Source of the DNA: a virus
IMG/VR virus record: IMGVR_UViG_3300025127_000009
Span: 1 to 64,000 of that record
Direction: 5' to 3' (one strand)
Length of the DNA stretch: 64,000 bases
The position numbers and the translations under genes are program-made. Shown here piece after piece: positions 1 through 64,000 of this stretch (positions within the stretch are counted from its first letter, which is position 1; the number at the start of each line of letters is the position of its first letter). The notes beneath the pieces were generated by a model, which worked only from the letters and a program-made list of their open reading frames with translations, was not told where the DNA came from and did not search any database.

Positions 1-32
1 TTAAATTAAACAAAACACTTGGACTTCAACAA

Positions 33-380
33 TTACTCTTCTGTGGTTTCTTTTGGTTGTTTCTTCTTTCTAGTTCTTCTAGTTCTAGTTTTTTTAACAA
101 CTTCTTTTTCAACCTCCGGTTCTGGTTCAGTTTCCTGTGTTACCTCTGGTTCTTCTGGAACTATCTCTTTAAGGGCATTTGGCCTTGGAGGCTTCTGTTC
201 CGGTTCTGGCTGTTCTTCAACTACTGTAACAGGCTCTGGCGATGATACTGGCTCAGGCTCTGTGACCTGAATTGTCTCTTTTTCAACAAGTTTAACTTTG
301 TTTCCAAGGATCGCGGCTCGCTTTTTTGCATATTTGCTCGCATACTTTGCCATTGTTAATCTTTTTCTACGTTTACCCAT
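33..380 (-). CDS. Basic, Pro/Glu-rich small phage protein
   Basis: A 115-residue protein that I do not recognise. The ATG at 380 follows an AAGGAG ribosome binding site at ideal spacing. The first 30 residues are strongly basic (many Lys and Arg), the middle is a low-complexity run of Pro-Glu-Pro and Val-Glu repeats, and the last 25 residues return to a dense Lys/Arg/Thr patch before an acidic end. This two-ended basic layout would suit binding to nucleic acid or to an acidic protein surface, but that is inference. It is the last gene of the head cluster in the window and sits beyond the terminator at 437-462, so it is probably made from read-through or its own promoter. No membrane segment or signal peptide is visible. 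Confidence 0.75.
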   Translation of the reverse strand: MGKRRKRLTMAKYASKYAKKRAAILGNKVKLVEKETIQVTEPEPVSSPEPVTVVEEQPEPEQKPPRPNALKEIVPEEPEVTQETEPEPEVEKEVVKKTRTRRTRKKKQPKETTEE

Positions 381-436
381 CTCAAACTCCTTTAAACTAA
401 AACGATTGTATCTTTAATTAGTTTTAAAATAAAGAA

Positions 437-462
437 AACCCCACTCCAAAAGGAGTAGGGTA
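437..462 (-). terminator. Rho-independent terminator after the 141-aa decoration-candidate gene
   Basis: Read on the minus strand this is a stem of about ten base pairs (ACTCC paired with GGAGT plus an outer CCC/GGG part, one internal mismatch), a TTTT loop, and a T-rich tail (TTTTCTTTATTTT) continuing to about 426. It begins 27 bases past the stop of the gene ending at 489, which places it well to end that transcript. The rest of the 381-488 gap holds only the ribosome binding site of the next gene. Confidence 0.8.
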
Positions 463-488
463 AGTTCTTTGATAAGGCGAGTTAGTTA

Positions 489-914
489 TTAGTCAGAAGT
501 AATAGCACCTGTCGCGTTAGAGACAGAGATACCATACCACTTTGAACCGTCCGAAATCAGTTCTACCTGACATCCGATCTCTCCGGTGTTTGCGGTGAAA
601 ATTATTCGGTCACCAGCGGTGCCGCCATGAGAGTCTTCATTGCCCCCAGCTTCATCTAAAACAATGTTGTGTACATTGTCTCCGTCACCAGCTGTTGCGT
701 CAATGTTCCAAGCACCGCCTGTGTTTTTAGTGCCAAGGACAAACTTTGCCCACCAGCCTTTTCCAGCAGCAGAGGCGTCGGGTAATGTCACAGTGCCTCC
801 AGCAGCTGCGTTTAAAATAAACAATGTTCCACAGTCTGCAACTTCCACAGTTTTTGCACCTGTTAGACTTTCTACTTTCTTCCTATCCGCACTATATCTT
901 CCTAATTTACTCAT
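489..914 (-). CDS. Small head-associated protein, candidate capsid decoration protein
   Basis: A 141-residue protein lying directly after the major capsid gene in transcription order. The ATG at 914 has a GGAG ribosome binding site. The sequence is rich in Gly, Ala, Thr and Asn with alternating hydrophobic residues, as in compact beta-sheet virion proteins, and has no membrane segment or signal peptide. Tryptophans in the middle (GKGWWAKFVLG) and near the end (GSKWYGISV) suggest a small beta-barrel or fibre-tip-like fold. It is bounded by terminators on both sides (996-1023 and 437-462), so it is likely a separate, strongly expressed unit, which suits a protein needed in many copies such as an outer capsid decoration protein. 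That role is inferred from position and composition only. Confidence 0.7.
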   Translation of the reverse strand: MSKLGRYSADRKKVESLTGAKTVEVADCGTLFILNAAAGGTVTLPDASAAGKGWWAKFVLGTKNTGGAWNIDATAGDGDNVHNIVLDEAGGNEDSHGGTAGDRIIFTANTGEIGCQVELISDGSKWYGISVSNATGAITSD

Positions 915-965
915 AATTTATGATCTCCTTTAATTAATAAAGGCATTTCGCCTTACCTTTTATAC

Positions 966-976
966 AATAAATAGTT
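966..976 (-). promoter_or_regulatory. Candidate regulatory motif AACTATTTATT (copy 1)
   Basis: On the minus strand this reads AACTATTTATT, about 50 bases before the ATG at 914 and just past the terminator at 996-1023. The same 11-mer occurs at 3943-3953 before the scaffold gene and at 55570-55580 before the gp6-like gene. A promoter here would explain how the gene at 489-914 is expressed after a strong terminator. The rest of the 915-1045 gap holds only that terminator and the ribosome binding site. Confidence 0.35.
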
Positions 977-995
977 TAACGAAAACCAAACTTAC

Positions 996-1023
996 AAAAA
1001 AAACCCCCCAAAAGAGGGGGGTT
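996..1023 (-). terminator. Strong rho-independent terminator after the major capsid gene
   Basis: On the minus strand: an eight-base-pair stem (AACCCCCC with GGGGGGTT), a six-base loop (TCTTTT) and a run of eight T residues. It starts 23 bases past the capsid stop codon. This is the clearest terminator in the window and should end most transcripts that cross the capsid gene. Confidence 0.9.
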
Positions 1024-1045
1024 AATTTTTAGTTATCGGATGCTA

Positions 1046-2809
1046 TCAACTAGCACCTGCCTCGCCAAGGAGACCGCGAACAATAACAAGACCATACATA
1101 TCAGGTCTAACCATCTTCTTAGCGTAACGGGTCATAACACCCTTACGTGGCACAAAATCCTCTGTGCCGAAGATGGTGGGAGTCACCTGAAGTGGTACGT
1201 ATGGAGCGTAGACAAAACCACTTTCTAAGAAAGAGTTGCCTCTACGACCAACGAGTAGCACGTTGCGTGGGAAGTATGGGTCAACCATGACGTCAAACTT
1301 CTTGCTAAGTGCACCAACCTTCACAGCACCAATGTCACCGCGATCTGCATCAGCAGTCACGCTAGCACGGAAGCCGCTTGTGAACTCAAGAATGTTAGCA
1401 ACTTCTGGGGAGCAGACAACAAAGTTTGCGCCACCGCGAAGTGTCTTTCTGTGGATCTGAGCACTAACATCGTTAATTGTCTCGATAAGTGTCTCGTACC
1501 ACTCGCTAACAGTACCGGTGAAATCAGGTGAAGCGCTAGTAGCGCCAAGTTCAGCACCAGTGCTATCAACGAAAAGACCAGGTGCACGGCTCCAGTAACG
1601 AGTACCAGCCTTAGCACCAATGATCAAATCACCAAGAATTTCCTGATCAATTTCTAGAGCAATCTGCTCAGAAAGAATGCCAGTCAATTCAACCTCTGCA
1701 TCAAGGTTGTGGTATGCGTTGAGATCTTGTCCCAACTCAGGGGTCCACTTAGCCTTGAGTTTCTTGGTCTGCGCGGTAACAGCAATGCTGTCAACCTTGA
1801 TATCAATCTCTGGGATCTTAGTTGAACTAAGTCTCTGAGGAGATCCATCAGCACCAGCACCTTCGAAGCCAACAGTAGATGCCTTAACAACACCAACGTG
1901 ATCGGTTGAAACAAGAGTATCCTTAATTGGGTACTCAATATCAATAGCAGTCTTGTGACTTGGCTGTCTGTTAGTAGCATTAGCAGCGGCTGCTGCACCT
2001 GCTGTATTAACAAACACAAGTCTCAAGTTACCAGAACTGTCAAGATCAGTCAAGCGACGAATCAACTGTACATTGGTACCGGCAGCATTTGTGCCGTCAA
2101 CTGTTATAACTCTTAGTGCTGCAAGCGCATCTTTGTTAAGATCCGCAGGAATTGCAGAAGAAGAAACCAAAATTTGAATAACTCTGTCACCAGTGTTAGC
2201 CAAAATATCGGGATCAAATCTAATTAATTTCTTTTGTGCTTCGGTAAGAGCCGAAACAAGAACACCTGTGTCAGCGCCACCGATGGCCTGACCAACACTA
2301 CCAGCAGCAATTTCGCTGGAGCCTGTTGGGTGCGAATAACCAGTGCCAAGATCATAGAAACCACCAGGGCCACCCTTGGTAAGATCTGCATCAAGGTCAA
2401 CACCACCGGTCAACTGGCGACCGACAACATTACCACCGTAGATGGATGCGTCAGCAACCATACCAGATCTAGTGTCACTGTGTGTGAAATCCAAGAAGAA
2501 AATCAATCCACTTGGAAGACTCATAGGCTGAACGCTTACGAGATCGTTTGCAATCAATCCACCGAAAACACGGCGAACGATTGGGAAAGCAACTGATGCG
2601 AAACCTTCGACATCACCTGCGGACATAGAGGAAGCCTCGCGAAGAAGTTCCTTTGCTTGGTTCTCAAGAAGAACCGACATACCCTGTCTAGCATGATCAT
2701 CCAACCCTTCCAGAAGGCCAGTCTTCTCCCACTTATTGAGGAGTGCTTCGCCTTCCTTCTGGACGTTACGATGAACAATACCTTCAGTTAATTTTTCTAA
2801 TACAGACAT
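1046..2809 (-). CDS. Major capsid protein, T4 gp23-like
   Basis: A 587-residue protein forming the hexamers of the capsid shell. Recognition rests on the N-terminal half: after a charged N-terminal arm comes a segment near residues 75-110 (FPIVRRVFGGLIANDLVSVQ, then PMSLPSGLIFFLDF) typical of gp23-type capsid proteins, and the C-terminal part keeps the HK97-like beta-rich character. It is longer than T4 gp23 (about 521 aa), mainly through an Ala/Thr/Asp-rich stretch around residues 180-300. A Leu-Arg-Glu at residues 56-58 fits the Leu-x-Glu rule of T4-type prohead proteases and may be where the N-terminal arm is removed. The ATG at 2809 has an AGGAGG ribosome binding site. It directly follows the scaffold gene, and a strong terminator lies after it. 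Confidence 0.95.
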   Translation of the reverse strand: MSVLEKLTEGIVHRNVQKEGEALLNKWEKTGLLEGLDDHARQGMSVLLENQAKELLREASSMSAGDVEGFASVAFPIVRRVFGGLIANDLVSVQPMSLPSGLIFFLDFTHSDTRSGMVADASIYGGNVVGRQLTGGVDLDADLTKGGPGGFYDLGTGYSHPTGSSEIAAGSVGQAIGGADTGVLVSALTEAQKKLIRFDPDILANTGDRVIQILVSSSAIPADLNKDALAALRVITVDGTNAAGTNVQLIRRLTDLDSSGNLRLVFVNTAGAAAAANATNRQPSHKTAIDIEYPIKDTLVSTDHVGVVKASTVGFEGAGADGSPQRLSSTKIPEIDIKVDSIAVTAQTKKLKAKWTPELGQDLNAYHNLDAEVELTGILSEQIALEIDQEILGDLIIGAKAGTRYWSRAPGLFVDSTGAELGATSASPDFTGTVSEWYETLIETINDVSAQIHRKTLRGGANFVVCSPEVANILEFTSGFRASVTADADRGDIGAVKVGALSKKFDVMVDPYFPRNVLLVGRRGNSFLESGFVYAPYVPLQVTPTIFGTEDFVPRKGVMTRYAKKMVRPDMYGLVIVRGLLGEAGAS

Positions 2810-2833
2810 TGTGTAATAACCTCCTAAAGTTTT

Positions 2834-3913
2834 TTATTGTTTTGTAATACCAGCAAGTCGCTGCATTCTTTCAGCAAAAATATCTGCTGAAGTTGTTCGC
2901 TTCTCTTCACGGGAACGAACTAACAGGCTTGGTCTTCTGTCTACGGCTTCGCTCAGTGATTCAGGACCAGTCTTCTTAGTATCAGACTGCACTGTGCTTT
3001 GAAGTGTTTCATAGATAACCTTCGCCTCATTTGCATCTTCGGTCTTAGCGATTGCTTCAACAATTTTCTTTTTCTGTCGCTCATTCAGGGAGCCACAACC
3101 TAAAGTCCGATTAATGTATAGTAACTTGGCGTTTGATGTATTGACGACATCAAACTTTTCTTTTAATTCTCCAACTGCGCTTTTATGAGCGTTTAAGTTT
3201 TCAGTTAAAGACAAGTTTTCTTCTTTAAGTAATTTGTTTTTCTTTGTAATCTTTTTGTTTGCCTCTTCTAGTTTCTTGAGGGCAGCACGCATTTCTTCCA
3301 TTTCTTCTTTTACTTTGTCATCTTGCATGCGAGCCAACTCAAGTTCTGCAGCATGCTCAAGTTCTTCATCAGAAATACCTAACCAGCCGCGCTTCTGAGG
3401 TTTAATATCGACCTTAAGAGATTCCAAAACATCTTGCACGATCATGTTTTCAATATCTTGTTCCCATTCGGCAACACCTTCAGTTGTAAGAGAATCAGCG
3501 TCAGCAGAAGATACGATGTCATCAGACATATCAGCAGCAACATCTTCGCTCGGGACCTTTTCTGCCTCCAAAGAATCTAAACCTGCATCGCCTTCTTCTT
3601 GTTCGATCTTTTCAATTCTTCTTTCTAATTCTGTAAGATCTAATGTAATTTTATCAGTTTCGCTAGGAGAAACTTCATCCATCAATTCTTGATCGGCTTT
3701 ATCAGAACCAGTTTGTTCTTCGTTTTCATTGGTACTTTCGTCTCCGCCGAGACCAAGGCCCATATCCAAATCCTCTTCTTGCTCCAGAAGAGTACTAACA
3801 GCCTCTTTAACTTGATCGGAATATTTTTCAATTACCAATTGTTCAGCATTTTTTAATGCAGCATCTCTTAATGCTTTTGCATCAACGATTGCTTGTTCTA
3901 GAAGTGAAGACAT
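2834..3913 (-). CDS. Head scaffolding (prohead core) protein, gp22-like
   Basis: A 359-residue, highly acidic protein immediately upstream of the major capsid gene, the standard place for the T4 gp22-type scaffold. Residues about 45-165 are loaded with Glu and Asp. Residues about 190-260 form a strongly predicted coiled coil of Leu/Lys/Glu heptads (KKLEEANKKITKKNKLLKEE). The C-terminal part is basic and helical, which in this class contacts the inner capsid face. Such proteins build the core around which the shell assembles and are then cut up by the prohead protease (gene at 7516-8118). The ATG at 3913 has an AAGGGG ribosome binding site. The call rests on position, composition and coiled coil rather than on strong sequence identity. 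Confidence 0.85.
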   Translation of the reverse strand: MSSLLEQAIVDAKALRDAALKNAEQLVIEKYSDQVKEAVSTLLEQEEDLDMGLGLGGDESTNENEEQTGSDKADQELMDEVSPSETDKITLDLTELERRIEKIEQEEGDAGLDSLEAEKVPSEDVAADMSDDIVSSADADSLTTEGVAEWEQDIENMIVQDVLESLKVDIKPQKRGWLGISDEELEHAAELELARMQDDKVKEEMEEMRAALKKLEEANKKITKKNKLLKEENLSLTENLNAHKSAVGELKEKFDVVNTSNAKLLYINRTLGCGSLNERQKKKIVEAIAKTEDANEAKVIYETLQSTVQSDTKKTGPESLSEAVDRRPSLLVRSREEKRTTSADIFAERMQRLAGITKQ

Positions 3914-3942
3914 AAGTAACCCCTTATATATTTAAACTCACT

Positions 3943-3953
3943 AATAAATAGTT
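3943..3953 (-). promoter_or_regulatory. Candidate regulatory motif AACTATTTATT (copy 2)
   Basis: The minus-strand 11-mer AACTATTTATT lies 30 bases before the scaffold start codon, in an 85-base AT-rich gap. The extended match TAACTATTTATTAGTGAG differs by one base from the copy at 55570-55580. Distance to the gene would suit a phage late promoter -10 element, but the motif is not the T4 late consensus TATAAATA. Confidence 0.4.
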
Positions 3954-3965
3954 AAATATATTTCT

Positions 3966-3995
3966 AAAAACCATAATTTTATTAATGTGGTTTTT
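3966..3995 (-). terminator. Possible weak terminator after the 729-aa gene
   Basis: The minus strand shows a weak hairpin (AAAAACCA paired with TGGTTTTT, extended by two more pairs) starting about four bases past the stop codon at 3999. The T residues lie within the 3' arm of the stem rather than in a separate tail, so termination here is uncertain. Confidence 0.35.
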
Positions 3996-3998
3996 TGA

Positions 3999-6188
3999 TT
4001 ACTTATTAAACAAATATGCTAAATCTTTCCACTCTTTTACTGCTTTTTTCTGGCGCTTCGGTTTAGCAGCAGGAGGGGGCACATCTCCCCTAACTAGACC
4101 ATATTCTTTAAACGCTCTTAGTATAGCAAAGAGTGCTTCCTGATTCTTTGCAGTCTCAGGAAGACCTGCTTTCTTAAGTTGAGATGCTAATGTTTTGCTT
4201 ACTACTTTCCAAGTAAGTTTTTTGATTTTCTGTGAGTCTCTTGGCTCTCTATTAATTCTTGGTAGAATCTTTTCAATTGTTTGGTCAATAGCAGTTGACA
4301 ACTTTTTATTAAGTCTAGAACCTTTTATGACTCCTGCTCTTCTTAATTGTTTGGCTGCCGCTCTGAAAATACTAGCATCTACAGTTATAAGCGGATCTAC
4401 CACCTGTTTGCTTCTTCTGTTTGCTTTCTTGAAAGCGGTAGCAAGATCAGTGTCTGACATGTTTTTAACTTTATCAATTCTATCATCTTTAAACTTGCGA
4501 CTTAGATCATCTGTTGATGGTTCAGTATTGCCGCCGACAACGCCCTGATCCTGCGCAGCCTTTTGTATCTTTCTGTCTCGGTCCCTGCCCTTGTCTGATC
4601 TAGCAGTAGAGGGATGAAACTTTAAACCATCGTCATCTAATCTGACTAAAATAGGTCTAGTGTTAGCCTTGTCTTCTGGTTCTGGCTCTTCTTCCGCAGT
4701 CTCAGCAGGAGGAATTTCTGGCTCTGGCAAGGGTTGTAACTTTTGAAACAAATCATTTAGTTTTTGTGCTCTAGATGATTTTTCTCCCTTTAATCTTGCC
4801 AACTTGACTCCTAGCGCTGCAGCAGTTAAGCCAACTCCAATGGCACCTAAAGCACCAGAACCAACAAGCGCGGTGCCTGCACCAATCTTGCTTACGGTGT
4901 ATCCGCCTACAAATTTCGGACCAACCTTTGTAACGACTGCTTTTGCTGCTACTTGTGCAACACCCTTTGAAATGCCCAGAAGGTTTGTTAGGCCACCTTT
5001 AAAAGTTCCTGCACCTGACGCGCCCTGTGACATCATTTGTGCTAACTGTTGATCTTGGCCTGCAACGTATTGTATAAATTCGCTGGAAGGTGCTTTATTG
5101 TTGACAATTTTAAATATATTCTCTCCCGGATTCTCTTTACCATATTGATACATGTATTCCATCATCTTAGCACCGTCGCCCTTGGATGGCATCATTTGAG
5201 AGATTGCAGATGTAATATCAGATGTTTCAGCGTTTGAAATAGAAGAGATCTTATCTATTTGAGACGTAAAGTCTCCCATTGTTTTGGCCACGCCCGTACC
5301 GGTCGCGTTCCCAAGAGATTTTAAAAGACCAGCAGGAGAAGAAGAAACATCAACCCCCTGTCCCATCACTTGCTGAAAGTCGTCTATTTGTTTAATATTT
5401 TGAACGATCTCTGGCTTACCTAGCCCAGAACTCATTGCCATGAAATGAGCAGCGGTAAACGTACCGCCCAATAATCCTAGTACTGCTGGCAGTGTATTGG
5501 ACTTAAGACCTTTCATCGCTTTGGTTTGCTTAGCACCCTTATCTTGAAATCCAGCACGGGCGCGAGGATCGTCTTCTTCCTGTTCTGCAATAATATCTTG
5601 CACTAAATTAAATCTTGCTATGGGATCTTCGTTTAGCCAATCAACAAAAGTGTGATTTGTGTTTCCAAATTCTTTTTCATAAATTAAATAAAGATTTGAA
5701 AACTGATTCATCTGTTCTTCGTTGAAGTGTTTATATACATCTGCTAATTTTTTATCAGAATAAAATTCAACAAGATCCTTGAGGTCTTGAATCATCTCAT
5801 TTGCCATAGCGACTGGAAGATGTCCCTTCTCTTTCGGGTCTAACTTTGTTGCCTTAACAATGTCTTCATATGCCTGCTCCATTGCTGCTACGCCATTGAA
5901 GAAAACAAACTCGTCCTTCATGTTTGGGAAGCCTTTTAATTCTCCGTCTATTTCTTTCTTGAACGCCTGTAAAAACTTGTTTGACTCTTTATTGAACAAG
6001 TTTGCAATATATTCTTCAGCAGCCTGCTTCTCCATTCTCTTTCTTTTAGAAAACACAGAAATAAGATCGTCCATTGTTCCCAACTTAGCCAAGCCAGATT
6101 TAAAAGAGTTCCAAAGACCCTCATCTAGTTGTTGAAGGTTTTGATATTTATTCCAATTTTCGAAAATTAATTTTGTATCTTTACTCAT
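3999..6188 (-). CDS. Candidate internal head protein with a capsid-targeting-like N terminus
   Basis: A 729-residue protein of unknown function between small head genes and the scaffold. Residues 1-23 form a short amphipathic segment (LIFENWNKYQNLQQ) ending in Leu-Asp-Glu at 21-23, like the capsid-targeting sequences of T4 internal proteins that are clipped after Leu-x-Glu. Residues about 35-200 are charged and helical. A Gly/Ala-rich hydrophobic stretch follows (about 230-250), with a second at about 430-470 (VGSGALGAIGVGLTAAALGV) that could insert in a membrane. The C-terminal 200 residues are basic. These properties would suit a protein packaged with DNA and ejected into the host, but no catalytic domain is recognised. 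The ATG at 6188 lies seven bases after the preceding stop. Confidence 0.65.
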   Translation of the reverse strand: MSKDTKLIFENWNKYQNLQQLDEGLWNSFKSGLAKLGTMDDLISVFSKRKRMEKQAAEEYIANLFNKESNKFLQAFKKEIDGELKGFPNMKDEFVFFNGVAAMEQAYEDIVKATKLDPKEKGHLPVAMANEMIQDLKDLVEFYSDKKLADVYKHFNEEQMNQFSNLYLIYEKEFGNTNHTFVDWLNEDPIARFNLVQDIIAEQEEDDPRARAGFQDKGAKQTKAMKGLKSNTLPAVLGLLGGTFTAAHFMAMSSGLGKPEIVQNIKQIDDFQQVMGQGVDVSSSPAGLLKSLGNATGTGVAKTMGDFTSQIDKISSISNAETSDITSAISQMMPSKGDGAKMMEYMYQYGKENPGENIFKIVNNKAPSSEFIQYVAGQDQQLAQMMSQGASGAGTFKGGLTNLLGISKGVAQVAAKAVVTKVGPKFVGGYTVSKIGAGTALVGSGALGAIGVGLTAAALGVKLARLKGEKSSRAQKLNDLFQKLQPLPEPEIPPAETAEEEPEPEDKANTRPILVRLDDDGLKFHPSTARSDKGRDRDRKIQKAAQDQGVVGGNTEPSTDDLSRKFKDDRIDKVKNMSDTDLATAFKKANRRSKQVVDPLITVDASIFRAAAKQLRRAGVIKGSRLNKKLSTAIDQTIEKILPRINREPRDSQKIKKLTWKVVSKTLASQLKKAGLPETAKNQEALFAILRAFKEYGLVRGDVPPPAAKPKRQKKAVKEWKDLAYLFNK

Positions 6189-6195
6189 TTACTTT

Positions 6196-6366
6196 TTAAT
6201 CCCTTGTTGGATCGGTTCTTAATGAGGACAGGCCAGGGATAATTAGCCTTAATGGTGCAGATGCTAATTCCTTCTTTTTCCTTCTGTCTACAAAGATACC
6301 ATCCTTATTTAATTCTACTATCTCATCTATTACAAAGTTAGGTTTAATGCTGTATTTTCTATTCAC
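6196..6366 (-). CDS. Small basic protein of unknown function, GTG start
   Basis: A 56-residue basic protein. An in-frame TTG exists further upstream at 6393, but the GTG at 6366 is preceded by a GGAGG ribosome binding site six bases away and avoids overlap with the gene ending at 6378, so I take GTG as the start. The protein has many Lys and Arg residues (DRRKKKELASAPLR) and no membrane segment. It sits between two head-cluster genes and may be a head-associated or head-completion factor; nothing in its sequence settles this. Confidence 0.65.
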   Translation of the reverse strand: MNRKYSIKPNFVIDEIVELNKDGIFVDRRKKKELASAPLRLIIPGLSSLRTDPTRD

Positions 6367-6377
6367 AACAAGCCTCC

Positions 6378-6833
6378 TTAGAATGTTGAACAAGCAGCAA
6401 AAATACTAGTGCCGGTGGCGCTACTACAAACAAAAGCAACACGATCAATACCAAGAATTTCATATGTTCTATATTCTCTCTCGTCAGGTGTAATGTCAGC
6501 AGCGTCTGCGTGCCCACTATCTGCTGGAGCGGGGATAGTTACAGCCGTGGGTGCCGCGTTAGCACCGACCTGACTAAAAGATTGTGGAAGTTCAAACCAT
6601 CGCTGAAAAGCGTGAGTATATCCGTATACCTTTACAGTTCCTGGCGCTGCACTGTGAGCGTCTTCTGTTAGAACATGCAGATATCTTTGGTTTTCGGTTG
6701 CGTACCCTGTTGTTGTGGCTGTTATACCTAACAAGTCAGCGGCAGAACTTGCTGTAACAGCGCCGCCTACAACGCCTGTTAAATTTTTTGGACCTCTTGT
6801 GCGGCCCCAACTAGTATTTTTAAAAGTTGTCAT
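6378..6833 (-). CDS. Small probable virion protein of the head cluster
   Basis: A 151-residue protein rich in Ala, Thr, Gly and Ser, with no signal peptide or clear membrane segment. Alternating small and hydrophobic residues suggest a beta-rich fold. The composition resembles the 141-residue protein at 489-914, though I see no convincing alignment between them. The ATG at 6833 has a GGAG ribosome binding site. It lies between the bS21-like gene and a small basic gene inside the head-assembly cluster, so a minor capsid or decoration role is plausible. A C-terminal pair of Cys residues (VAFVCSSATG and AACSTF) is unusual for this protein group. Confidence 0.65.
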   Translation of the reverse strand: MTTFKNTSWGRTRGPKNLTGVVGGAVTASSAADLLGITATTTGYATENQRYLHVLTEDAHSAAPGTVKVYGYTHAFQRWFELPQSFSQVGANAAPTAVTIPAPADSGHADAADITPDEREYRTYEILGIDRVAFVCSSATGTSIFAACSTF

Positions 6834-6858
6834 CCTAAATCTCCTTAACTAAGTATAA

Positions 6859-7083
6859 CTAGTCTTTAAATTGGTCTAAATACTTTCTAGTTGCTTCTTG
6901 CGCCAATCTCTTTCTTCTTAACTTTTTAAGTTTTCTTTTTTCTGATTTAGAGATGAATCTTTGGCGCTTCTTGTACAATTCTATGATTCCACTCTTTTTA
7001 GTTTTCTTAATGAATCTTCTGACCATTCTCATTTGATCTTCATTTCTACGTGACTCAACTCCAAAATTAACTGCCTTGCTCAT
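6859..7083 (-). CDS. Ribosomal protein bS21-like
   Basis: A 74-residue, extremely basic protein. Residues 10-60 match the layout of bacterial ribosomal protein bS21: a short N-terminal strand, then VRRFIKKTKKSGIIELYKKR corresponding to the conserved Arg-Arg-Phe-Lys...Gly-Ile/Val...Arg-Arg segment, then a Lys/Arg-rich helix (SEKRKLKKLRRKRLAQE). Length and charge also fit bS21 (about 70 aa). In bacteria bS21 sits on the 30S platform next to the anti-Shine-Dalgarno end of 16S rRNA and helps initiation; phage copies are thought to exchange onto host ribosomes and favour phage messages. The ATG at 7083 has an AAGGAA ribosome binding site. It lies inside the head operon. The alternative is an unrelated basic DNA-binding protein. 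Confidence 0.75.
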   Translation of the reverse strand: MSKAVNFGVESRRNEDQMRMVRRFIKKTKKSGIIELYKKRQRFISKSEKRKLKKLRRKRLAQEATRKYLDQFKD

Positions 7084-7093
7084 TTTTATTCCT

Positions 7094-7519
7094 TTACTTT
7101 AAAGCATTCCACTTACTGCCAAACAAACCAACTAAACTGTCTATATCCACTCCCTTATCTCTAGGATCTATATTTGCCAATGGAGAGGCGGAAGGAGCAT
7201 TGTTTGGATTACCGCCTTTACTTAAAGGTTCCGTACCTTCAAATACATTAACGCCTCCTAAGTTAGCGTAACCTGATTCAGCAATGGCTGAAAGCATTTT
7301 GTTTTTTGTTTCGTTAACTGCTTTGTGTGCTGCAGCATTGCGCCTTTCTACTTTTGGCTCTGGCGCTTTAGTTTCAACAATTCTATCTGCACCCATCCCT
7401 ACGACAATTTCTGCAACAAGTGTTGAAAGCACACCTTCCTCAAATATTGCCTCTCTAATACATTCCTTGACTACGGGTTTTAAAATAGTTTTTAACTTTT
7501 CTATTTCTTTTTTATTCAT
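7094..7519 (-). CDS. Prohead core-type protein next to the protease
   Basis: A 141-residue protein whose ATG overlaps the stop of the prohead protease gene by four bases (ATGA), with a GAGGAA ribosome binding site inside that gene. Residues 1-50 are a charged amphipathic helix region (KIEKLKTILKPVVKECIREA-like pattern), the middle is Pro/Lys-rich and mobile, and the C-terminal third is Asn/Pro/Gly-rich with a conserved-looking end (NIDPRDKGVDIDSLVGLFG). Such short proteins near the protease are common in T4-like head clusters and may be minor core components. That role rests on location; I do not recognise a named family. Confidence 0.65.
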   Translation of the reverse strand: MNKKEIEKLKTILKPVVKECIREAIFEEGVLSTLVAEIVVGMGADRIVETKAPEPKVERRNAAAHKAVNETKNKMLSAIAESGYANLGGVNVFEGTEPLSKGGNPNNAPSASPLANIDPRDKGVDIDSLVGLFGSKWNALK

Positions 7520-8118
7520 TTGTTCCTCAAAATGTCTGTCATTAATCTATTAACTCTATCTAACTTAGACAGCGGCCTTGTCATATCTTTTGATTCGTTA
7601 ACCTGGCTCATGATTGCTCCAGGAGTAGAGGGGTCAGAAACCATATCAAAGCAAATTAATTGAAAATCATCTTCCACGATTGTGGCTCCGTCACGCTCTG
7701 TAACAGATCCCATTCCCCGAGAAGATATGCCACATGGAATGTTACATTCGACAAGATTTCTTAGAATCTTTCCCGCAGGGGTTGATAAAACTTCTATCTT
7801 GCCCATAACCTTTTTGCCTTCCATCCATATATCAGTTACCAAGTGTGAACAGTTCTGTAGATTAATAACAGAAGACTCTGGATGATCTAACTCACCTAGC
7901 GCTCTGCGCTCTTTTACTAACTGCTTGTATCTACCAACTTCTCTTTCCAGCAGTGCGTGTGGGTACATTCTACCATTGTGATTTTTTGTTTCTGACATTT
8001 GCATAACACCAGACAAAATAATAGTACCATTAGCAACACGGCGTTTCTCATCTTCTGTCAAAAGATCTTGGCAAACACCACCATCACAAAGTTCAAAATA
8101 TTCTCTTAAAAGTTTCAT
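7516..8118 (-). CDS. Prohead protease, T4 gp21-like
   Basis: A 200-residue serine protease that matures the prohead by cutting scaffold and capsid N termini. The fold signature is clear: a strand with NHNGRMYP near residues 46-53, the catalytic His in LGELDHPES (His79), and the catalytic Ser region in IPCGISSRGMGSV (Ser132 or Ser133). These match the herpesvirus-assemblin-like family that includes T4 gp21. Length is close to T4 gp21 (212 aa). The ATG at 8118 has AGGA upstream. It sits between portal-linked genes and the scaffold, as expected. It probably also cuts itself; a Leu-Thr-Glu at residues 20-22 is a possible self-cleavage point. Confidence 0.93.
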   Translation of the reverse strand: MKLLREYFELCDGGVCQDLLTEDEKRRVANGTIILSGVMQMSETKNHNGRMYPHALLEREVGRYKQLVKERRALGELDHPESSVINLQNCSHLVTDIWMEGKKVMGKIEVLSTPAGKILRNLVECNIPCGISSRGMGSVTERDGATIVEDDFQLICFDMVSDPSTPGAIMSQVNESKDMTRPLSKLDRVNRLMTDILRNK

Positions 8119-8121
8119 ATC

Positions 8122-8193
8122 TTAGTTCCTATATGCGGGGGCCACCCGCTTCATACCAGAGCCCTTACAACAGTTAGCAACAGGTCTAATCAT
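8122..8193 (-). CDS. Possible 23-residue microprotein
   Basis: A short reading frame fills the gap between two genes. Its ATG overlaps the stop of the preceding gene (ATGATTAG) and its TAA ends three bases before the protease ATG. The peptide is basic with adjacent Cys residues (PVANCCKGSGMKRVAPAYRN). The same DNA contains a five-base-pair GC hairpin (GCGGG/CCCGC, 8135-8149). The tight fit at both ends suggests coupled translation, but so short a frame can occur by chance. Confidence 0.3.
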   Translation of the reverse strand: MIRPVANCCKGSGMKRVAPAYRN

Positions 8194-8509
8194 CCATCGC
8201 TTTCTCATTTATATTCTCCTTGTGATGGCTAACTTTAATTCCTTCGTCTCCGACAATCATGTTACCAATATAGGAAACTGCTGAAGAGTAGCAGCCTAAT
8301 ATGAAAGCCGTGGACAAAGATCCATCAAATCTAAATAGTTCTGTTGTGCCACTAATTGCCCACAAAAATACCCCGACCCAGAATCCTGTACACATTGCAC
8401 AAGATAAAAGTTTACCCATCCAGCCTTGAGTAGGGCGAACCTTATCAAATATGCTTCCGTAAACTATAATTTGAGTCATACCGATGCAGGCAACTGTAAA
8501 GGTGAGCAT
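8186..8509 (-). CDS. Small membrane protein with a Cys-x-x-Cys-Thr-Gly-Phe-Trp motif
   Basis: A 107-residue integral membrane protein with three likely membrane segments: residues about 2-20, 33-52 and 66-86. At the start of the second lies CAMCTGFWVGV, a Cys-x-x-Cys motif followed by an aromatic/Gly pattern seen in small bacterial and phage membrane proteins of unknown function. The C-terminal 20 residues are polar. Its ATG overlaps the stop of the gene upstream by one base (TAATG) with GGAG in front, so translation is probably coupled. It lies in the head cluster just before the protease. Anchoring head assembly to the membrane or superinfection exclusion would be guesses. Confidence 0.7.
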   Translation of the reverse strand: MLTFTVACIGMTQIIVYGSIFDKVRPTQGWMGKLLSCAMCTGFWVGVFLWAISGTTELFRFDGSLSTAFILGCYSSAVSYIGNMIVGDEGIKVSHHKENINEKAMDD

Positions 8510-9069
8510 TACTTCTCCATCATTTCTCTAAGGATGGAGTACATGTATTGAAATCCGTAAGGGCGAACCTGATGATCAAAAGAGCCTTTCTTTTCATCAT
8601 GCGGGACCTCTCCCAATTCTGTACTTTCTTCTTCTGAGGGATCGAGGAAAAAGTCTTGCAATTGTGTTTTGTAAACTTTTCTGGACTTGATTTCTGGTGT
8701 TTCCTCAAGAATAAAATCATAAAGTTCAGATAAGGCCATCTGAAAACTGGAGACTCCGTTAATGCTTGATTCATTTAATGTTCCTTCTAGAGAAGAAAAA
8801 ACAGAACCAGATCGTATGCTTGTTCTGTCAACTATTCCAACTCTTGCCATTCTCGAAAGAAGCCTATCTTGCGTATTGTATACTTCTTCTGAGGTTTCTT
8901 TTTTAGGAAAAATTGTAATTTTAGATTTTTCTCTAGAGACTACAATGTCTACCAAATCATGATCATAGATAAGTAAGTCACCATTAACAGACTGCCTCCC
9001 CTCGAAGGAAACAGTTTTTAATACTTCCTTATCTTTTTCTCCTCTCACGATTGTAATCTTAACTGACAT
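8509..9069 (-). CDS. Conserved-type head-cluster protein, unknown function
   Basis: A 186-residue soluble protein. The ATG at 9069 lies inside the end of the preceding gene (11-base overlap) with a GAGGGA ribosome binding site. The N-terminal 60 residues look like a small beta domain with alternating hydrophobic residues (VKITIVRG, LLIYDHDLVDIVVSREKSKI). The middle is Ser-rich with Arg clusters, and the C-terminal 80 residues are acidic and helical. It lies between the portal-linked 271-residue gene and the membrane protein gene. I cannot assign a family. A portal- or connector-associated role is possible from position alone. Confidence 0.7.
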   Translation of the reverse strand: MSVKITIVRGEKDKEVLKTVSFEGRQSVNGDLLIYDHDLVDIVVSREKSKITIFPKKETSEEVYNTQDRLLSRMARVGIVDRTSIRSGSVFSSLEGTLNESSINGVSSFQMALSELYDFILEETPEIKSRKVYKTQLQDFFLDPSEEESTELGEVPHDEKKGSFDHQVRPYGFQYMYSILREMMEK

Positions 9070-9874
9070 CTTGTAATTCCCTCACAACCTCTTGTATCTT
9101 CAACACCTCCGAAACCATACTAATATCTATTTCTGCATTCTTGTAAGAATCAAGTTTTACAATTAATTCATCATATTTTTCTTTCATTTGATCGCTCTCA
9201 AACACACTATTATCTTTTTGATCCCTGAGAGAGACCTTGAGATCACTGATTTGTTCGTTTAGGTGATGTTTAAGTTCTAAAGAATTATCTGCGAAAGAAG
9301 CAATATACACTGTTAATAGTTCTTTTTGCTCTTTTGGGAGATCTCCGTATTTCTCATTAAACTTGTTAACAAAGGTTTTGTAGGTTAGATTATCAACGTG
9401 TTTAATATTATCTCCCTGTTCCTTCGAAGTTAAACTTTCAATTAGTTTTTGTTCTAACAAAACTTTTTCTTTTATAGATGTTTTGTTATTAAAGATATTA
9501 TAAATTGTTGCTAAATTTTTGTAATTTGGTACAAAGTTTGTGAAAACATCTTGAGATAACTTATAGTTTATCTCTTTTATTAATTTATTTTGTTCATGAA
9601 ATATTTGTTTCTTGTTCAAAGAATCGTATCTTCGTTTTGCTTCCTCAAGAACAGCGGTTGCCTCATCTTGTTCCAAACCTTGAGATTCTAGGATTTCACG
9701 ATACAAAGACAACTCTTCATTCAAAACACTTGGTTTGCAAAAGTTCTCTTTTATAATATCTTTAATTGTGTCTTGCTTGCCAGGGCTTTTCTTAATAATG
9801 GCTTTAACATACTCTCTGGAAAGTGTCTCAAACAAAAACGCTGTATTTCTTTTCTTATTGTGCTTCAATCTCAT
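9059..9874 (-). CDS. Helical portal-linked protein, unknown function
   Basis: A 271-residue protein whose start overlaps the portal stop by four bases (ATGA) and has a GGGAG ribosome binding site. It is rich in Lys, Glu, Leu and Asn with no membrane segment, and is largely helical; residues about 200-271 look like a coiled coil (DQMKEKYDELIVKLDSYKN). The N terminus begins MRLKHNKKRNTAFLFETLSR, a pattern I associate with a conserved but uncharacterised protein found after the portal gene in T4-like phages; this recollection could not be checked. Constant linkage to the portal would suggest a role in portal or core assembly. Confidence 0.75.
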   Translation of the reverse strand: MRLKHNKKRNTAFLFETLSREYVKAIIKKSPGKQDTIKDIIKENFCKPSVLNEELSLYREILESQGLEQDEATAVLEEAKRRYDSLNKKQIFHEQNKLIKEINYKLSQDVFTNFVPNYKNLATIYNIFNNKTSIKEKVLLEQKLIESLTSKEQGDNIKHVDNLTYKTFVNKFNEKYGDLPKEQKELLTVYIASFADNSLELKHHLNEQISDLKVSLRDQKDNSVFESDQMKEKYDELIVKLDSYKNAEIDISMVSEVLKIQEVVRELQDVS

Positions 9875-11829
9875 TTTTTGGACTCCCTACTGTTTAGTTC
9901 TTCAATAAGACTTGTCACCTCATTGTTTAAAGCAAAAATTCTGCTTTCTTCATTAAAGTAATTAGTATCCAAATCTCTAGAAAGTTGTTCCTTTGCGACA
10001 ACTCCACGCCCTAAAGCCTTAAAGTTTGTAAATGGTTTTCCTTTTGTTAAAGCCTTCAAGGGACCCTCGCCAGGAATGTTTCTAACGCTCTGAGTTCTTC
10101 CACCAGTTTCTCTTTTGTCTTTTGCACCGGTCATTGCTTTTGTTATATGAATTTTGCCTTTCGAAGGATCGTCCTCTCTTGATCCTGGCGCTGCAAGTAG
10201 AGCAGAATCTGCCCCGCCCGTCTCAGGCGTATCTGCTGCTGGTTCCGGCGGTGTGGCTGGTGTGTCACCAATATTAAGACCACCCATGTCTGTTGGGCCA
10301 GCATCTGCATCAGCACCAAGGGTTGCCATCTCATCGGCAGTGTTAACACCAGAGGTGACCTCCTCTTGTGCCTGTTCTGCCACTGCTTCAAGTTTTGAAT
10401 CAAATTGACGGTCATAATACATTTGTCTTTGATTTTTCAAGAACTCCTCTTCTGTCATGTTAAACAGATGAGTTGCAATCCACTGACGACTAAAATATCC
10501 TTCTGTTGCTGCTGAAGCGACATCAAATTTTGTTTTCCAGTGTTCTAGTTCTTGAATCTCCGCTATCTTTGATGGGTTACTTAACTTTAATTTAAAATTA
10601 ATTAAATCTTCACCTCGGAAGCCCATTGTAAAAAGGTGCACTATTCCAATTTTTTCTAGTTCTGTGATAATCGATCTTTGAAGTCTTTGAATAGTTCTAG
10701 CAAATCTAATATCTTTTTGTGCTAATGTTGTCTGATCTTCACCACCTGCGTCGTCGCCTCTAGAGAGATATGATTGAGGAATTTTAAGTGCTGAGAACAA
10801 TTTGTCTCTCATGTACTTGACATCATCTATGTCTCCCGTGTATGTTCCACCAGGCAATGATTCAACTCTAGAGTTTTGGCCAGCGCGAGTGGGTATAAAG
10901 TAATCTTCATCTACAGACATCGGATTGTATCTTAAGTCCACTCGTCCTGTGTTTGGATCAACCACTTGATTTCTTTTCATCTGGGTCATGACTCTCTGCA
11001 TGTATTGTTCTATGTCTTGTGGAGGAATGCTTCCTACGTCAATGTAGAACACTCTTCTTTCTGGAGAGCGAACAATGCGATATGCCATCATCGCATCTTC
11101 GATAAGAGTCAATTGTCTCCAAATTCTTCTGGCAGGCTCCAAAACAGATGTACCATATGGCGCATACTTGTCGTTACCAAGGATTCTAAAGTGACCAACT
11201 TGCCAGTTTTCAAAAGTTAAACCAGCAGAATTCCATTGAAACTGACAATAATTTGGATTTGTCTTATCTTCCCCTTCTAGTCTCTCTAACTCCGTGCCAG
11301 GTAGGCCAATTACGTTTTTTATTCCGATTGCCTCATCAATATCCAAGTACAAAAAGAAATCACCATACTTGCACATTGTCCTACACCACCCAAATAGATT
11401 AAACTCCAGATTCATTATATTAAAGTAAAGATTGTGAAGGATCGCTTTAATTTCATCGTTGTTGCAATCTACAACCATTAATGGCTGCAGGCCACTGTGA
11501 GTTGTCATTTCGTCTGCATAGATATCTAGAGCCGACGCTATTTCGGGGGTATATTCCATTTGATCAAAGTCAACGTACCTCTCTAATCTGTTTTGAGAGT
11601 CTTGCGCTGCGCCATACAATCCAGAAAATGGATTGTAATCTGTTCTTTTAAATTGTTTGCCACTAGCAGACTGAAAACGATTTGCATACTTATCTAATTG
11701 TCTTCTTCTTAAACGGCGGGCCGTTTGCGTTCTGTAGTTTACGATTGGACCAGACAACAATCTTGTTAGTTTTTTAAATAATGTATTTTGAGGATTCTTT
11801 GGATTTATCTTATTAATCTTAAATGGCAT
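9871..11829 (-). CDS. Portal vertex protein, T4 gp20-like
   Basis: A 652-residue protein forming the dodecameric ring through which DNA is packaged. The sequence shows a typical portal clip/stem layout: a basic N terminus, the segment RYVDFDQMEYTPEIASALDI near residues 83-102, a Trp/Tyr/Phe-rich region that includes CKYGDFFLYLDID (about 153-165), and the RRVFYID and SRVESLPGG stretches (about 253-330) of gp20-type portals. Residues about 500-560 form a Pro/Ala/Gly-rich, probably disordered stretch, after which a basic C-terminal region follows. It is longer than T4 gp20 (524 aa), largely through this C-terminal extension. The gene follows TerL with a six-base gap and has AAGGA upstream of the ATG. 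Confidence 0.93.
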   Translation of the reverse strand: MPFKINKINPKNPQNTLFKKLTRLLSGPIVNYRTQTARRLRRRQLDKYANRFQSASGKQFKRTDYNPFSGLYGAAQDSQNRLERYVDFDQMEYTPEIASALDIYADEMTTHSGLQPLMVVDCNNDEIKAILHNLYFNIMNLEFNLFGWCRTMCKYGDFFLYLDIDEAIGIKNVIGLPGTELERLEGEDKTNPNYCQFQWNSAGLTFENWQVGHFRILGNDKYAPYGTSVLEPARRIWRQLTLIEDAMMAYRIVRSPERRVFYIDVGSIPPQDIEQYMQRVMTQMKRNQVVDPNTGRVDLRYNPMSVDEDYFIPTRAGQNSRVESLPGGTYTGDIDDVKYMRDKLFSALKIPQSYLSRGDDAGGEDQTTLAQKDIRFARTIQRLQRSIITELEKIGIVHLFTMGFRGEDLINFKLKLSNPSKIAEIQELEHWKTKFDVASAATEGYFSRQWIATHLFNMTEEEFLKNQRQMYYDRQFDSKLEAVAEQAQEEVTSGVNTADEMATLGADADAGPTDMGGLNIGDTPATPPEPAADTPETGGADSALLAAPGSREDDPSKGKIHITKAMTGAKDKRETGGRTQSVRNIPGEGPLKALTKGKPFTNFKALGRGVVAKEQLSRDLDTNYFNEESRIFALNNEVTSLIEELNSRESKK

Positions 11830-11835
11830 TTTTTA

Positions 11836-13422
11836 TTATCCTTTAAACAACCAGGCATGTTGTTCTAGTATTTCTTTTTCTTTTCTAGTTTTTTCAAAAG
11901 TGTTTTTAGAATCATAACCTTGCATACCTTTGATTGCGGTGTTGATAGTGGTTTTTGCAGATATCATTGTATCAAGAAAAGCCCTATTATATTCAATATT
12001 TCTTTTATTTTCCACCAAAGCCGTTTCCCTAATCCAACACCCAATTGCACAAGCCATAATCAAATCATCATTGTAGGACCTCATTGCTTCGGGGCGTCCA
12101 TGATTCCAAATGAAAGTCTTCATTTCATTAAAAAGACGAGATGAATTTACTTTAATTAGTTTATTTCTAACAAATTCTTCCAACTTTGCTATAACTAGTG
12201 GTCTTGTCTTTTGACTGGTTGTAAAGCCGCTTACTGCATTTGTCGCTGTCTCTGCTAAAACTGGATCAATATATTCGTGTGTAGACTTTATTGAATAAAA
12301 TATGTTTGGATACTGCTTTTCTTTTAATTTATCTAAAACTGTAAATCCAACACTGTTATTCTCAACCACTACCATACAATTCCCATATTCTCTACCAGCA
12401 TTGTAAATCATATCAGAAAATATATCTGGTGTAATTTTTCCTTGATACTCTGCTACTATTTCCATCGAAACAGTGTCAAATATATGAAACACAGAATAAT
12501 CTTTACCGTCGCCGCGAGCAACATCTGCACTCAACAGATAAGCAACTGCGCTGTCATATTCTTTCCAAATCCAGTAATTTCTATCAAAACCTGTTTTATA
12601 CTTTGGCTCACAAATAGATTCTTCTATTCTTCCTATGTCTTCTGGGTGAAAGACAGTCTCGCCAGACATGTTGAAACTGCATTCTAACTCCTGTGCAATT
12701 TGTCTTCTGGACATGTTTTTAGTTTCTTTTTCAAACCATTCTCTGTCTCTCTCTGGATGCACATCCCAAGGAAGACGAACTGAGTTAAAATCATTGCCAC
12801 CCTGATCTGCTTCGACGTAAGTCTTATGAAACCAATTTCCTACGCCGTTAGGTGTAGATAGGGCGATACAACGTCCACCCGTAGATAGTGTTGGATAAAG
12901 ACCGGTCCACAATTCATCTAATCCTTCAACGTGTGCTGCCTCATCAATAACCAAAAGAGAAAGTGCTTCTGAACGACCTGCATCGCCAGAAGTAGAAGAA
13001 GCCTTTATCTGTGAGCCGTTTGTTAATTCAAAAGAAGTTCTGTTGTCAATTGCAACTTCTGCGATGCGGATCCAATCTGGACAATTTTTTAAAATGGATT
13101 TTACTTTTTTGACCAGATTCGCAGCAGTGTGAAACTTAGTTGCTAACACAAGAACATTCTTTTCTCTGTGAAATAAAAGAAGCCAGACAACATAGGCCGC
13201 AGTAATTGTTGACAACCCCAACTGTCTGGCTTTAAGCACTATATTAAAACGATGATCTTCAAAATCTTTTAAAATATCTTTTTGATAATCATAAGTTTTA
13301 AAGGGAACTAGTCCTTTGAGAGGATGTGTAATCTTGGCGTAATTGTTGATGAAATAAGATGGATCCTTACCAGACTTAAGGATTTCTTTCATCACCTCCT
13401 TTTTAGATAATACTGGTTTCAT
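11836..13422 (-). CDS. Terminase large subunit, T4 gp17-like
   Basis: A 528-residue DNA-packaging motor. The ATPase half has the Walker A variant KARQLGLST (residues 64-72), Walker B LLVIDE (156-161) followed by AAHVEG, and the coupling segment ALSTPNG (187-193). The RNase-H-like nuclease half has LSADVARGDGKDYS (Asp300), VVVENNS (Glu354) and NDDLIMACAI (Asp452/453), giving the three acidic residues expected for headful cutting. Length is near the family norm. The ATG overlaps the stop of the preceding gene by four bases (ATGA) and has CAGGAAAAG in front. No recognisable small terminase lies beside it; the 189-residue or zinc-ribbon proteins just upstream are the candidates by position. Confidence 0.96.
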   Translation of the reverse strand: MKPVLSKKEVMKEILKSGKDPSYFINNYAKITHPLKGLVPFKTYDYQKDILKDFEDHRFNIVLKARQLGLSTITAAYVVWLLLFHREKNVLVLATKFHTAANLVKKVKSILKNCPDWIRIAEVAIDNRTSFELTNGSQIKASSTSGDAGRSEALSLLVIDEAAHVEGLDELWTGLYPTLSTGGRCIALSTPNGVGNWFHKTYVEADQGGNDFNSVRLPWDVHPERDREWFEKETKNMSRRQIAQELECSFNMSGETVFHPEDIGRIEESICEPKYKTGFDRNYWIWKEYDSAVAYLLSADVARGDGKDYSVFHIFDTVSMEIVAEYQGKITPDIFSDMIYNAGREYGNCMVVVENNSVGFTVLDKLKEKQYPNIFYSIKSTHEYIDPVLAETATNAVSGFTTSQKTRPLVIAKLEEFVRNKLIKVNSSRLFNEMKTFIWNHGRPEAMRSYNDDLIMACAIGCWIRETALVENKRNIEYNRAFLDTMISAKTTINTAIKGMQGYDSKNTFEKTRKEKEILEQHAWLFKG

Positions 13423-13988
13423 CTTTTCCTGTTGGAAAAATTATACGCCTTGAAAACCTCAAAATCATCTTTTGGTGCTTTATCATTCTGTGACTTTTTA
13501 GCATCACCACCCTGCTCTAAATACTTGGTGGTTTCTGGTCTGACCGCTTCATGTTCTTCGGGTGCATCTATACCCCCTATCTTAAAAACCTGATAAGCAG
13601 TTACTGATGTTCTAATTCTAGAAATTGGCTGCACTAGAACTTCTACTTCTCCTTCGGATGTTAAAGACAAAGAAGAACCAGTCAAGCCACGGTATTCCTT
13701 CTTAAGGAAAGCGGCAACATCTGAAATCATGGAGCCAACTTCGTTTTCTAAGCCTCCTCCATAAACCTCTTTTAATTTAATTTCAGAAGAATACGTAATA
13801 CACAGTTTATTCTGTCCGTGAAATTTAATTCCAAAACCGTCAATAACTCTGGAGTCAACAAGAGGATCCCCCTCCTCCCTTTTTAGACCAATCTCAATAG
13901 GCTCTCCATCTTCATTAAGAGCGCCGTCATAATTGATTCTTGCAATTGCATGTGATATGCCATTTAAAATTTCTAAAGTTGTTGCCAT
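13419..13988 (-). CDS. Conserved-type protein upstream of TerL, unknown function
   Basis: A 189-residue protein. The frame is open further upstream to 14081, but the ATG at 13988 has an AGGAGAAGGA ribosome binding site and lies just after the preceding stop, so the longer form is rejected. The N-terminal part is mixed alpha/beta (MATTLEILNGISHAIARINY), followed by strands containing GFGIKFHGQNKLCITY and a segment near residue 130 with repeated Val (EVEVLVQPISRIRTS). The C terminus is Lys/Asp-rich. It overlaps the TerL start by four bases. A small-terminase or head-completion role would fit its position, but no helix-turn-helix is obvious, so function stays unknown. Confidence 0.75.
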   Translation of the reverse strand: MATTLEILNGISHAIARINYDGALNEDGEPIEIGLKREEGDPLVDSRVIDGFGIKFHGQNKLCITYSSEIKLKEVYGGGLENEVGSMISDVAAFLKKEYRGLTGSSLSLTSEGEVEVLVQPISRIRTSVTAYQVFKIGGIDAPEEHEAVRPETTKYLEQGGDAKKSQNDKAPKDDFEVFKAYNFSNRKR

Positions 13989-13989
13989 T

Positions 13990-14382
13990 TTATTCCTTCT
14001 CCTGGGGAGGTCTCCAGCCAGATTCCCATCTTTCCTCTCTGTCTTCGACATATTGAATGTAGCAATTAAAACAACATTCAAACTTTGACATATACAAATC
14101 GTCTTTCGCAGAAAAGGAATATTGTGTACAAACTGGACATTCCCTTTTGTTTTCTCTACTAAGTAGTTTTTTACTTACTAAAAAACCTTTGTACTTTTCT
14201 TTGCTATTTTGTGTTTGTTTGAAAAATTTTCTTTTGTAAAATTGTTTTACATCTTCTTGGTGAGTTTCTTCCTTGTCAGGATTCCAATACTTTTTGGGAT
14301 TCTGTATTGCCTCTTCGCCATACTTTTCTTTTATCGCTTTTTCAAGTTTTACAATAAAGTTAGGATCACTGTTGTTACTCAT
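13990..14382 (-). CDS. Small zinc-ribbon protein
   Basis: A 130-residue, very hydrophilic protein. Residues 82-85 (CPVC) and 103-107 (CCFNC) form a four-Cys zinc-ribbon arrangement with about 18 residues between the knuckles. The N-terminal half is Lys/Glu-rich and helical. The C terminus carries ERWESGWRPP, a Trp/Pro motif that could be a docking site. The start codon is three bases after... the upstream stop at 14384-14386, with only one base between, and no strong ribosome binding site, so translation is probably coupled. It is the first gene of the packaging block, two genes before TerL. DNA binding or terminase partnering are reasonable guesses. Confidence 0.75.
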   Translation of the reverse strand: MSNNSDPNFIVKLEKAIKEKYGEEAIQNPKKYWNPDKEETHQEDVKQFYKRKFFKQTQNSKEKYKGFLVSKKLLSRENKRECPVCTQYSFSAKDDLYMSKFECCFNCYIQYVEDREERWESGWRPPQEKE

Positions 14383-14383
14383 T

Positions 14384-14845
14384 TTAATCTACCAGATACA
14401 CTATCCCTACAGTAGTTAGTATACCAGCAGCAACTCCGCCGCCAAAAAATAAATACCAGTATGAGTTAGGTCTTTTAAGGGCTGCAGATTCTAATTTTTT
14501 CAACTCCTCATCTTTTGTCAACATCATAGTTTCGTATTCTTTGCTAAGGGATTCAAGCCTTAATTCTATAGAACCTAATTCATACTGATGCTTTGATCTT
14601 AAAACAGCAATTTCAGAATTCAACCTTAGTGTACACATCTCCTCCTGCATTTTTTTATTAGCCAAAATAATTGCGGCGGCTTTTTCATCGAAACACCAGG
14701 AATCAAAGGGCGCAGTTTCACCTTCTTTAACTTTTGCATATCTCCCACTATTGTGGTCCGGACGATTTTGCGCAAAAGAAGAAGCCGCAAAACTAATCAA
14801 CGTAATTAAAACCAAACAAATCTTCAACTTTTCTTTTAACTTCAT
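14384..14845 (-). CDS. Exported protein with C-terminal membrane anchor, spanin-like topology
   Basis: A 153-residue protein with a clear N-terminal signal sequence (basic KLKEKLKI, hydrophobic core, likely cut after SFA near residue 25), a long helical, coiled-coil-prone middle (about 60-120) and a C-terminal membrane segment (YLFFGGGVAAGILTTVGIVY, about 131-150). A periplasmic coiled coil tethered at the inner membrane is reminiscent of unimolecular spanins, which disrupt the outer membrane at lysis, but the lipobox Cys expected in those is absent. Two Cys residues (about 51 and 71) may form a disulphide. It starts 53 bases inside the preceding gene, an arrangement reminiscent of nested Rz/Rz1 genes. 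Function is inferred from topology only. Confidence 0.65.
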   Translation of the reverse strand: MKLKEKLKICLVLITLISFAASSFAQNRPDHNSGRYAKVKEGETAPFDSWCFDEKAAAIILANKKMQEEMCTLRLNSEIAVLRSKHQYELGSIELRLESLSKEYETMMLTKDEELKKLESAALKRPNSYWYLFFGGGVAAGILTTVGIVYLVD

Positions 14846-15179
14846 CAGGATTATCTTTAGACTCCTCTATTATTTCTTTTACTAACTTTTTTTCTTTTTC
14901 AGTTAGTTCTTTTTCTTTTTGAGAAAATTCCTTTTCTAACTTTTCTATTGTATCATGATATTTGATAACTAATTTGTCTTTTTCAGATAATTCTTTTTTG
15001 TGCGCTTGTTTCAAAAAAGCAATCTGTTTCTCGTAAGACTGCTTTTTGGCATCTAAAACTTCTAATGCCACTTCTGCATTCTTGCGAGAAAAAATCCAAA
15101 CAACAATAGTCCAAAGCACTACCGCTGGTACTTTCCAGTTTTGCTTGATCCAGAGCCAAGCCTTTGTTATGGTGAACAT
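14793..15179 (-). CDS. Membrane-anchored coiled-coil protein, i-spanin (Rz)-like
   Basis: A 128-residue protein with one N-terminal membrane segment (about residues 17-31, VPAVVLWTIVVWIFS) followed by a long charged coiled coil of Lys/Glu heptads (about 40-115). This is the topology of inner-membrane spanins such as lambda Rz, which span the periplasm and act after holin and endolysin. It directly follows the holin-like gene (four bases between) and overlaps the next exported-protein gene by 53 bases, so the three together look like part of a lysis cassette. No endolysin is present nearby. The ATG at 15179 lacks a good ribosome binding site and is probably translated by coupling. Confidence 0.65.
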   Translation of the reverse strand: MFTITKAWLWIKQNWKVPAVVLWTIVVWIFSRKNAEVALEVLDAKKQSYEKQIAFLKQAHKKELSEKDKLVIKYHDTIEKLEKEFSQKEKELTEKEKKLVKEIIEESKDNPDEVKRKVEDLFGFNYVD

Positions 15180-15183
15180 GATA

Positions 15184-15393
15184 TTAGGTACCGGATGAGT
15201 TTGGGCCGTGCCTCCACTTCACGGCGAGATCAACAAGCGCTTGTGAGCCAATGTAGGCTAACGTAACTGCGACCCAATCTGATGAAGAAACTGAATCAAT
15301 ACTGACAAGAACTGTAGCCGTAATCCAAGCCAAAAATTTTCTTGAGATAAATCTTTCAGTGTATTTATCTGCCAAGGCTCTCATAGCCGTCAT
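15184..15393 (-). CDS. Small holin-like membrane protein
   Basis: A 69-residue protein with two hydrophobic stretches, about residues 20-33 (FLAWITATVLVSID) and 39-58 (DWVAVTLAYIGSQALVDLAV), a charged N terminus (RALADKYTERFISRKF) and a short polar tail. Size and layout match small phage holins with two membrane spans, which time lysis by opening the inner membrane. The ATG at 15393 has a perfect AGGAGG ribosome binding site that overlaps the end of the SbcD-SbcC gene. It is followed at once by spanin-like genes, which strengthens the lysis reading. It might instead be an uncharacterised small membrane protein. Confidence 0.6.
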   Translation of the reverse strand: MTAMRALADKYTERFISRKFLAWITATVLVSIDSVSSSDWVAVTLAYIGSQALVDLAVKWRHGPNSSGT

Positions 15394-15405
15394 GTCTAGA
15401 CCCTC

Positions 15406-18400
15406 CTAAATATTGACGTGTGCAAATCCTTTTTTTCTATCAATAACAATCTGCGTATCAACTGCGTCCTTAAGAGTATCTAGGTGCGAGATAAGCATAA
15501 CAGTCCTAAAATATGACTTAACCATATCAATAATCCTCACAAAACCCTCCATATTGTCCTCATCTAGCGCTGTGCCTGGTTCATCAAGTATAAATATGTC
15601 AGGTTTTGGCAAACTAGAAACAGTCAAAAGCGCTAATCGAATGGCCATCGAGGCGATTGTTTTTTCTGCTCCGGAGCCCATTTCTAGGGGTCTAGGTTCG
15701 TATTTTGCATGCTTTATAAAAATATCTAATTTCTTGTCTTCATTCTTTATAAAGATTTCAAAATCAACAACACCTGTTAAAATCTTAGCAATCTCTTCAT
15801 TAATAAGAGGAAGCCTATTTTTTATTATGTTATAGGATATTCCATTTGGGTGGTAACACCTCATCAATAAATCATATGCTGCAAATTCAACCCTAAGAAT
15901 CTCTAGATCTTCTTTGTTTTTATTTATGTTTTCAATATTCTGTTCTGCTGAGCCGATCTCTCTAAATAAATTATTGCTCTCTTCGTTGCAAGAATCACAC
16001 TCTTTTTTAGATGCGCGAATCTTAGACTTTATATTTTTTCTTTCTGCGATAAGATCTTCCAGGTTTTCAATTGCTTCTTTGTTTTCTTCATACTCTAACA
16101 ATTTAGCCTCAAGATTAGACAACAATGTCTTCTCCTTAAACAACTGAGCCTCGTTCTTGTCAATAGACAACTGGGCATTTGTTATACCTGAAGACAGGTT
16201 GTTTTTCTTATCTACTACTTGATTGTACTTATCTAAGTAAACCTCGACCTTTCCAGGCTCCAATTCTCTTAGTTCTTCTCCTAGTTTATTAATGTTGTTA
16301 GACGTCTCCTGTTGCTCTCTCTCTACGACCTGTATTAGTTCAATAGATTCATGAGCATCTTTTATAAACTTACAATTAGGAAACTTATCTCCACAAGGCA
16401 CCTCAGACAATAAGTCTGTTTTTCTATATAAACGTACCCTCTTTTCAGAATGCGACTTTAAATCTTGAATACATTTTGAAATTGAATCTCTCTTATCTTC
16501 AATAAGTTTAATCTTTTCTTCATAAGTCTCTACATCAAACTGGCCAAGAAAATCATTAATTTTAACAAACTTTTCCTTGTCTTGTTCCAGTTCTTCTTCA
16601 AGAGATTTGTTAGCAGTTTCTAGTTTGTCAATGTTTGCATTTCTAGTTTCTATCTCCATTTTTATCTTTATAGGATCAATAACTTCTGTCGGTGCTGAAT
16701 CAATCTTGTTTTGCACTTCATTTAGACTTTCATTAAAAGACTGCAGTTCAGACTCCAACTCTTTACACCTTCTCTGGTTTTGGATAAGTTTTTCATTACA
16801 TTCTTCTAGTGTAGATATGGCTTCTCTCTCAAGTTCTGCGTAATCAACTCCCTCAAGCCGACGCAGTGCGCCTCGTATATCTGTGGACTCTTCCTTTGCC
16901 ATCTTAAACTTTTTATCAAAAACTTCAAGATCTAAGAATTTTGCTAATATCTCTTTGCGCTTTGTGGAGCCCTCATTGATAAAAGTTAGCGAATCAAGTT
17001 GACTAGCCATCGATGTCATGAGAAAGTCTTCTAAATTGCCAAAATACTTTCTTATATTTTTGTCTGTATCTTGTCTGGACGTTCCATTCAATACCTCGAC
17101 ATTCCCTATCATATCTGACGAAGAAAACTCAACATCCGTTTTTGCTTCGAGCGTTTCCTGGCCTTTTAATTTTTTAATATATTTTTCTGATATTCTTTCG
17201 ACTTCAAGTGTTTTATCCCCAACCTTCATGACTGCTTTCGCTGAACCTACATCAAAATTTTGATTGATCATGTTCAAGTTCTTTCTTACAGATTTTGAAG
17301 TAGAATTATAAACAGCATACAACAAACTATCAATAATTGAAGATTTACCAGAAAAATTCTTTCCAAATATTCCTACAATTCCTTCAAGTTTCTCGAAGTC
17401 TATTTTGTTTTTTTCTCCATAATTAAACAAACCACTCCACTCTAAAGACTTAAGGCTCCAATTAATGTTACGATACACATCTTCTTTTTCTTCTATTAAT
17501 TTATTGTATCTTGAATTAAGTTCAAAAATTTTATTCATCACATCTTCTGAAACTTCGTAATCTTCCAAGTAGTCTTTTATTAAGTTTCTTTGAACACTGA
17601 TGCTTCTCAAATCTTCTTTCTTAACTATAGTTATGTCATCGCCTGTGCCAGCGCCAGCGGCTCGATTCAAGTATGTTATCGTATCCGGCTTAAATTTGTG
17701 CTTAGCAACATCTACACTTTTTCTCATCTTATCTAGAGAAATGTTGTTTTCAGCCACTAATCTTATTCTTGCACCCTCTGAGACTTCAACTTCTGGAAGT
17801 CCGCCATCTTTGTTCAGAACAATTGTTACAAACGGCTTAGGATTGTTAAAAGCAATGTGTTTGCAAGTAAACTTATCTTTACTTTCAATATCCCACAGCA
17901 AATAACCCTTGTCTAGCGACTCTCCAAAATTTTGCTGTACAGTTGATCCAGCATATCTAATTTTTCCGTGCTTATCTAATATTTGAGTTTTGTGAATGTC
18001 TCCCAAGAAAGCATAATCAAAATTGTCAAATATAGCAATATCGTGATCACCACCAAGAGTCCAATTTAAATCTGTCTTAGATCTGTCAATCGCTCCGTGA
18101 TACAAAGCAATATTGATTGCTTTTGAATCAGAAGGTTGCACCCAATTATCTTCATCAAAAACTGACAAAACATTTAGGCAAAATTTATCATCAATTTTTG
18201 TTTCGCCAGCGTCTTTTAGCAAATGCAAATGTTGCAAATCGAGAGCATCAACAATCGGAGTTAGCGCATCCTGTCTGCTGCTATTCTTTAGATTGCCATC
18301 GTGATTGCCCAAAATGATATAAGTGGGTGCAATAGTTGCCAAGTTCGTAAAAAACTCTGCAGCCATTTGTACAAACTCTGGAGATATTTGTGTCTTTGTA

Positions 18401-18540
18401 TGCGCAATATCTCCACAGTGAATTATGTAATCTACGCCCTCTTTTTTAAGAGAAGCGTATAGTTGTTTAAAAACCTCTTTGTATTCAAAATGATATTTTA
18501 AGTTACGAATGTGAGTGTCTGCTATATGTGCAAACTTCAT
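15406..18540 (-). CDS. SbcD-SbcC (Mre11-Rad50, gp47-gp46) fusion protein
   Basis: A 1044-residue protein joining two recombination enzymes that are normally separate. Residues 1-230 are a metallophosphoesterase of SbcD/Mre11/gp47 type with all metal motifs: DTH (8-10), GD (43-44), GNHD (78-81), YHG (147-149) and GDIH (180-183). From about residue 365 it becomes SbcC/Rad50/gp46: Walker A GKNFSGKSS (393-401), a long coiled coil with a zinc-hook-like apex CGDKFPNC (about 714-721), ABC signature GSGAEK (955-960), Walker B FILDEP (983-988) and H-loop ISH (1017-1019). The frame is uninterrupted. In T4 this complex resects DNA ends for recombination-dependent replication. It follows primase and RuvC-like genes, and TGGAGG precedes the ATG. 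A second CDSC motif lies near residue 850. Confidence 0.93.
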   Translation of the reverse strand: MKFAHIADTHIRNLKYHFEYKEVFKQLYASLKKEGVDYIIHCGDIAHTKTQISPEFVQMAAEFFTNLATIAPTYIILGNHDGNLKNSSRQDALTPIVDALDLQHLHLLKDAGETKIDDKFCLNVLSVFDEDNWVQPSDSKAINIALYHGAIDRSKTDLNWTLGGDHDIAIFDNFDYAFLGDIHKTQILDKHGKIRYAGSTVQQNFGESLDKGYLLWDIESKDKFTCKHIAFNNPKPFVTIVLNKDGGLPEVEVSEGARIRLVAENNISLDKMRKSVDVAKHKFKPDTITYLNRAAGAGTGDDITIVKKEDLRSISVQRNLIKDYLEDYEVSEDVMNKIFELNSRYNKLIEEKEDVYRNINWSLKSLEWSGLFNYGEKNKIDFEKLEGIVGIFGKNFSGKSSIIDSLLYAVYNSTSKSVRKNLNMINQNFDVGSAKAVMKVGDKTLEVERISEKYIKKLKGQETLEAKTDVEFSSSDMIGNVEVLNGTSRQDTDKNIRKYFGNLEDFLMTSMASQLDSLTFINEGSTKRKEILAKFLDLEVFDKKFKMAKEESTDIRGALRRLEGVDYAELEREAISTLEECNEKLIQNQRRCKELESELQSFNESLNEVQNKIDSAPTEVIDPIKIKMEIETRNANIDKLETANKSLEEELEQDKEKFVKINDFLGQFDVETYEEKIKLIEDKRDSISKCIQDLKSHSEKRVRLYRKTDLLSEVPCGDKFPNCKFIKDAHESIELIQVVEREQQETSNNINKLGEELRELEPGKVEVYLDKYNQVVDKKNNLSSGITNAQLSIDKNEAQLFKEKTLLSNLEAKLLEYEENKEAIENLEDLIAERKNIKSKIRASKKECDSCNEESNNLFREIGSAEQNIENINKNKEDLEILRVEFAAYDLLMRCYHPNGISYNIIKNRLPLINEEIAKILTGVVDFEIFIKNEDKKLDIFIKHAKYEPRPLEMGSGAEKTIASMAIRLALLTVSSLPKPDIFILDEPGTALDEDNMEGFVRIIDMVKSYFRTVMLISHLDTLKDAVDTQIVIDRKKGFAHVNI

Positions 18541-18559
18541 TTAGCCTCCAGTATGTTGA

Positions 18560-18748
18560 TTAGATGTTATTGTTTTCTTTTAGGTAGGAAAAAAGTTTTT
18601 CCAAGAAGTTGATTTGTTGATTTTGATCAAGATCTTGAAACTCTTTAATTGTGCCTTCTGCAAGTTGAAACCCAACAGTAGAAGAATCTAGCGCTCTCGA
18701 AACTTCTTCATTGATTATCTTTTTTAATTCTTTCTTTTCGATTTCCAT
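18560..18748 (-). CDS. Small acidic helical protein, unknown function
   Basis: A 62-residue protein. A TTG-started frame begins at 18763, but the ATG at 18748 has a GGAGG ribosome binding site eight bases upstream that overlaps the primase stop, so the ATG is chosen. The sequence is helical and Glu/Lys-rich at the start (EIEKKELKKIINEEVSRAL) and hydrophobic-acidic at the end (FLEKLFSYLKENN). There is no membrane segment or metal site. It lies between the primase and the SbcD-SbcC fusion, so a small adaptor in replication or recombination is possible but unsupported by sequence. Confidence 0.7.
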   Translation of the reverse strand: MEIEKKELKKIINEEVSRALDSSTVGFQLAEGTIKEFQDLDQNQQINFLEKLFSYLKENNNI

Positions 18749-18752
18749 TAGT

Positions 18753-19709
18753 TTAACCTCCAAAGTTAATCTTTTGTAGTAAATAGTCCTCTGAAGTAAT
18801 AACAGAAGCGCGTTTCTTGTATTCTTCTAAGAAGTGACTTGGCACCTCTCCTAAATCATTATGATCATCTATATTAATTTTACAGACTTCTACGCCAAAG
18901 TCAAGAAGTTTTTTAATAATTTTTAATTCTTTTTGCGCAGCGTCCTTATCTAAGCATATGTAAATTTTTTTACATCGATTAACTATCTTATTAAATAACA
19001 TCGAATTTGTTCCCAAAGTGGAGCCCATAATTGGTATGCTGTTCTCATACTTTATCGAATCAAAAAAACCCTCAACTAACACGATTGGCTCGGACCAGTC
19101 AATAAAAATTTCATTAAATACAATATCTTTAGAGCATTTTGGGTTTTTGTATTTTAAATAATTATCGCCAAATGCTCTGGCTACAAAATAGTTTAAGTCT
19201 CCAAACTCATCAAAAGAAGGGATTATAATTCTATTCTTATAATCTCCATGAAAACAAAACCCCATTTTATAAAAAACAATTTGCTCTTCAGTAATGCCTC
19301 TCTCAAGCAAATACCTCATAGCCTTTTGGCCAACTGAAGATAATTTCTTATTGGTAAGAGAATTGAAATATTCCGGCAGTTCTAGAGACACTTGATTAAA
19401 TGCCTCTTCTTGTTCTCCGAATAAATCATCAAATCTACTTATGTCTATTGAGTTTGTTATAGACAACCATCTGGCTTTTAATGTTGGGTCTTTTATAAGT
19501 TTAACTATATTGTTGCCTTTATAGTCGCAAATCCAACACTTAAAAGCATTTTTATTCAAATTGACTGAAAGTTTTCTTTTGTAGTGTTTACACTTAGGGC
19601 AACTGAATAAATGTTCGTCATTAGTTTCGTAACAATTGCCTAAACTCTTTTTTAATATATCTAGTTTTTCTGATTGCAAAGTATGTAACCTGCTTTCGCT
19701 ATTATCCAA
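18753..19709 (-). CDS. DNA primase (zinc finger plus TOPRIM)
   Basis: A primase of about 318 residues. The N terminus has a four-Cys zinc site, CPKC (37-40) and CWIC (58-61), as in DnaG/gp4-type primases. The TOPRIM core has VEGFFD (212-217) and CLDKDAAQKE (about 252-261), the acidic metal-binding set. It lacks a helicase domain, so a separate helicase must be encoded elsewhere. There is no usable ATG before residue 131: the start must be a rare codon, either TTG at 19709 (49-base overlap with the RuvC-like gene) or TTG at 19679, which has the better upstream AGCAGG. The zinc site survives with either start. It makes RNA primers for lagging-strand synthesis. Confidence 0.9.
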   Translation of the reverse strand: MDNSESRLHTLQSEKLDILKKSLGNCYETNDEHLFSCPKCKHYKRKLSVNLNKNAFKCWICDYKGNNIVKLIKDPTLKARWLSITNSIDISRFDDLFGEQEEAFNQVSLELPEYFNSLTNKKLSSVGQKAMRYLLERGITEEQIVFYKMGFCFHGDYKNRIIIPSFDEFGDLNYFVARAFGDNYLKYKNPKCSKDIVFNEIFIDWSEPIVLVEGFFDSIKYENSIPIMGSTLGTNSMLFNKIVNRCKKIYICLDKDAAQKELKIIKKLLDFGVEVCKINIDDHNDLGEVPSHFLEEYKKRASVITSEDYLLQKINFGG

Positions 19710-20197
19710 CTATCTGACTTATCCATCATGCCAGGCTTTGGGTTTCCATGCTTTGTATATTCTACTATAAAGTTTGGTTCATTTGCAAGAACAAAATTAA
19801 AACTTGTTTCTTTTGCCTTGACACCTTTTTGAGTTTTAACTCCAACTGTTTTGCGAGCAGTGGTGGCCATTATCAATTCCGGTAACAAGCCAAAAACATC
19901 TGCACATATCCAAGAAACGATACCATTGAACCTTTGTAGGGTCGCCATTGTTCTGGCGGACGATCCTCCAGAATTAAAAAAAGTAAAAGGCTCTTCTATA
20001 TAAACGTGACTCGGTGTAATTTGCATTACATTTTTAATATTTTGCAATTGCTCTTGAATTAATTTCGCCTTATCAATAACTGTTGGAAATTTGTTTTTAT
20101 TTCTTGTATCCCACAACTCATTATATATCATCTTGCCATCTTTGTCAAGAATTGTTGCGCCTGTTATGCTTGTTGAAACGTCTAGACCTAATATCAT
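19661..20197 (-). CDS. RuvC-like Holliday junction nuclease
   Basis: A 178-residue protein of the RNase-H-like RuvC fold. Motifs are ILGLDVSTSITG (Asp6), HVYIEEPF (Glu68/69) and a C-terminal MDKSDSWIIAKAG (Asp159/Asp162), giving the acidic set that binds two metals. Length fits RuvC (about 173 aa). Many phages use such an enzyme in place of T4 endonuclease VII to resolve branched DNA before packaging. The ATG shares one base with the stop of the J-domain gene (TAATG) and lacks a strong ribosome binding site, so coupling is likely. The 3' end overlaps the primase start region. A host-junction or other structure-specific nuclease role cannot be excluded. Confidence 0.88.
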   Translation of the reverse strand: MILGLDVSTSITGATILDKDGKMIYNELWDTRNKNKFPTVIDKAKLIQEQLQNIKNVMQITPSHVYIEEPFTFFNSGGSSARTMATLQRFNGIVSWICADVFGLLPELIMATTARKTVGVKTQKGVKAKETSFNFVLANEPNFIVEYTKHGNPKPGMMDKSDSWIIAKAGYILCNQKN

Positions 20198-20910
20198 TAT
20201 TTTGAACTTTGTAATAAAAAGTGTGCGTACTTTAGAATAAGATTTTGTTTATCGCTTTCACTTTCTAAATGATACCACCCCCAGGCTACACTTTTTGTAA
20301 TTTGTACAACTTGTTGCTTAATTTCACGAATTCTTGTATCAATTTTTTCAGGGCGATAATAATCTTTTGAAAATTCTTCTGGTATGTCTATGTTTAAAAG
20401 CAAAGCGCAATCAATTAAATTACCATATCTTTCATCCTCTATAGATGCTTGCGCTTGTCGAAATAAATCTATTTTTTCTTCTTTAAGTTCATCGCCTTCT
20501 AGAACGTCCGGGTGTGAATTTCTTGCTATTTTTCTGTACAAATCCTTTAGATTTTTTGGAAGAGGTTTCTTTACTTTTTGTACTTCTCGTTCTGCATCTT
20601 CATTTATTTTATCTCTGTATTCAGGATCATCATGTTGCAACTTTGTTTTTCCTGATTTATATTGCCCTTGTTGCTTTGCGTTTTTTGCTGCCTTTGAAAG
20701 TTCATCTTTTTTTTTAGGTGCTTTTAAGCCTGCCAATATTTCTAGTTTTTCTTTCTGGTTTGGATCTTTAATATTGTTTACATGTTCTCTGAAGGATTCA
20801 GAAAAAGTTTCCATTGCCTCTTTGTTTATTTTGTTATGTATATGCAAGTTTTCTAATTGAAATTGCAACTCATTTAATTTTATTTTGAACAAACTTGTTG
20901 TTTTTTTCAT
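20197..20910 (-). CDS. J-domain (DnaJ-like) co-chaperone protein
   Basis: A 237-residue protein with a J-domain near residues 118-170: helix II is LKDLYRKIARNSHPD with the diagnostic His-Pro-Asp at 133-135, then an acidic loop and helix III (FRQAQASIEDERY). The N-terminal 115 residues are charged and helical and the last 60 form another helical region. There is no Gly/Phe-rich or zinc-finger part, so it is not a full DnaJ. J-domains stimulate ATP hydrolysis by DnaK; no DnaK gene is in the window, so the host's would be the partner. Position at the head of the replication island and right after a tail gene allows either complex remodelling or tail assembly. The ATG follows the preceding stop directly. 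Confidence 0.85.
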   Translation of the reverse strand: MKKTTSLFKIKLNELQFQLENLHIHNKINKEAMETFSESFREHVNNIKDPNQKEKLEILAGLKAPKKKDELSKAAKNAKQQGQYKSGKTKLQHDDPEYRDKINEDAEREVQKVKKPLPKNLKDLYRKIARNSHPDVLEGDELKEEKIDLFRQAQASIEDERYGNLIDCALLLNIDIPEEFSKDYYRPEKIDTRIREIKQQVVQITKSVAWGWYHLESESDKQNLILKYAHFLLQSSK

Positions 20911-22212
20911 TTAAATATCCAACTTTAATTTAAAGGTGTACTCTCTATTTTCTGTTTTCCTAACCGGGTTCGCTAATTTTGCAATTGCAATTAATCTTTT
21001 TTGTTCGTCGTATATTCCAATTTTTGAAACATATGTTTGCTTTTTGTATGAACCTGTATGATTTATATATTCGCCATGTTCTAAATTTGCATACTGTAAG
21101 TTTTTATATTCTTTGTATCTCACAGTTGTTCTTTCTGATTCTTTTGACTGATTTTTTTTATAAGACGTAGGGTTTGTAGAATTATTATAGTCACCCTTTG
21201 GCATATGTGCCATCATAGTTATGGTTGGCACATAATTGACACCTTCAAACTTTAGTTTAAACATCACCTGTGTCAATTTGCCTCTTGCTTCACCATCATT
21301 AGCCCCAGAGCCAAAATGCAACCATTTGCCTCGCGAATCACTATTACCAACATAAGCGTCTTGAGCGTCGGCTGCTGTCAAATCCCAACTGCCTGTCATT
21401 GACAAAAACCCTTCGTTGTACAAAACAACACCAGCAACTTTTCCATTATTTGTTTTTGCGTTGTAAGAACCAGATACTTGAATCAACTCTCCGTTCTTCT
21501 TAATATCTCTACATTCTGCTATCAAAGAACCAGTCTTAAACATTTGCAGTATAACAGAGCCCTTCCGAATTGAAGAGCCATAAAAAATAGAGGGAACTTC
21601 TATCAAAGACATTTCTTGCAAACCCTTATTCCAATCAACTAAAAAGCCTTGACCAGCAGGAACAGATGCGCTGCTGTATGCATAGTGATGGCTAAGATGT
21701 GCGTGCTTGTTGAATGAATTTTTCAAAGCAGTCAAAAATCTTTTATTACTAATTGCTTTAATGTAACTACCTGCAAATCTAGGACTATTAGAAATAACAG
21801 ATTGTTCTTCAGTTGTTTGTGCAAACCTAGTTCTCTTGATGCTTGCAGAGAGAGGGTATCTAGACTTTATAACATCACCATGTTTAAACTGAGAAGTGCT
21901 ATCAAAATTACTTGTGCTTATTGTCTTAAACGAAATTCTGTGGCCTTGTTTAGTTATAAATGGGTATATTGATTTGCCTGCTGGTGGAAGGTTCGTGCCG
22001 CCGGTATCTATTGGCCTGTCTACGTTTAGTTCGAACAAAGAGATAAAACCTTGAGGAACACCCAGAACATTTCCATTCTCGCCTGTACGATCATCCGAAT
22101 TTTTAAAATTATTGTAATATACTTTGGAATCGTAGATAATGAAATCGCATACAGGAAATGTTTTTACCCTGTTATAAAATAGGTCGTTTTTTCCAAATTC
22201 CTTGAATGGCAT
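20911..22212 (-). CDS. Virion structural protein, paralogue of the 406-aa neighbour
   Basis: A 433-residue beta-rich protein with many Tyr, Ser, Gly and Asn residues and no signal or membrane segment. Its C terminus (SKIGIYDEQKRLIAIAKLAN, then PVRK) matches that of the protein at 22224-23444 (GLYSPDNELMACAKLSEPLR). A middle segment also lines up (KGSVILQM with KGSFQLKL; VVLYNEGFLSMTGS with LIFYQAGVCVLTAS), so the two genes look like an old tandem duplication. They close the tail/appendage block. The C-terminal motif is one I associate with uncharacterised tail proteins of marine myophages. Exact virion location is unknown. Confidence 0.75.
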   Translation of the reverse strand: MPFKEFGKNDLFYNRVKTFPVCDFIIYDSKVYYNNFKNSDDRTGENGNVLGVPQGFISLFELNVDRPIDTGGTNLPPAGKSIYPFITKQGHRISFKTISTSNFDSTSQFKHGDVIKSRYPLSASIKRTRFAQTTEEQSVISNSPRFAGSYIKAISNKRFLTALKNSFNKHAHLSHHYAYSSASVPAGQGFLVDWNKGLQEMSLIEVPSIFYGSSIRKGSVILQMFKTGSLIAECRDIKKNGELIQVSGSYNAKTNNGKVAGVVLYNEGFLSMTGSWDLTAADAQDAYVGNSDSRGKWLHFGSGANDGEARGKLTQVMFKLKFEGVNYVPTITMMAHMPKGDYNNSTNPTSYKKNQSKESERTTVRYKEYKNLQYANLEHGEYINHTGSYKKQTYVSKIGIYDEQKRLIAIAKLANPVRKTENREYTFKLKLDI

Positions 22213-22223
22213 AATTCATAATC

Positions 22224-23444
22224 TTAGTAGTCTAATCTTACTCGCAGTGTTAATTCGTTTGTCGGATCTTTTCTTAATGGTTCAGACAATTTAGCGCAAG
22301 CCATTAATTCGTTATCTGGACTATAAAGTCCAACAGAGGTTACATATGATACCGGCATGTCGGCGGGCACATCTTTTACCACAATTTCAGAATCTTGCAA
22401 ATACGTTGGATTTGCACTATAATTAAATTCATTGTGGTTTGCTCGACAAAAATACACTGTTGAATTTAGTTCCGTTGTATTATTAAAAGATATATCATAG
22501 ATTCTTCTACGAATATTGTTTGCAAGATTTTGAATCTTGGAGCCTGTTAACATCTGATCAATACTTGCACTAACAGTGCCTGCTGCGCCAGTACCAATTC
22601 CATGTTGACCACCTAAACTCATCGAAACAGCCTGGTTAAGAAGACCACCATAGTGTGAAACACTACCACTTCTTGCGCCACTAAAGATAGAGGCTGTTAA
22701 GACGCAAACGCCCGCTTGATAAAAGATTAAACCCACCTTATCTGAAACGACTAATTCGCTTCCCGCGCCGCCGTGGCGCATACCTTGCTTTTCGTTATCA
22801 GTTCCAGCAACAGCCGTGTGGGAAGCGGAAAGAATGCCATATTCACCAGCGGGCGAATTAATTCTAAAATCATTTTGTGCATTTGTGTCTCTAATCGTCA
22901 TCAAATGCTTAACGGTTCTCTGCAGTCCTCTGCCTAGATCCGGGTTAGTACCAAGTTTTAATTGAAAACTTCCTTTTTTAATTTCGTCTTTAACCAAAAG
23001 TCTCGAAAAGTTTATAAAAATAACTTCATCCATCTTTGATTTTTGGTCTCCCGCCAATTCTCCATCGCGATCAAACCTTTGGATGTTTCCATCGACGTCG
23101 TGGCCCATCAAAACTTGAGCCATTTGATTGTACATAGAAATTTTCTTTGCTTGCTGCACTAGAGCGGTAGCACCAGTTCTAGTTTTTACATTGCCAGACA
23201 GAGCACTTCCCGTAGAATAACCAGCCGATATATCAAAAATATGATTTGCTGAAGAACTTAAATAAGGATAATCAAAAACAGACTGAAACATTCCATGAGA
23301 ATAGTTTTTAATGTTTGTTTCTGTGCCGCTCTCAAACCCATACGTCCCTGAAACTATAGCCCCTGTAACTGGTATTGCTTCGTGTAACAAGGTTTTTGTG
23401 GTTGTGACGTCGTTGTTTAGAAATGTTTTAAATGTAGTAGCCAT
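22224..23444 (-). CDS. Virion structural protein, paralogue of the 433-aa neighbour
   Basis: A 406-residue protein, rich in Gly, Ser, Ala and Asn, with a mostly beta pattern. The N-terminal part has SHGMFQSVFDYPYLSSSANH; the C-terminal 45 residues carry the module shared with the 433-residue neighbour (VGLYSPDNELMACAKLSEPL). The ATG at 23444 has AAGGATT in front, and gaps of 9-11 bases separate it from both neighbours. It probably belongs to the same tail or baseplate appendage as its paralogue, one of them perhaps replacing the other at a different ring or vertex. I cannot name the function from sequence. Confidence 0.75.
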   Translation of the reverse strand: MATTFKTFLNNDVTTTKTLLHEAIPVTGAIVSGTYGFESGTETNIKNYSHGMFQSVFDYPYLSSSANHIFDISAGYSTGSALSGNVKTRTGATALVQQAKKISMYNQMAQVLMGHDVDGNIQRFDRDGELAGDQKSKMDEVIFINFSRLLVKDEIKKGSFQLKLGTNPDLGRGLQRTVKHLMTIRDTNAQNDFRINSPAGEYGILSASHTAVAGTDNEKQGMRHGGAGSELVVSDKVGLIFYQAGVCVLTASIFSGARSGSVSHYGGLLNQAVSMSLGGQHGIGTGAAGTVSASIDQMLTGSKIQNLANNIRRRIYDISFNNTTELNSTVYFCRANHNEFNYSANPTYLQDSEIVVKDVPADMPVSYVTSVGLYSPDNELMACAKLSEPLRKDPTNELTLRVRLDY

Positions 23445-23453
23445 ATTTAATCC

Positions 23454-24485
23454 TTACTGTTTTTTCATATACCTAATAGGTATGTCTATGGAATACGCTG
23501 TGGTTGCAGAGGTTACCCTAACTAGAGTGTCTATAAAGAGGTAAGTACCTGCTTTAAATCCCGTAATTTGGTTCAGGGTTAACGTTTTAGAGCCGCCAAG
23601 TTTATCGAACAAGAATGTTGAATTTCTAAGATTTATGCTTGGAGAAATTTTAAATCTTACCATTCTGTCTCTTGGGCCTCGAATATTGTGAATTGTTACA
23701 TCTGCCGAATCGGTTGTTGCTGCGTTTAGAGCAGAATCAGGCCTGATGCTTCCGCCTCCCCCAAGCCCAATCACAATTGGATTACTTGTGTCAACGGTAT
23801 TCTCGCTTATGTAATAAGATGCAATTTGATCATCATCTATAAAAGAAACCGGTACACTTTCAGCCCCGGTGCTAACCAGACTACCTAAACGATGATCCAT
23901 TTCTATTATGAACTGTGTTTCTTGAAGTGTGGCTGGCATGCTGATATTGGGTGGTAATTTTGTAGTATCTAGACCTCTTTCAATTACTATTGAATTTGGA
24001 GAATTAGTAATTGTAGTCGCTGTACTTCCCTTAATAATACCGTTTGCGGACGGATTAGCCTGATTAACTAATTGTTGCTCTGTTGATTCATCCACAGTAA
24101 CAATGTAGCCTGCGGTATTGGGATTAATTGCCGTGTTTGCAACTGCTGTTAAATCAGGTCCTGTGTTTTTAGCGGCAGCATTACCACCATTTAAAAGTTT
24201 CATCACAGGCAAAAAGAGAAGATTTGTTCTTGTGATTGTCAACAACTTACTCTTCATTAACGATGTATTGTTTGTAAACGCCTCTAATATTGGAGTTCGC
24301 AGTATTTCTAAATCATAATATGCAGAACCACTAGGATGATTTTTGTTGAAAAGAGAATAATCAATCTCATCATCTCCAAGGGCAAACTTGGAAATTCTAA
24401 AGTCTCCTCGGGCCATACGAAATCTACCAGTATCCGTTAGCACCGCATCTAAAATTATATCACCAGAATTATCTAAAAACGCCAT
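23454..24485 (-). CDS. Virion structural protein sharing an N-terminal module with the 417-aa protein
   Basis: A 343-residue protein. Residues 1-45 contain DIILDAVLTDTGRFRMARG and then FALGDDEIDY; the 417-residue protein at 33953-35206 begins with the same plan (DVIDIELTQFGKYLLSKG, then YTFSDDEILY). The middle is Asn/Thr/Ala-rich and the C terminus is beta-like (TGFKAGTYLFIDTLVRVTSA). I associate this N-terminal pattern with phage structural proteins of unknown position. The ATG at 24485 has GGAG upstream and a TATAAATG box about 25 bases before it, so this may begin a transcript covering the last three tail genes. Confidence 0.75.
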   Translation of the reverse strand: MAFLDNSGDIILDAVLTDTGRFRMARGDFRISKFALGDDEIDYSLFNKNHPSGSAYYDLEILRTPILEAFTNNTSLMKSKLLTITRTNLLFLPVMKLLNGGNAAAKNTGPDLTAVANTAINPNTAGYIVTVDESTEQQLVNQANPSANGIIKGSTATTITNSPNSIVIERGLDTTKLPPNISMPATLQETQFIIEMDHRLGSLVSTGAESVPVSFIDDDQIASYYISENTVDTSNPIVIGLGGGGSIRPDSALNAATTDSADVTIHNIRGPRDRMVRFKISPSINLRNSTFLFDKLGGSKTLTLNQITGFKAGTYLFIDTLVRVTSATTAYSIDIPIRYMKKQ

Positions 24486-24509
24486 ATAACTATAACTCCA
24501 TAAACTTAC

Positions 24510-24517
24510 ATTTATAA
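24510..24517 (-). promoter_or_regulatory. Candidate late-promoter box TATAAATG
   Basis: The 72-base gap 24486-24557 holds the minus-strand octamer TATAAATG, one base from the T4 late-promoter consensus TATAAATA, about 25 bases before the ATG at 24485. Spacing and position fit, but AT-rich sequence makes chance matches common and no sigma factor is visible in the window. Confidence 0.3.
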
Positions 24518-24557
24518 TTAGATTTTAACATATTAAATTCACTTTTTTATTTCCGTT

Positions 24558-27500
24558 TCAACAAAGCGTTTGAGGGTTCTCTTCAGTATCCTCCTCACGC
24601 TTATCTCTTTTTTTGAGGTTAAACTTAATGTTAATATCAATTTCTTTTCCTGTTCTTTTACTTTTAATTCTCATTTTAAATTTTTTACCAAAGACGGAAT
24701 TATCAAATCCCCTTGGTGTGGCGAGGGCTCGTTCTAAACGCCCTTCTCTTTCTAGGTTGCTACCCTTAAAGATACCTTCATCGGGCACTCTTAATCTTTT
24801 TTGCAATAAAGCAGGTCTCAAAGAAAAGAATTGTCTTAACTTGAAAGAAGATTCCCCGAGACGTCCAACTTCTTCTCGACCGCCAGTTGGCTCTACTACT
24901 TTTATTATTGGACGAACTGCTTCATTTATCGTTGCTAATTCAACCTCATATATATGTGATGGATTAGAAACGTGACCATGTACATCTTCAGTTCTAAAAA
25001 CATAATAATATTTTTTATTAGGAAGAATATTGTCTACAAATCCAGCATTATCAGCAGTTCCTTCTATTCTTCGAATCATATTATTCCTAAAGTCTTCATA
25101 TTTAGTTGGATGAAAGTCAACTCTAAAAATCTCAAACGTCGTCGCTGGATCGTCACTCTTAAACTCTAATAACGCTCTTTTTATTTCAAGAGGATTATCT
25201 TTAAAATATTCTGCCCAGGTTAATTTTATTCCGTCAGTATAAGCAGAAGGCAGCACTTGATCATATGTTTTAAAAAGCGTGTCTTCAACGCCTTGATTTA
25301 AAAGAGAAATATAAAACTGTGCCACATCATCGGCCTGAAGAAAAACAGGCGCTGTTCTTGTTTTACCCGTGTTACTAGATAAATTAAACAATATTTTTGT
25401 TGATTCGTTTTTAAAAGGTATTATATCTACATTTGGATATATTGGGGGCCGATCTGCAACCGCAACCCTCTTTGTATGGCTTGGCAGCGTTGCAATCTTA
25501 AGGCAAGGCATATTTACGACACCAAAAGGAAAAACAGAATGTTGTTTGTTTTGAGGGCGTACACGCTCAAGAAGGTAATGGTCAAACATTTCTTCCGGAT
25601 CATAATCATAAATGGCGTTGCGTGTTTCTCCACCATTGTGCCCCAAAGGGTCTAAATAAGAATAATTATTTCCTATTATAGCCACTATTTGGTGTACCTG
25701 ATATTCGTAAACTTCACCATATTTAATTTGGGTATCTACAAATTTTTGCACATCTTTATCATTTCTGCCCATTATCCAAAAATTAGATATGTGTACAGTG
25801 CTTCCATCGCTTTTAACTTTAGATTTAGAAATCATGTATCCAAGAACTTCATTTGCAGCAGGCACGCCCTGTATCATTTGTTTCCAACTTCTAACTTTGT
25901 CATTTAAAATTCTACTTACATTCGCTTTTATTTTAAGTAATTTAAAAATAGATTCAAACTTTTTCAAAGGACTCGAATAATATACAGAAGATAATTCTCC
26001 CATAACCAAACCAAACCAATGTGAAAAATCGATCATATTTACATATTTATCATTACCAGATTCATCAACTGGGTATATCGGATAATTATCTGAATAGTCT
26101 TTCAAGGTCGATGTTGTGTTTCCTAATAGAATGTTTTTATTTACCCTATGACTACTTTGCTCATACACATGATTATACATCTCAGATATAGCCATTTGTT
26201 TTACATAACTAAAAGTTGTTCCTCCAGAGCGCCGAAAGGAACGAGCAAATGATTGTTCGCGACCGGGACCACCAGAGGCTAAAACAGAATCTTGTTGTTC
26301 TTCGACGGTACCTGCCTGGTTGTATATTGAAGAAGGATTCAATATTGAATCGCTAATGCTTTGGCCCTGATTAAAATATCCCATTTGAGACACAGGGTTA
26401 AGAGTAGTAAACAACCTCTGTATAATTGAATCATCTCCGTTAAAAGTCAAAGCATCTGCTATTTGTGATTTTCCAAGACTATCAATTTCAAACTCAACAA
26501 ACATTTGATTCAAGTTTCTTCTTTCGTATGCCTCTTCTAATTTCTCTTTAGGCAAACTTGACAAGAAAAAATCGCGAGTATAGTTTGGATAACCATCTCC
26601 TGCATCTGATACTTCAACTCTGTATGCTTCATTGTCAAACATGGAAATATATTCTGTTTTAGATGATGCACCTGGTGGTGCCATATCGAATCCGTAAACA
26701 TTGCTCATTTGATAGGCCATGTCTCTAACCTTGAGAGGGTCTTGCATATCGCCAATGACACCAACAACGCTGTTATACATTGCTGCCTGCGCTGCCGCAT
26801 CAGTTACATTTGCTCCATAACCAAGTTGTTCTCTAAGATTTTCAAGCCTGGTAGACTCTAACGAACCAATAGCGATAGATTCTGATCCACCAGTTAACCC
26901 GAGTCCTTGTCGATCTTTTATAGATCCCATCATTGCGAACCTTAGAAGAAGCAGTCGCCTATAAGCCTGATTATCAATCATTGAATTTCCTTCTTTTGTC
27001 ATATTGTCAATGAGTGTTTTATAGTCAAAAAGATACGGCGAAGGTAGTTCTACTTCTGGAATTCCATGGGCTGGGTGTGCAAAATAGTTTTCGTAAAGAC
27101 AATCATAGTAATTGTATACAGGCTTTATACTAACAGTTGCAGGGTTTCCCACATGATTGCCTGCAAAACGATTTGTTTTTGTTTCCTCTGCTAAAAGCGC
27201 ATCTGGCACATTAGTACAATAATCTTCAAAAATAAACTTTCCTACAGTAGGAGGAGGTATTTGATATGGGTGGCCAGTTCTGGAACCTGCGTCGTAAGTT
27301 TTTGTGGGGCCATCGCTATCAACAGGATAAGGCCTGCAAGAGTCTTGCATTGCAAAAGCCGCTCCCCAAAATGGAAAAACAGGGTACATATTCATGTTGA
27401 GCGCCCTACGTAAACCGTAATCTGCATATAAATTATCAATTAGATTTTCTCTATTATATACACCATTTGCGTAATTTTCTCGCACTCTATTTCTCAAACT

Positions 27501-29330
27501 TCTGGCAGAGGCAGCGGGTGGTCTTGAACTAAATTCAAACACGCCATCAGACATGGCTGGGGTGGCGTCCATCATGCCAGCGGCCATACCGCCGCGTGCG
27601 GTAGGTTGATTCATATTAACAAAACCAGCGCCCGGATATTGATCTGGATTATCTAAAACCATATATTGCTTTGGTTGGACATGGCCATATAAATAACTTG
27701 CCCAGGTCCAATCTTCATCCGTGTCATTATTCCATCTTCTTACTCCTGAGCCCATCTGCTCAGTATTTAGCGCATATAGTTCATGTTTAATCGAAGTTGC
27801 CAATTTATTCATCACGTTGAATTGTTCATGACAATTTCGTATATTTCTCCAAAAAACTGGATGAAATATATCTTCTTTTTCCGTTTGGGCGATTATACCC
27901 GCTTTGTTAAACAAATTAAATCTATTGAAGAATAGTCCGCCAGCATCGATGTTGTTCTCTACGAGTCGGGCTAGATCTTCTGAATTCCTGGCAGCATAAG
28001 GTCCTACATACAATTCCCCCGATGTGGAATCAAACTGAGTGGCGACATATCTGTTCGCTGTAGGTGCCCAATTATCTGTCAGTAAACTTATGTATGCAAT
28101 TCGATAATTAGGCTCACCTAAATCTTCAGAGGCAATTTGTCCCCAGCGATCACTTTGATCACCTTTTCTGTTTACTTTCATAAAAGTAGCGAATGTTTCA
28201 TCCAAAAGTCCACTGTCAGAAACTGAAGGCACTTCATTATTAATAAAATACAAAGAAGACCCTCTTTTGTGAAAGCGCTCTCTCATAAGATGCGCTGCTC
28301 CGGTTTCTTCGTGTCTTCTGTTCGTTCGGAAATCTACAGAACCTCGGTACTTTTGAGGACCGGCACCCTTAAAAAAAGATGGCCCGTCTAAATGACTTGT
28401 GTTTATCCACATCTTGTTTGATAGTAATCTTACTGGATCTACAATTTTATGCTCTCTCGTTGTGAGGTTTCCGGATTCGCTCAATACCTCTCGAATAGTA
28501 CCTTTGGCCACTGAAACAGCCTGTCGTCTAAAGACTTCGTACATCTTAGCAACGTGAGGTGGTACAGAGTTCGGCTGGCCGTATCGAAGCGGACTATGAA
28601 AGTTGTACCAAGTGTTTGGAGTTTTAAAATAATTGCCTTCAGCGGGTGTGTCATCTCGCGTGTGAATTGTTCTATTAATTTTATGTGTTACTATGTCTTC
28701 TGCAGTTCTCGTAGCACCCATTAATAAAGAATCGTTAAAAAGCCACGTTGATCTTTGCCAAGCAGTGTCTCTGCCTTCTAAAATTTCTACAAAAGCAGCC
28801 TCGCTTTGTAAGGCTAAATCTGTTCCAGCGATAGTTCTTTTACTTTTATTGTTTAGGAGATCTTGTCTGGCCTCTGCAACGCTAACACCTGGGTTCATTC
28901 TTCTTAGAAGACTTAGAGAAAAATTATAAGGTTGCAAAAATTCATTTATTCCCATTTCTCCGTTGTTTATTCTTGCCAATATTGCTTCTTCATTTAACAA
29001 CTCAAGAAGATTGGCTATTATTTCTTCTGTAAGTGGAGTATTGTCATCAATACCGTACCTGTTTAAATCAATACCTTGGAGTTGTGGAGGTAATTCAAGG
29101 CCACCGTCAGCGTTAAGTCCAGTGCCTGGACTTGCGCCATCACCTGTTGCTATATTGTTGGTACCGTCTGCCAGTCCTTGCACAAAAGGTGCTTCACTAG
29201 TTTCTTCATCAGGATCAGGTATGCCACCACCATCACCATCACCGGCACCACCAGCACCTCCGGTTCCGTCATCACCAGTGCCGTCACCGGCTCCATCTTC
29301 TAATTCATCTATACACGGATCACTACTCAT
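24558..29330 (-). CDS. Large virion structural protein (1590 aa)
   Basis: A 1590-residue protein without a family I can name. Residues about 7-45 are a low-complexity Asp/Gly/Thr linker. The main part is rich in Tyr, Asn, Arg and Pro, soluble in pattern, and free of signal peptide or membrane segments. Near residue 1420-1470 a short fibronectin-III-like stretch appears (KKYYYVFRTEDVHGHVSNPS), a domain common in tail proteins. The C-terminal 80 residues are basic (RIKSKRTGKEIDINIKFNLK). Together with the 1526-residue and the N-terminal giant protein it appears to form the core of an unusually large tail tip or baseplate. The ATG at 29330 has GAGG in front. Confidence 0.75.
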   Translation of the reverse strand: MSSDPCIDELEDGAGDGTGDDGTGGAGGAGDGDGGGIPDPDEETSEAPFVQGLADGTNNIATGDGASPGTGLNADGGLELPPQLQGIDLNRYGIDDNTPLTEEIIANLLELLNEEAILARINNGEMGINEFLQPYNFSLSLLRRMNPGVSVAEARQDLLNNKSKRTIAGTDLALQSEAAFVEILEGRDTAWQRSTWLFNDSLLMGATRTAEDIVTHKINRTIHTRDDTPAEGNYFKTPNTWYNFHSPLRYGQPNSVPPHVAKMYEVFRRQAVSVAKGTIREVLSESGNLTTREHKIVDPVRLLSNKMWINTSHLDGPSFFKGAGPQKYRGSVDFRTNRRHEETGAAHLMRERFHKRGSSLYFINNEVPSVSDSGLLDETFATFMKVNRKGDQSDRWGQIASEDLGEPNYRIAYISLLTDNWAPTANRYVATQFDSTSGELYVGPYAARNSEDLARLVENNIDAGGLFFNRFNLFNKAGIIAQTEKEDIFHPVFWRNIRNCHEQFNVMNKLATSIKHELYALNTEQMGSGVRRWNNDTDEDWTWASYLYGHVQPKQYMVLDNPDQYPGAGFVNMNQPTARGGMAAGMMDATPAMSDGVFEFSSRPPAASARSLRNRVRENYANGVYNRENLIDNLYADYGLRRALNMNMYPVFPFWGAAFAMQDSCRPYPVDSDGPTKTYDAGSRTGHPYQIPPPTVGKFIFEDYCTNVPDALLAEETKTNRFAGNHVGNPATVSIKPVYNYYDCLYENYFAHPAHGIPEVELPSPYLFDYKTLIDNMTKEGNSMIDNQAYRRLLLLRFAMMGSIKDRQGLGLTGGSESIAIGSLESTRLENLREQLGYGANVTDAAAQAAMYNSVVGVIGDMQDPLKVRDMAYQMSNVYGFDMAPPGASSKTEYISMFDNEAYRVEVSDAGDGYPNYTRDFFLSSLPKEKLEEAYERRNLNQMFVEFEIDSLGKSQIADALTFNGDDSIIQRLFTTLNPVSQMGYFNQGQSISDSILNPSSIYNQAGTVEEQQDSVLASGGPGREQSFARSFRRSGGTTFSYVKQMAISEMYNHVYEQSSHRVNKNILLGNTTSTLKDYSDNYPIYPVDESGNDKYVNMIDFSHWFGLVMGELSSVYYSSPLKKFESIFKLLKIKANVSRILNDKVRSWKQMIQGVPAANEVLGYMISKSKVKSDGSTVHISNFWIMGRNDKDVQKFVDTQIKYGEVYEYQVHQIVAIIGNNYSYLDPLGHNGGETRNAIYDYDPEEMFDHYLLERVRPQNKQHSVFPFGVVNMPCLKIATLPSHTKRVAVADRPPIYPNVDIIPFKNESTKILFNLSSNTGKTRTAPVFLQADDVAQFYISLLNQGVEDTLFKTYDQVLPSAYTDGIKLTWAEYFKDNPLEIKRALLEFKSDDPATTFEIFRVDFHPTKYEDFRNNMIRRIEGTADNAGFVDNILPNKKYYYVFRTEDVHGHVSNPSHIYEVELATINEAVRPIIKVVEPTGGREEVGRLGESSFKLRQFFSLRPALLQKRLRVPDEGIFKGSNLEREGRLERALATPRGFDNSVFGKKFKMRIKSKRTGKEIDINIKFNLKKRDKREEDTEENPQTLC

Positions 29331-29379
29331 AACTAATAAACCTCATGACTAATTATAACTCAACTTAAAATATTTCTCC

Positions 29380-32300
29380 CTAGTAACCACCGCCGCTGCC
29401 GCCGCCGGGTATTGTTGGTCTTGTTATAGCGGTGACTGGCGCTCTTGGGCTAGACCTAAATCTGCTGGTGCTCATTTGCGGAGATGACTGCACAGACAAC
29501 ACTGGTGAGTTGTTCATTTGTGCCATGACAGCGGGAGACATCGATGGCGCTCTAGGCCCTCGCGGTGAATTAGGATTAATCGCTCGGGACACCGCTTGAA
29601 AATTTATTGGCGTATTTTGATTGATCTCTGCGATTGCGAGAGGAATCATTTGCGATTCTTGACCAACTTCATTAACCGCTTCTCGGGCCGGTGGGCCTGG
29701 ATCATGAAACGCTCTAGCGACAACTCCGCGTGCAGTCATCTGTCTTCTTCCCTCGGCTGAAGTAAAATCGGCTTGGCGTAGAGTGAGACGAGTTTGTAAA
29801 TCTTGATGTATATCTGGCCCTACCTTTAAAGCAAAGTTGTTTTCTCCTGGAGGTATCTTGACAGAATTTACCGAAAACCCATTAATAGAATCTATCAACA
29901 AATTTGGATCTCTTGTAGTATCGTATAAGCGATTAGCCTCTGCTATTTCTGTAACTGGAACATAACTAATGACGTCTCCTCGATTTATTGCTGCTTGAAG
30001 ATCTGTGGCGTTTGTTGCTAGTCGAGTAGGTTGGTTTCCGCTTCTAGGTGTAATTCCAACAAACATCATACCTTCTCTCAATATTTGTGAATCTCTTACT
30101 GCCTGTTCCTCTAATACATCATTTACATTTTGCATCGCCGCTCCTTCGATGTTTGGTTGTGGGGGAGTATTTGGCACATCATAAACTGTTCTTACCTGGT
30201 CATAAAAAGAAGTCAAAGATTGCTCTCTTTCAAAATCTTCTTCGTCAGATTGAATCGACTGGTTTTCCGCTTCTGTATTTACATAAAGGCCGCATTCATT
30301 AAAATCTCCAACATTAACTTTTCTAGATGGAACGATCAAAGGCTTAAATCCATTCTCTTCCAGACGGCTTTCTTGAGAAAAATCTATATAGCGTTGCATT
30401 TGCCCCATAATTGTGCCGTCTACTAACCCTAATGTGTAGTTTCTAATTGTATCATAGACAACCCCTTGAACAAACTGAGCGGCTGCTTCAGTATTCTGTC
30501 CTGGAAGCGTCAAACCTCTTGCTTCCATAATAACACTGGAAATCTGTTCTAGCACTGCGGCGGAGGCAACGCGGCCATGCCTATTTTGAACTTTAACAAG
30601 TTCTCGTTTAAAATCGTCTAGTATCCTTATCTGTTCAGTAGTTTCTGCAAGGATTGGAATAGGATCGTCTCGTTCAATTGGCACTCCTTCGCCAACTAGC
30701 CCACCCTCTCCTGTGATAGCGCGAAATCCATCTGCATCACGCTGTTGCAAATAACTGGATTGCCTATAGGGGACTATTCTTCGCCCATTGTCACCAGGCG
30801 GATACATTCTATCCATATCCTCTTTAGAATAAAAGACTTCTAATGTGTTAGTGCCAATTATCAATGATTGAGGAAGCAAAACCATAGGTGCTGATGAGCC
30901 AGTGTGGCCTCTTGTTCTTAAAGAGCCGAGTAATCGACTCGCAGTGGCGCTATCTCCTCCCCCTTGCATCGCGGTCTGTATCCGTGCCAGAGTAGTTGTA
31001 TATTGCCTAGAAAGATAACTATCTATATTTTCAGACTCGCCACCGGCTGTGACGTCGCCTCTGACTCTAACACCACTGGATGAGATACGAAGAGGATCTA
31101 ATGGATAGGTATAGTTTAAACCTGCTAATTCTTCTTGTTTATCAAAATTTAAATATGTGGTATCACTATTGAAAACTTCAAACAATTGCTTACGATCCCC
31201 TAAATGCGCGGCAGGATTTTCTGGGTCGTGCATATACTCCGTACTTATCTTTCTATAACGATTTTCTGGTAGTAATCTTTCAACCTCTATTATTCGCTTT
31301 GTGCCCTTAGCGGCAGAAAAACCAGCACCTTCAATATCAAATCCTCCGCCCAAATCTTTAAATCCAAAAAAGTTTTCAAGTGATAGTACTATTTGTTCAT
31401 AAGCAGTTATAAAAGTTTGTATTGTCTCTGGGGTGCTATTTTGTGGTTTAAGCATGTTTAAAAACATTGCCCTTGCTGTTTCTCTGTCATATTCGCCTGC
31501 CTCTTGCAAACTATTTAAAGAATCAAAGGCCTGTACAGGATCTACATAATCTTCGCTTGTTTGTATAGATGTAGTGCTACCGGGAGTTGCTGAAAATTTT
31601 GCTTGGGCAAAAGACAAAGAAACTAGATTAAGATATTCATCAACTGCTGGAACGAATATTCTACTCTCTAGTCTGCTATCCACAATTTTTTGTACAAAAC
31701 TTGAATCAAAAGTTCCCGTTCTTCTATTATAATTTCCATACGTTACAGTAGAGCCTGGCTTTACACCTTCTCCTGACAAGCCCATTGGCAAAGCATCGTC
31801 GTTTATTTCAACATAAAATGAATCTTCGACTGGAATAGAAGCGATTTTAAGATAATCTTGCAATTCTGTCAAAAGATATCTAGAATACTTCAACTCTTCT
31901 TTGAAATAATCACTTGTTTCATCCTGTAAGGTCATTCTTATTCCATATTGATACACGCCACCTGTAGATGCCAGACCTCCCGCTGTATAATCTATCGCTT
32001 TAAAAGATACCATACCTAAAGCGCTATCTTCAAGTGTTACAACTCTGTTTGTGCGACCAAGTTTCCAGGTGCCTACAACGTGTACTGGTTCGTTTTGCTC
32101 GTCATAAGGAGAGTGCCTTGAAACAGAAAGTTTATTATTGTCAGTACGTCCGGATGACATTCGACGCCTATACACTTGAACAGTAATTAATTTTAACCTA
32201 CGAGTCACCCAATCCTCTAGACCTATGTAATCTTCATAAGGGCTTGAATCAACAGTTCTGGTGCCGCCTTGATTAGTAAGAACATTATAATCTTTCCATA

Positions 32301-33960
32301 TTTTTTCTTGTCCTTTATTTAACTCTTCAAGAGTTATGGATCCACGGCCATTGTCATATTGCCTATAGAGTTCACTGCTGGCAGCATCTGCAGCGGCTCG
32401 ATCAAAATTTCTGTTTCTAGTTAAAACAAAGTGCGGGTATTCATCAATTCCAGGCAAACCGTCATTGTGTCTAATTGTAAGTTTGGAGCGCTTATCTAAT
32501 GCTTCAATTAATGGATATAATCTTGCATTGTTTCTATAGATGTCAAGCATATTTACTTGGAAATGAATACTCGCTTGACCATTTACAGTGTGAAACTGTG
32601 TGTAAGCATCATATATACCAAAAAAATTTTTGTTTCTTTTACTAAGGTAGTTATCGATTAAAAGACTTGAGGCTTGAAGGTTTGAGTCCCCTTGTTGCAA
32701 TTCTATAGAAGGAGGTTGAAAGTGTGTCATTTTAGACCTTTCGATTTTTCTTAAGTCTTGAACTTTTGTTCTGGGTACGAAAGTTCTTATTAACTCTCTG
32801 CTATCAGGTGTGTGTACTAAACCGCTCATAACGCCACCACCTTGCATATTATGCACAGGCCCCACATAGGCTTCTCCTGTTGCCACATCGCGGTAGACTA
32901 AAGATTGTGATTCTACTTTATTGTTTCTTGTAATTCTATCATAAGTAATGTCACCTATAAAATGACCCAGTTGACTCACCAGTCTGTCATTAACATCATT
33001 TCGTGAATCTAAAGATATTATGCTTGAGAAATCAAAATAAGTAAAACAAAAAAGATCTAAATTGGCACCACTATATTTATCTGTTGAAAGGTTAAACGTT
33101 TTATTATAAGGTATAACATTAACTAAATTATTCTCACTATCATACGTTTGATATTGCGAATTTGCAAGTTCTAATCCGATTGATTGTGGTCTGCCATCCA
33201 TAACTGAAAAAATTGCTTTATGCATGCCTGGGGCATTTATAGACCTGTTTGTTATTTGGGACGTTTTTCTAACTAATCTTTCATAAAAAGTACCTTCATT
33301 GTTGGGTCGTGGCATTTTTTTGCCCTGCGCTATTAAATTAGAATCTACTAAAAATTGATAAATTTGTTGACTTGCCTCTGGTGATGTGGTTAGAACTAAC
33401 CCTATTTTTAAGGCACTAAGCACTTCTTCTCTAAATTGATTATTTTGCTCGCCTGCTATGGCTCCTCTGCTTGCATATCTGCCTGACATTGATGTGACTT
33501 GTTGTGGAGCGACTGACATGTGTTTAGCAATATTTCCTCTCGCATTATTAGGGGGAAGTTCTTCATTTTGTGTTTGTGAAAATATACCAATAGTCCCGTC
33601 TTTTAGGACATCTTTTATATTAAAATCAATAGACACTCCAAGCGCAGGTTTAGGAGCGCCTCTGATGGCCTGCCCGCCTGCTGCTAAGTTAGGAAAAAGT
33701 TGAGAATATTGTGGAATATGTCTACTAGCAAAATCGTGTTTTTGAGCGTCAGACAAGCCTCGCAAAAAGGGACTAGTATACCACCAACTATCTTCAGGAA
33801 TTGGCTGAGAGTCGCCAAGAATTAGCGGATCATTCCCAATCCTTCCTGAAACTGAATATTCTTGTTGGGTTGATAGAGAATCTTCTAAAGTAATTCTTCG
33901 AGTGTATATTTTTGGAAGAAATTGTCCTACTATTGCACCAGGTGTAGAATAATTAGTCAT
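29380..33960 (-). CDS. Large virion structural protein (1526 aa)
   Basis: A 1526-residue protein. An upstream in-frame ATG at 33978 exists, but the ATG at 33960 has AGAGGA eight bases before it and overlaps the preceding stop (ATGACTAA), so I choose it. The N terminus (TNYSTPGAIVGQFLPKIYTR) is followed by a long mixed alpha/beta body rich in Arg, Asn and Tyr, with no membrane segment. The C terminus becomes Pro/Ser-rich and ends in a Gly/Tyr tail. Position between appendage proteins suggests a tail or baseplate component. No enzymatic motif is apparent. Confidence 0.75.
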   Translation of the reverse strand: MTNYSTPGAIVGQFLPKIYTRRITLEDSLSTQQEYSVSGRIGNDPLILGDSQPIPEDSWWYTSPFLRGLSDAQKHDFASRHIPQYSQLFPNLAAGGQAIRGAPKPALGVSIDFNIKDVLKDGTIGIFSQTQNEELPPNNARGNIAKHMSVAPQQVTSMSGRYASRGAIAGEQNNQFREEVLSALKIGLVLTTSPEASQQIYQFLVDSNLIAQGKKMPRPNNEGTFYERLVRKTSQITNRSINAPGMHKAIFSVMDGRPQSIGLELANSQYQTYDSENNLVNVIPYNKTFNLSTDKYSGANLDLFCFTYFDFSSIISLDSRNDVNDRLVSQLGHFIGDITYDRITRNNKVESQSLVYRDVATGEAYVGPVHNMQGGGVMSGLVHTPDSRELIRTFVPRTKVQDLRKIERSKMTHFQPPSIELQQGDSNLQASSLLIDNYLSKRNKNFFGIYDAYTQFHTVNGQASIHFQVNMLDIYRNNARLYPLIEALDKRSKLTIRHNDGLPGIDEYPHFVLTRNRNFDRAAADAASSELYRQYDNGRGSITLEELNKGQEKIWKDYNVLTNQGGTRTVDSSPYEDYIGLEDWVTRRLKLITVQVYRRRMSSGRTDNNKLSVSRHSPYDEQNEPVHVVGTWKLGRTNRVVTLEDSALGMVSFKAIDYTAGGLASTGGVYQYGIRMTLQDETSDYFKEELKYSRYLLTELQDYLKIASIPVEDSFYVEINDDALPMGLSGEGVKPGSTVTYGNYNRRTGTFDSSFVQKIVDSRLESRIFVPAVDEYLNLVSLSFAQAKFSATPGSTTSIQTSEDYVDPVQAFDSLNSLQEAGEYDRETARAMFLNMLKPQNSTPETIQTFITAYEQIVLSLENFFGFKDLGGGFDIEGAGFSAAKGTKRIIEVERLLPENRYRKISTEYMHDPENPAAHLGDRKQLFEVFNSDTTYLNFDKQEELAGLNYTYPLDPLRISSSGVRVRGDVTAGGESENIDSYLSRQYTTTLARIQTAMQGGGDSATASRLLGSLRTRGHTGSSAPMVLLPQSLIIGTNTLEVFYSKEDMDRMYPPGDNGRRIVPYRQSSYLQQRDADGFRAITGEGGLVGEGVPIERDDPIPILAETTEQIRILDDFKRELVKVQNRHGRVASAAVLEQISSVIMEARGLTLPGQNTEAAAQFVQGVVYDTIRNYTLGLVDGTIMGQMQRYIDFSQESRLEENGFKPLIVPSRKVNVGDFNECGLYVNTEAENQSIQSDEEDFEREQSLTSFYDQVRTVYDVPNTPPQPNIEGAAMQNVNDVLEEQAVRDSQILREGMMFVGITPRSGNQPTRLATNATDLQAAINRGDVISYVPVTEIAEANRLYDTTRDPNLLIDSINGFSVNSVKIPPGENNFALKVGPDIHQDLQTRLTLRQADFTSAEGRRQMTARGVVARAFHDPGPPAREAVNEVGQESQMIPLAIAEINQNTPINFQAVSRAINPNSPRGPRAPSMSPAVMAQMNNSPVLSVQSSPQMSTSRFRSSPRAPVTAITRPTIPGGGSGGGY

Positions 33961-35206
33961 CGCAAATATCCTCTTCATCGCCTAATGATACAGGCCTGTT
34001 TTCATTGTTTGCAGATGACGGTCCACCAGTTGCTCCAGAGTCAGTTTGTACTGGTATACCCGTATCCTCTCCTGCATCATCCAGTACGCCGGTACGGCTT
34101 TGACCTATTTCTCCCATTGAGCCCAACGTTCTTGGTATCGTATTGATTGGATCGCCATCGGCAAAAGATGCCAACAAACCTGCGCGACGTAATTCGTCTA
34201 AGCGCTTATAATAATCGGATATTGCATTAGAAAACATATCTCTAAGTTTGTCTCTGTTTATGCCTCTCAAATCAAAGCCATAAAACTCGGCTAAATCTTG
34301 ATCTGTCATCATGTCAAAGTAATGCTCTATATATTCATATCCTGCTTCAGCAATTGAGTCACTGTTTGCACTATCAAGAAATTCGTTATTTGTTGTATAC
34401 ATTGGTATTAGTTCTTCTTCTGTAACAGTTCCATTTGGGTTTCGAAAATTTGGCCCTCTTTCTACCTCATAAAACTCGATTTCAAAGTTTTCTAAATCAT
34501 AATCAACATTATCTTCGATAACACTAAAAATCATAACACCCTCATCAACTGTTAGTTTTATATCGTCTACAAAACTAAACTCTCTTTCTAAGCCGGTATA
34601 CCTATTTTCAAATTGATCGCTTGTTATATTATAGTCTGGATGGTTTGATCCTAGTCTCTCTACGTTTAAGGTGTGATCTACCTCATATTCTAATACAGGC
34701 CTTTTCATACCTATGTGAGGGGAAGAAGAACTAACATTAACACTTTTTATCTGCCCATGCAACAAACTATCTAATTCCCAAGAAGGAACACCTTGCTCTC
34801 CAATTGTTGAATTACCTAAAAAGTTTCTTACTAGTTTCCTGTCATCAGCACCCATTTTTTCATCATACATGTGATCGGTGCCATATAACATTTCAGAGGG
34901 AGTACCCACAACGTCATTAAACCTATCTATTTTGTATGCTTTAAGTTTCGCAACCCTTGTCTCAACGCCTTCTTGATCGTAAAGAACTTTTAAGCGTTGC
35001 GTGTCTCTTTGAATTCTTTTAGATGTTTCTTTTCCAGTTTCATTAAACTTATCTGTATCCGAATTAACATACGCATTGTTATACAGTATTTCATCATCAG
35101 AAAAAGTATAGAAAACTGGCTTGAATTTACCCTTTGATAGTAAGTATTTGCCAAACTGAGTTAACTCAATGTCGATAACGTCTTCTTTTTTGTTAAAAAA
35201 CGACAA
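33953..35206 (-). CDS. Virion structural protein (417 aa), TTG start
   Basis: A 417-residue acidic protein. The best start is TTG at 35206, with GAGGG eight bases upstream and the preceding stop just before it. Residues 5-50 hold the module shared with the 343-residue protein at 23454-24485 (IDIELTQFGKYLLSKGKF, then FSDDEILY). Further along are Tyr/Glu-rich helical stretches (EAGYEYIEHYFDMMTDQDLA) and an Asp/Gly-rich, probably disordered C terminus. It follows the 5534-residue giant and overlaps the next gene, so all are likely made together. It may be a chaperone or connector for the giant fibre; this is speculation. Confidence 0.75.
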   Translation of the reverse strand: MSFFNKKEDVIDIELTQFGKYLLSKGKFKPVFYTFSDDEILYNNAYVNSDTDKFNETGKETSKRIQRDTQRLKVLYDQEGVETRVAKLKAYKIDRFNDVVGTPSEMLYGTDHMYDEKMGADDRKLVRNFLGNSTIGEQGVPSWELDSLLHGQIKSVNVSSSSPHIGMKRPVLEYEVDHTLNVERLGSNHPDYNITSDQFENRYTGLEREFSFVDDIKLTVDEGVMIFSVIEDNVDYDLENFEIEFYEVERGPNFRNPNGTVTEEELIPMYTTNNEFLDSANSDSIAEAGYEYIEHYFDMMTDQDLAEFYGFDLRGINRDKLRDMFSNAISDYYKRLDELRRAGLLASFADGDPINTIPRTLGSMGEIGQSRTGVLDDAGEDTGIPVQTDSGATGGPSSANNENRPVSLGDEEDICDD

Positions 35207-35224
35207 CTGCAGACCCTCTTAAAA

Positions 35225-38200
35225 TTACCTTGGCGCTCTACCTAAAAGATGCTTCAATTGCACCAGGCCAGATGCATCAGGAACAATTAACGACCTCTTA
35301 AACTTAAATTCAACTTCTGCATCCAAATTAATTAGTTCTACAAGAGAAAAATAATCATAGGGCCAGTTAAAACCATAATTAAACTTATCCTTTTCAATTG
35401 ACACAATTTTCTCTGGGTGACCATCTGGCAATCTATCTAATTGCTTTTTCCTAAAAAAGTCTGTCTCTGCTTTTTGTTTGACTTTAAAAACCATCCATTG
35501 TAATTTTTGAGATATGCCTCCCTTCCAGCCGTTAACTCTCCATCCTGTTCTGGGCACTTCTGTTAAAGAGACATTTGGATTTAATAAATCTTCAGCACCA
35601 AAAAGTTCGTGACTAACTGTAACTTCTTGTATTGTTTGCTCTCCACCGTTACGCCTGGCTTGGCCAAAAGCAAAATCTAGTCCAATATCTGGAGTTGTAT
35701 TTTGCCAAATTCTTGCTATATCCTGCTTTGACAACGTAACATCAAAAGGAAAGATATACATTGCAAAAGGCTCTATATATTTTCCATTCTTATCATTATA
35801 CTTTAAGAAATTTAACTGTGGAGGTATATTATACCTCAACATATTTTTTACCATTTCTGCGACGGAGTTTCTAACAGGTACTTTCGTCACTCCATCATTC
35901 AAAGTTCTTCTTGGATCATCTTGATCAGAGAAAAGTATATTATCTAATATGCCTGCGTTAGTTCTTTGATCAGCAATATCTTGCTCAGTTAGTTGTTTAT
36001 AATTAGGAAATCCCTGATCTCTGACTGCCTGATATACTTCTTCTTCTGGAAGTTTGAAAAACTGTTTTGTATTTTGTGACGTTACAAAAGGAATAGCAAC
36101 AACTGCTTCTGAAATTACTCTTTGTTCTGGCATTTTACCAATGATGCCATCGCCTTCTAATTGCACACCTAGTAAAGATTTCAGATCTCTTTTGTATCTA
36201 GACGGCCTCTTGTTCCCTATTATACTGACTCTTGGTCTCAGAGCGTTTTCTCCAAAATCACCAGACTGATGCCAAATACCCTTAATTTTAGGTAAATGCT
36301 GAACTGTCTTGTCTGTTCTCGGTTGGTTTGAAGTGACTTTTGTGAAATCAAATGTTGGGCATTCGAATTTAGTTTGTATAACTAAAGATCTCTTACCAGA
36401 TATTGGCTCACCATTGACATTGTAAGATTGAACAAACGCAGTTTCATTGTCTGCACTTAAGCCATAAAAACTTTCTGACAATTGCATAGCAAATCTTTTA
36501 TTGTAAGAGGGAACTGTCTTCCTGTTGTTTGACTTACCAGATCCTCTGTGACCGACAGAACCAGTGGCTCTAATCTGCCTACTATACACAACTTCTGTAT
36601 CTCTAAGAACAGACTCAACTGAATCATAAACTACATCGTCCTGTGGGGTAAACGTGTAATCTACAAATGCAACTTTATCATATTGAGGTGGGGTATATGG
36701 ACTAAAACCATAACCAACCTGTGTCAAGGATCTAGGAAGGTCATTTCCAAATATTTGAGTTCTAGAACTGCCCGCATCAACAGGAGGTCCAAAAGCAGCC
36801 GGGTTATTATACATGGGATTGTCACCAGGTCGGTTTCTTTCTTCAGCGACATCAGCCCTAACTAAAGATATCTGCATCTTGTATGGTATATTTCCACCTA
36901 TGCGGTCGTCAACTTCATGAACCACTGCTTCCTTTAACTCATCTGATGACCTTATTGTTACACCTGTTCGATTTTCTATGAAAAAATTTAGACTTTCAGC
37001 ATAAAAATTGTGCGCGGCTGCAGCGTAAAGAGACGATTTAGATTTTGCCAAATCCATATTAAATGTAGCCAGATTTGATGCTGAGTGTTTTGGTAAACCC
37101 ATAACAAATCTATCATCGCTTGAATATTCAGAAGTCACTCCGTCTGCTCTTAGAGGATTAAAATCTGATTTAAATACAAACTTATCTTTACTTGTCCCAT
37201 CTGTGCCAACAAAACGACGATTTCTTAAGAAAGTTGCATTCAAACTTGCACTTGGGTGTGGCTCCATATCATAAAACAAGGCAGTATTAACTTCACCGTC
37301 ATCTCCCATTGGGGGAGTAAATATTTCTGGTTCAATTATTGCCTCGAACGGTATTCTCACCGCTTTTCTAATACCAGTATTACCATGCAAACTTCTCCAT
37401 CCGTGTGAAAAAACGGTTGAATCATCACCAGAACCTGTAAAATGACTTATTCCGTAACTTGCTGAACCAATTCTTGGTATTGAATTGTCATCAGTAAAGT
37501 TGTGTTTACTTCCTTGTATGTAAGATGGTAATCTGACTGCACCAGTTATCTGCAAAGCAAAATCTTTAAATGTTCCTTCAAATGCTATTACATTTTTTTC
37601 TTGACCAAAATCGTCTGGTGTCCAATAATCTCCGCTCGCAACACCGCGTGTTTGAGACTTAAAAGGAAACCTCCAAGTCTTGTACCTAAATGCTGCACTC
37701 CTTGCGGCACCAAAACTGGCTGCACCAGCAAGAGTTGCTAGACCTGGATTTTCCGTAGAGTGATAAATATATGTATATTGATATGGATTTGACACATCTA
37801 CAATACCATTCCATCTTTGCCTTTGTTTTTCCATAGCAGGAATATCATTTACAATTGAACCTGACCAATCCGTAAACCCGTAAAATGTACCTGATAAAAA
37901 GTTTTTAGTAAAAGGAAAATCTTCTCTTAAGCCGTATGCGTTGACACTGCCTGTTTGCGCTGTAATAACTTTTCCACTGTGTAACGGCTGAGCGTGATTG
38001 AAGACAGGCAATCTGTTTGTTGTTGCGTGGCGACCACCTGCTGCATTTTGTGCTTCATTAGTTGTTTTTTTGTTATACCCAGTGTCATTACCAGGTCTAT
38101 ACCAGGCTACGATGTTATCATGTTTTGATTTATCAATTATAGTGTAAGGGTTAGTAGGCCCAATAAATTTTCCACTTGAATTAACTCTAGGTCTTGAGGG

Positions 38201-41200
38201 CGATGATACACCAAAAGACGATGTAAAATTATTGTTAAATTTGGGATTTTTAACAACACCAGATAAACCTTTTATTTCATCATTGGAAAGAGATTTGTTA
38301 ACAATAACAATTTCACTCATCATAAGTTCGCTTGGCTTTAGAAAATCTAAAAGAAAATCTTTTGTTCGAGGTGCAAACAATCCACCCCTAGCGTTTAATT
38401 CTCCAGCAACTGCATTAGACCGATCTACTTGGTTGGTTAGTCCTTGTCGGGCAACTGCTCGTTTTTGCTCACTATAATGGTAAGCGCCCAGACCACCTTC
38501 ACCGCCAACAAACTTGTTATCATTAAGAAACCTCAAGCACCCTATTTGGTTATTGGTGATTGTTACGTTTCCTGCTGGGCCTGGTAATAATTGATAGATA
38601 TCAACCTTGGCAACTGACACGTTTATCTCCGCATATAATTTAGGATGTGCGTTAACTGCTTTCCATATATTTTTAGCAATAGTGATGTCATCGGCAGATT
38701 TAGCGACATTCATGGCTGTTGGATTGAAATCGCCTCTAGTTGTAGTGCTTGATGCTGCTTTAAAAGTTATAGTTTCTCCATCTGTGGTATTAAACGAAAA
38801 GATAGTAGTTGCATCTGACAATGCATTGAAATTAGAGGCGTTTGTAATTTCTACAACTGCCATAGCCTGAGAATAGGAGCCTGACATCATGTGACTGTTT
38901 ATTCTATTAACGTTACCCAAGTGATTACCTATAAAACAATTTCTTGACCCATCCAATAATATTGGTGCCCCTGCAGTGCCGGGAGTGCCACCGTGAGATG
39001 CCGCATCTGTCCATGTTGTCCTGGTTGAAGTACTGTTTGTATGATCGTAAGCACTGTGAAAGTATTGTACGTGAGTTCTTCCTAAGTTGCCAAAGGGTGC
39101 ATTGTTGTGGTCTTTAGATGTGTTTGTTTCACCTGCTTGAGATGCACCTCTATCGGTATCATACTGGTGTCCGTTTCGAAAAACTTTAAAATGCTGTAGT
39201 TCTCTGCTTTTAAGATCTGCCTCTACATAAAAGTGATTCCAACCAGGGTGAGCCCAATCTGCCTCTACTAACGGATTACCAGGCATCGATCCAGTAGAAG
39301 TCATGCCAGGGCCAGATTGCCAACAAAAATAATTTTTACCATTTCCACCAAATAATTGAAAATATATTTGAGCGTGTGATTTATCTCCTGGAGAATACTT
39401 AAAGTCTGCAGCCTGCGGGTGGTCACCGCCGCGAGTTGTTGCGTTATCGACTGCTGCTGCATCAGGGGTGCTTCCATCGCTACCTACCAGGTCATTACTG
39501 GTTGATCCTCCCAATATGTTCTCTGTCTCGGAGACATTATCCATAAACGGACTGACTTGATATGTCAGGTGAAGTCCGGTTCTCCAAGAGTTTTTTGTTG
39601 CGTCGTTCCCACTTCCAAGCGAACAAATAACCCCTCTTTGACCGAGAAGTCTGCTGTCACCTACCCCGTTGCGGTGAACCCTGTTATTGCTGGATACATT
39701 CGGATCTGTTTCGTTTGTTGACGGCAAATACATCCAAAAAGATATTCCAAATTTACCATCATTTTCAAAGTCGCTACCAGTTAAGGCCTGTCCCCAATGA
39801 GATGCATCTCCTATTTCGATTCTATTTTTTGAAACGAAGCCAGCGTCAAATTGACGCGCAACGACTGCTGTCATATTACTACTACCAGCGTTTTCGTCTG
39901 CATGTTTGCTGGGGGTTCCAGAGTATACTATAGTCTTAACTCCTATTAAAACTATAACACTCTTGGGAGCATCTGCATCTGCGTAAAAAGTAAAACTTGT
40001 GCCATAGAAGGGGCCAAAATCTCGTCTTGCTCTTTCAGCAGTTGTGCATGCTATTTTTCCATTATGCCCACTAGCCGATTCTATAAGTGAAATTAATCCA
40101 TCTGCCCAAAATCTGCCTGAAGTGTCAGTTGGGTTTTCATTGGTAATATCAGCCGACTTGGCAAATTGCAGATTAGATTCTACTTCAGAGGGGCTAGTTT
40201 TAGCAGTGTAAGTTTTAGCGGTTCCATCCAAAGAAGTAATTACAAAAGTATCGCCATCTCCAAGAGCAGCACCGGCATATATGTGTGCAATTCCATTTTT
40301 TACTTCTGCAAAAGTCGTATTAGAATTTACTATAACTGAATCGCCAGGACCTGTAAAATCAAACTGAGTGTCGCCATTTGCATCTTTTGAAGAATAATTT
40401 TCTTCTCCAATTCCAAAATAGGATCCTTTGAAGTCTGCTAGTAAACTTGCACTTTGAAAAATAACGCCATACTGATTATATAGCCTATCTTCGTGTGGCT
40501 CGAACACAGGGTAATCCACTGCAATGCCTGATTTAACAGTGTTGAAGCCAATGCCAGGAGCATAATAAGGAGCCAAAACATTTCGCCAATGTCCACCGGA
40601 TACATACTGGTTGTACGACGAACTAAAATACGAGGCTAATTGAGTCATTCGATCCGCAGGGTAGAATCCTTTATAGGGTAAAAACTTTTTAAACGCCCTG
40701 CATGTTAAAGTGAGTCTTGTAGGAGACACAGAGCCGTCAGAAGTCGCAGGATATGTTTCATTAATTGACTCCTGTACAACATTAAACTGTTTCATAAAAT
40801 CAGTGTGACTGTATGTTTTGTAAAAATCACCTGAACCTGTGCTTGAACTGTTCGAATCTCCTAGTGCGCCTGTTAAAGTTAAGAAAGTATCTCGACAACT
40901 AAAGAATGGGTCTTCGCCTCCAACATCATTTATATAGTGATGCATATGTTCACTAATTCTAAACTCAGGAAGAACAGAATAACCCTTCGCTAAGAGTTTA
41001 GACTGGTATGAAAAGTCTTCATAACTATCAAAATTAAATGGATTTCTTGCTTCATCTTCCGGAACTTTGTAAAATTGAGAACCCCATAAGCAATTATCTA
41101 ATTTATCATTTTTAGCGTATATCATATGTGGCGCTTTCGAAGACGTCACTCTTACTTCAAAATCATAACTTCCAGAAGCATCTTCGAAACCTTGTATAAA

Positions 41201-44200
41201 ACCAGGAGTTTTAATATTTGTATATCTAATATCTGCATAATTATTAATATTTTTAAAATCTACAGCCGCTGGAACTATAAGAGACTCCCCGAAACTACTA
41301 ACATTGGGGCTAAAATATTCTCTTACCGTTCCAGCAGTTTGTACTTCTGCGCCGAATCCAGTTCTAAAGAGATTATTCTTTCTTGGAAGCCTAATTGTGC
41401 CGCCAGCGGTTGTATTACCACCTGCATTGTGATTTCCATCCAAAGATGCAGTGTTATGCATTTCAGTGATACCTACACCGACTCTTGAACTAAAATCTTC
41501 TCTATCAAAAAATATTTGCCTCTCCACTTCTTTCGTTTCATACACATTGACAAAAGTAATCAACCACTGTGATCGGTTAAAGGACGAGCCAAATTGATTG
41601 TGTAAGGTATTCGTTGAAGAAGGTATGTCTGCGTAAGTTAGAAACCTTATATTACCTTTTATAGATGCAGTTACAGTATGCTCAAAATGATGATATTTTA
41701 CTCTATTGTCTGTGCTAAAATTGTCAGTTGAACTAATTATAGGCACGTAAGAGGGGTCATAGGAAGAAGTAAGTGCAGAACCCGTTAATACACCTACAGT
41801 ATGCCAAGTTCCATCTTTACTAGATCCAACTTGAACATACAAAGGAAATCGGTTTTGCGGTCTGCCGTCAAAACCATCTGAACTATTTGCATGATATCTT
41901 ATAACCCCTGGAAATTGATATGAACTTGTAGTTCTAGCCCAAGAATAAGTGGCATTGGAGGAATTGAAATTTAAACGCGGTAAACCTTTTGCTGCAGCAG
42001 CACTAACTGTAGTTTGTCTATCTAAAGAAGCCAGTGGCTGACTTACCAAAAGAGACTTTCTCATACCATAATATGTCACGCCTCCATCATAGCCAGCCTT
42101 TAATTTTAATACCAAAGGTTCTGTAAGTTTAATTCTTTGCCTAAATTCAACAGTGTCTATTCCTTGATATGTGGATAAACCACTAGCGTTACCTGCAACG
42201 TTAACGGTGGTGCCGTCTTCTCTGGTTCGAACATGCTTCCCATTAGCATCGAGAGATAATTTTGAAACCCGAAAAGCCCCAAGAGAGCCACTATTGCTGC
42301 CACCGTGATGATGTTGACCTAAAGTAAAATCTTCTATCGTGCAAGTTGTGTTTGTCCCACTACTATCTCCTGTGTTGTTGCCACTACCATCAAGGTTTAT
42401 AACTGCAGTATCGCCACCCATGCAAGCCCATCCAATCGGGGGAAATCCCACTTCAACACCATAAGAAAAATCGCTTGAATTTTTGGGGTAAAAAGTAGGA
42501 ATAGTGTCTATGTTTGATTCAAATGAATCAACACTGTTCGAGCCATCTATAAATGTGTTGCTTACAGAACCAGCAGAATTTTTTGTTGCAACATACCAGG
42601 TTCCTGAATCACTACCATCTATAGATGTACCTGTGATAACTGTGTTTCCTGTTGCTCCGGGTCGAGTTTGCGTAATCACAACGTATGTTTGAGTAGCGGC
42701 ACCAATACCAGTTGGCCTCTCCTCTTTTGTTGCTATAAATTCATTGCCTGAAGGATCTATTTCCGTTGAATCTGTCAGATTAACCATTTGAATAAAGTTA
42801 TCTATTGTTTCTGAAACATCTGCGCCTATTCTATACCTTCTATCTGCTAAGCGCTTAACTGAGGATTGGCCGACGTTATCGCCTACTGTGTCACCAGGAG
42901 CGGTTACGGTGGTATTTGCTGTAAACCGGTAAACAATACCATCGGTAGATGTTAATAAAAGTGTTTTGCCATTAGTGGGCTGACTTTCCAAGCGTAAAAC
43001 GGCAAATGCTTTTTTTGCACCGGGAACATTTACAGTTTTACTCCTAAACGTATACGGACCTCTTGGTTGCATGTTGTTGCTGTATGATCCGCTTAATTTC
43101 AATATTTTATATTTGTTTCTTGCTGGGAGGCTGCTTGTTGATTGCATAGGAAAAGGTCTTGCAAATAACGCACTGGCGCTTGGAATCATATGATTGTTGT
43201 GAAAAATAGAGTACTCTGCGAACAGTTCTCCTGACCCTACTCCCTTTTCTGCACCTGTGCTATCAGTTCCTAGCAATCTATCTGTTGTTTTTCTTAACGC
43301 AACAGTTTTAAAATTTTGTTGAGCGTCTAAGGGCCAAACACTTAAACGTGATATCTTTTCTCCTTGAGAATTTAGTGCGTCTCTTTGTATTCTACTCTTA
43401 TGGTCTTTTCTCCAAAACTTTAATTTAAAGTTTGGTCTTCCTCTCGAAGACTTTAAAAATGCATTTTTTTCTTTTGGAAAAATACCCTCTCTATAGTAAA
43501 GTGCTGGCTCATATGCTTCATTGTTAAGAGGAAAAAGAGAAAACTGATCAATCCTTTTTAAAGTATTTTTCTTTTGCTTTTTTGTTAATTTAGTATCGGT
43601 AATAATAGCCAATTCTTCATTTGCAAAATTTGTGATATTATTAGAAAAAGTGTAAGACGCTAAGACAGGCAATTGGTTACCCGTGGTTGGCTTGCTAAGT
43701 GTTCTAATAGGATATTTGTTTATAGTAACAGGAGGCTCATTAAATCTATAATCTGTGCCCAGTTTATTAACTCGAACACCCCTAATCCCATAATGATCGT
43801 GATCTGATGTGTTTATCTTAATTGAAACCCATCTAAAGAAAACCTTATTTGCTGGTTCATCTATCACAGCGAATCGTTCATGAAAAGTATTTTTAGCAAG
43901 TTCAGAACCCTTTATATGATGTAGAGTCTTGTATTTTCCAGTTTCTCCGATCTTATATTGTAGGAACAGATCTTCCTGAGCCTCTGGGGCGTTCGTAAGA
44001 CTAAAATCTTGACTCGGGCCAGCGGAATCTGATCCTACAATGAATTCGTATTTTATAACTAGCGGTGCACTAAACGGCACAGAATACTCAACAGAGCGAA
44101 GATGCTTAAGGTTTGAATCAGGAGTACCTGTAAAACCAAAGCCTAAATTAAAAGTTTCGTTAAGAGCAGTATACGAAGCAAAGGTAGTATTTGCTGTTCC

Positions 44201-47200
44201 GATGAGTGCTAAAATCTTTTGACTACTGTCGTTAGCATTGGCCTTTATTCTAGGACCTGTTGTTACAGCAGCAGTAGATGCAAGATGTGTTGCCCAACCT
44301 TCTGGTACAGTGTCTACTGTTTCAGAAGAAAAACTATCTCTGTATTGTGTTTTTCCAACCTGATCAGAACTAGGTACACGTCTACCATATCGCGCTCGCT
44401 TGTGATCTATATTTTTAGGCCAACTATAATTACCTTGGCTAAAATAAGATGCATTGAATGCATTAACTCTACGGCCTGCATTGCTTTCATTTAAGAACGA
44501 TTCATCGTTAAATTCGAGTAAACCATTTTCATCTGGCGTGATCGTACCTTTTAATACTGGTGCATATATATTTCTCTTTCGCAACAATCTACCAAGTTGT
44601 GATTCGCCGCCTCTTATTTGTTTCCAACTAGGCCATCCATATGGACCTTGGCGATGCAAAATTGTTCCTGTTAGAAATTGACTGTTTATCGAACTAACTG
44701 TATTAGTATCCGTGTTGATATTGTCAATAACATGTGTATTCAAGCCCGCGAAGTCAAGCACATATTTTCTTATATTGCTACCCCGCTTTTCTTTTATTGC
44801 TGAGCCTGTTAAAAATTCATATGTTCTTTCATAACGCATAGAACCGGTGGCTGTTCCAAGAGACGCCTGTGTAAAAGAGTGTAGGTGCCCTGGAATTTGA
44901 TTTCTAACCAAGCCGTCTCTCAAAGATGCTGATATCCAGGAGTATTGATGATCATTTTGCGGTATCGGATGAGTAACAAATTTATTATCTTTTACTTTTT
45001 TAATTGTTACTGTACTGTTACTACTACCATGCGATCCATCGAAATACGCCACTCTTCTTGGTCGAGTGTTAATATTTATTTTATGATCTGTTTCCAGATT
45101 TGTAGAACCAACACTTGAACTATAAGAAAGGTGATCTAAGTAGTTTCTTGGTCCCCGCACTGATAAATTACGATAATTCATTGAGTTGTAAACAGAAAAT
45201 TGATTTGTTTCTCTATCTAAACTTTGACCACCTCTTGAATCTCCAGCAACCTCTGTGCCGCCAGGTGCAGAAAACCTTGATGTAATTGTATTTTTGCGTG
45301 TGGTTCTTGGTAACTTGCCAAATTCTTTTGCGCCAAAAAGAGACTTTGTGATGGCCTCAATGGGATGTGCAAATACGGCTCCACCATTCAACGGGTCGGT
45401 GCGGCCAGTTTCGCTAATTAGAATATAATCCGATCCAACTGCTACCGCAGCACCAAGTTCGCGTTGTCCTGCACTCGAAGGAGTAAACCTAAATTTTTGT
45501 TCCCAGTTGGTGCCATTTCTCTGAAACAAGTAGGCTGCGCCAGCATAACTATTATACCTCGCTGCACTCACAACGACATTATCACCAGAAATGGCCACTA
45601 CTTGGCCAAACTGTGAGTTCCCTGCCCTATCCGACGCAACAATTTTAGCCTGTTGGGACCATGTTCCGCTAGATTTTTTGAATATATATGCAGAACCTGC
45701 CAAGCCCAGAGTGTTGCCACCAGCAGCATCTTCGTCTTCAAAGTACGCTCCAACAACAATGTAGTCGCCTGATATCGATACACTAGTGCCAAACTCATCA
45801 ACGCTATTTCTATCAGAAGCAACAATTTTTTGAGTTTGAGACCAAGTTTCGCTTGATCTATCAAACACATATGCAGAGCCAGCCTTGCTCTTAGTGTTAG
45901 AGCCAGCAGCATCTTCGTCCTCTCGCGGTGCGCCGACAACCAAAGTATCGCCATCAAGTGAAACAGAGCGCCCAAATTCATCGTTGGCTGCTAAATCAGA
46001 AGAAACGACTTTTTGAGTTTGAGACCAAGTTTCGCCTGATCTTTTAAATATATAAACAGCGCCTGCCGACGTTGAATTGTCATGTGCTCCAACGGCTATA
46101 TAATCACCCGATATTGCAACGCCTTCTTCACCAAGGCTGAAGTCATCACCCGCTGCTCTATCAGAAGGAACAATTTTTTGTGTCTGAGCCCAAGTATTTC
46201 CAGTTCTTTTAAACACGTATGCGGAACCAGCAAGGCTTAGTGTATTTGAGCCTGCTGCGTCTTCATCTTCCTGTTCCGCACCAACAACAATGTAAGGATC
46301 ATCAATTGCAACAGAACTACCAAACTTATCTGTTGTGGCTCTATCTGAGGCCACAAGTTTTTGCATTTGCGTCCAAGTATTCCCTGTTTTTTTAAAAACA
46401 TACACAGAACCAGCACCACTAAGAGTATTAGAGCCCCCAACGTCATGGTCTTCTTGCGGAGCGCCAACAACAATGTAGTCGCCTGATATTGCTACAGAGT
46501 CGCCAAAATCATCGCCCAAAGCCGTATCGGAGGCTAAAAGAGTTGTGGGAGAACTAAGAGAGTTTATAATTGACTGTGATGTTGATGATGTTAATTGCTC
46601 AAGATTATCGACAACAAAACGCCCACTTTGTCTTGGTGATGTAAACTGCACAATATCAGATACGTGGCTGTAATTTCCTAGTGAATTTACTTTAATATTT
46701 TTTATATTTACAGGACTCTTCGCTAAAGGCTCTCTGAGAAAACGCGATGTAGCATAACTCTCATTAATTATTGGCACCTTCCCTGTTGTTAAGCCTGAAG
46801 CGTTAGGAGGAAGAACATATAATTTTTGGTCTTGCGCTAAAAGCCTAAAACCTTCAAACCGTGTAGTTTCAGAATCTTGTCCCTTATTTAAGCCAACATG
46901 TCGAAAAGCACTGCCACCAACAAACTTTTCTGTAAATGGAGACTGTAGCGTTACCTCTTTATCATCTCCATAAGCATCTGTGTGAAGGTTTGATATTTCT
47001 ACACCTTTCTTAACTTTGCTAAAAATTTCGGCGTGATAATCTTTTGGGTCATCCAAAGAACTACTATAAAGACTAAAAGGAGAAACAAGATCAGAATCGT
47101 GGTCTTTGCTTGTGTGAGATATATCTGCTGGTGCAGCCCACTTCTTTTTTTCGTTTGGAATTTGTACATCTGTGCAATCCACCCTTTGTATTTCAGAGCC

Positions 47201-50200
47201 TGTAATGGCAATGTAAGTTTTATGGCTTGGCTTTGTTACACCAGCATAAAATCTTCTTTTTGAATTACCGAAGAAACTACTACCACCCTTAACTTCTCTT
47301 TGGTTTTCTACAGTAAATTTATACGGTCTAGTTAACCTTCTTGTTACATATGTTGAGCCAGAAACATTAGTATTTGCAATTCTTCTAATGATTTCTCGGT
47401 CCCTATCTACAACAACGTTGCCGGAAGATGTATCAGTTACACGCTGTGCGCGTTCCTTCTTCCAAAGGCAATTATCACCACTCTTTGCCTTTACCACTGT
47501 AACAACATCTGGAATGGCAGGTTTTACAAAGGTGGCATTCATATTTGAATTAGAACCATAAGTAATTGTAAAAGTTCCACCCGAGTCATGAGTTAGTGTC
47601 ACAACGGAAGCCGTTCCATTGCCGCTGGAACCACCATCTGTTGTAACTGCTGCTGTTATTGCAACAGCGCCACTACTTGAGCCGTTAATTGCTGCAGCCA
47701 ACCTGGTGGCCATTGTGCCGTCACCAGGACCTCCACTGGCCGAAACAATATCGTCGTTACCATCGCCTATGTTCATAGTAACATAAACAATTCTGGTGCT
47801 TGAGCCATCATTTAACGTTATTGTGGAGTTACAACCAACACGACCACTGCATGTAAAACCAAGACTGCTACCATCAACAGTGCCATCAGGTATTGTTATT
47901 GTTGTACTGCCAGTATAACCTGCACCAGACTCAGTGATTATTCTATCCGCATCAAATGGTGCGTGCCCATGTTGCCAGTCATAAAGTAATTCGTTTATAC
48001 CTCTAACGTTACCTATGATTGTTGGCTCTTTAAGATTAATGCCTTGATATTTTGATCTGTATTTATTTCTCTCTAGGATGTGGCTTTCAATTACATTCTG
48101 AATGTCGTTAGATGATTCAACAGATGCTGGTATCAACTGATCAATCATAATCGAAAGGGAAGAATCAAGCCATTTGTAATACTCCATATACCTTTCAATG
48201 TCTGGTTCATTTTGTATTCTATCAAAAAACACCTGTCTTAGTTTTGACATTGCTTTATAGTCTTGACGGTATTTCTCGACAGGTGCTCCTATAAGATTAC
48301 TAAAGTCGTTTACACCAGCAAAAAAGTTCATCATCTCATCAGAAATTGCAGAGTACATGCTCTTTTCGAAAGAATAATAATAATCTATTGGTTTTGTTTC
48401 TCTGGTGAAAGTTTGATCATCATTAAGATTAATCTTAACCATATCAGAACTTCGAACACTTTCAAACGCCTGCAATTTAGCAGCGCTATCCATCTCCATA
48501 TCTACACTAGATGTGGTAGAGACAGCAAAATTTATTCCTTTTGCAGGATGCAATACTTTAGTTATTGCCCCAACCTTTCCAGCCCCAAGTCTATGTACAT
48601 CGTTTAAAGAACCAGAAGAGACATCATTAATCCACATTTGTCCCGTTTTGTTAGAGCCTGTTAGATTTGAAAAATCCCAGTTTATAGCAAGTAAATCAAT
48701 TTGAGGTATTTGAACATTTCCAATATTACTCAAAGGAAAAGACATCTGTGAAGGGCTCAATAAACCATACGAAGAAGGATCTATAGCGTGCCTGCGAATC
48801 TCTTCTTTGTCTAAACTTGTTAGCCAGTGCCTAAAGTTAGCAACTTTTACATCTGTTTCTTCTTGTAACTGATCATCGAAATCTTTTCTATGCGCACCTA
48901 GATAAAATCTTTTTGATGCAACACCAAAATCTTGAGTCGTTGAATTTACGCCACCTTGAAAATGACATTGCACTGTAGCATTTGCAATACTGTCGGCGGC
49001 TTCTGTTTCGCCAATGTCACCAACTATACTTTGCGTAAAAGTAATTTTTCTATTACCTGCATCGAAAGTAGCAATTATTTCTCCATTGTGACCAGAGGCT
49101 GCATTAACAGCATTCATCAGATTTGTATATGTGTTGGTTACACTACCGGCGTCAATAGTTACCGAAATGCTTCCTGCAGTCACTGATCCGTTACTATCAA
49201 ACTCGTATCTTTTTGAAGTTCCCTGTGCCGAGATTAGATTTATGAAATTTCCATCTGCTGGAAGTTGATCACCTGAAGAGTTATATTGAATAAACGCACT
49301 TGCTGCCGTACCTGCCGTGTTAAAATCGCTTTGAACATGGTACTCTCTTTTTATAGCGTCACCTATCGACTCGCACGCTATTAATTCTATTTTATTTACA
49401 ACTGCACTACCAGAAACATTAGAAGAAAAAGGTATATCAGAGCCAACTCTTACTGCTACGTTCCACCTGTTAGAATCGTACAAATCTACAATATATGGTG
49501 TTTCAATGGTTGAAAACAAATTGTTTCTACATTTTAAAACAAATTTAGCAGTCCTAGAATCGTTTGTATCCTTTGCTACATAAAGTTGAAAGTTAGCAAC
49601 ATCGTCTGATTCTGACGTCCAAGCCAAAAGTGACCCATCTGCTAAGTATTTTTCTCCAGTTTTTGAGTCTGTTTGACCAGGTGTACCTGTTTTTTTGCGT
49701 ACAGTGTGGCATCCCATGATACTAGAACTTATTGGCGTTGAAAAATAAAATGGATGTCCAATTGCATATCTTGGAGGAAAGAAAACTTGAACTTGAGTTG
49801 TAGATCCAAAGTCTGAAAAATTATGTGCTTCGCTGACTAGTGTCCCTGTCACATATCCTCTGGCGTCTGCTAATCTATAGTCGCCTGTTAGGCCATCTAT
49901 TGTTTGTATAATCGAAGAATCTGTGTGCGCTTCTGTGCTAAAATTTACATATTTAGTCCTTACAGATACAGGACTATAACCATTCTCAATTGGGTACTCC
50001 GAGTCTGTTGAATATAGATTTATTTTTATAAGTTCGTTATCTATACCAAAGCATCTAAATAAGTTTCTAAATGATTTTTCAGTTCCCTTAGACTTATAAA
50101 TGGCTTCTAGATTGTTGTAAATGTTGTTGTATATAAAGTTTTTAACATCGGAAAGTTTCTGTTTAAACTCGTCATCTTCATTTCTGTTCAAGAATAAATT

Positions 50201-51829
50201 TATTGTTTCGGTATCCAAAAATAGTTCAGGAGTTACCAGGCCCAAGGATTCAAGTTTGATATCGTTAAAAGGGTGTGGTTTATTATCTAAACTGTGATAC
50301 TTTCTCTCCGTGATAGATCTAAAATCTTTTATCTGCTGGTATAAACTGTCAAAATAACTCGCTACAATTTGAGTTACTTTTCTTAGTTGATTTCCATTTT
50401 CCCCGTCTTCATCAATAATCCAAGCGGGCATAGTATAATAAAGGCTAGAGTTATTATCTAAATCATATGCATACCCTTGTTCTTTCTTCGCGTCAGTAAA
50501 AGCAAGAACTTTAGGATGTTGCCTGTAGATGATTGGATCTTTAAACTCTTTAAATGAAGAAGAAGACTCGGTAATTGCTGAGCCATTATTCCTACCAACA
50601 CCAGCATAACCAACCCACTGCCCATTTGTAAGCCTACCAGAGTAATCTAAAATAACATTATCTATCTCATTTACTCCTGTGGTACCCTCATTGAACTTAT
50701 AATAAACTCCCAACGGTGTGTTCGCAACATCTTCATTAGAGCCTGCGCCAACCTGTGTGTTAAAGAATCTTCCGACTTCCTTGGAAGACCTTTCTTTCTT
50801 CCAAAACCTAAACTCGTCTAACGAGCCAGACAGTTTTCCGTAACCCAAACCTGCTGTACTCTGATGAAAGTCTCGATTTATTGTAGACAGCGTATTCTTA
50901 CCAGTGGCCAATGCCCCTATTACTCCAACTATAGGCGTATTAAGTTCTCCGACTGCAGAACCTGTTAGGGTAGAAAATTTGGGTGTGCCGTCAATATAAC
51001 CTCTAACTAAAACTGATCCTGAAATATTTTTAAAAGTAAACGCATAATGATGCCAGCCACCATCTTTAACTGAATTATATAAAGTTGAATCTCCAAAATT
51101 TAAGTTTTTGAATCCCGTAGTGCCCGACTGGTATGTCAAGTAAAATGGAGATTTTGAACCATTGCTCGAATCTAGTTCTATAGTCATGCGTCCGTGGCCT
51201 GACTTACTTTCACCTGTGCCTATTGTGTGCGCATCAAAGATTACCTCTCTTTGAGTTTTAGCAGTAACATACTCTGTCTTCTTCAGCCAAAACTCGACTG
51301 TGTTGCCTCTATTCCCATTGATTTCTAAATTAGAAGACCTAAAACTTGCAGTGCTATAAAAGTTGCCAATATTTGGGCCACCTTTTATATAGATGTATTC
51401 TTTTGTACCCGGATTTCCGTAAGACCCACTTGTGGTGCCTGAACTCCAGCCATTGCCGCCGGCTCGATTAGCACTTATTGTTATAAAACCTGTTGTTCTA
51501 GGGTATTCTTTTTCAAATAAATGAAGGTCAAAACCACTAGAGTTGTTGAAATATTCTTGCTTTTCTCTTAAAGAACCATCGTAAGGATATTCTTCCTGAA
51601 TTCTTTTTATGCCTGCTTCATAATATTCTGCCAAAGAACCGAATACTGCAAAGTTGGAACCTGTAGTGTAATCAGTGTGCGCTTTAAAACTATTTTTATC
51701 TTTGATATAGGCTTCGACGTAACCAATAGACTCTACATCATCAAGATATTGAGTAAAATTAGCCAGACTAACAATGTCTTTTTTAACGTCTTTACTGACT
51801 CTATCGCCAAATAACCTTTTTAAACTCAT
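35225..51829 (-). CDS. Giant modular tail protein / adhesin with LamG-like domains and FG-GAP propeller
   Basis: A 5534-residue protein in one unbroken frame of 16.6 kb, a quarter of the window. Residues about 150-400 form a LamG/concanavalin-like domain (GWHHYAFTF near 258; GSLDEFRFWKKERS near 336). Residues about 1762-2158 are seven FG-GAP-type repeats, enough for a closed beta-propeller. A second LamG-like region spans about 4010-4520 (FGISFWMYLPS, then IVNKSLSNDEIKGL). Five copies of a roughly 100-residue Gly/Thr/Asn module are scattered between. Jelly-roll-like stretches lie near 2583-2695. No protease or lysozyme motif is evident. The build is that of a sugar- or protein-binding host-recognition structure. 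The ATG follows the preceding stop by two bases. Confidence 0.85.
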   Translation of the reverse strand: MSLKRLFGDRVSKDVKKDIVSLANFTQYLDDVESIGYVEAYIKDKNSFKAHTDYTTGSNFAVFGSLAEYYEAGIKRIQEEYPYDGSLREKQEYFNNSSGFDLHLFEKEYPRTTGFITISANRAGGNGWSSGTTSGSYGNPGTKEYIYIKGGPNIGNFYSTASFRSSNLEINGNRGNTVEFWLKKTEYVTAKTQREVIFDAHTIGTGESKSGHGRMTIELDSSNGSKSPFYLTYQSGTTGFKNLNFGDSTLYNSVKDGGWHHYAFTFKNISGSVLVRGYIDGTPKFSTLTGSAVGELNTPIVGVIGALATGKNTLSTINRDFHQSTAGLGYGKLSGSLDEFRFWKKERSSKEVGRFFNTQVGAGSNEDVANTPLGVYYKFNEGTTGVNEIDNVILDYSGRLTNGQWVGYAGVGRNNGSAITESSSSFKEFKDPIIYRQHPKVLAFTDAKKEQGYAYDLDNNSSLYYTMPAWIIDEDGENGNQLRKVTQIVASYFDSLYQQIKDFRSITERKYHSLDNKPHPFNDIKLESLGLVTPELFLDTETINLFLNRNEDDEFKQKLSDVKNFIYNNIYNNLEAIYKSKGTEKSFRNLFRCFGIDNELIKINLYSTDSEYPIENGYSPVSVRTKYVNFSTEAHTDSSIIQTIDGLTGDYRLADARGYVTGTLVSEAHNFSDFGSTTQVQVFFPPRYAIGHPFYFSTPISSSIMGCHTVRKKTGTPGQTDSKTGEKYLADGSLLAWTSESDDVANFQLYVAKDTNDSRTAKFVLKCRNNLFSTIETPYIVDLYDSNRWNVAVRVGSDIPFSSNVSGSAVVNKIELIACESIGDAIKREYHVQSDFNTAGTAASAFIQYNSSGDQLPADGNFINLISAQGTSKRYEFDSNGSVTAGSISVTIDAGSVTNTYTNLMNAVNAASGHNGEIIATFDAGNRKITFTQSIVGDIGETEAADSIANATVQCHFQGGVNSTTQDFGVASKRFYLGAHRKDFDDQLQEETDVKVANFRHWLTSLDKEEIRRHAIDPSSYGLLSPSQMSFPLSNIGNVQIPQIDLLAINWDFSNLTGSNKTGQMWINDVSSGSLNDVHRLGAGKVGAITKVLHPAKGINFAVSTTSSVDMEMDSAAKLQAFESVRSSDMVKINLNDDQTFTRETKPIDYYYSFEKSMYSAISDEMMNFFAGVNDFSNLIGAPVEKYRQDYKAMSKLRQVFFDRIQNEPDIERYMEYYKWLDSSLSIMIDQLIPASVESSNDIQNVIESHILERNKYRSKYQGINLKEPTIIGNVRGINELLYDWQHGHAPFDADRIITESGAGYTGSTTITIPDGTVDGSSLGFTCSGRVGCNSTITLNDGSSTRIVYVTMNIGDGNDDIVSASGGPGDGTMATRLAAAINGSSSGAVAITAAVTTDGGSSGNGTASVVTLTHDSGGTFTITYGSNSNMNATFVKPAIPDVVTVVKAKSGDNCLWKKERAQRVTDTSSGNVVVDRDREIIRRIANTNVSGSTYVTRRLTRPYKFTVENQREVKGGSSFFGNSKRRFYAGVTKPSHKTYIAITGSEIQRVDCTDVQIPNEKKKWAAPADISHTSKDHDSDLVSPFSLYSSSLDDPKDYHAEIFSKVKKGVEISNLHTDAYGDDKEVTLQSPFTEKFVGGSAFRHVGLNKGQDSETTRFEGFRLLAQDQKLYVLPPNASGLTTGKVPIINESYATSRFLREPLAKSPVNIKNIKVNSLGNYSHVSDIVQFTSPRQSGRFVVDNLEQLTSSTSQSIINSLSSPTTLLASDTALGDDFGDSVAISGDYIVVGAPQEDHDVGGSNTLSGAGSVYVFKKTGNTWTQMQKLVASDRATTDKFGSSVAIDDPYIVVGAEQEDEDAAGSNTLSLAGSAYVFKRTGNTWAQTQKIVPSDRAAGDDFSLGEEGVAISGDYIAVGAHDNSTSAGAVYIFKRSGETWSQTQKVVSSDLAANDEFGRSVSLDGDTLVVGAPREDEDAAGSNTKSKAGSAYVFDRSSETWSQTQKIVASDRNSVDEFGTSVSISGDYIVVGAYFEDEDAAGGNTLGLAGSAYIFKKSSGTWSQQAKIVASDRAGNSQFGQVVAISGDNVVVSAARYNSYAGAAYLFQRNGTNWEQKFRFTPSSAGQRELGAAVAVGSDYILISETGRTDPLNGGAVFAHPIEAITKSLFGAKEFGKLPRTTRKNTITSRFSAPGGTEVAGDSRGGQSLDRETNQFSVYNSMNYRNLSVRGPRNYLDHLSYSSSVGSTNLETDHKININTRPRRVAYFDGSHGSSNSTVTIKKVKDNKFVTHPIPQNDHQYSWISASLRDGLVRNQIPGHLHSFTQASLGTATGSMRYERTYEFLTGSAIKEKRGSNIRKYVLDFAGLNTHVIDNINTDTNTVSSINSQFLTGTILHRQGPYGWPSWKQIRGGESQLGRLLRKRNIYAPVLKGTITPDENGLLEFNDESFLNESNAGRRVNAFNASYFSQGNYSWPKNIDHKRARYGRRVPSSDQVGKTQYRDSFSSETVDTVPEGWATHLASTAAVTTGPRIKANANDSSQKILALIGTANTTFASYTALNETFNLGFGFTGTPDSNLKHLRSVEYSVPFSAPLVIKYEFIVGSDSAGPSQDFSLTNAPEAQEDLFLQYKIGETGKYKTLHHIKGSELAKNTFHERFAVIDEPANKVFFRWVSIKINTSDHDHYGIRGVRVNKLGTDYRFNEPPVTINKYPIRTLSKPTTGNQLPVLASYTFSNNITNFANEELAIITDTKLTKKQKKNTLKRIDQFSLFPLNNEAYEPALYYREGIFPKEKNAFLKSSRGRPNFKLKFWRKDHKSRIQRDALNSQGEKISRLSVWPLDAQQNFKTVALRKTTDRLLGTDSTGAEKGVGSGELFAEYSIFHNNHMIPSASALFARPFPMQSTSSLPARNKYKILKLSGSYSNNMQPRGPYTFRSKTVNVPGAKKAFAVLRLESQPTNGKTLLLTSTDGIVYRFTANTTVTAPGDTVGDNVGQSSVKRLADRRYRIGADVSETIDNFIQMVNLTDSTEIDPSGNEFIATKEERPTGIGAATQTYVVITQTRPGATGNTVITGTSIDGSDSGTWYVATKNSAGSVSNTFIDGSNSVDSFESNIDTIPTFYPKNSSDFSYGVEVGFPPIGWACMGGDTAVINLDGSGNNTGDSSGTNTTCTIEDFTLGQHHHGGSNSGSLGAFRVSKLSLDANGKHVRTREDGTTVNVAGNASGLSTYQGIDTVEFRQRIKLTEPLVLKLKAGYDGGVTYYGMRKSLLVSQPLASLDRQTTVSAAAAKGLPRLNFNSSNATYSWARTTSSYQFPGVIRYHANSSDGFDGRPQNRFPLYVQVGSSKDGTWHTVGVLTGSALTSSYDPSYVPIISSTDNFSTDNRVKYHHFEHTVTASIKGNIRFLTYADIPSSTNTLHNQFGSSFNRSQWLITFVNVYETKEVERQIFFDREDFSSRVGVGITEMHNTASLDGNHNAGGNTTAGGTIRLPRKNNLFRTGFGAEVQTAGTVREYFSPNVSSFGESLIVPAAVDFKNINNYADIRYTNIKTPGFIQGFEDASGSYDFEVRVTSSKAPHMIYAKNDKLDNCLWGSQFYKVPEDEARNPFNFDSYEDFSYQSKLLAKGYSVLPEFRISEHMHHYINDVGGEDPFFSCRDTFLTLTGALGDSNSSSTGSGDFYKTYSHTDFMKQFNVVQESINETYPATSDGSVSPTRLTLTCRAFKKFLPYKGFYPADRMTQLASYFSSSYNQYVSGGHWRNVLAPYYAPGIGFNTVKSGIAVDYPVFEPHEDRLYNQYGVIFQSASLLADFKGSYFGIGEENYSSKDANGDTQFDFTGPGDSVIVNSNTTFAEVKNGIAHIYAGAALGDGDTFVITSLDGTAKTYTAKTSPSEVESNLQFAKSADITNENPTDTSGRFWADGLISLIESASGHNGKIACTTAERARRDFGPFYGTSFTFYADADAPKSVIVLIGVKTIVYSGTPSKHADENAGSSNMTAVVARQFDAGFVSKNRIEIGDASHWGQALTGSDFENDGKFGISFWMYLPSTNETDPNVSSNNRVHRNGVGDSRLLGQRGVICSLGSGNDATKNSWRTGLHLTYQVSPFMDNVSETENILGGSTSNDLVGSDGSTPDAAAVDNATTRGGDHPQAADFKYSPGDKSHAQIYFQLFGGNGKNYFCWQSGPGMTSTGSMPGNPLVEADWAHPGWNHFYVEADLKSRELQHFKVFRNGHQYDTDRGASQAGETNTSKDHNNAPFGNLGRTHVQYFHSAYDHTNSTSTRTTWTDAASHGGTPGTAGAPILLDGSRNCFIGNHLGNVNRINSHMMSGSYSQAMAVVEITNASNFNALSDATTIFSFNTTDGETITFKAASSTTTRGDFNPTAMNVAKSADDITIAKNIWKAVNAHPKLYAEINVSVAKVDIYQLLPGPAGNVTITNNQIGCLRFLNDNKFVGGEGGLGAYHYSEQKRAVARQGLTNQVDRSNAVAGELNARGGLFAPRTKDFLLDFLKPSELMMSEIVIVNKSLSNDEIKGLSGVVKNPKFNNNFTSSFGVSSPSRPRVNSSGKFIGPTNPYTIIDKSKHDNIVAWYRPGNDTGYNKKTTNEAQNAAGGRHATTNRLPVFNHAQPLHSGKVITAQTGSVNAYGLREDFPFTKNFLSGTFYGFTDWSGSIVNDIPAMEKQRQRWNGIVDVSNPYQYTYIYHSTENPGLATLAGAASFGAARSAAFRYKTWRFPFKSQTRGVASGDYWTPDDFGQEKNVIAFEGTFKDFALQITGAVRLPSYIQGSKHNFTDDNSIPRIGSASYGISHFTGSGDDSTVFSHGWRSLHGNTGIRKAVRIPFEAIIEPEIFTPPMGDDGEVNTALFYDMEPHPSASLNATFLRNRRFVGTDGTSKDKFVFKSDFNPLRADGVTSEYSSDDRFVMGLPKHSASNLATFNMDLAKSKSSLYAAAAHNFYAESLNFFIENRTGVTIRSSDELKEAVVHEVDDRIGGNIPYKMQISLVRADVAEERNRPGDNPMYNNPAAFGPPVDAGSSRTQIFGNDLPRSLTQVGYGFSPYTPPQYDKVAFVDYTFTPQDDVVYDSVESVLRDTEVVYSRQIRATGSVGHRGSGKSNNRKTVPSYNKRFAMQLSESFYGLSADNETAFVQSYNVNGEPISGKRSLVIQTKFECPTFDFTKVTSNQPRTDKTVQHLPKIKGIWHQSGDFGENALRPRVSIIGNKRPSRYKRDLKSLLGVQLEGDGIIGKMPEQRVISEAVVAIPFVTSQNTKQFFKLPEEEVYQAVRDQGFPNYKQLTEQDIADQRTNAGILDNILFSDQDDPRRTLNDGVTKVPVRNSVAEMVKNMLRYNIPPQLNFLKYNDKNGKYIEPFAMYIFPFDVTLSKQDIARIWQNTTPDIGLDFAFGQARRNGGEQTIQEVTVSHELFGAEDLLNPNVSLTEVPRTGWRVNGWKGGISQKLQWMVFKVKQKAETDFFRKKQLDRLPDGHPEKIVSIEKDKFNYGFNWPYDYFSLVELINLDAEVEFKFKRSLIVPDASGLVQLKHLLGRAPR
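45355..46545 (-). repeat. Seven tandem FG-GAP-type repeats inside the giant protein gene
   Basis: Seven diverged repeats of about 50-60 codons, each built as SDR...FG.SVAISGDYIVVGA, an acidic loop, then AGSAYVFKRTGNTW. The last (LGAAVAVGSDYILISE) is the most diverged. Acidic loops of repeats 1, 2, 4 and 5 (such as EDEDAAGSN) resemble calcium-binding loops; repeats 3 and 6 have short versions. Repeats are also visible in DNA as recurring blocks, which could allow recombination. Confidence 0.85.
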
Positions 51830-51831
51830 CT

Positions 51832-53757
51832 TTATTCAACTCTAAATTTAAACTCATCTTTGTTAACTACATTTTGTCCATAACAATCTGTAGATATTTC
51901 TAGTGCGTACATGTATCCGGGCTCAAAAAGAGACATGTCTAACTTGAAATAACTTCCACTTGAATCGTAAGAAGCCTTCGTATGAGGTATACTGCCTGAA
52001 CCATAAGATATAACCTCTGTATCATCTATAACCCTGTACGCTCTATAATATAAATTATATAGCACTTCGTTTGGACTTTTTCTTGTTGCAACAGAATAAA
52101 TGTTTGGTTGAAAATCTTTTTTTCTAACGTTGACCCTGAGAGAGGGTTTATCACTTGTTTTGTATGCTGACTTTAAATTGCCGATAGATAAAATATAATC
52201 TTCGTCTGCATTATTGTATGGAAGTGGTTTATGGGTTTTTACTTTTATTGCAGAACCAGTAAACAATTGTACTCCAGCAACAGTACTCCAAACATCATAA
52301 ACTTTAGTTGCAGATCCTGTATAGGCAAATGAAGCACTATACACACCTGTGTCCGTAGATAGATATGCAGATGCCCAATTCCTGTTGTTAACACGCACTC
52401 CTCCACCAATTGGAAACAATATCGGCTTTGCTGTGTTAGATATTTCATCATACAACCTTACTTTCATCAAAGTTTCCCCTGTTGATTGATCTGAGCCATC
52501 TGGTGAAGTTTTTAGAGCAGGTATATTACTTAAACCTTTTCTTGTATAGTTGTATATGTACAGTGTGTTTAAGTTTTCAGCACCTGTCGCTAGTGAAGAA
52601 CTTTTGAAAAAATTAGATCTGTCGTCTCCAATCGATGAATTCCATCTAGCCTCTATATGAGGCCTCTTAAAAAAGAACTCAGTGCCTCTGGCAAAAAACT
52701 TTTTTGTATAGTATGATCTGTTACGCGAACCATCTTCATACGTTCCTGACATTTTTATTAATACACCGTAGTTTTCTCTATCCGGATCAACTGTTGACTC
52801 TGCCTCCAGCCATTCTTCAACTAGGGATGTGATATTAATTTCTATATCTTCGGTCCCTTTGTGCAAAAACTGTGAATAGTGTGGGAGATTTTTCCCGGCA
52901 GTATATCCAACTTCATGGAAATCTCCCCCAGTGTTGGTCCAGCGAGTTTTTCCACCTTGTTGCACTACAGTTAAAGTAAAGACGCTATTATCTAATACGC
53001 TCGATGGGACAGTTGAACCTGCTGTGCCGCCGTTTCCGGTGTTAGTGAGTCTGACTGTTGCTCCGGTTGAGTCTGAAGTGTCGTCTTCTGATATTGAAGC
53101 AGAAATATTTATACTCTGAGCATCTAGTGCTGTTTTTACTTTTTTGGCAAAATGTTTAACAGTGGTCAAACCACCAGCAGATATATCTACTTCTATTTCA
53201 GTTCCGTCAAGACTAGGTGCTGATTGTGCCCCGTCATGATCAAACCAAAAATTGTATATGGCGTTGGAGTTGTCTCTTAAAACAAAATATTTTCCATTAT
53301 AATCTGCTTTTGTGGTGCTAATAAATTTAATGTCTGTAATATCGGGCACTTTTGTATCGTTGGCAAAAACCCAATTTGAAACCATTTCATCAGAATACTC
53401 TTCCATATCCAAGCCGCTGCCCTCAGACCAAGAACGCGATATAGGCAAAATCGCTAAAGAATAATTTTTTGGCAAAGATTGTCCGTGCTCCGCATTAAAG
53501 ATTCTAAGAACAAACTTGACACTACCTGACGCTGGTATTGTTGCTGCATCTCTGTCTGACTTTATTTTAGAGACAGGGAAATTTATTAACGCTCTAGACT
53601 TTTCCACGGAGCCTGACGAGGCTTGTCCGTAAATTGAAAAAACTTCAAGAATGTCAGATTCACCAGAATTGGAACCTGTGCCCCTAACAGATAAATTAGA
53701 TTTAAAAGCATTTGTAATCGTATTGTCAGCATTAGCAAAATATCTTTTAATAGTCAT
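51832..53757 (-). CDS. Tail appendage protein with DNRLRE-like N terminus
   Basis: A 641-residue protein between the gp6-like gene and the giant adhesin-like gene. The N-terminal 300 residues resemble DNRLRE-type beta domains: a regular beta pattern, KSRALINFPVSKI near residue 55, and ILPISRSWSEGSGLDM near residue 105. Into this part is inserted a copy of the Gly/Thr/Asn module also found in the giant (about residues 150-265; TVKHFAKKVKTALDA). The C-terminal 200 residues are beta-rich and may bind the giant fibre. The ATG overlaps the gp6-like stop by one base (TAATG). A baseplate-to-fibre connector role fits its place, but is inference. Confidence 0.75.
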   Translation of the reverse strand: MTIKRYFANADNTITNAFKSNLSVRGTGSNSGESDILEVFSIYGQASSGSVEKSRALINFPVSKIKSDRDAATIPASGSVKFVLRIFNAEHGQSLPKNYSLAILPISRSWSEGSGLDMEEYSDEMVSNWVFANDTKVPDITDIKFISTTKADYNGKYFVLRDNSNAIYNFWFDHDGAQSAPSLDGTEIEVDISAGGLTTVKHFAKKVKTALDAQSINISASISEDDTSDSTGATVRLTNTGNGGTAGSTVPSSVLDNSVFTLTVVQQGGKTRWTNTGGDFHEVGYTAGKNLPHYSQFLHKGTEDIEINITSLVEEWLEAESTVDPDRENYGVLIKMSGTYEDGSRNRSYYTKKFFARGTEFFFKRPHIEARWNSSIGDDRSNFFKSSSLATGAENLNTLYIYNYTRKGLSNIPALKTSPDGSDQSTGETLMKVRLYDEISNTAKPILFPIGGGVRVNNRNWASAYLSTDTGVYSASFAYTGSATKVYDVWSTVAGVQLFTGSAIKVKTHKPLPYNNADEDYILSIGNLKSAYKTSDKPSLRVNVRKKDFQPNIYSVATRKSPNEVLYNLYYRAYRVIDDTEVISYGSGSIPHTKASYDSSGSYFKLDMSLFEPGYMYALEISTDCYGQNVVNKDEFKFRVE

Positions 53758-55553
53758 TAAATTGCTGTCCCTGTTATATCCTTGATTGGAAATTTGATTT
53801 CGTATACGTGATCGAAAGGTAATGTCAATGTTCTACCATCTATACTCAAATTGTCATTTATGATAAAAGTTATATCAGAGTATGGTCCACCTTTTTTGTT
53901 TGAGACAGTTACGTCTAATACATCTACAACTGAATCTAGGTTTCCGAGGATATTGTACACATCATTTAAATACAACCCTTCTCCGATTTCTGGGTGTATC
54001 CTAAAATATTCTTGAATTTCTCTATTGCATTGTAACACTGTTTCTGCCTTATTGGCTGTCGGGGCCACTAAAATTTCATAATTAATACCTAAATTAACTA
54101 TTTTAGCATCCATTATATCAAATGTATCGCCCATCATTTTATAAATTTCAATCCAATTTTTAAGATTATTCTTTAAAGTAATATTACTATTGATTAAACG
54201 TTTATCGTGATCTTCTGATATCACGTAAAGATTTATATTTCTTTTGAAAGAATCTCTATCAACATCAACTCTACATCTCTTTACTGCACCAAACTTTGAA
54301 GGCATTGCATAAGCCATGCTTACATAGTCTTGTCTTGTGACTGCCCTGTTTTGTGTTGAAAAAGAATTTTTGGCTCTAATTTTAATATCAGTCTCTGTAG
54401 GTATGGCGAGGTCACCGACAACCGGTTCTTCATTGAAGACTTCCAAAGAACGTCGTACTGTATTAAGTTTTGCTGCATCTAATGTTGCTTCGTCGTCAAA
54501 TTGTATTCTAGACTCGACCACTTTAGTTATTGAACCTGCAGGCGCATTAGAGACCTCGACGTCATCTGTTCTTAATTTTACCGACAGTGTTGTATTGGCA
54601 GGAGAGATTCCCATCTTATCTGTGGTCGTGAAATTTGTAGGATCTAGATAAGTGTTTGAAACATAATTTTTCCCAAACTGATTTAGCACAACGCGAGAAG
54701 GATCTAAGAAAGATCCAGATAATATTTCTTCATCACTGCCTTGACCAAATTGAATCTCTACGTAGCCAGGGAAGAATTCCGTCATAAATCTTCTTGGGAC
54801 CGAAAAAGGTTTTATTATATTTTTTACTCGATTTCTATCTTTGTTTCTATTAGAAACGTCTCTGTATATAACATCTTGAGAAAGATGCTCTACTTCATAA
54901 TACCTATGGCCTTCTGAATCTTCAACACTGATTACTTCTGAAATATTTTCGGCCTCTACTGTGACTTTGGCAAACCTTTTAAATATTCCTACATCCACAA
55001 ACTTTTCTTCTATAAAGCCAGATCTGACTTGTCCTGTTGCTTTTATGGCATATTCAGTAGGTGCTCCAGTTGTTGGATCAACCGTGGCAACAACAACTAA
55101 GTTATTAGAGTTTTTAAAATCAACATTCTCCATTAAGGAAAAGCGACCGCCACTTTCACTAGCGAAACTAGTTCCCTCTAAAGCAACAGGCGCATATCTT
55201 AAATCTGGGGCGTTGTTTGCAGAATTAACTGGTACAGTTATGTAAAGATCAACAATTCCGAAAGATGATATAGACTCGGAATATTTATAACCCATATTTT
55301 TAGATAAACTTATTATATTCTCTTTTTCTATTGCAGTATCTAAGAAACTTTCGTTTGCTTGATAATCTAAATAGAAAGACAGTACATCTCCCACATAAGC
55401 AACTGAGTCTAACAACAAAGAACCAAATGACGCTTCGTTAAAATCTTTATACGTATTGGGATAATACCTTTTTGCATGTTCCACCAACGAGTTTTTAATA
55501 GAATTAAAATCTCTGTCAGTGTATCTAATTGGAATATTTCTTTTTTCGGACAT
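53757..55553 (-). CDS. Baseplate wedge protein, gp6/J-like
   Basis: A 598-residue protein of the baseplate J family (T4 gp6, P2 gpJ), which forms the ring that couples baseplate opening to sheath contraction. The N terminus is diagnostic: IPIRYTDRDFNSIKNSLVEH, then FGSLLLDSVAYVGDVLSFYL and ESFLDTAIEKENIISLSKNM. The C-terminal half contains the conserved Arg-Gln-Asp-Tyr motif (AVTRQDYVSMAY) and the beta domain before the tail. Length is close to T4 gp6 (660 aa). It follows the gp25-like gene by 25 bases, the normal order in contractile tail clusters. Confidence 0.93.
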   Translation of the reverse strand: MSEKRNIPIRYTDRDFNSIKNSLVEHAKRYYPNTYKDFNEASFGSLLLDSVAYVGDVLSFYLDYQANESFLDTAIEKENIISLSKNMGYKYSESISSFGIVDLYITVPVNSANNAPDLRYAPVALEGTSFASESGGRFSLMENVDFKNSNNLVVVATVDPTTGAPTEYAIKATGQVRSGFIEEKFVDVGIFKRFAKVTVEAENISEVISVEDSEGHRYYEVEHLSQDVIYRDVSNRNKDRNRVKNIIKPFSVPRRFMTEFFPGYVEIQFGQGSDEEILSGSFLDPSRVVLNQFGKNYVSNTYLDPTNFTTTDKMGISPANTTLSVKLRTDDVEVSNAPAGSITKVVESRIQFDDEATLDAAKLNTVRRSLEVFNEEPVVGDLAIPTETDIKIRAKNSFSTQNRAVTRQDYVSMAYAMPSKFGAVKRCRVDVDRDSFKRNINLYVISEDHDKRLINSNITLKNNLKNWIEIYKMMGDTFDIMDAKIVNLGINYEILVAPTANKAETVLQCNREIQEYFRIHPEIGEGLYLNDVYNILGNLDSVVDVLDVTVSNKKGGPYSDITFIINDNLSIDGRTLTLPFDHVYEIKFPIKDITGTAI

Positions 55554-55569
55554 ACCAACAAACCTCAGT

Positions 55570-55580
55570 AATAAATAGTT
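55570..55580 (-). promoter_or_regulatory. Candidate regulatory motif AACTATTTATT (copy 3)
   Basis: The third copy of the 11-mer lies in the gp25/gp6 gap, overlapping the gp25-like stop codon and only 17 bases before the gp6-like ATG. That is too close for an ordinary promoter with a leader, so if functional it may mark something else, such as RNA processing or regulator binding. Confidence 0.25.
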
Positions 55581-55968
55581 ATCTATTGAATTTTGGATCG
55601 ATTGAAAGATTCAATATTTCATCTGTAGATATACCTGCAATTGAATATGTTAATTTAACCTGCATTAAATTTTCATTTTGTGCTTCAGTCATCCCTACTT
55701 CGACAAGTTGTATTTGTACGAAGGGCATATAAATAGAAACTTGCTCTATTATTGCAGATTCTAGTCTTGCCAAAGTAGTGCTTGACCCCTGATCAAAAAG
55801 ATAGTTTCTTAGGCCAACGCCAAACTCAGGATCCATCACTTTTTCTCCGGGCGCTGTTAGTATTAAATGTTTTAAATTTTGTTGCGTATTCTCTTCTATA
55901 GTTCTAGTTGCTTGAAATCCCTCTACCTTATTAATGTTTAAAGGTAGTTTTGGCGCTATACCATACAT
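55579..55968 (-). CDS. Baseplate wedge protein, gp25-like
   Basis: A 129-residue protein of the GPW/gp25 family, part of the baseplate wedge core from which the tail sheath starts. The signature is present: NLKHLILTAPGEKVMDPEFG (residues 31-50), carrying the Pro-Gly-Glu-(Lys/Arg) turn typical of the family, followed by GLRNYLFDQ. Length matches T4 gp25 (132 aa). The ATG at 55968 has a GGGGG-rich ribosome binding site and lies 12 bases after the giant gene's stop. It confirms that this phage has a contractile tail. Confidence 0.95.
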   Translation of the reverse strand: MYGIAPKLPLNINKVEGFQATRTIEENTQQNLKHLILTAPGEKVMDPEFGVGLRNYLFDQGSSTTLARLESAIIEQVSIYMPFVQIQLVEVGMTEAQNENLMQVKLTYSIAGISTDEILNLSIDPKFNR

Positions 55969-55980
55969 AATTTTACCCCC

Positions 55981-58900
55981 TTATTCTAAATCTTCGCACA
56001 TACCCATCGGCTCTTCTGGTGGCTCTTCTGGCTTTTCTTCTGGACATGGTTGATCTTCGCAACCATTTTCTCTCTTTAATCTAGCATGCTCTTCGCCAGA
56101 AAGTTCCCCAACAGACAACGCTAACAAACCTGGCGGACCCATAAATTGGCCATACCTTTCGGACTTATCTAGAGGAATTGGAACACCTGGCAAAGGAAAT
56201 AGATTAATAAAATGTTTTGCTGGCGTTATCATATTCTTTGCTGTTTTGAAAAAGTTTATAAATGGTGGCCACGGTGAAAGTGCTATAGAAAATATTATAT
56301 CTAGAGGAAACATCGTGGCCGGAACATAAGTTTTACAAGCCTGACCTTTTCTTATTCCAAAACCATTGTTAAGTTTGTTTCCTTTGTATTTAGGAGAAAA
56401 TCCTGACCGCATGGGTACACCTAATAATCCTGGCCTTAATCCAGACTTCATAGAACAAGGGTCTTCCATGTACTGTTCTTTCATATCTTTATACCCAGGA
56501 TCAGCAGTTTCGGCTACCTGTCTTATTGCTGCAAAAGCAGCCTGCGGAATCATCTTTGCCAACTGCTTCCAAATCATTTTCCATATATCGCCTATACCCG
56601 GCTCACCACCGCCCATGTTATCATTCATGGTTGCCATTGCATTTTTAGGCAAATTAAAACCTGTAGATGCAACAATATCATTCATCAAAACTATGTTTTG
56701 AACTATAAATAGTTTTGTTGCTGTCAATAATTCTTGTGTTTGTGCTTGAGAATCAAAAATTAAAACATTTTGCATTAAATGCATAGCCGCATAACGATCT
56801 AAAGGAAAAAGAAAATCAAACATCAACCTGTGAGGTTTCATTATCTCTTCTGGGGTGTTATTTTCTTGCTTTTTCGTGTCTTTAATTTTCCAACACTTAA
56901 CGTATGAAGCCTCGTCCTGATCTTCTCGCTTAGGTTTAACCTCCATAGACAGAAGATCCTCCAATAAAGAGTCCTCATATTCTTCGAAAAGTCCTCGATT
57001 AAAGAAGTTTTCGATATTTTCGAAGAAATTATCAGTTACAGCATCTCTAGGAGACAAAGTGTTTATAGTGTTTTTTCCTGTCCTTTTGCGTAGCAAATCT
57101 GAAAAACATTCTATAGGCTTTGCAATTTCATCTATTGGTATAGAATAAACCAGATTATCCATTATTTCAGTTGTAACTGGAGCCATCATAAAAGATGTTT
57201 CATCGGCTATTTTAGAAGTGTGTGCTTTCGTTATTTTTAAAGCGTTTTTATAAAATATAGAACTTTCATTCAAACTGCCTCCACTGTAAACTGGTTCAGG
57301 ATCTACATGTCCCAAAAAGCATCTTTTTTTAGTAAAAACGTTTCTGTTTGATGCTAAGCCAAGTCCAGAGTTCACGGGATCAAATCTAAGGGTTTGGTTC
57401 TCTTCTACTGCAGGAAATAAATCTCCATATATTTGTGACGGCTTTATTGTGTTTATTTTTGTAGCATCAAAACCTGTCTGTTCTTCTCTCTTGACTTTGT
57501 GACCAAACATTAATCGATAGCCAATTTGTAAATTTTCTTCAAGATGATTTACTATTCGTTGCCTTCTAGAGACAATGTATTCATCTTCTACAAGATAATT
57601 TGAGTTAATTGTTGGCTGATTTAAAACTCCTGGAGCGTTTCTATTTTCTGTTATTATTTGTCTTGGTATAACGCTGGGGATAAATACTCTAGAAATATAA
57701 TAATCCAAAACGTTCTTTTGAGCGAAATCAGTTTCTACATACTTGGGGGTACCATAACCTCCGAAGGATATTTTTCCGTTGGTTTTCCATCGCCACCAGG
57801 CGGCGCGATTATGAGCGGGCCAGAAGTCATTAGGATATTCCACTGATAAACTTGCAAATCTTAATATATTGTGGACTTTTTCGGTTCTTTCATCCATATC
57901 TCTATCGCTGAGTCTTATTCGATCTGGACTTTTTCTAAAGATAACTCTGTTACCTGGTAGCCCCATTCTACCGGTTGACGTTTGCCAACTGGGATCGTTA
58001 ATGGGCCAATAAGTTTTAAGTTCTGCAAATTCTAGCAAACAATCAATAAATATTTCAATTTTTCTGCGCAAAGGCAGTGACCTAGCCTCCTGACTAAGGT
58101 TTGAGTTTTCTGTAAAAGCCTTTGCAAACCAATAATAATCTTTTATGTTGTCTCCAAAATTTCTTCCAGCATAAGTGTTATATTTTTGTATGGCGCTATT
58201 TTCTGGAAAGATACTGCTTGGCTGTCTTGGCCAAGTAGTGCTTCTTTGAAATTCCGGCAGTCGTGATTCCCAATCAGAGGTTTCTGGATCTGAAGGGTTA
58301 TAATACCTGTTTTTATAAGCAAAATATGTCGAGTGAGCAGGCTGTATTCTTCTGTACGCCCTGTCGTAAAGTTGTTCTTTAGTAACACTACCTGCCCTGT
58401 AAAAACTATCAAATTCTGTAAATGATGTTCTGCCGCCTTCGGACATCTCTCTAGGTGTATCGTATGGACTTTGACTGATTTCACCCTCCTCTGCAATCAC
58501 GGTAACGCCATCGTTCGCATACACTGTTTCTTCGATTGTGAAAGAATTTCGATCTCTTACTCTTGACACACCTCTCAAATATGGTCTTTGCCAGTGAGTT
58601 TCGTTTGTTGTAATTCTTGTTGCGCGAACGCTTCCATCATCATTTGTTAATCGTCGAGCAGACATTGGTGCTTCTGGGTCATCCGATGTAGAGGCGACAG
58701 GTGCTAAAACAACATTAGTTGCCCCTGTTGTGAGTTTGCCGGGGTCGCCGTGACCAGTCATCACCAATCTTTCTCGATTTGAATTTTCGTAACGAGCGGC
58801 GATTCCCAAATCATACATAATTTGATATGCTAAACAGTTTTCATCTCTGATCTGATGGAGATTAGGGTGCTCCGATTGCCACATACTTTCTTTGTGTGGA

Positions 58901-61900
58901 ACAGTTTTTGTTGGTTCTGGGGGCGGTACTACAGCCGGTGGTATACCGAGTCCAACTTCGGGCTCGGGTTGCTTAAGAGAATCAACTAAGCCAGTTGTTT
59001 CAATAGCAGCGAAATATTGCGTCAACAAACTTAAAAAGACATGTTCTATAAATTCATATTCTGCAAAATTTCTATCTGCAGTTGCTAGCGCAGAATCAAC
59101 CAATTCTTCATCTGAAGCCCTGTTGGGTTGTCCATAAAGTAAGTTTATTAGATCTTCTGATGAAAGATATTCTGAATAATAATTCGCGCCTGTTGTATCT
59201 AAACTTGGAATTTTTCTATATGTATATTGTTGAAGAGTGCTAGATTCTGTATAATTTTTAACCTCATTGTAAATTGAGGAGAATTGTTCGAAGTTACCAA
59301 TTCTATAAAATTTTTCAATCCAGAAGTGACCAGAGTTTATTTTTTTGTTTATAGTCTCTTCATCAAAACCTTGAAATCTAAATTTATCTCTCAAGTTTGG
59401 AAGCATCAAACTTGCTGGAACTTCCGCTACATCTCCAGCACCATAAATAAAGTCTCCAAAGTTACGGTCATCTACAACTGTTCTTCCTCTTGGTAAATTG
59501 CCATAATCTTCAAAAACTCCGCGCAGCGATTCTGATAATAGGTTTTCTCTTCTTCTTTGTACTACAACTTTTGGATAATTTGTTGCGCTTGGTATGTGCT
59601 TTGCATTTTTTGCTAAGTCGTTATAAAATTTTTCTTTGTAAGAAGAACTATCATTTTCAAAAACTCTATCAACAAAATCTACCATTTTCTTCATGTCTAA
59701 GTTTCTTAAAACCATCGACTCTAGTGCTTCATCGTTGTCGTCAATGTTAGTTAATCTTTTCAAGATAGAGAATATTTGATTTCTAGTTTTTCTTTCTACT
59801 AAAGCATTTTTAAAGTCATTAGAAATTGTATCAACAAGATAATCCATTACGAATCTTTGATCAAACATTCTTTCAGCACCGAAACTTGAAAACATGAATA
59901 TACCTTTTAGCATAATCTCTAAGCCTGCCATAGTAACATAAACCTTAAACAAGCCTGATATCATTGCATCTTCATACGGACCATTTACATTAAAATCTCG
60001 GTCTACCGGATCGTGTTTTATTTTTGCAACTTCTGTTTTGTATCCTTGCAAAAATTCTTGCACCATCTTTTCAAAATCAATTGCTTTTTTATTTAATATG
60101 TAACAAGGAACCCCGTCTACATCACTGACAAAGTACAATCTCGTTAAATCATCTTTTAATTGTAAAAGTTCATCGTAGTTAAAATACTTTGATTGTTTTA
60201 TTATCTGCGAGATAGAGAAATTAATAGAATCAGAAACTGAAGAATATAACGGGTTGTTAGACAGTCTGCTTTCTAGCAATTGTTCTGCTAACTCTCCAGT
60301 TAAAACCTTGTTGTTTATTGCCTCAAGGCCATTTATCGTTCTAAACTGGCTAAAAGCGTCGTCAACCAGCGTTTGATCTGGGTTTGCGATATATCCTTGG
60401 ATTGCTGGCCTTATATTAGTGTTGGTGGGAGAACCGTGATCATTGTAAGTATCAAAACTATTGTTTTGAGAACTTTCATCTCCAAGGCTCTTATATTTTT
60501 CTATCAGTATCTCGGCAAAACCTCCTGGTCTCAATAGTTTGTGCTGGTGTATGGTAGATCTAACGTCTAATGACTCTTTTCTAAACTGCTGATATTCAGG
60601 CTTTAAATCTTCGCTATACACTCTGTTAAAGTAAGACCTATTACTCCTAAACACACTTGGTATGTTTGAGTATGAAAACCTATAACAGTCTTTTGCTTTA
60701 AAACCCCTCTTAAAAGGCAACTCAGAATACCCCACAGAATATCTAGCCGGTACGTTTGATGTTGATTCAATTCTTGTTGGTTCTCCTCTTACGGGTTCTG
60801 TCATCAATCTAACATGCAATTCTCTTACATTATCTGCAGATCCAGGGAACTTTCTTGTAATTGTTGTTTGATCTAACTTTACGATACTTTTTAATTTAGC
60901 CATTATGTCTGGATCTTGTATTTGATATTTTTGCACGTATCCTATAACGTATTTCTCTATTAGTTCACCAAACTCTTGCACTTTTTCAAATTGAAGTTCA
61001 CCCTCGTCCTCGTTGCTAGGTATTAACACATCTGGATAAAATTCATTTCCTTCCGCGTCTTCCTCTTTGTCTTCGGCCTTTGTGACATAAAATCTCATAT
61101 ATTGTCGATCATTCTCCGGAATACCCATTTCATCAAAAAAATCATTTGCCTCTGCTAGTGTGCTTGGATCTGCATCTATTTGATTATCGTTTTCGTCAAG
61201 GTACTCAACATTACAAGGCTTAAGTTTATGTATCTTTCTCGCAGTAAGCGGCGGGTCTTGTTGAAGGTTGTCAACCTGCTTAAGATAAAAAACATACATT
61301 GTATAGTCTAAAGCATTAAATCTAGGTTCGCCTGGTTGAACCAATTTGGTTGATCTAGACATTAGTAAATTTGGAAACGCTGCTATTTCTACATCAAAAT
61401 ATGATTTGATATTATCAATTAAAGTCTCAACCGACATCTTGACTAACCTGTCGTGCATCGGATTGTTGTACGGCCCCGGAAGACCGGCGTCTTTAAGGTC
61501 GTTATAATTTGTACCTGGTATCAGGCCACTTAGATCGCCCGTTCTCGCCAAGTCCTTCATGATGTCTCTTCTCTCTGCTGCTTTCTTTAATTCAGCAGCA
61601 ATTTCCTCTGGAGATGCTCCAACATCATCTAATAATTTTCTTATATCTCTTTCTCCGCCTTGACCACCTCCTTGACTATCGCCAAAACCACCACCAGTAG
61701 TTCCATCTTCAGGAGGACAAAGATCATTTGCTACAATCACATCATCTAATTCTTTAATCCTAGCACACATATTGGGATCAACAACTTGCCCTAAAGTTTG
61801 AAAGAACATAAAAACATCTTCTCTTGTCGATAAGACAGACGCTAAACTGGAAGAAGTTGCCTGTATAACGTTCAGTACAACTACTAGCACCTCTTCGCTT

Positions 61901-64000
61901 GCTTGGCCTTCCAACAAGGAACAAAGTTCATACGGAGTTAATACAAGACTTATTTTATCTAAAAGAGTAGCAACGGAATCTTCTGATTCACTGTTAAGAA
62001 CTGAGGGTGGTAATCCCATATTTTTCAAAGTGTCTGCTGTCTTTTCGTATAGACTTGCTTTTTCTTCAGCGTTAGCAAAAGGATTGTCTTCATTCTTTTT
62101 GTTGATATCAGATAAGGCCATCGCACCAAATTTTAGTAAATCAGCACAATCAGGTAACCTTATAGAATCTAAAATCATTTTAATAAGTGCGCACAAAAAT
62201 GCCATAATCATATCTGCTATCAGAATTTTTATTTGAGGTATTATAAACTGTAATGGGTCAAAAGATGGCATCTTTGGAAGTTTTGGTAGTTTCCAATTAA
62301 ACTCAAAATTCCAAGGACCTATCATTGGAACACACTTTAAAAAGTCACAAAGTATATAAGACATGTTCCATCTATTTAAAAACTGATTCCACATCTCTTC
62401 TATGTCGCAAGGAATCTTGCCAAAATCAGGAACTAAATCTGCTGTCACAATTGATCCGCCTTTTTGTTCGAAAAAAGTAGATTCCATAAGTGAATTTACG
62501 TTTCCTTCAAGCAACTTTGCAGCCTCTTCAAATTCCTGAGCGGCTGTTAGTAAACTTCCAGGATCAAAATTTATTTTTAAATCAACTAGAGGTTCTGTCT
62601 TTTGATTAAAACTAAAAGATATTATTGGCCAATGATATTTGGCAAAAAACTCAACCGCAGGAGAAGATATTAATTCAACACAAGGATTAACAGTAGCCAC
62701 CTCGCTTGCCATCTCATCAAGCGATACTAAATAGCCCATAATTGTCGGTGAAGTAAAAGGCTCCTCACTATTAAAACTTGGTATACCAGTTGTTAGTTCT
62801 TCGACCTCTCCAGATGAATGTAGATAGTTTATTTTAATAATTCGATATCCAACAATGGTGCCGAAGGTTGGACCCTGTTTTGGTCGCTCATCTAGGTTTG
62901 GAGACAAGTCTTCGTTTTCTGGTATTGATGCTGGAATATTTTTTCTAACCGGTGCAAAGAATATCTCTATTTTGTCACTTGAAAGAGGGCTTACAAGTAT
63001 AGAATAACCATTTGCTGCCATAAAACCACCAAGCGCTACTTGAACTGCTGCGAGTCTGTCTGCTTCGCTTTCAGGGTTAAAGTACGGTGTAATTGCATCT
63101 TTAGGCTTTTTGAAAGGAGACGCTTTTTCTACTCTAGGTTTATTTTTTAGTCTGAATTCTTTAATATCTGGCGCGAATGCCCTTATCTTTTCTGAAACAG
63201 CCAGTATGTTTGGTACAAAATTGCTTAACTTGTACGTAACCCTCACTGGATTTGAAAGCGCCAATTGCATTCTTTTTGATGCCATATCTGCTGCTTGGGA
63301 TGCTGCCCAGGCATCGTTACCAGGACCACCAAAAAACCCTCCTCTTCCAGATGTTGCGTCGGCCCAAGCATTTTTTAATGCATTTTTTCCAGCCTGTTCC
63401 AGTTTTCTCTTTTGACCTTTAGCCCACTTATCAACAGAGTCTTTAAATCTTCCAGCACCATCCCTCAAAAAGTCGCTTGTAAAAGGTTTTTTTAAGTCAT
63501 TAACTATAAAATCTTTGGCCTTGTTGAACCCATCTTCTGCCTCGTCTAAAGCATTACCAATTGCTTCATAGGTTGCTGGGTCTGCTAAGTTTACAGTGCC
63601 TCCAAGACGCCCTCTTTTGCCACCCCTTATTAAATCAAAAAGATCTCTTCTTATTGAAATCTTAATAGAATAAGTTGAACTAGGCCTAAAAGTTGGGTAC
63701 ATGATTTCTGTTACTGATGCAAATATCGGGGTAGCACCTGGCGTAAGATCTTGTCCAAAGAGAACATCAATCTTTTCTCCGTTTAACTGTTCGTTTAAAT
63801 CCATCCTATCCACCGTAAAGGTGAATCTCTGATTTTGCCTAAACCTATCTGATCTGTTTTGATATTGAACTATTTTTTCATACTGTTTTCTTTCATAATC
63901 TCCATCGTCACCTATTAGTTCATATAAGGCGTCCAGCCCCTCTGTACGTGGCGCTCCATCAACAACCCAAGTTGTATCTTTGCCATAAAAATCAAAAACA
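55981..64000 (-). CDS. Giant baseplate/tail protein, 5' end beyond the window
   Basis: The open frame runs through the right edge: from 63999 to 63814 there are 62 further sense codons with normal protein character (YGKDTTWVVDGAP, DYERKQYEKIVQYQNRS), so the in-frame GTG at 63811-63813 is internal and at least 2672 residues are encoded here. A helical hydrophobic patch lies about 590 residues into the visible part (IPQIKILIADMIMAFLCALI). Much of the rest is Arg/Asn/Tyr-rich and soluble, with a Gly-rich linker (GGGFGDSQGGGQGG) and a Pro/Glu C terminus with several Cys. It precedes gp25- and gp6-like genes, so a baseplate hub or tail-tip part is likely. No lysozyme motif is visible. Confidence 0.8.
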   Translation of the reverse strand, partial: VFDFYGKDTTWVVDGAPRTEGLDALYELIGDDGDYERKQYEKIVQYQNRSDRFRQNQRFTFTVDRMDLNEQLNGEKIDVLFGQDLTPGATPIFASVTEIMYPTFRPSSTYSIKISIRRDLFDLIRGGKRGRLGGTVNLADPATYEAIGNALDEAEDGFNKAKDFIVNDLKKPFTSDFLRDGAGRFKDSVDKWAKGQKRKLEQAGKNALKNAWADATSGRGGFFGGPGNDAWAASQAADMASKRMQLALSNPVRVTYKLSNFVPNILAVSEKIRAFAPDIKEFRLKNKPRVEKASPFKKPKDAITPYFNPESEADRLAAVQVALGGFMAANGYSILVSPLSSDKIEIFFAPVRKNIPASIPENEDLSPNLDERPKQGPTFGTIVGYRIIKINYLHSSGEVEELTTGIPSFNSEEPFTSPTIMGYLVSLDEMASEVATVNPCVELISSPAVEFFAKYHWPIISFSFNQKTEPLVDLKINFDPGSLLTAAQEFEEAAKLLEGNVNSLMESTFFEQKGGSIVTADLVPDFGKIPCDIEEMWNQFLNRWNMSYILCDFLKCVPMIGPWNFEFNWKLPKLPKMPSFDPLQFIIPQIKILIADMIMAFLCALIKMILDSIRLPDCADLLKFGAMALSDINKKNEDNPFANAEEKASLYEKTADTLKNMGLPPSVLNSESEDSVATLLDKISLVLTPYELCSLLEGQASEEVLVVVLNVIQATSSSLASVLSTREDVFMFFQTLGQVVDPNMCARIKELDDVIVANDLCPPEDGTTGGGFGDSQGGGQGGERDIRKLLDDVGASPEEIAAELKKAAERRDIMKDLARTGDLSGLIPGTNYNDLKDAGLPGPYNNPMHDRLVKMSVETLIDNIKSYFDVEIAAFPNLLMSRSTKLVQPGEPRFNALDYTMYVFYLKQVDNLQQDPPLTARKIHKLKPCNVEYLDENDNQIDADPSTLAEANDFFDEMGIPENDRQYMRFYVTKAEDKEEDAEGNEFYPDVLIPSNEDEGELQFEKVQEFGELIEKYVIGYVQKYQIQDPDIMAKLKSIVKLDQTTITRKFPGSADNVRELHVRLMTEPVRGEPTRIESTSNVPARYSVGYSELPFKRGFKAKDCYRFSYSNIPSVFRSNRSYFNRVYSEDLKPEYQQFRKESLDVRSTIHQHKLLRPGGFAEILIEKYKSLGDESSQNNSFDTYNDHGSPTNTNIRPAIQGYIANPDQTLVDDAFSQFRTINGLEAINNKVLTGELAEQLLESRLSNNPLYSSVSDSINFSISQIIKQSKYFNYDELLQLKDDLTRLYFVSDVDGVPCYILNKKAIDFEKMVQEFLQGYKTEVAKIKHDPVDRDFNVNGPYEDAMISGLFKVYVTMAGLEIMLKGIFMFSSFGAERMFDQRFVMDYLVDTISNDFKNALVERKTRNQIFSILKRLTNIDDNDEALESMVLRNLDMKKMVDFVDRVFENDSSSYKEKFYNDLAKNAKHIPSATNYPKVVVQRRRENLLSESLRGVFEDYGNLPRGRTVVDDRNFGDFIYGAGDVAEVPASLMLPNLRDKFRFQGFDEETINKKINSGHFWIEKFYRIGNFEQFSSIYNEVKNYTESSTLQQYTYRKIPSLDTTGANYYSEYLSSEDLINLLYGQPNRASDEELVDSALATADRNFAEYEFIEHVFLSLLTQYFAAIETTGLVDSLKQPEPEVGLGIPPAVVPPPEPTKTVPHKESMWQSEHPNLHQIRDENCLAYQIMYDLGIAARYENSNRERLVMTGHGDPGKLTTGATNVVLAPVASTSDDPEAPMSARRLTNDDGSVRATRITTNETHWQRPYLRGVSRVRDRNSFTIEETVYANDGVTVIAEEGEISQSPYDTPREMSEGGRTSFTEFDSFYRAGSVTKEQLYDRAYRRIQPAHSTYFAYKNRYYNPSDPETSDWESRLPEFQRSTTWPRQPSSIFPENSAIQKYNTYAGRNFGDNIKDYYWFAKAFTENSNLSQEARSLPLRRKIEIFIDCLLEFAELKTYWPINDPSWQTSTGRMGLPGNRVIFRKSPDRIRLSDRDMDERTEKVHNILRFASLSVEYPNDFWPAHNRAAWWRWKTNGKISFGGYGTPKYVETDFAQKNVLDYYISRVFIPSVIPRQIITENRNAPGVLNQPTINSNYLVEDEYIVSRRQRIVNHLEENLQIGYRLMFGHKVKREEQTGFDATKINTIKPSQIYGDLFPAVEENQTLRFDPVNSGLGLASNRNVFTKKRCFLGHVDPEPVYSGGSLNESSIFYKNALKITKAHTSKIADETSFMMAPVTTEIMDNLVYSIPIDEIAKPIECFSDLLRKRTGKNTINTLSPRDAVTDNFFENIENFFNRGLFEEYEDSLLEDLLSMEVKPKREDQDEASYVKCWKIKDTKKQENNTPEEIMKPHRLMFDFLFPLDRYAAMHLMQNVLIFDSQAQTQELLTATKLFIVQNIVLMNDIVASTGFNLPKNAMATMNDNMGGGEPGIGDIWKMIWKQLAKMIPQAAFAAIRQVAETADPGYKDMKEQYMEDPCSMKSGLRPGLLGVPMRSGFSPKYKGNKLNNGFGIRKGQACKTYVPATMFPLDIIFSIALSPWPPFINFFKTAKNMITPAKHFINLFPLPGVPIPLDKSERYGQFMGPPGLLALSVGELSGEEHARLKRENGCEDQPCPEEKPEEPPEEPMGMCEDLE

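Follow-up and report, generated by a model that had tools for sequence, protein, structure and literature searches.

In phage T4, two copies of gp6 and one copy of gp7 make the core of each of the six baseplate wedges, and the place of gp7 is occupied by gpI in phage P2 and by Tri2 in pyocins. Cyanophages encode giant proteins directly after gp6, with lengths, taken from annotated coordinates, of 3274 aa in Syn1 (Syn1_094), 3849 aa in S-BM3, 4024 aa in S-B05 (QCW22831.1), 4225 aa in ACG-2014f (AIX34308.1), 4067 aa in SynMITS9220M01_083 and 3045 aa in S-CAM3. Three of these six are annotated as “baseplate wedge initiator”. In cyanophage S-CREM2, ORF122 (1937 aa) is described as a baseplate wedge protein next to gp6 for which 91 unique peptides were found in virions, together with a long tail fibre of 4971 aa (PMC10665884). 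The corresponding wedge protein of cyanophage A-1(L) also helps to anchor the long tail fibre (PMC10966104).

We analysed a window of 64,000 nucleotides, part of a linear virus contig of 192,597 bases, in which a protein of 5534 residues is encoded close to the genes for gp25 and gp6. Given its gene position, the conservation of its KGT segment and its profile links, we think it probable that this giant is the gp7-type protein in the baseplate wedge of a T4-like marine phage, expanded by inserted modules. Since giant proteins at the gp7 position are known in cyanophages, it is an extreme variant and not a new kind of protein. What is new is the LamG-bearing lineage, its organisation as a scaffold with inserts, the natural splitting of the gene, the occurrence of one filler module in both the giant and the upstream gene, and the largest size within the sample.

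The giant gene and its neighbours

The giant gene occupies positions 35,225 to 51,829 on the minus strand, starts with ATG and has no internal stop; the predicted mass of the chain is 608 kDa. A codon-usage model trained on the other genes of the window preferred this frame in every one of 54 sliding windows, which excludes a hidden frame shift within the ORF. The single uninterrupted frame described in the initial annotation thus carries a coding signal along its full length. The gene does cover a quarter of the window, as had been said, and 8.6% of the full record. That the protein is far larger than usual is true in comparison with T4, but less so next to the cyanophage proteins of 3045 to 4225 aa at the same place and the 4971-aa fibre of S-CREM2. 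Scans for Rfam families and tRNAs gave no matches.

Upstream, on the same strand, lie a gp25-like baseplate wedge gene (55,579–55,968, phrog_261, E = 7e-17), a gp6-like baseplate wedge gene (53,757–55,553, phrog_219, E = 5e-20) and a gene of 641 codons (51,832–53,757) that precedes the giant. Hence, the giant belongs to the wedge cassette, with one gene between it and gp6. This order is widespread among the relatives: a gp6-like ORF was found upstream of the giant in at least 63 of the 76 checked, and a homologue of the 641-aa gene was adjacent in at least 60 (both counts are lower bounds because identical ORFs were collapsed). The S-CREM2 ORF122 also follows gp25 and gp6, but is smaller; compared by position and not by sequence, it supports, by analogy, the view that virions contain the protein encoded at the giant's position.

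The opposite end of the window encodes a terminase and portal-like, protease-like and gp23-like capsid proteins, and the terminase is closest (~43%) to those of Flavobacterium phage immuto and Microcystis phage Mel-JY01. We searched all ORFs of the immuto, Mel-JY01 and LR756508 regions with a profile of the giant's core. It matched only the large ORF that follows gp25 and gp6 (E = 4e-15 to 4e-20). As this was the only ORF matched in each region, we regard the proteins immuto_161 (1265 aa), WWT39511.1 of Mel-JY01 (1336 aa) and the LR756508 ORF (1404 aa) as orthologues. They have the same core and the same cassette, are about a quarter of the giant's size and are annotated as hypothetical only. 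In none of these three proteins did we find the long scaffold that follows residue 1300 in the giant.

Two other features of the region were observed. The proteins encoded at 33,953–35,206 and 23,454–24,485 have similar N-termini when compared by eye (D-I-[ILV]..LT..G...[LM]..G.F....F...DDEI.Y), which suggests that they are paralogous tail proteins. Further very large, unassigned proteins of the baseplate region are encoded in 24,558–33,978 and 55,981–63,999 (1590, 1532 and at least 2672 aa); PHROG gave no function for the 1590- and 1532-aa proteins.

The conserved core and its links to wedge proteins

Within the family, conservation is highest in a helical segment resembling those of gp7 and gpI (residues 415–610; 50,000–50,587, minus strand). 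Conservation peaks at residues 551–600 (NIYNNLEAIYKSKGTEKSFRNLFRCFGID), around a KGT motif. The segment with this motif (residues 555–605, SDVKNFIYNNIYNNLEAIYKSKGTEKSFRNLFRCFGIDNELIKINLYS; 50,015–50,167, minus strand) was aligned by hhalign to three wedge families. Over a short stretch of ~30–60 residues, it is homologous to gp7, gpI and the cyanophage wedge initiators. The strongest link passes through the cyanophages: the window core matched their wedge initiators on the KGT motif (E = 1.9e-5, probability 78%), and the cyanophage N-termini matched the T4 gp7 family on the same motif (E = 1.4e-10, probability 97%), with none of 60 column shuffles scoring as well in either case. Direct alignments of the window core with the T4 gp7 family (E = 0.0015, probability 17%) and the P2 gpI family (E = 0.003, probability 10%, score 25.6) were weak but in the same register. 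All three family matches outscored 60–100 shuffled controls.

T4 gp7 (1032 aa) and P2 gpI (Tail_P2_I) resemble the giant in their position after homologues of gp25 and gp6 and in sharing, in the same register, a helix-helix segment with KG[T/I]. The similarity is confined to this one short segment: both lack LamG and propeller domains and are smaller than the giant, five times for T4 and thirty times for P2. The cyanophage giants resemble it in being huge, in being encoded right after gp25 and gp6 and in having the KGT motif, which we found in seven of the nine N-termini read (it was missing from the ACG-2014f and MIT fragments). They differ in that the motif lies near residue 197 without a preceding LamG domain, no gene separates them from gp6, and full-length similarity to the window protein is absent. 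In the two scanned for accessory domains (Syn1 and ACG-2014f), Pfam detected YHYH (L177 10–9831 and L195 1–12675, E = 7e-25 and 6e-21) and neither LamG nor FG-GAP.

Judged by their curated cut-offs, neither Tail_P2_I (PF09684) nor Baseplate_wedge (PF23786) matched the window genome; the latter matched Melnitz-3 above and Syn1 below its cut-off. In LR756508, the sole Tail_P2_I match falls on the KGT motif (E = 0.024). The structural model of the wedge segment had no significant Foldseek match (best E = 2), and the two phage baseplate entries among its 17 matches (8kea_c, E = 2.4; 9f4a_A0, E = 3.1) were non-significant. With an 886-aa model of the core, the matches were dominated by lectin folds and the wedge part was not revealed, and searching PDB sequences with the core by hmmsearch yielded chance matches only. 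A conserved “LIPAS” segment of the family is shared with immuto and LR756508. For the C-terminal half of the wedge domain, HMMER gave no alignment with Syn1, T4 or Melnitz-3.

The initial annotation had classed the protein as adhesin-like, by comparison with the T4 tail fibre protein gp34. An adhesin or tail fibre acting on its own, whose gene lies in the baseplate block by chance, would fit the LamG domain and FG-GAP propeller, which occur in surface-binding proteins, and the size of cyanophage long tail fibres, which reach 4971 aa (PMC10665884). Yet conservation peaks in the KGT segment and not in the binding-type domains, the synteny with gp25 and gp6 is strict, the profiles link the protein to wedge initiators, and the propeller is missing in the relatives examined whereas the scaffold persists. 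We consider this alternative unlikely. As a class, the adhesin label is unsupported: position, KGT conservation and profiles favour the wedge protein.

Scaffold, inserts and split genes

Using residues 401–733 as a query we found 30 loci, and the derived profile gave at least 348 matches, all in IMG/VR. Five members of the family occur in metagenome-assembled genomes. One relative (L114, CP070664.1) lies within a 2.8-Mb chromosome labelled candidate division WOR-3, and is either a prophage or a mis-assembly. When the giant was compared directly with 50,697 phage records by tblastn, no match was found, and direct searching gave no relative among cultured-phage records. The marine family has no entry in Pfam or PHROG. 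Among 65 complete ORFs, one is a fragment of 829 aa (L020) and the rest span 1693–3965 aa, with most close to 3200. The fragment's ORF stops after a tail without similarity, and its truncation is probably due to a frame shift or a sequencing error. No member larger than the window protein was seen, the next largest complete relative sampled having 3965 aa, although some relatives are incomplete.

Alignment with the relatives revealed a colinear scaffold of ~2900 aa, broken by inserts that vary from phage to phage. The first conserved block covers residues 1–860. The second (residues 968–1291; 47,957–48,928) continues the wedge region, ends with YYKWLDSSLSIMIDQLIPAS...ESHILERNKY, and is also present in Mel-JY01 and LR756508. 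It is followed by blocks at residues 1453–1750 (46,580–47,473), 2166–2430 (44,540–45,334), 2690–2880 (43,190–43,762) and 3590–3790 (40,460–41,062). The C-terminal block (residues 4930–5520; 35,270–37,042), found in 138 IMG/VR relatives, completes the series; all are on the minus strand. The stretches between blocks are missing in most relatives.

This alignment bears on whether the giant could be an assembly or sequencing artefact, with neighbouring genes fused or foreign DNA inserted. The propeller and several inserts do lack counterparts in the relatives examined, as such an artefact would predict. However, the frame has no stop and a coding signal from end to end, the conserved blocks are colinear with many independent contigs, and the inserts lie at sites where the relatives also carry variable inserts, all of which makes an artefact very improbable. 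A frame shift or a gene fusion was ruled out by codon usage and colinearity.

In five relatives (L026, L043, L055, L056 and L109) two genes that adjoin or overlap encode the chain together, and the C-terminal block is then in a separate ORF. The splits fall at three positions, corresponding to residues ~2260–2279, 2303–2365 and 2820 onward, the last one near the end of the block at residues 2690–2880 in L055, L056 and L109. Hence, the two halves need not be covalently joined, and these relatives allow one to ask which parts of the chain have to be linked covalently. The splits, in their three places, would also suit post-translational cleavage of a wedge protein into at least two virion proteins, one forming the wedge part and another the distal part. 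Against such processing, most of the 65 complete ORFs encode one undivided chain of 2700–3965 aa, and we give it a low probability.

A gp7-type wedge protein remains our preferred reading, and it proposes a function for a large, abundant and unnamed family of ocean-phage proteins with at least 348 database matches. On this reading, a small component of the baseplate is able to become at least five times larger, through insertions at fixed positions, without losing its core. By analogy with gp7 and gpI, the segment at residues ~415–1291 would pack with two copies of gp6 in each of the six wedges, giving six copies per virion, or ~3.6 MDa together. The remaining four fifths of the chain, a conserved scaffold, would reach out to form the outer baseplate. 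Each phage lineage has inserted different modules into this scaffold, here the extra fillers, the FG-GAP propeller and probably a beta-sandwich.

Lectin-like, propeller and filler modules

The view of the giant as a modular chain with lectin-like and propeller domains is supported by Pfam and by structural modelling. Only LamG and FG-GAP were identified by PHROG and Pfam scans of its fragments; with PHROG, nine fragments matched no tail-fibre family, and the lone match (E = 0.41) was to a family of unknown function. Of the two LamG-like regions claimed initially, the first is a genuine Laminin_G_3 domain (residues 164–352; 50,774–51,340, minus strand), above the Pfam cut-off (E = 5e-10, and 2e-12 in a second scan) and present in nine of the 14 relatives scanned. 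The second (residues ~605–1060; 48,650–50,017, minus strand) has no Pfam match. Its AlphaFold2 model has a pentraxin as top PDB match in Foldseek (3flp_A, E = 0.0077, probability 0.99), which makes a second LamG-like domain likely but unproven. A third LamG domain at residues ~4006–4335 was tested and not supported.

The seven-repeat propeller is clearly an FG-GAP domain (residues ~1764–2155; 45,365–46,540, minus strand), with an FG-GAP_2 match at E = 1e-76 and 253 bits for a cut-off of 23; this membership applies to one domain of the giant only. Reading through these residues we counted seven repeats, of which a strict pattern retrieves five, the other two being degenerate. The propeller lies in a variable insert (residues 1754–2166). 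It is absent from the relatives examined, and a search of IMG/VR with it found no relative. The closest phage propellers are in structural proteins of Vibrio phage nt-1 and cyanophage S-TIM5. Evidence for the jelly-roll-like parts is weaker: the sole Pfam trace is a sub-cut-off match to Reelin_subrepeat-B (E = 0.018) at residues 2591–2687 (43,769–44,059, minus strand). This insert, common only to the giant and one relative (L004), is a possible jelly-roll.

It is possible that the giant also binds receptors, judging by the kinds of domain it contains, and LamG and the propeller might then make the first contact with the host surface. A bolder version, which we put forward tentatively and doubt more than we favour, is that the wedge itself does the receptor binding: six 608-kDa chains would be scaffold and host-recognition surface at once, and changes of host range would come from swapping propeller, LamG and filler modules at fixed insert sites rather than from swapping fibres. 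If the modules do bind hosts, these sites are the places to seek host-range changes in unculturable phages.

The five copies of the filler module were recovered by an iterated profile, all on the minus strand: residues 859–961 (48,947–49,255, E = 4e-23), 1334–1429 (47,543–47,830, E = 3e-10), 2953–3072 (42,614–42,973, E = 9e-13), 3858–3930 (40,040–40,258, E = 1e-11) and 4343–4444 (38,498–38,803, E = 5e-17). Single copies fail to match one another with phmmer, so that the family is visible on iteration only, and it has no entry in Pfam or PHROG. The first copy splits the second LamG-like region, and the others sit in other inserts. A sixth copy is found at 52,975–53,298 (E = 5e-20), within the 641-aa gene that precedes the giant. 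In many relatives (e.g., L004, L005, L033 and L072) the upstream gene likewise carries the filler, and among the relatives too the module occurs in both of these genes.
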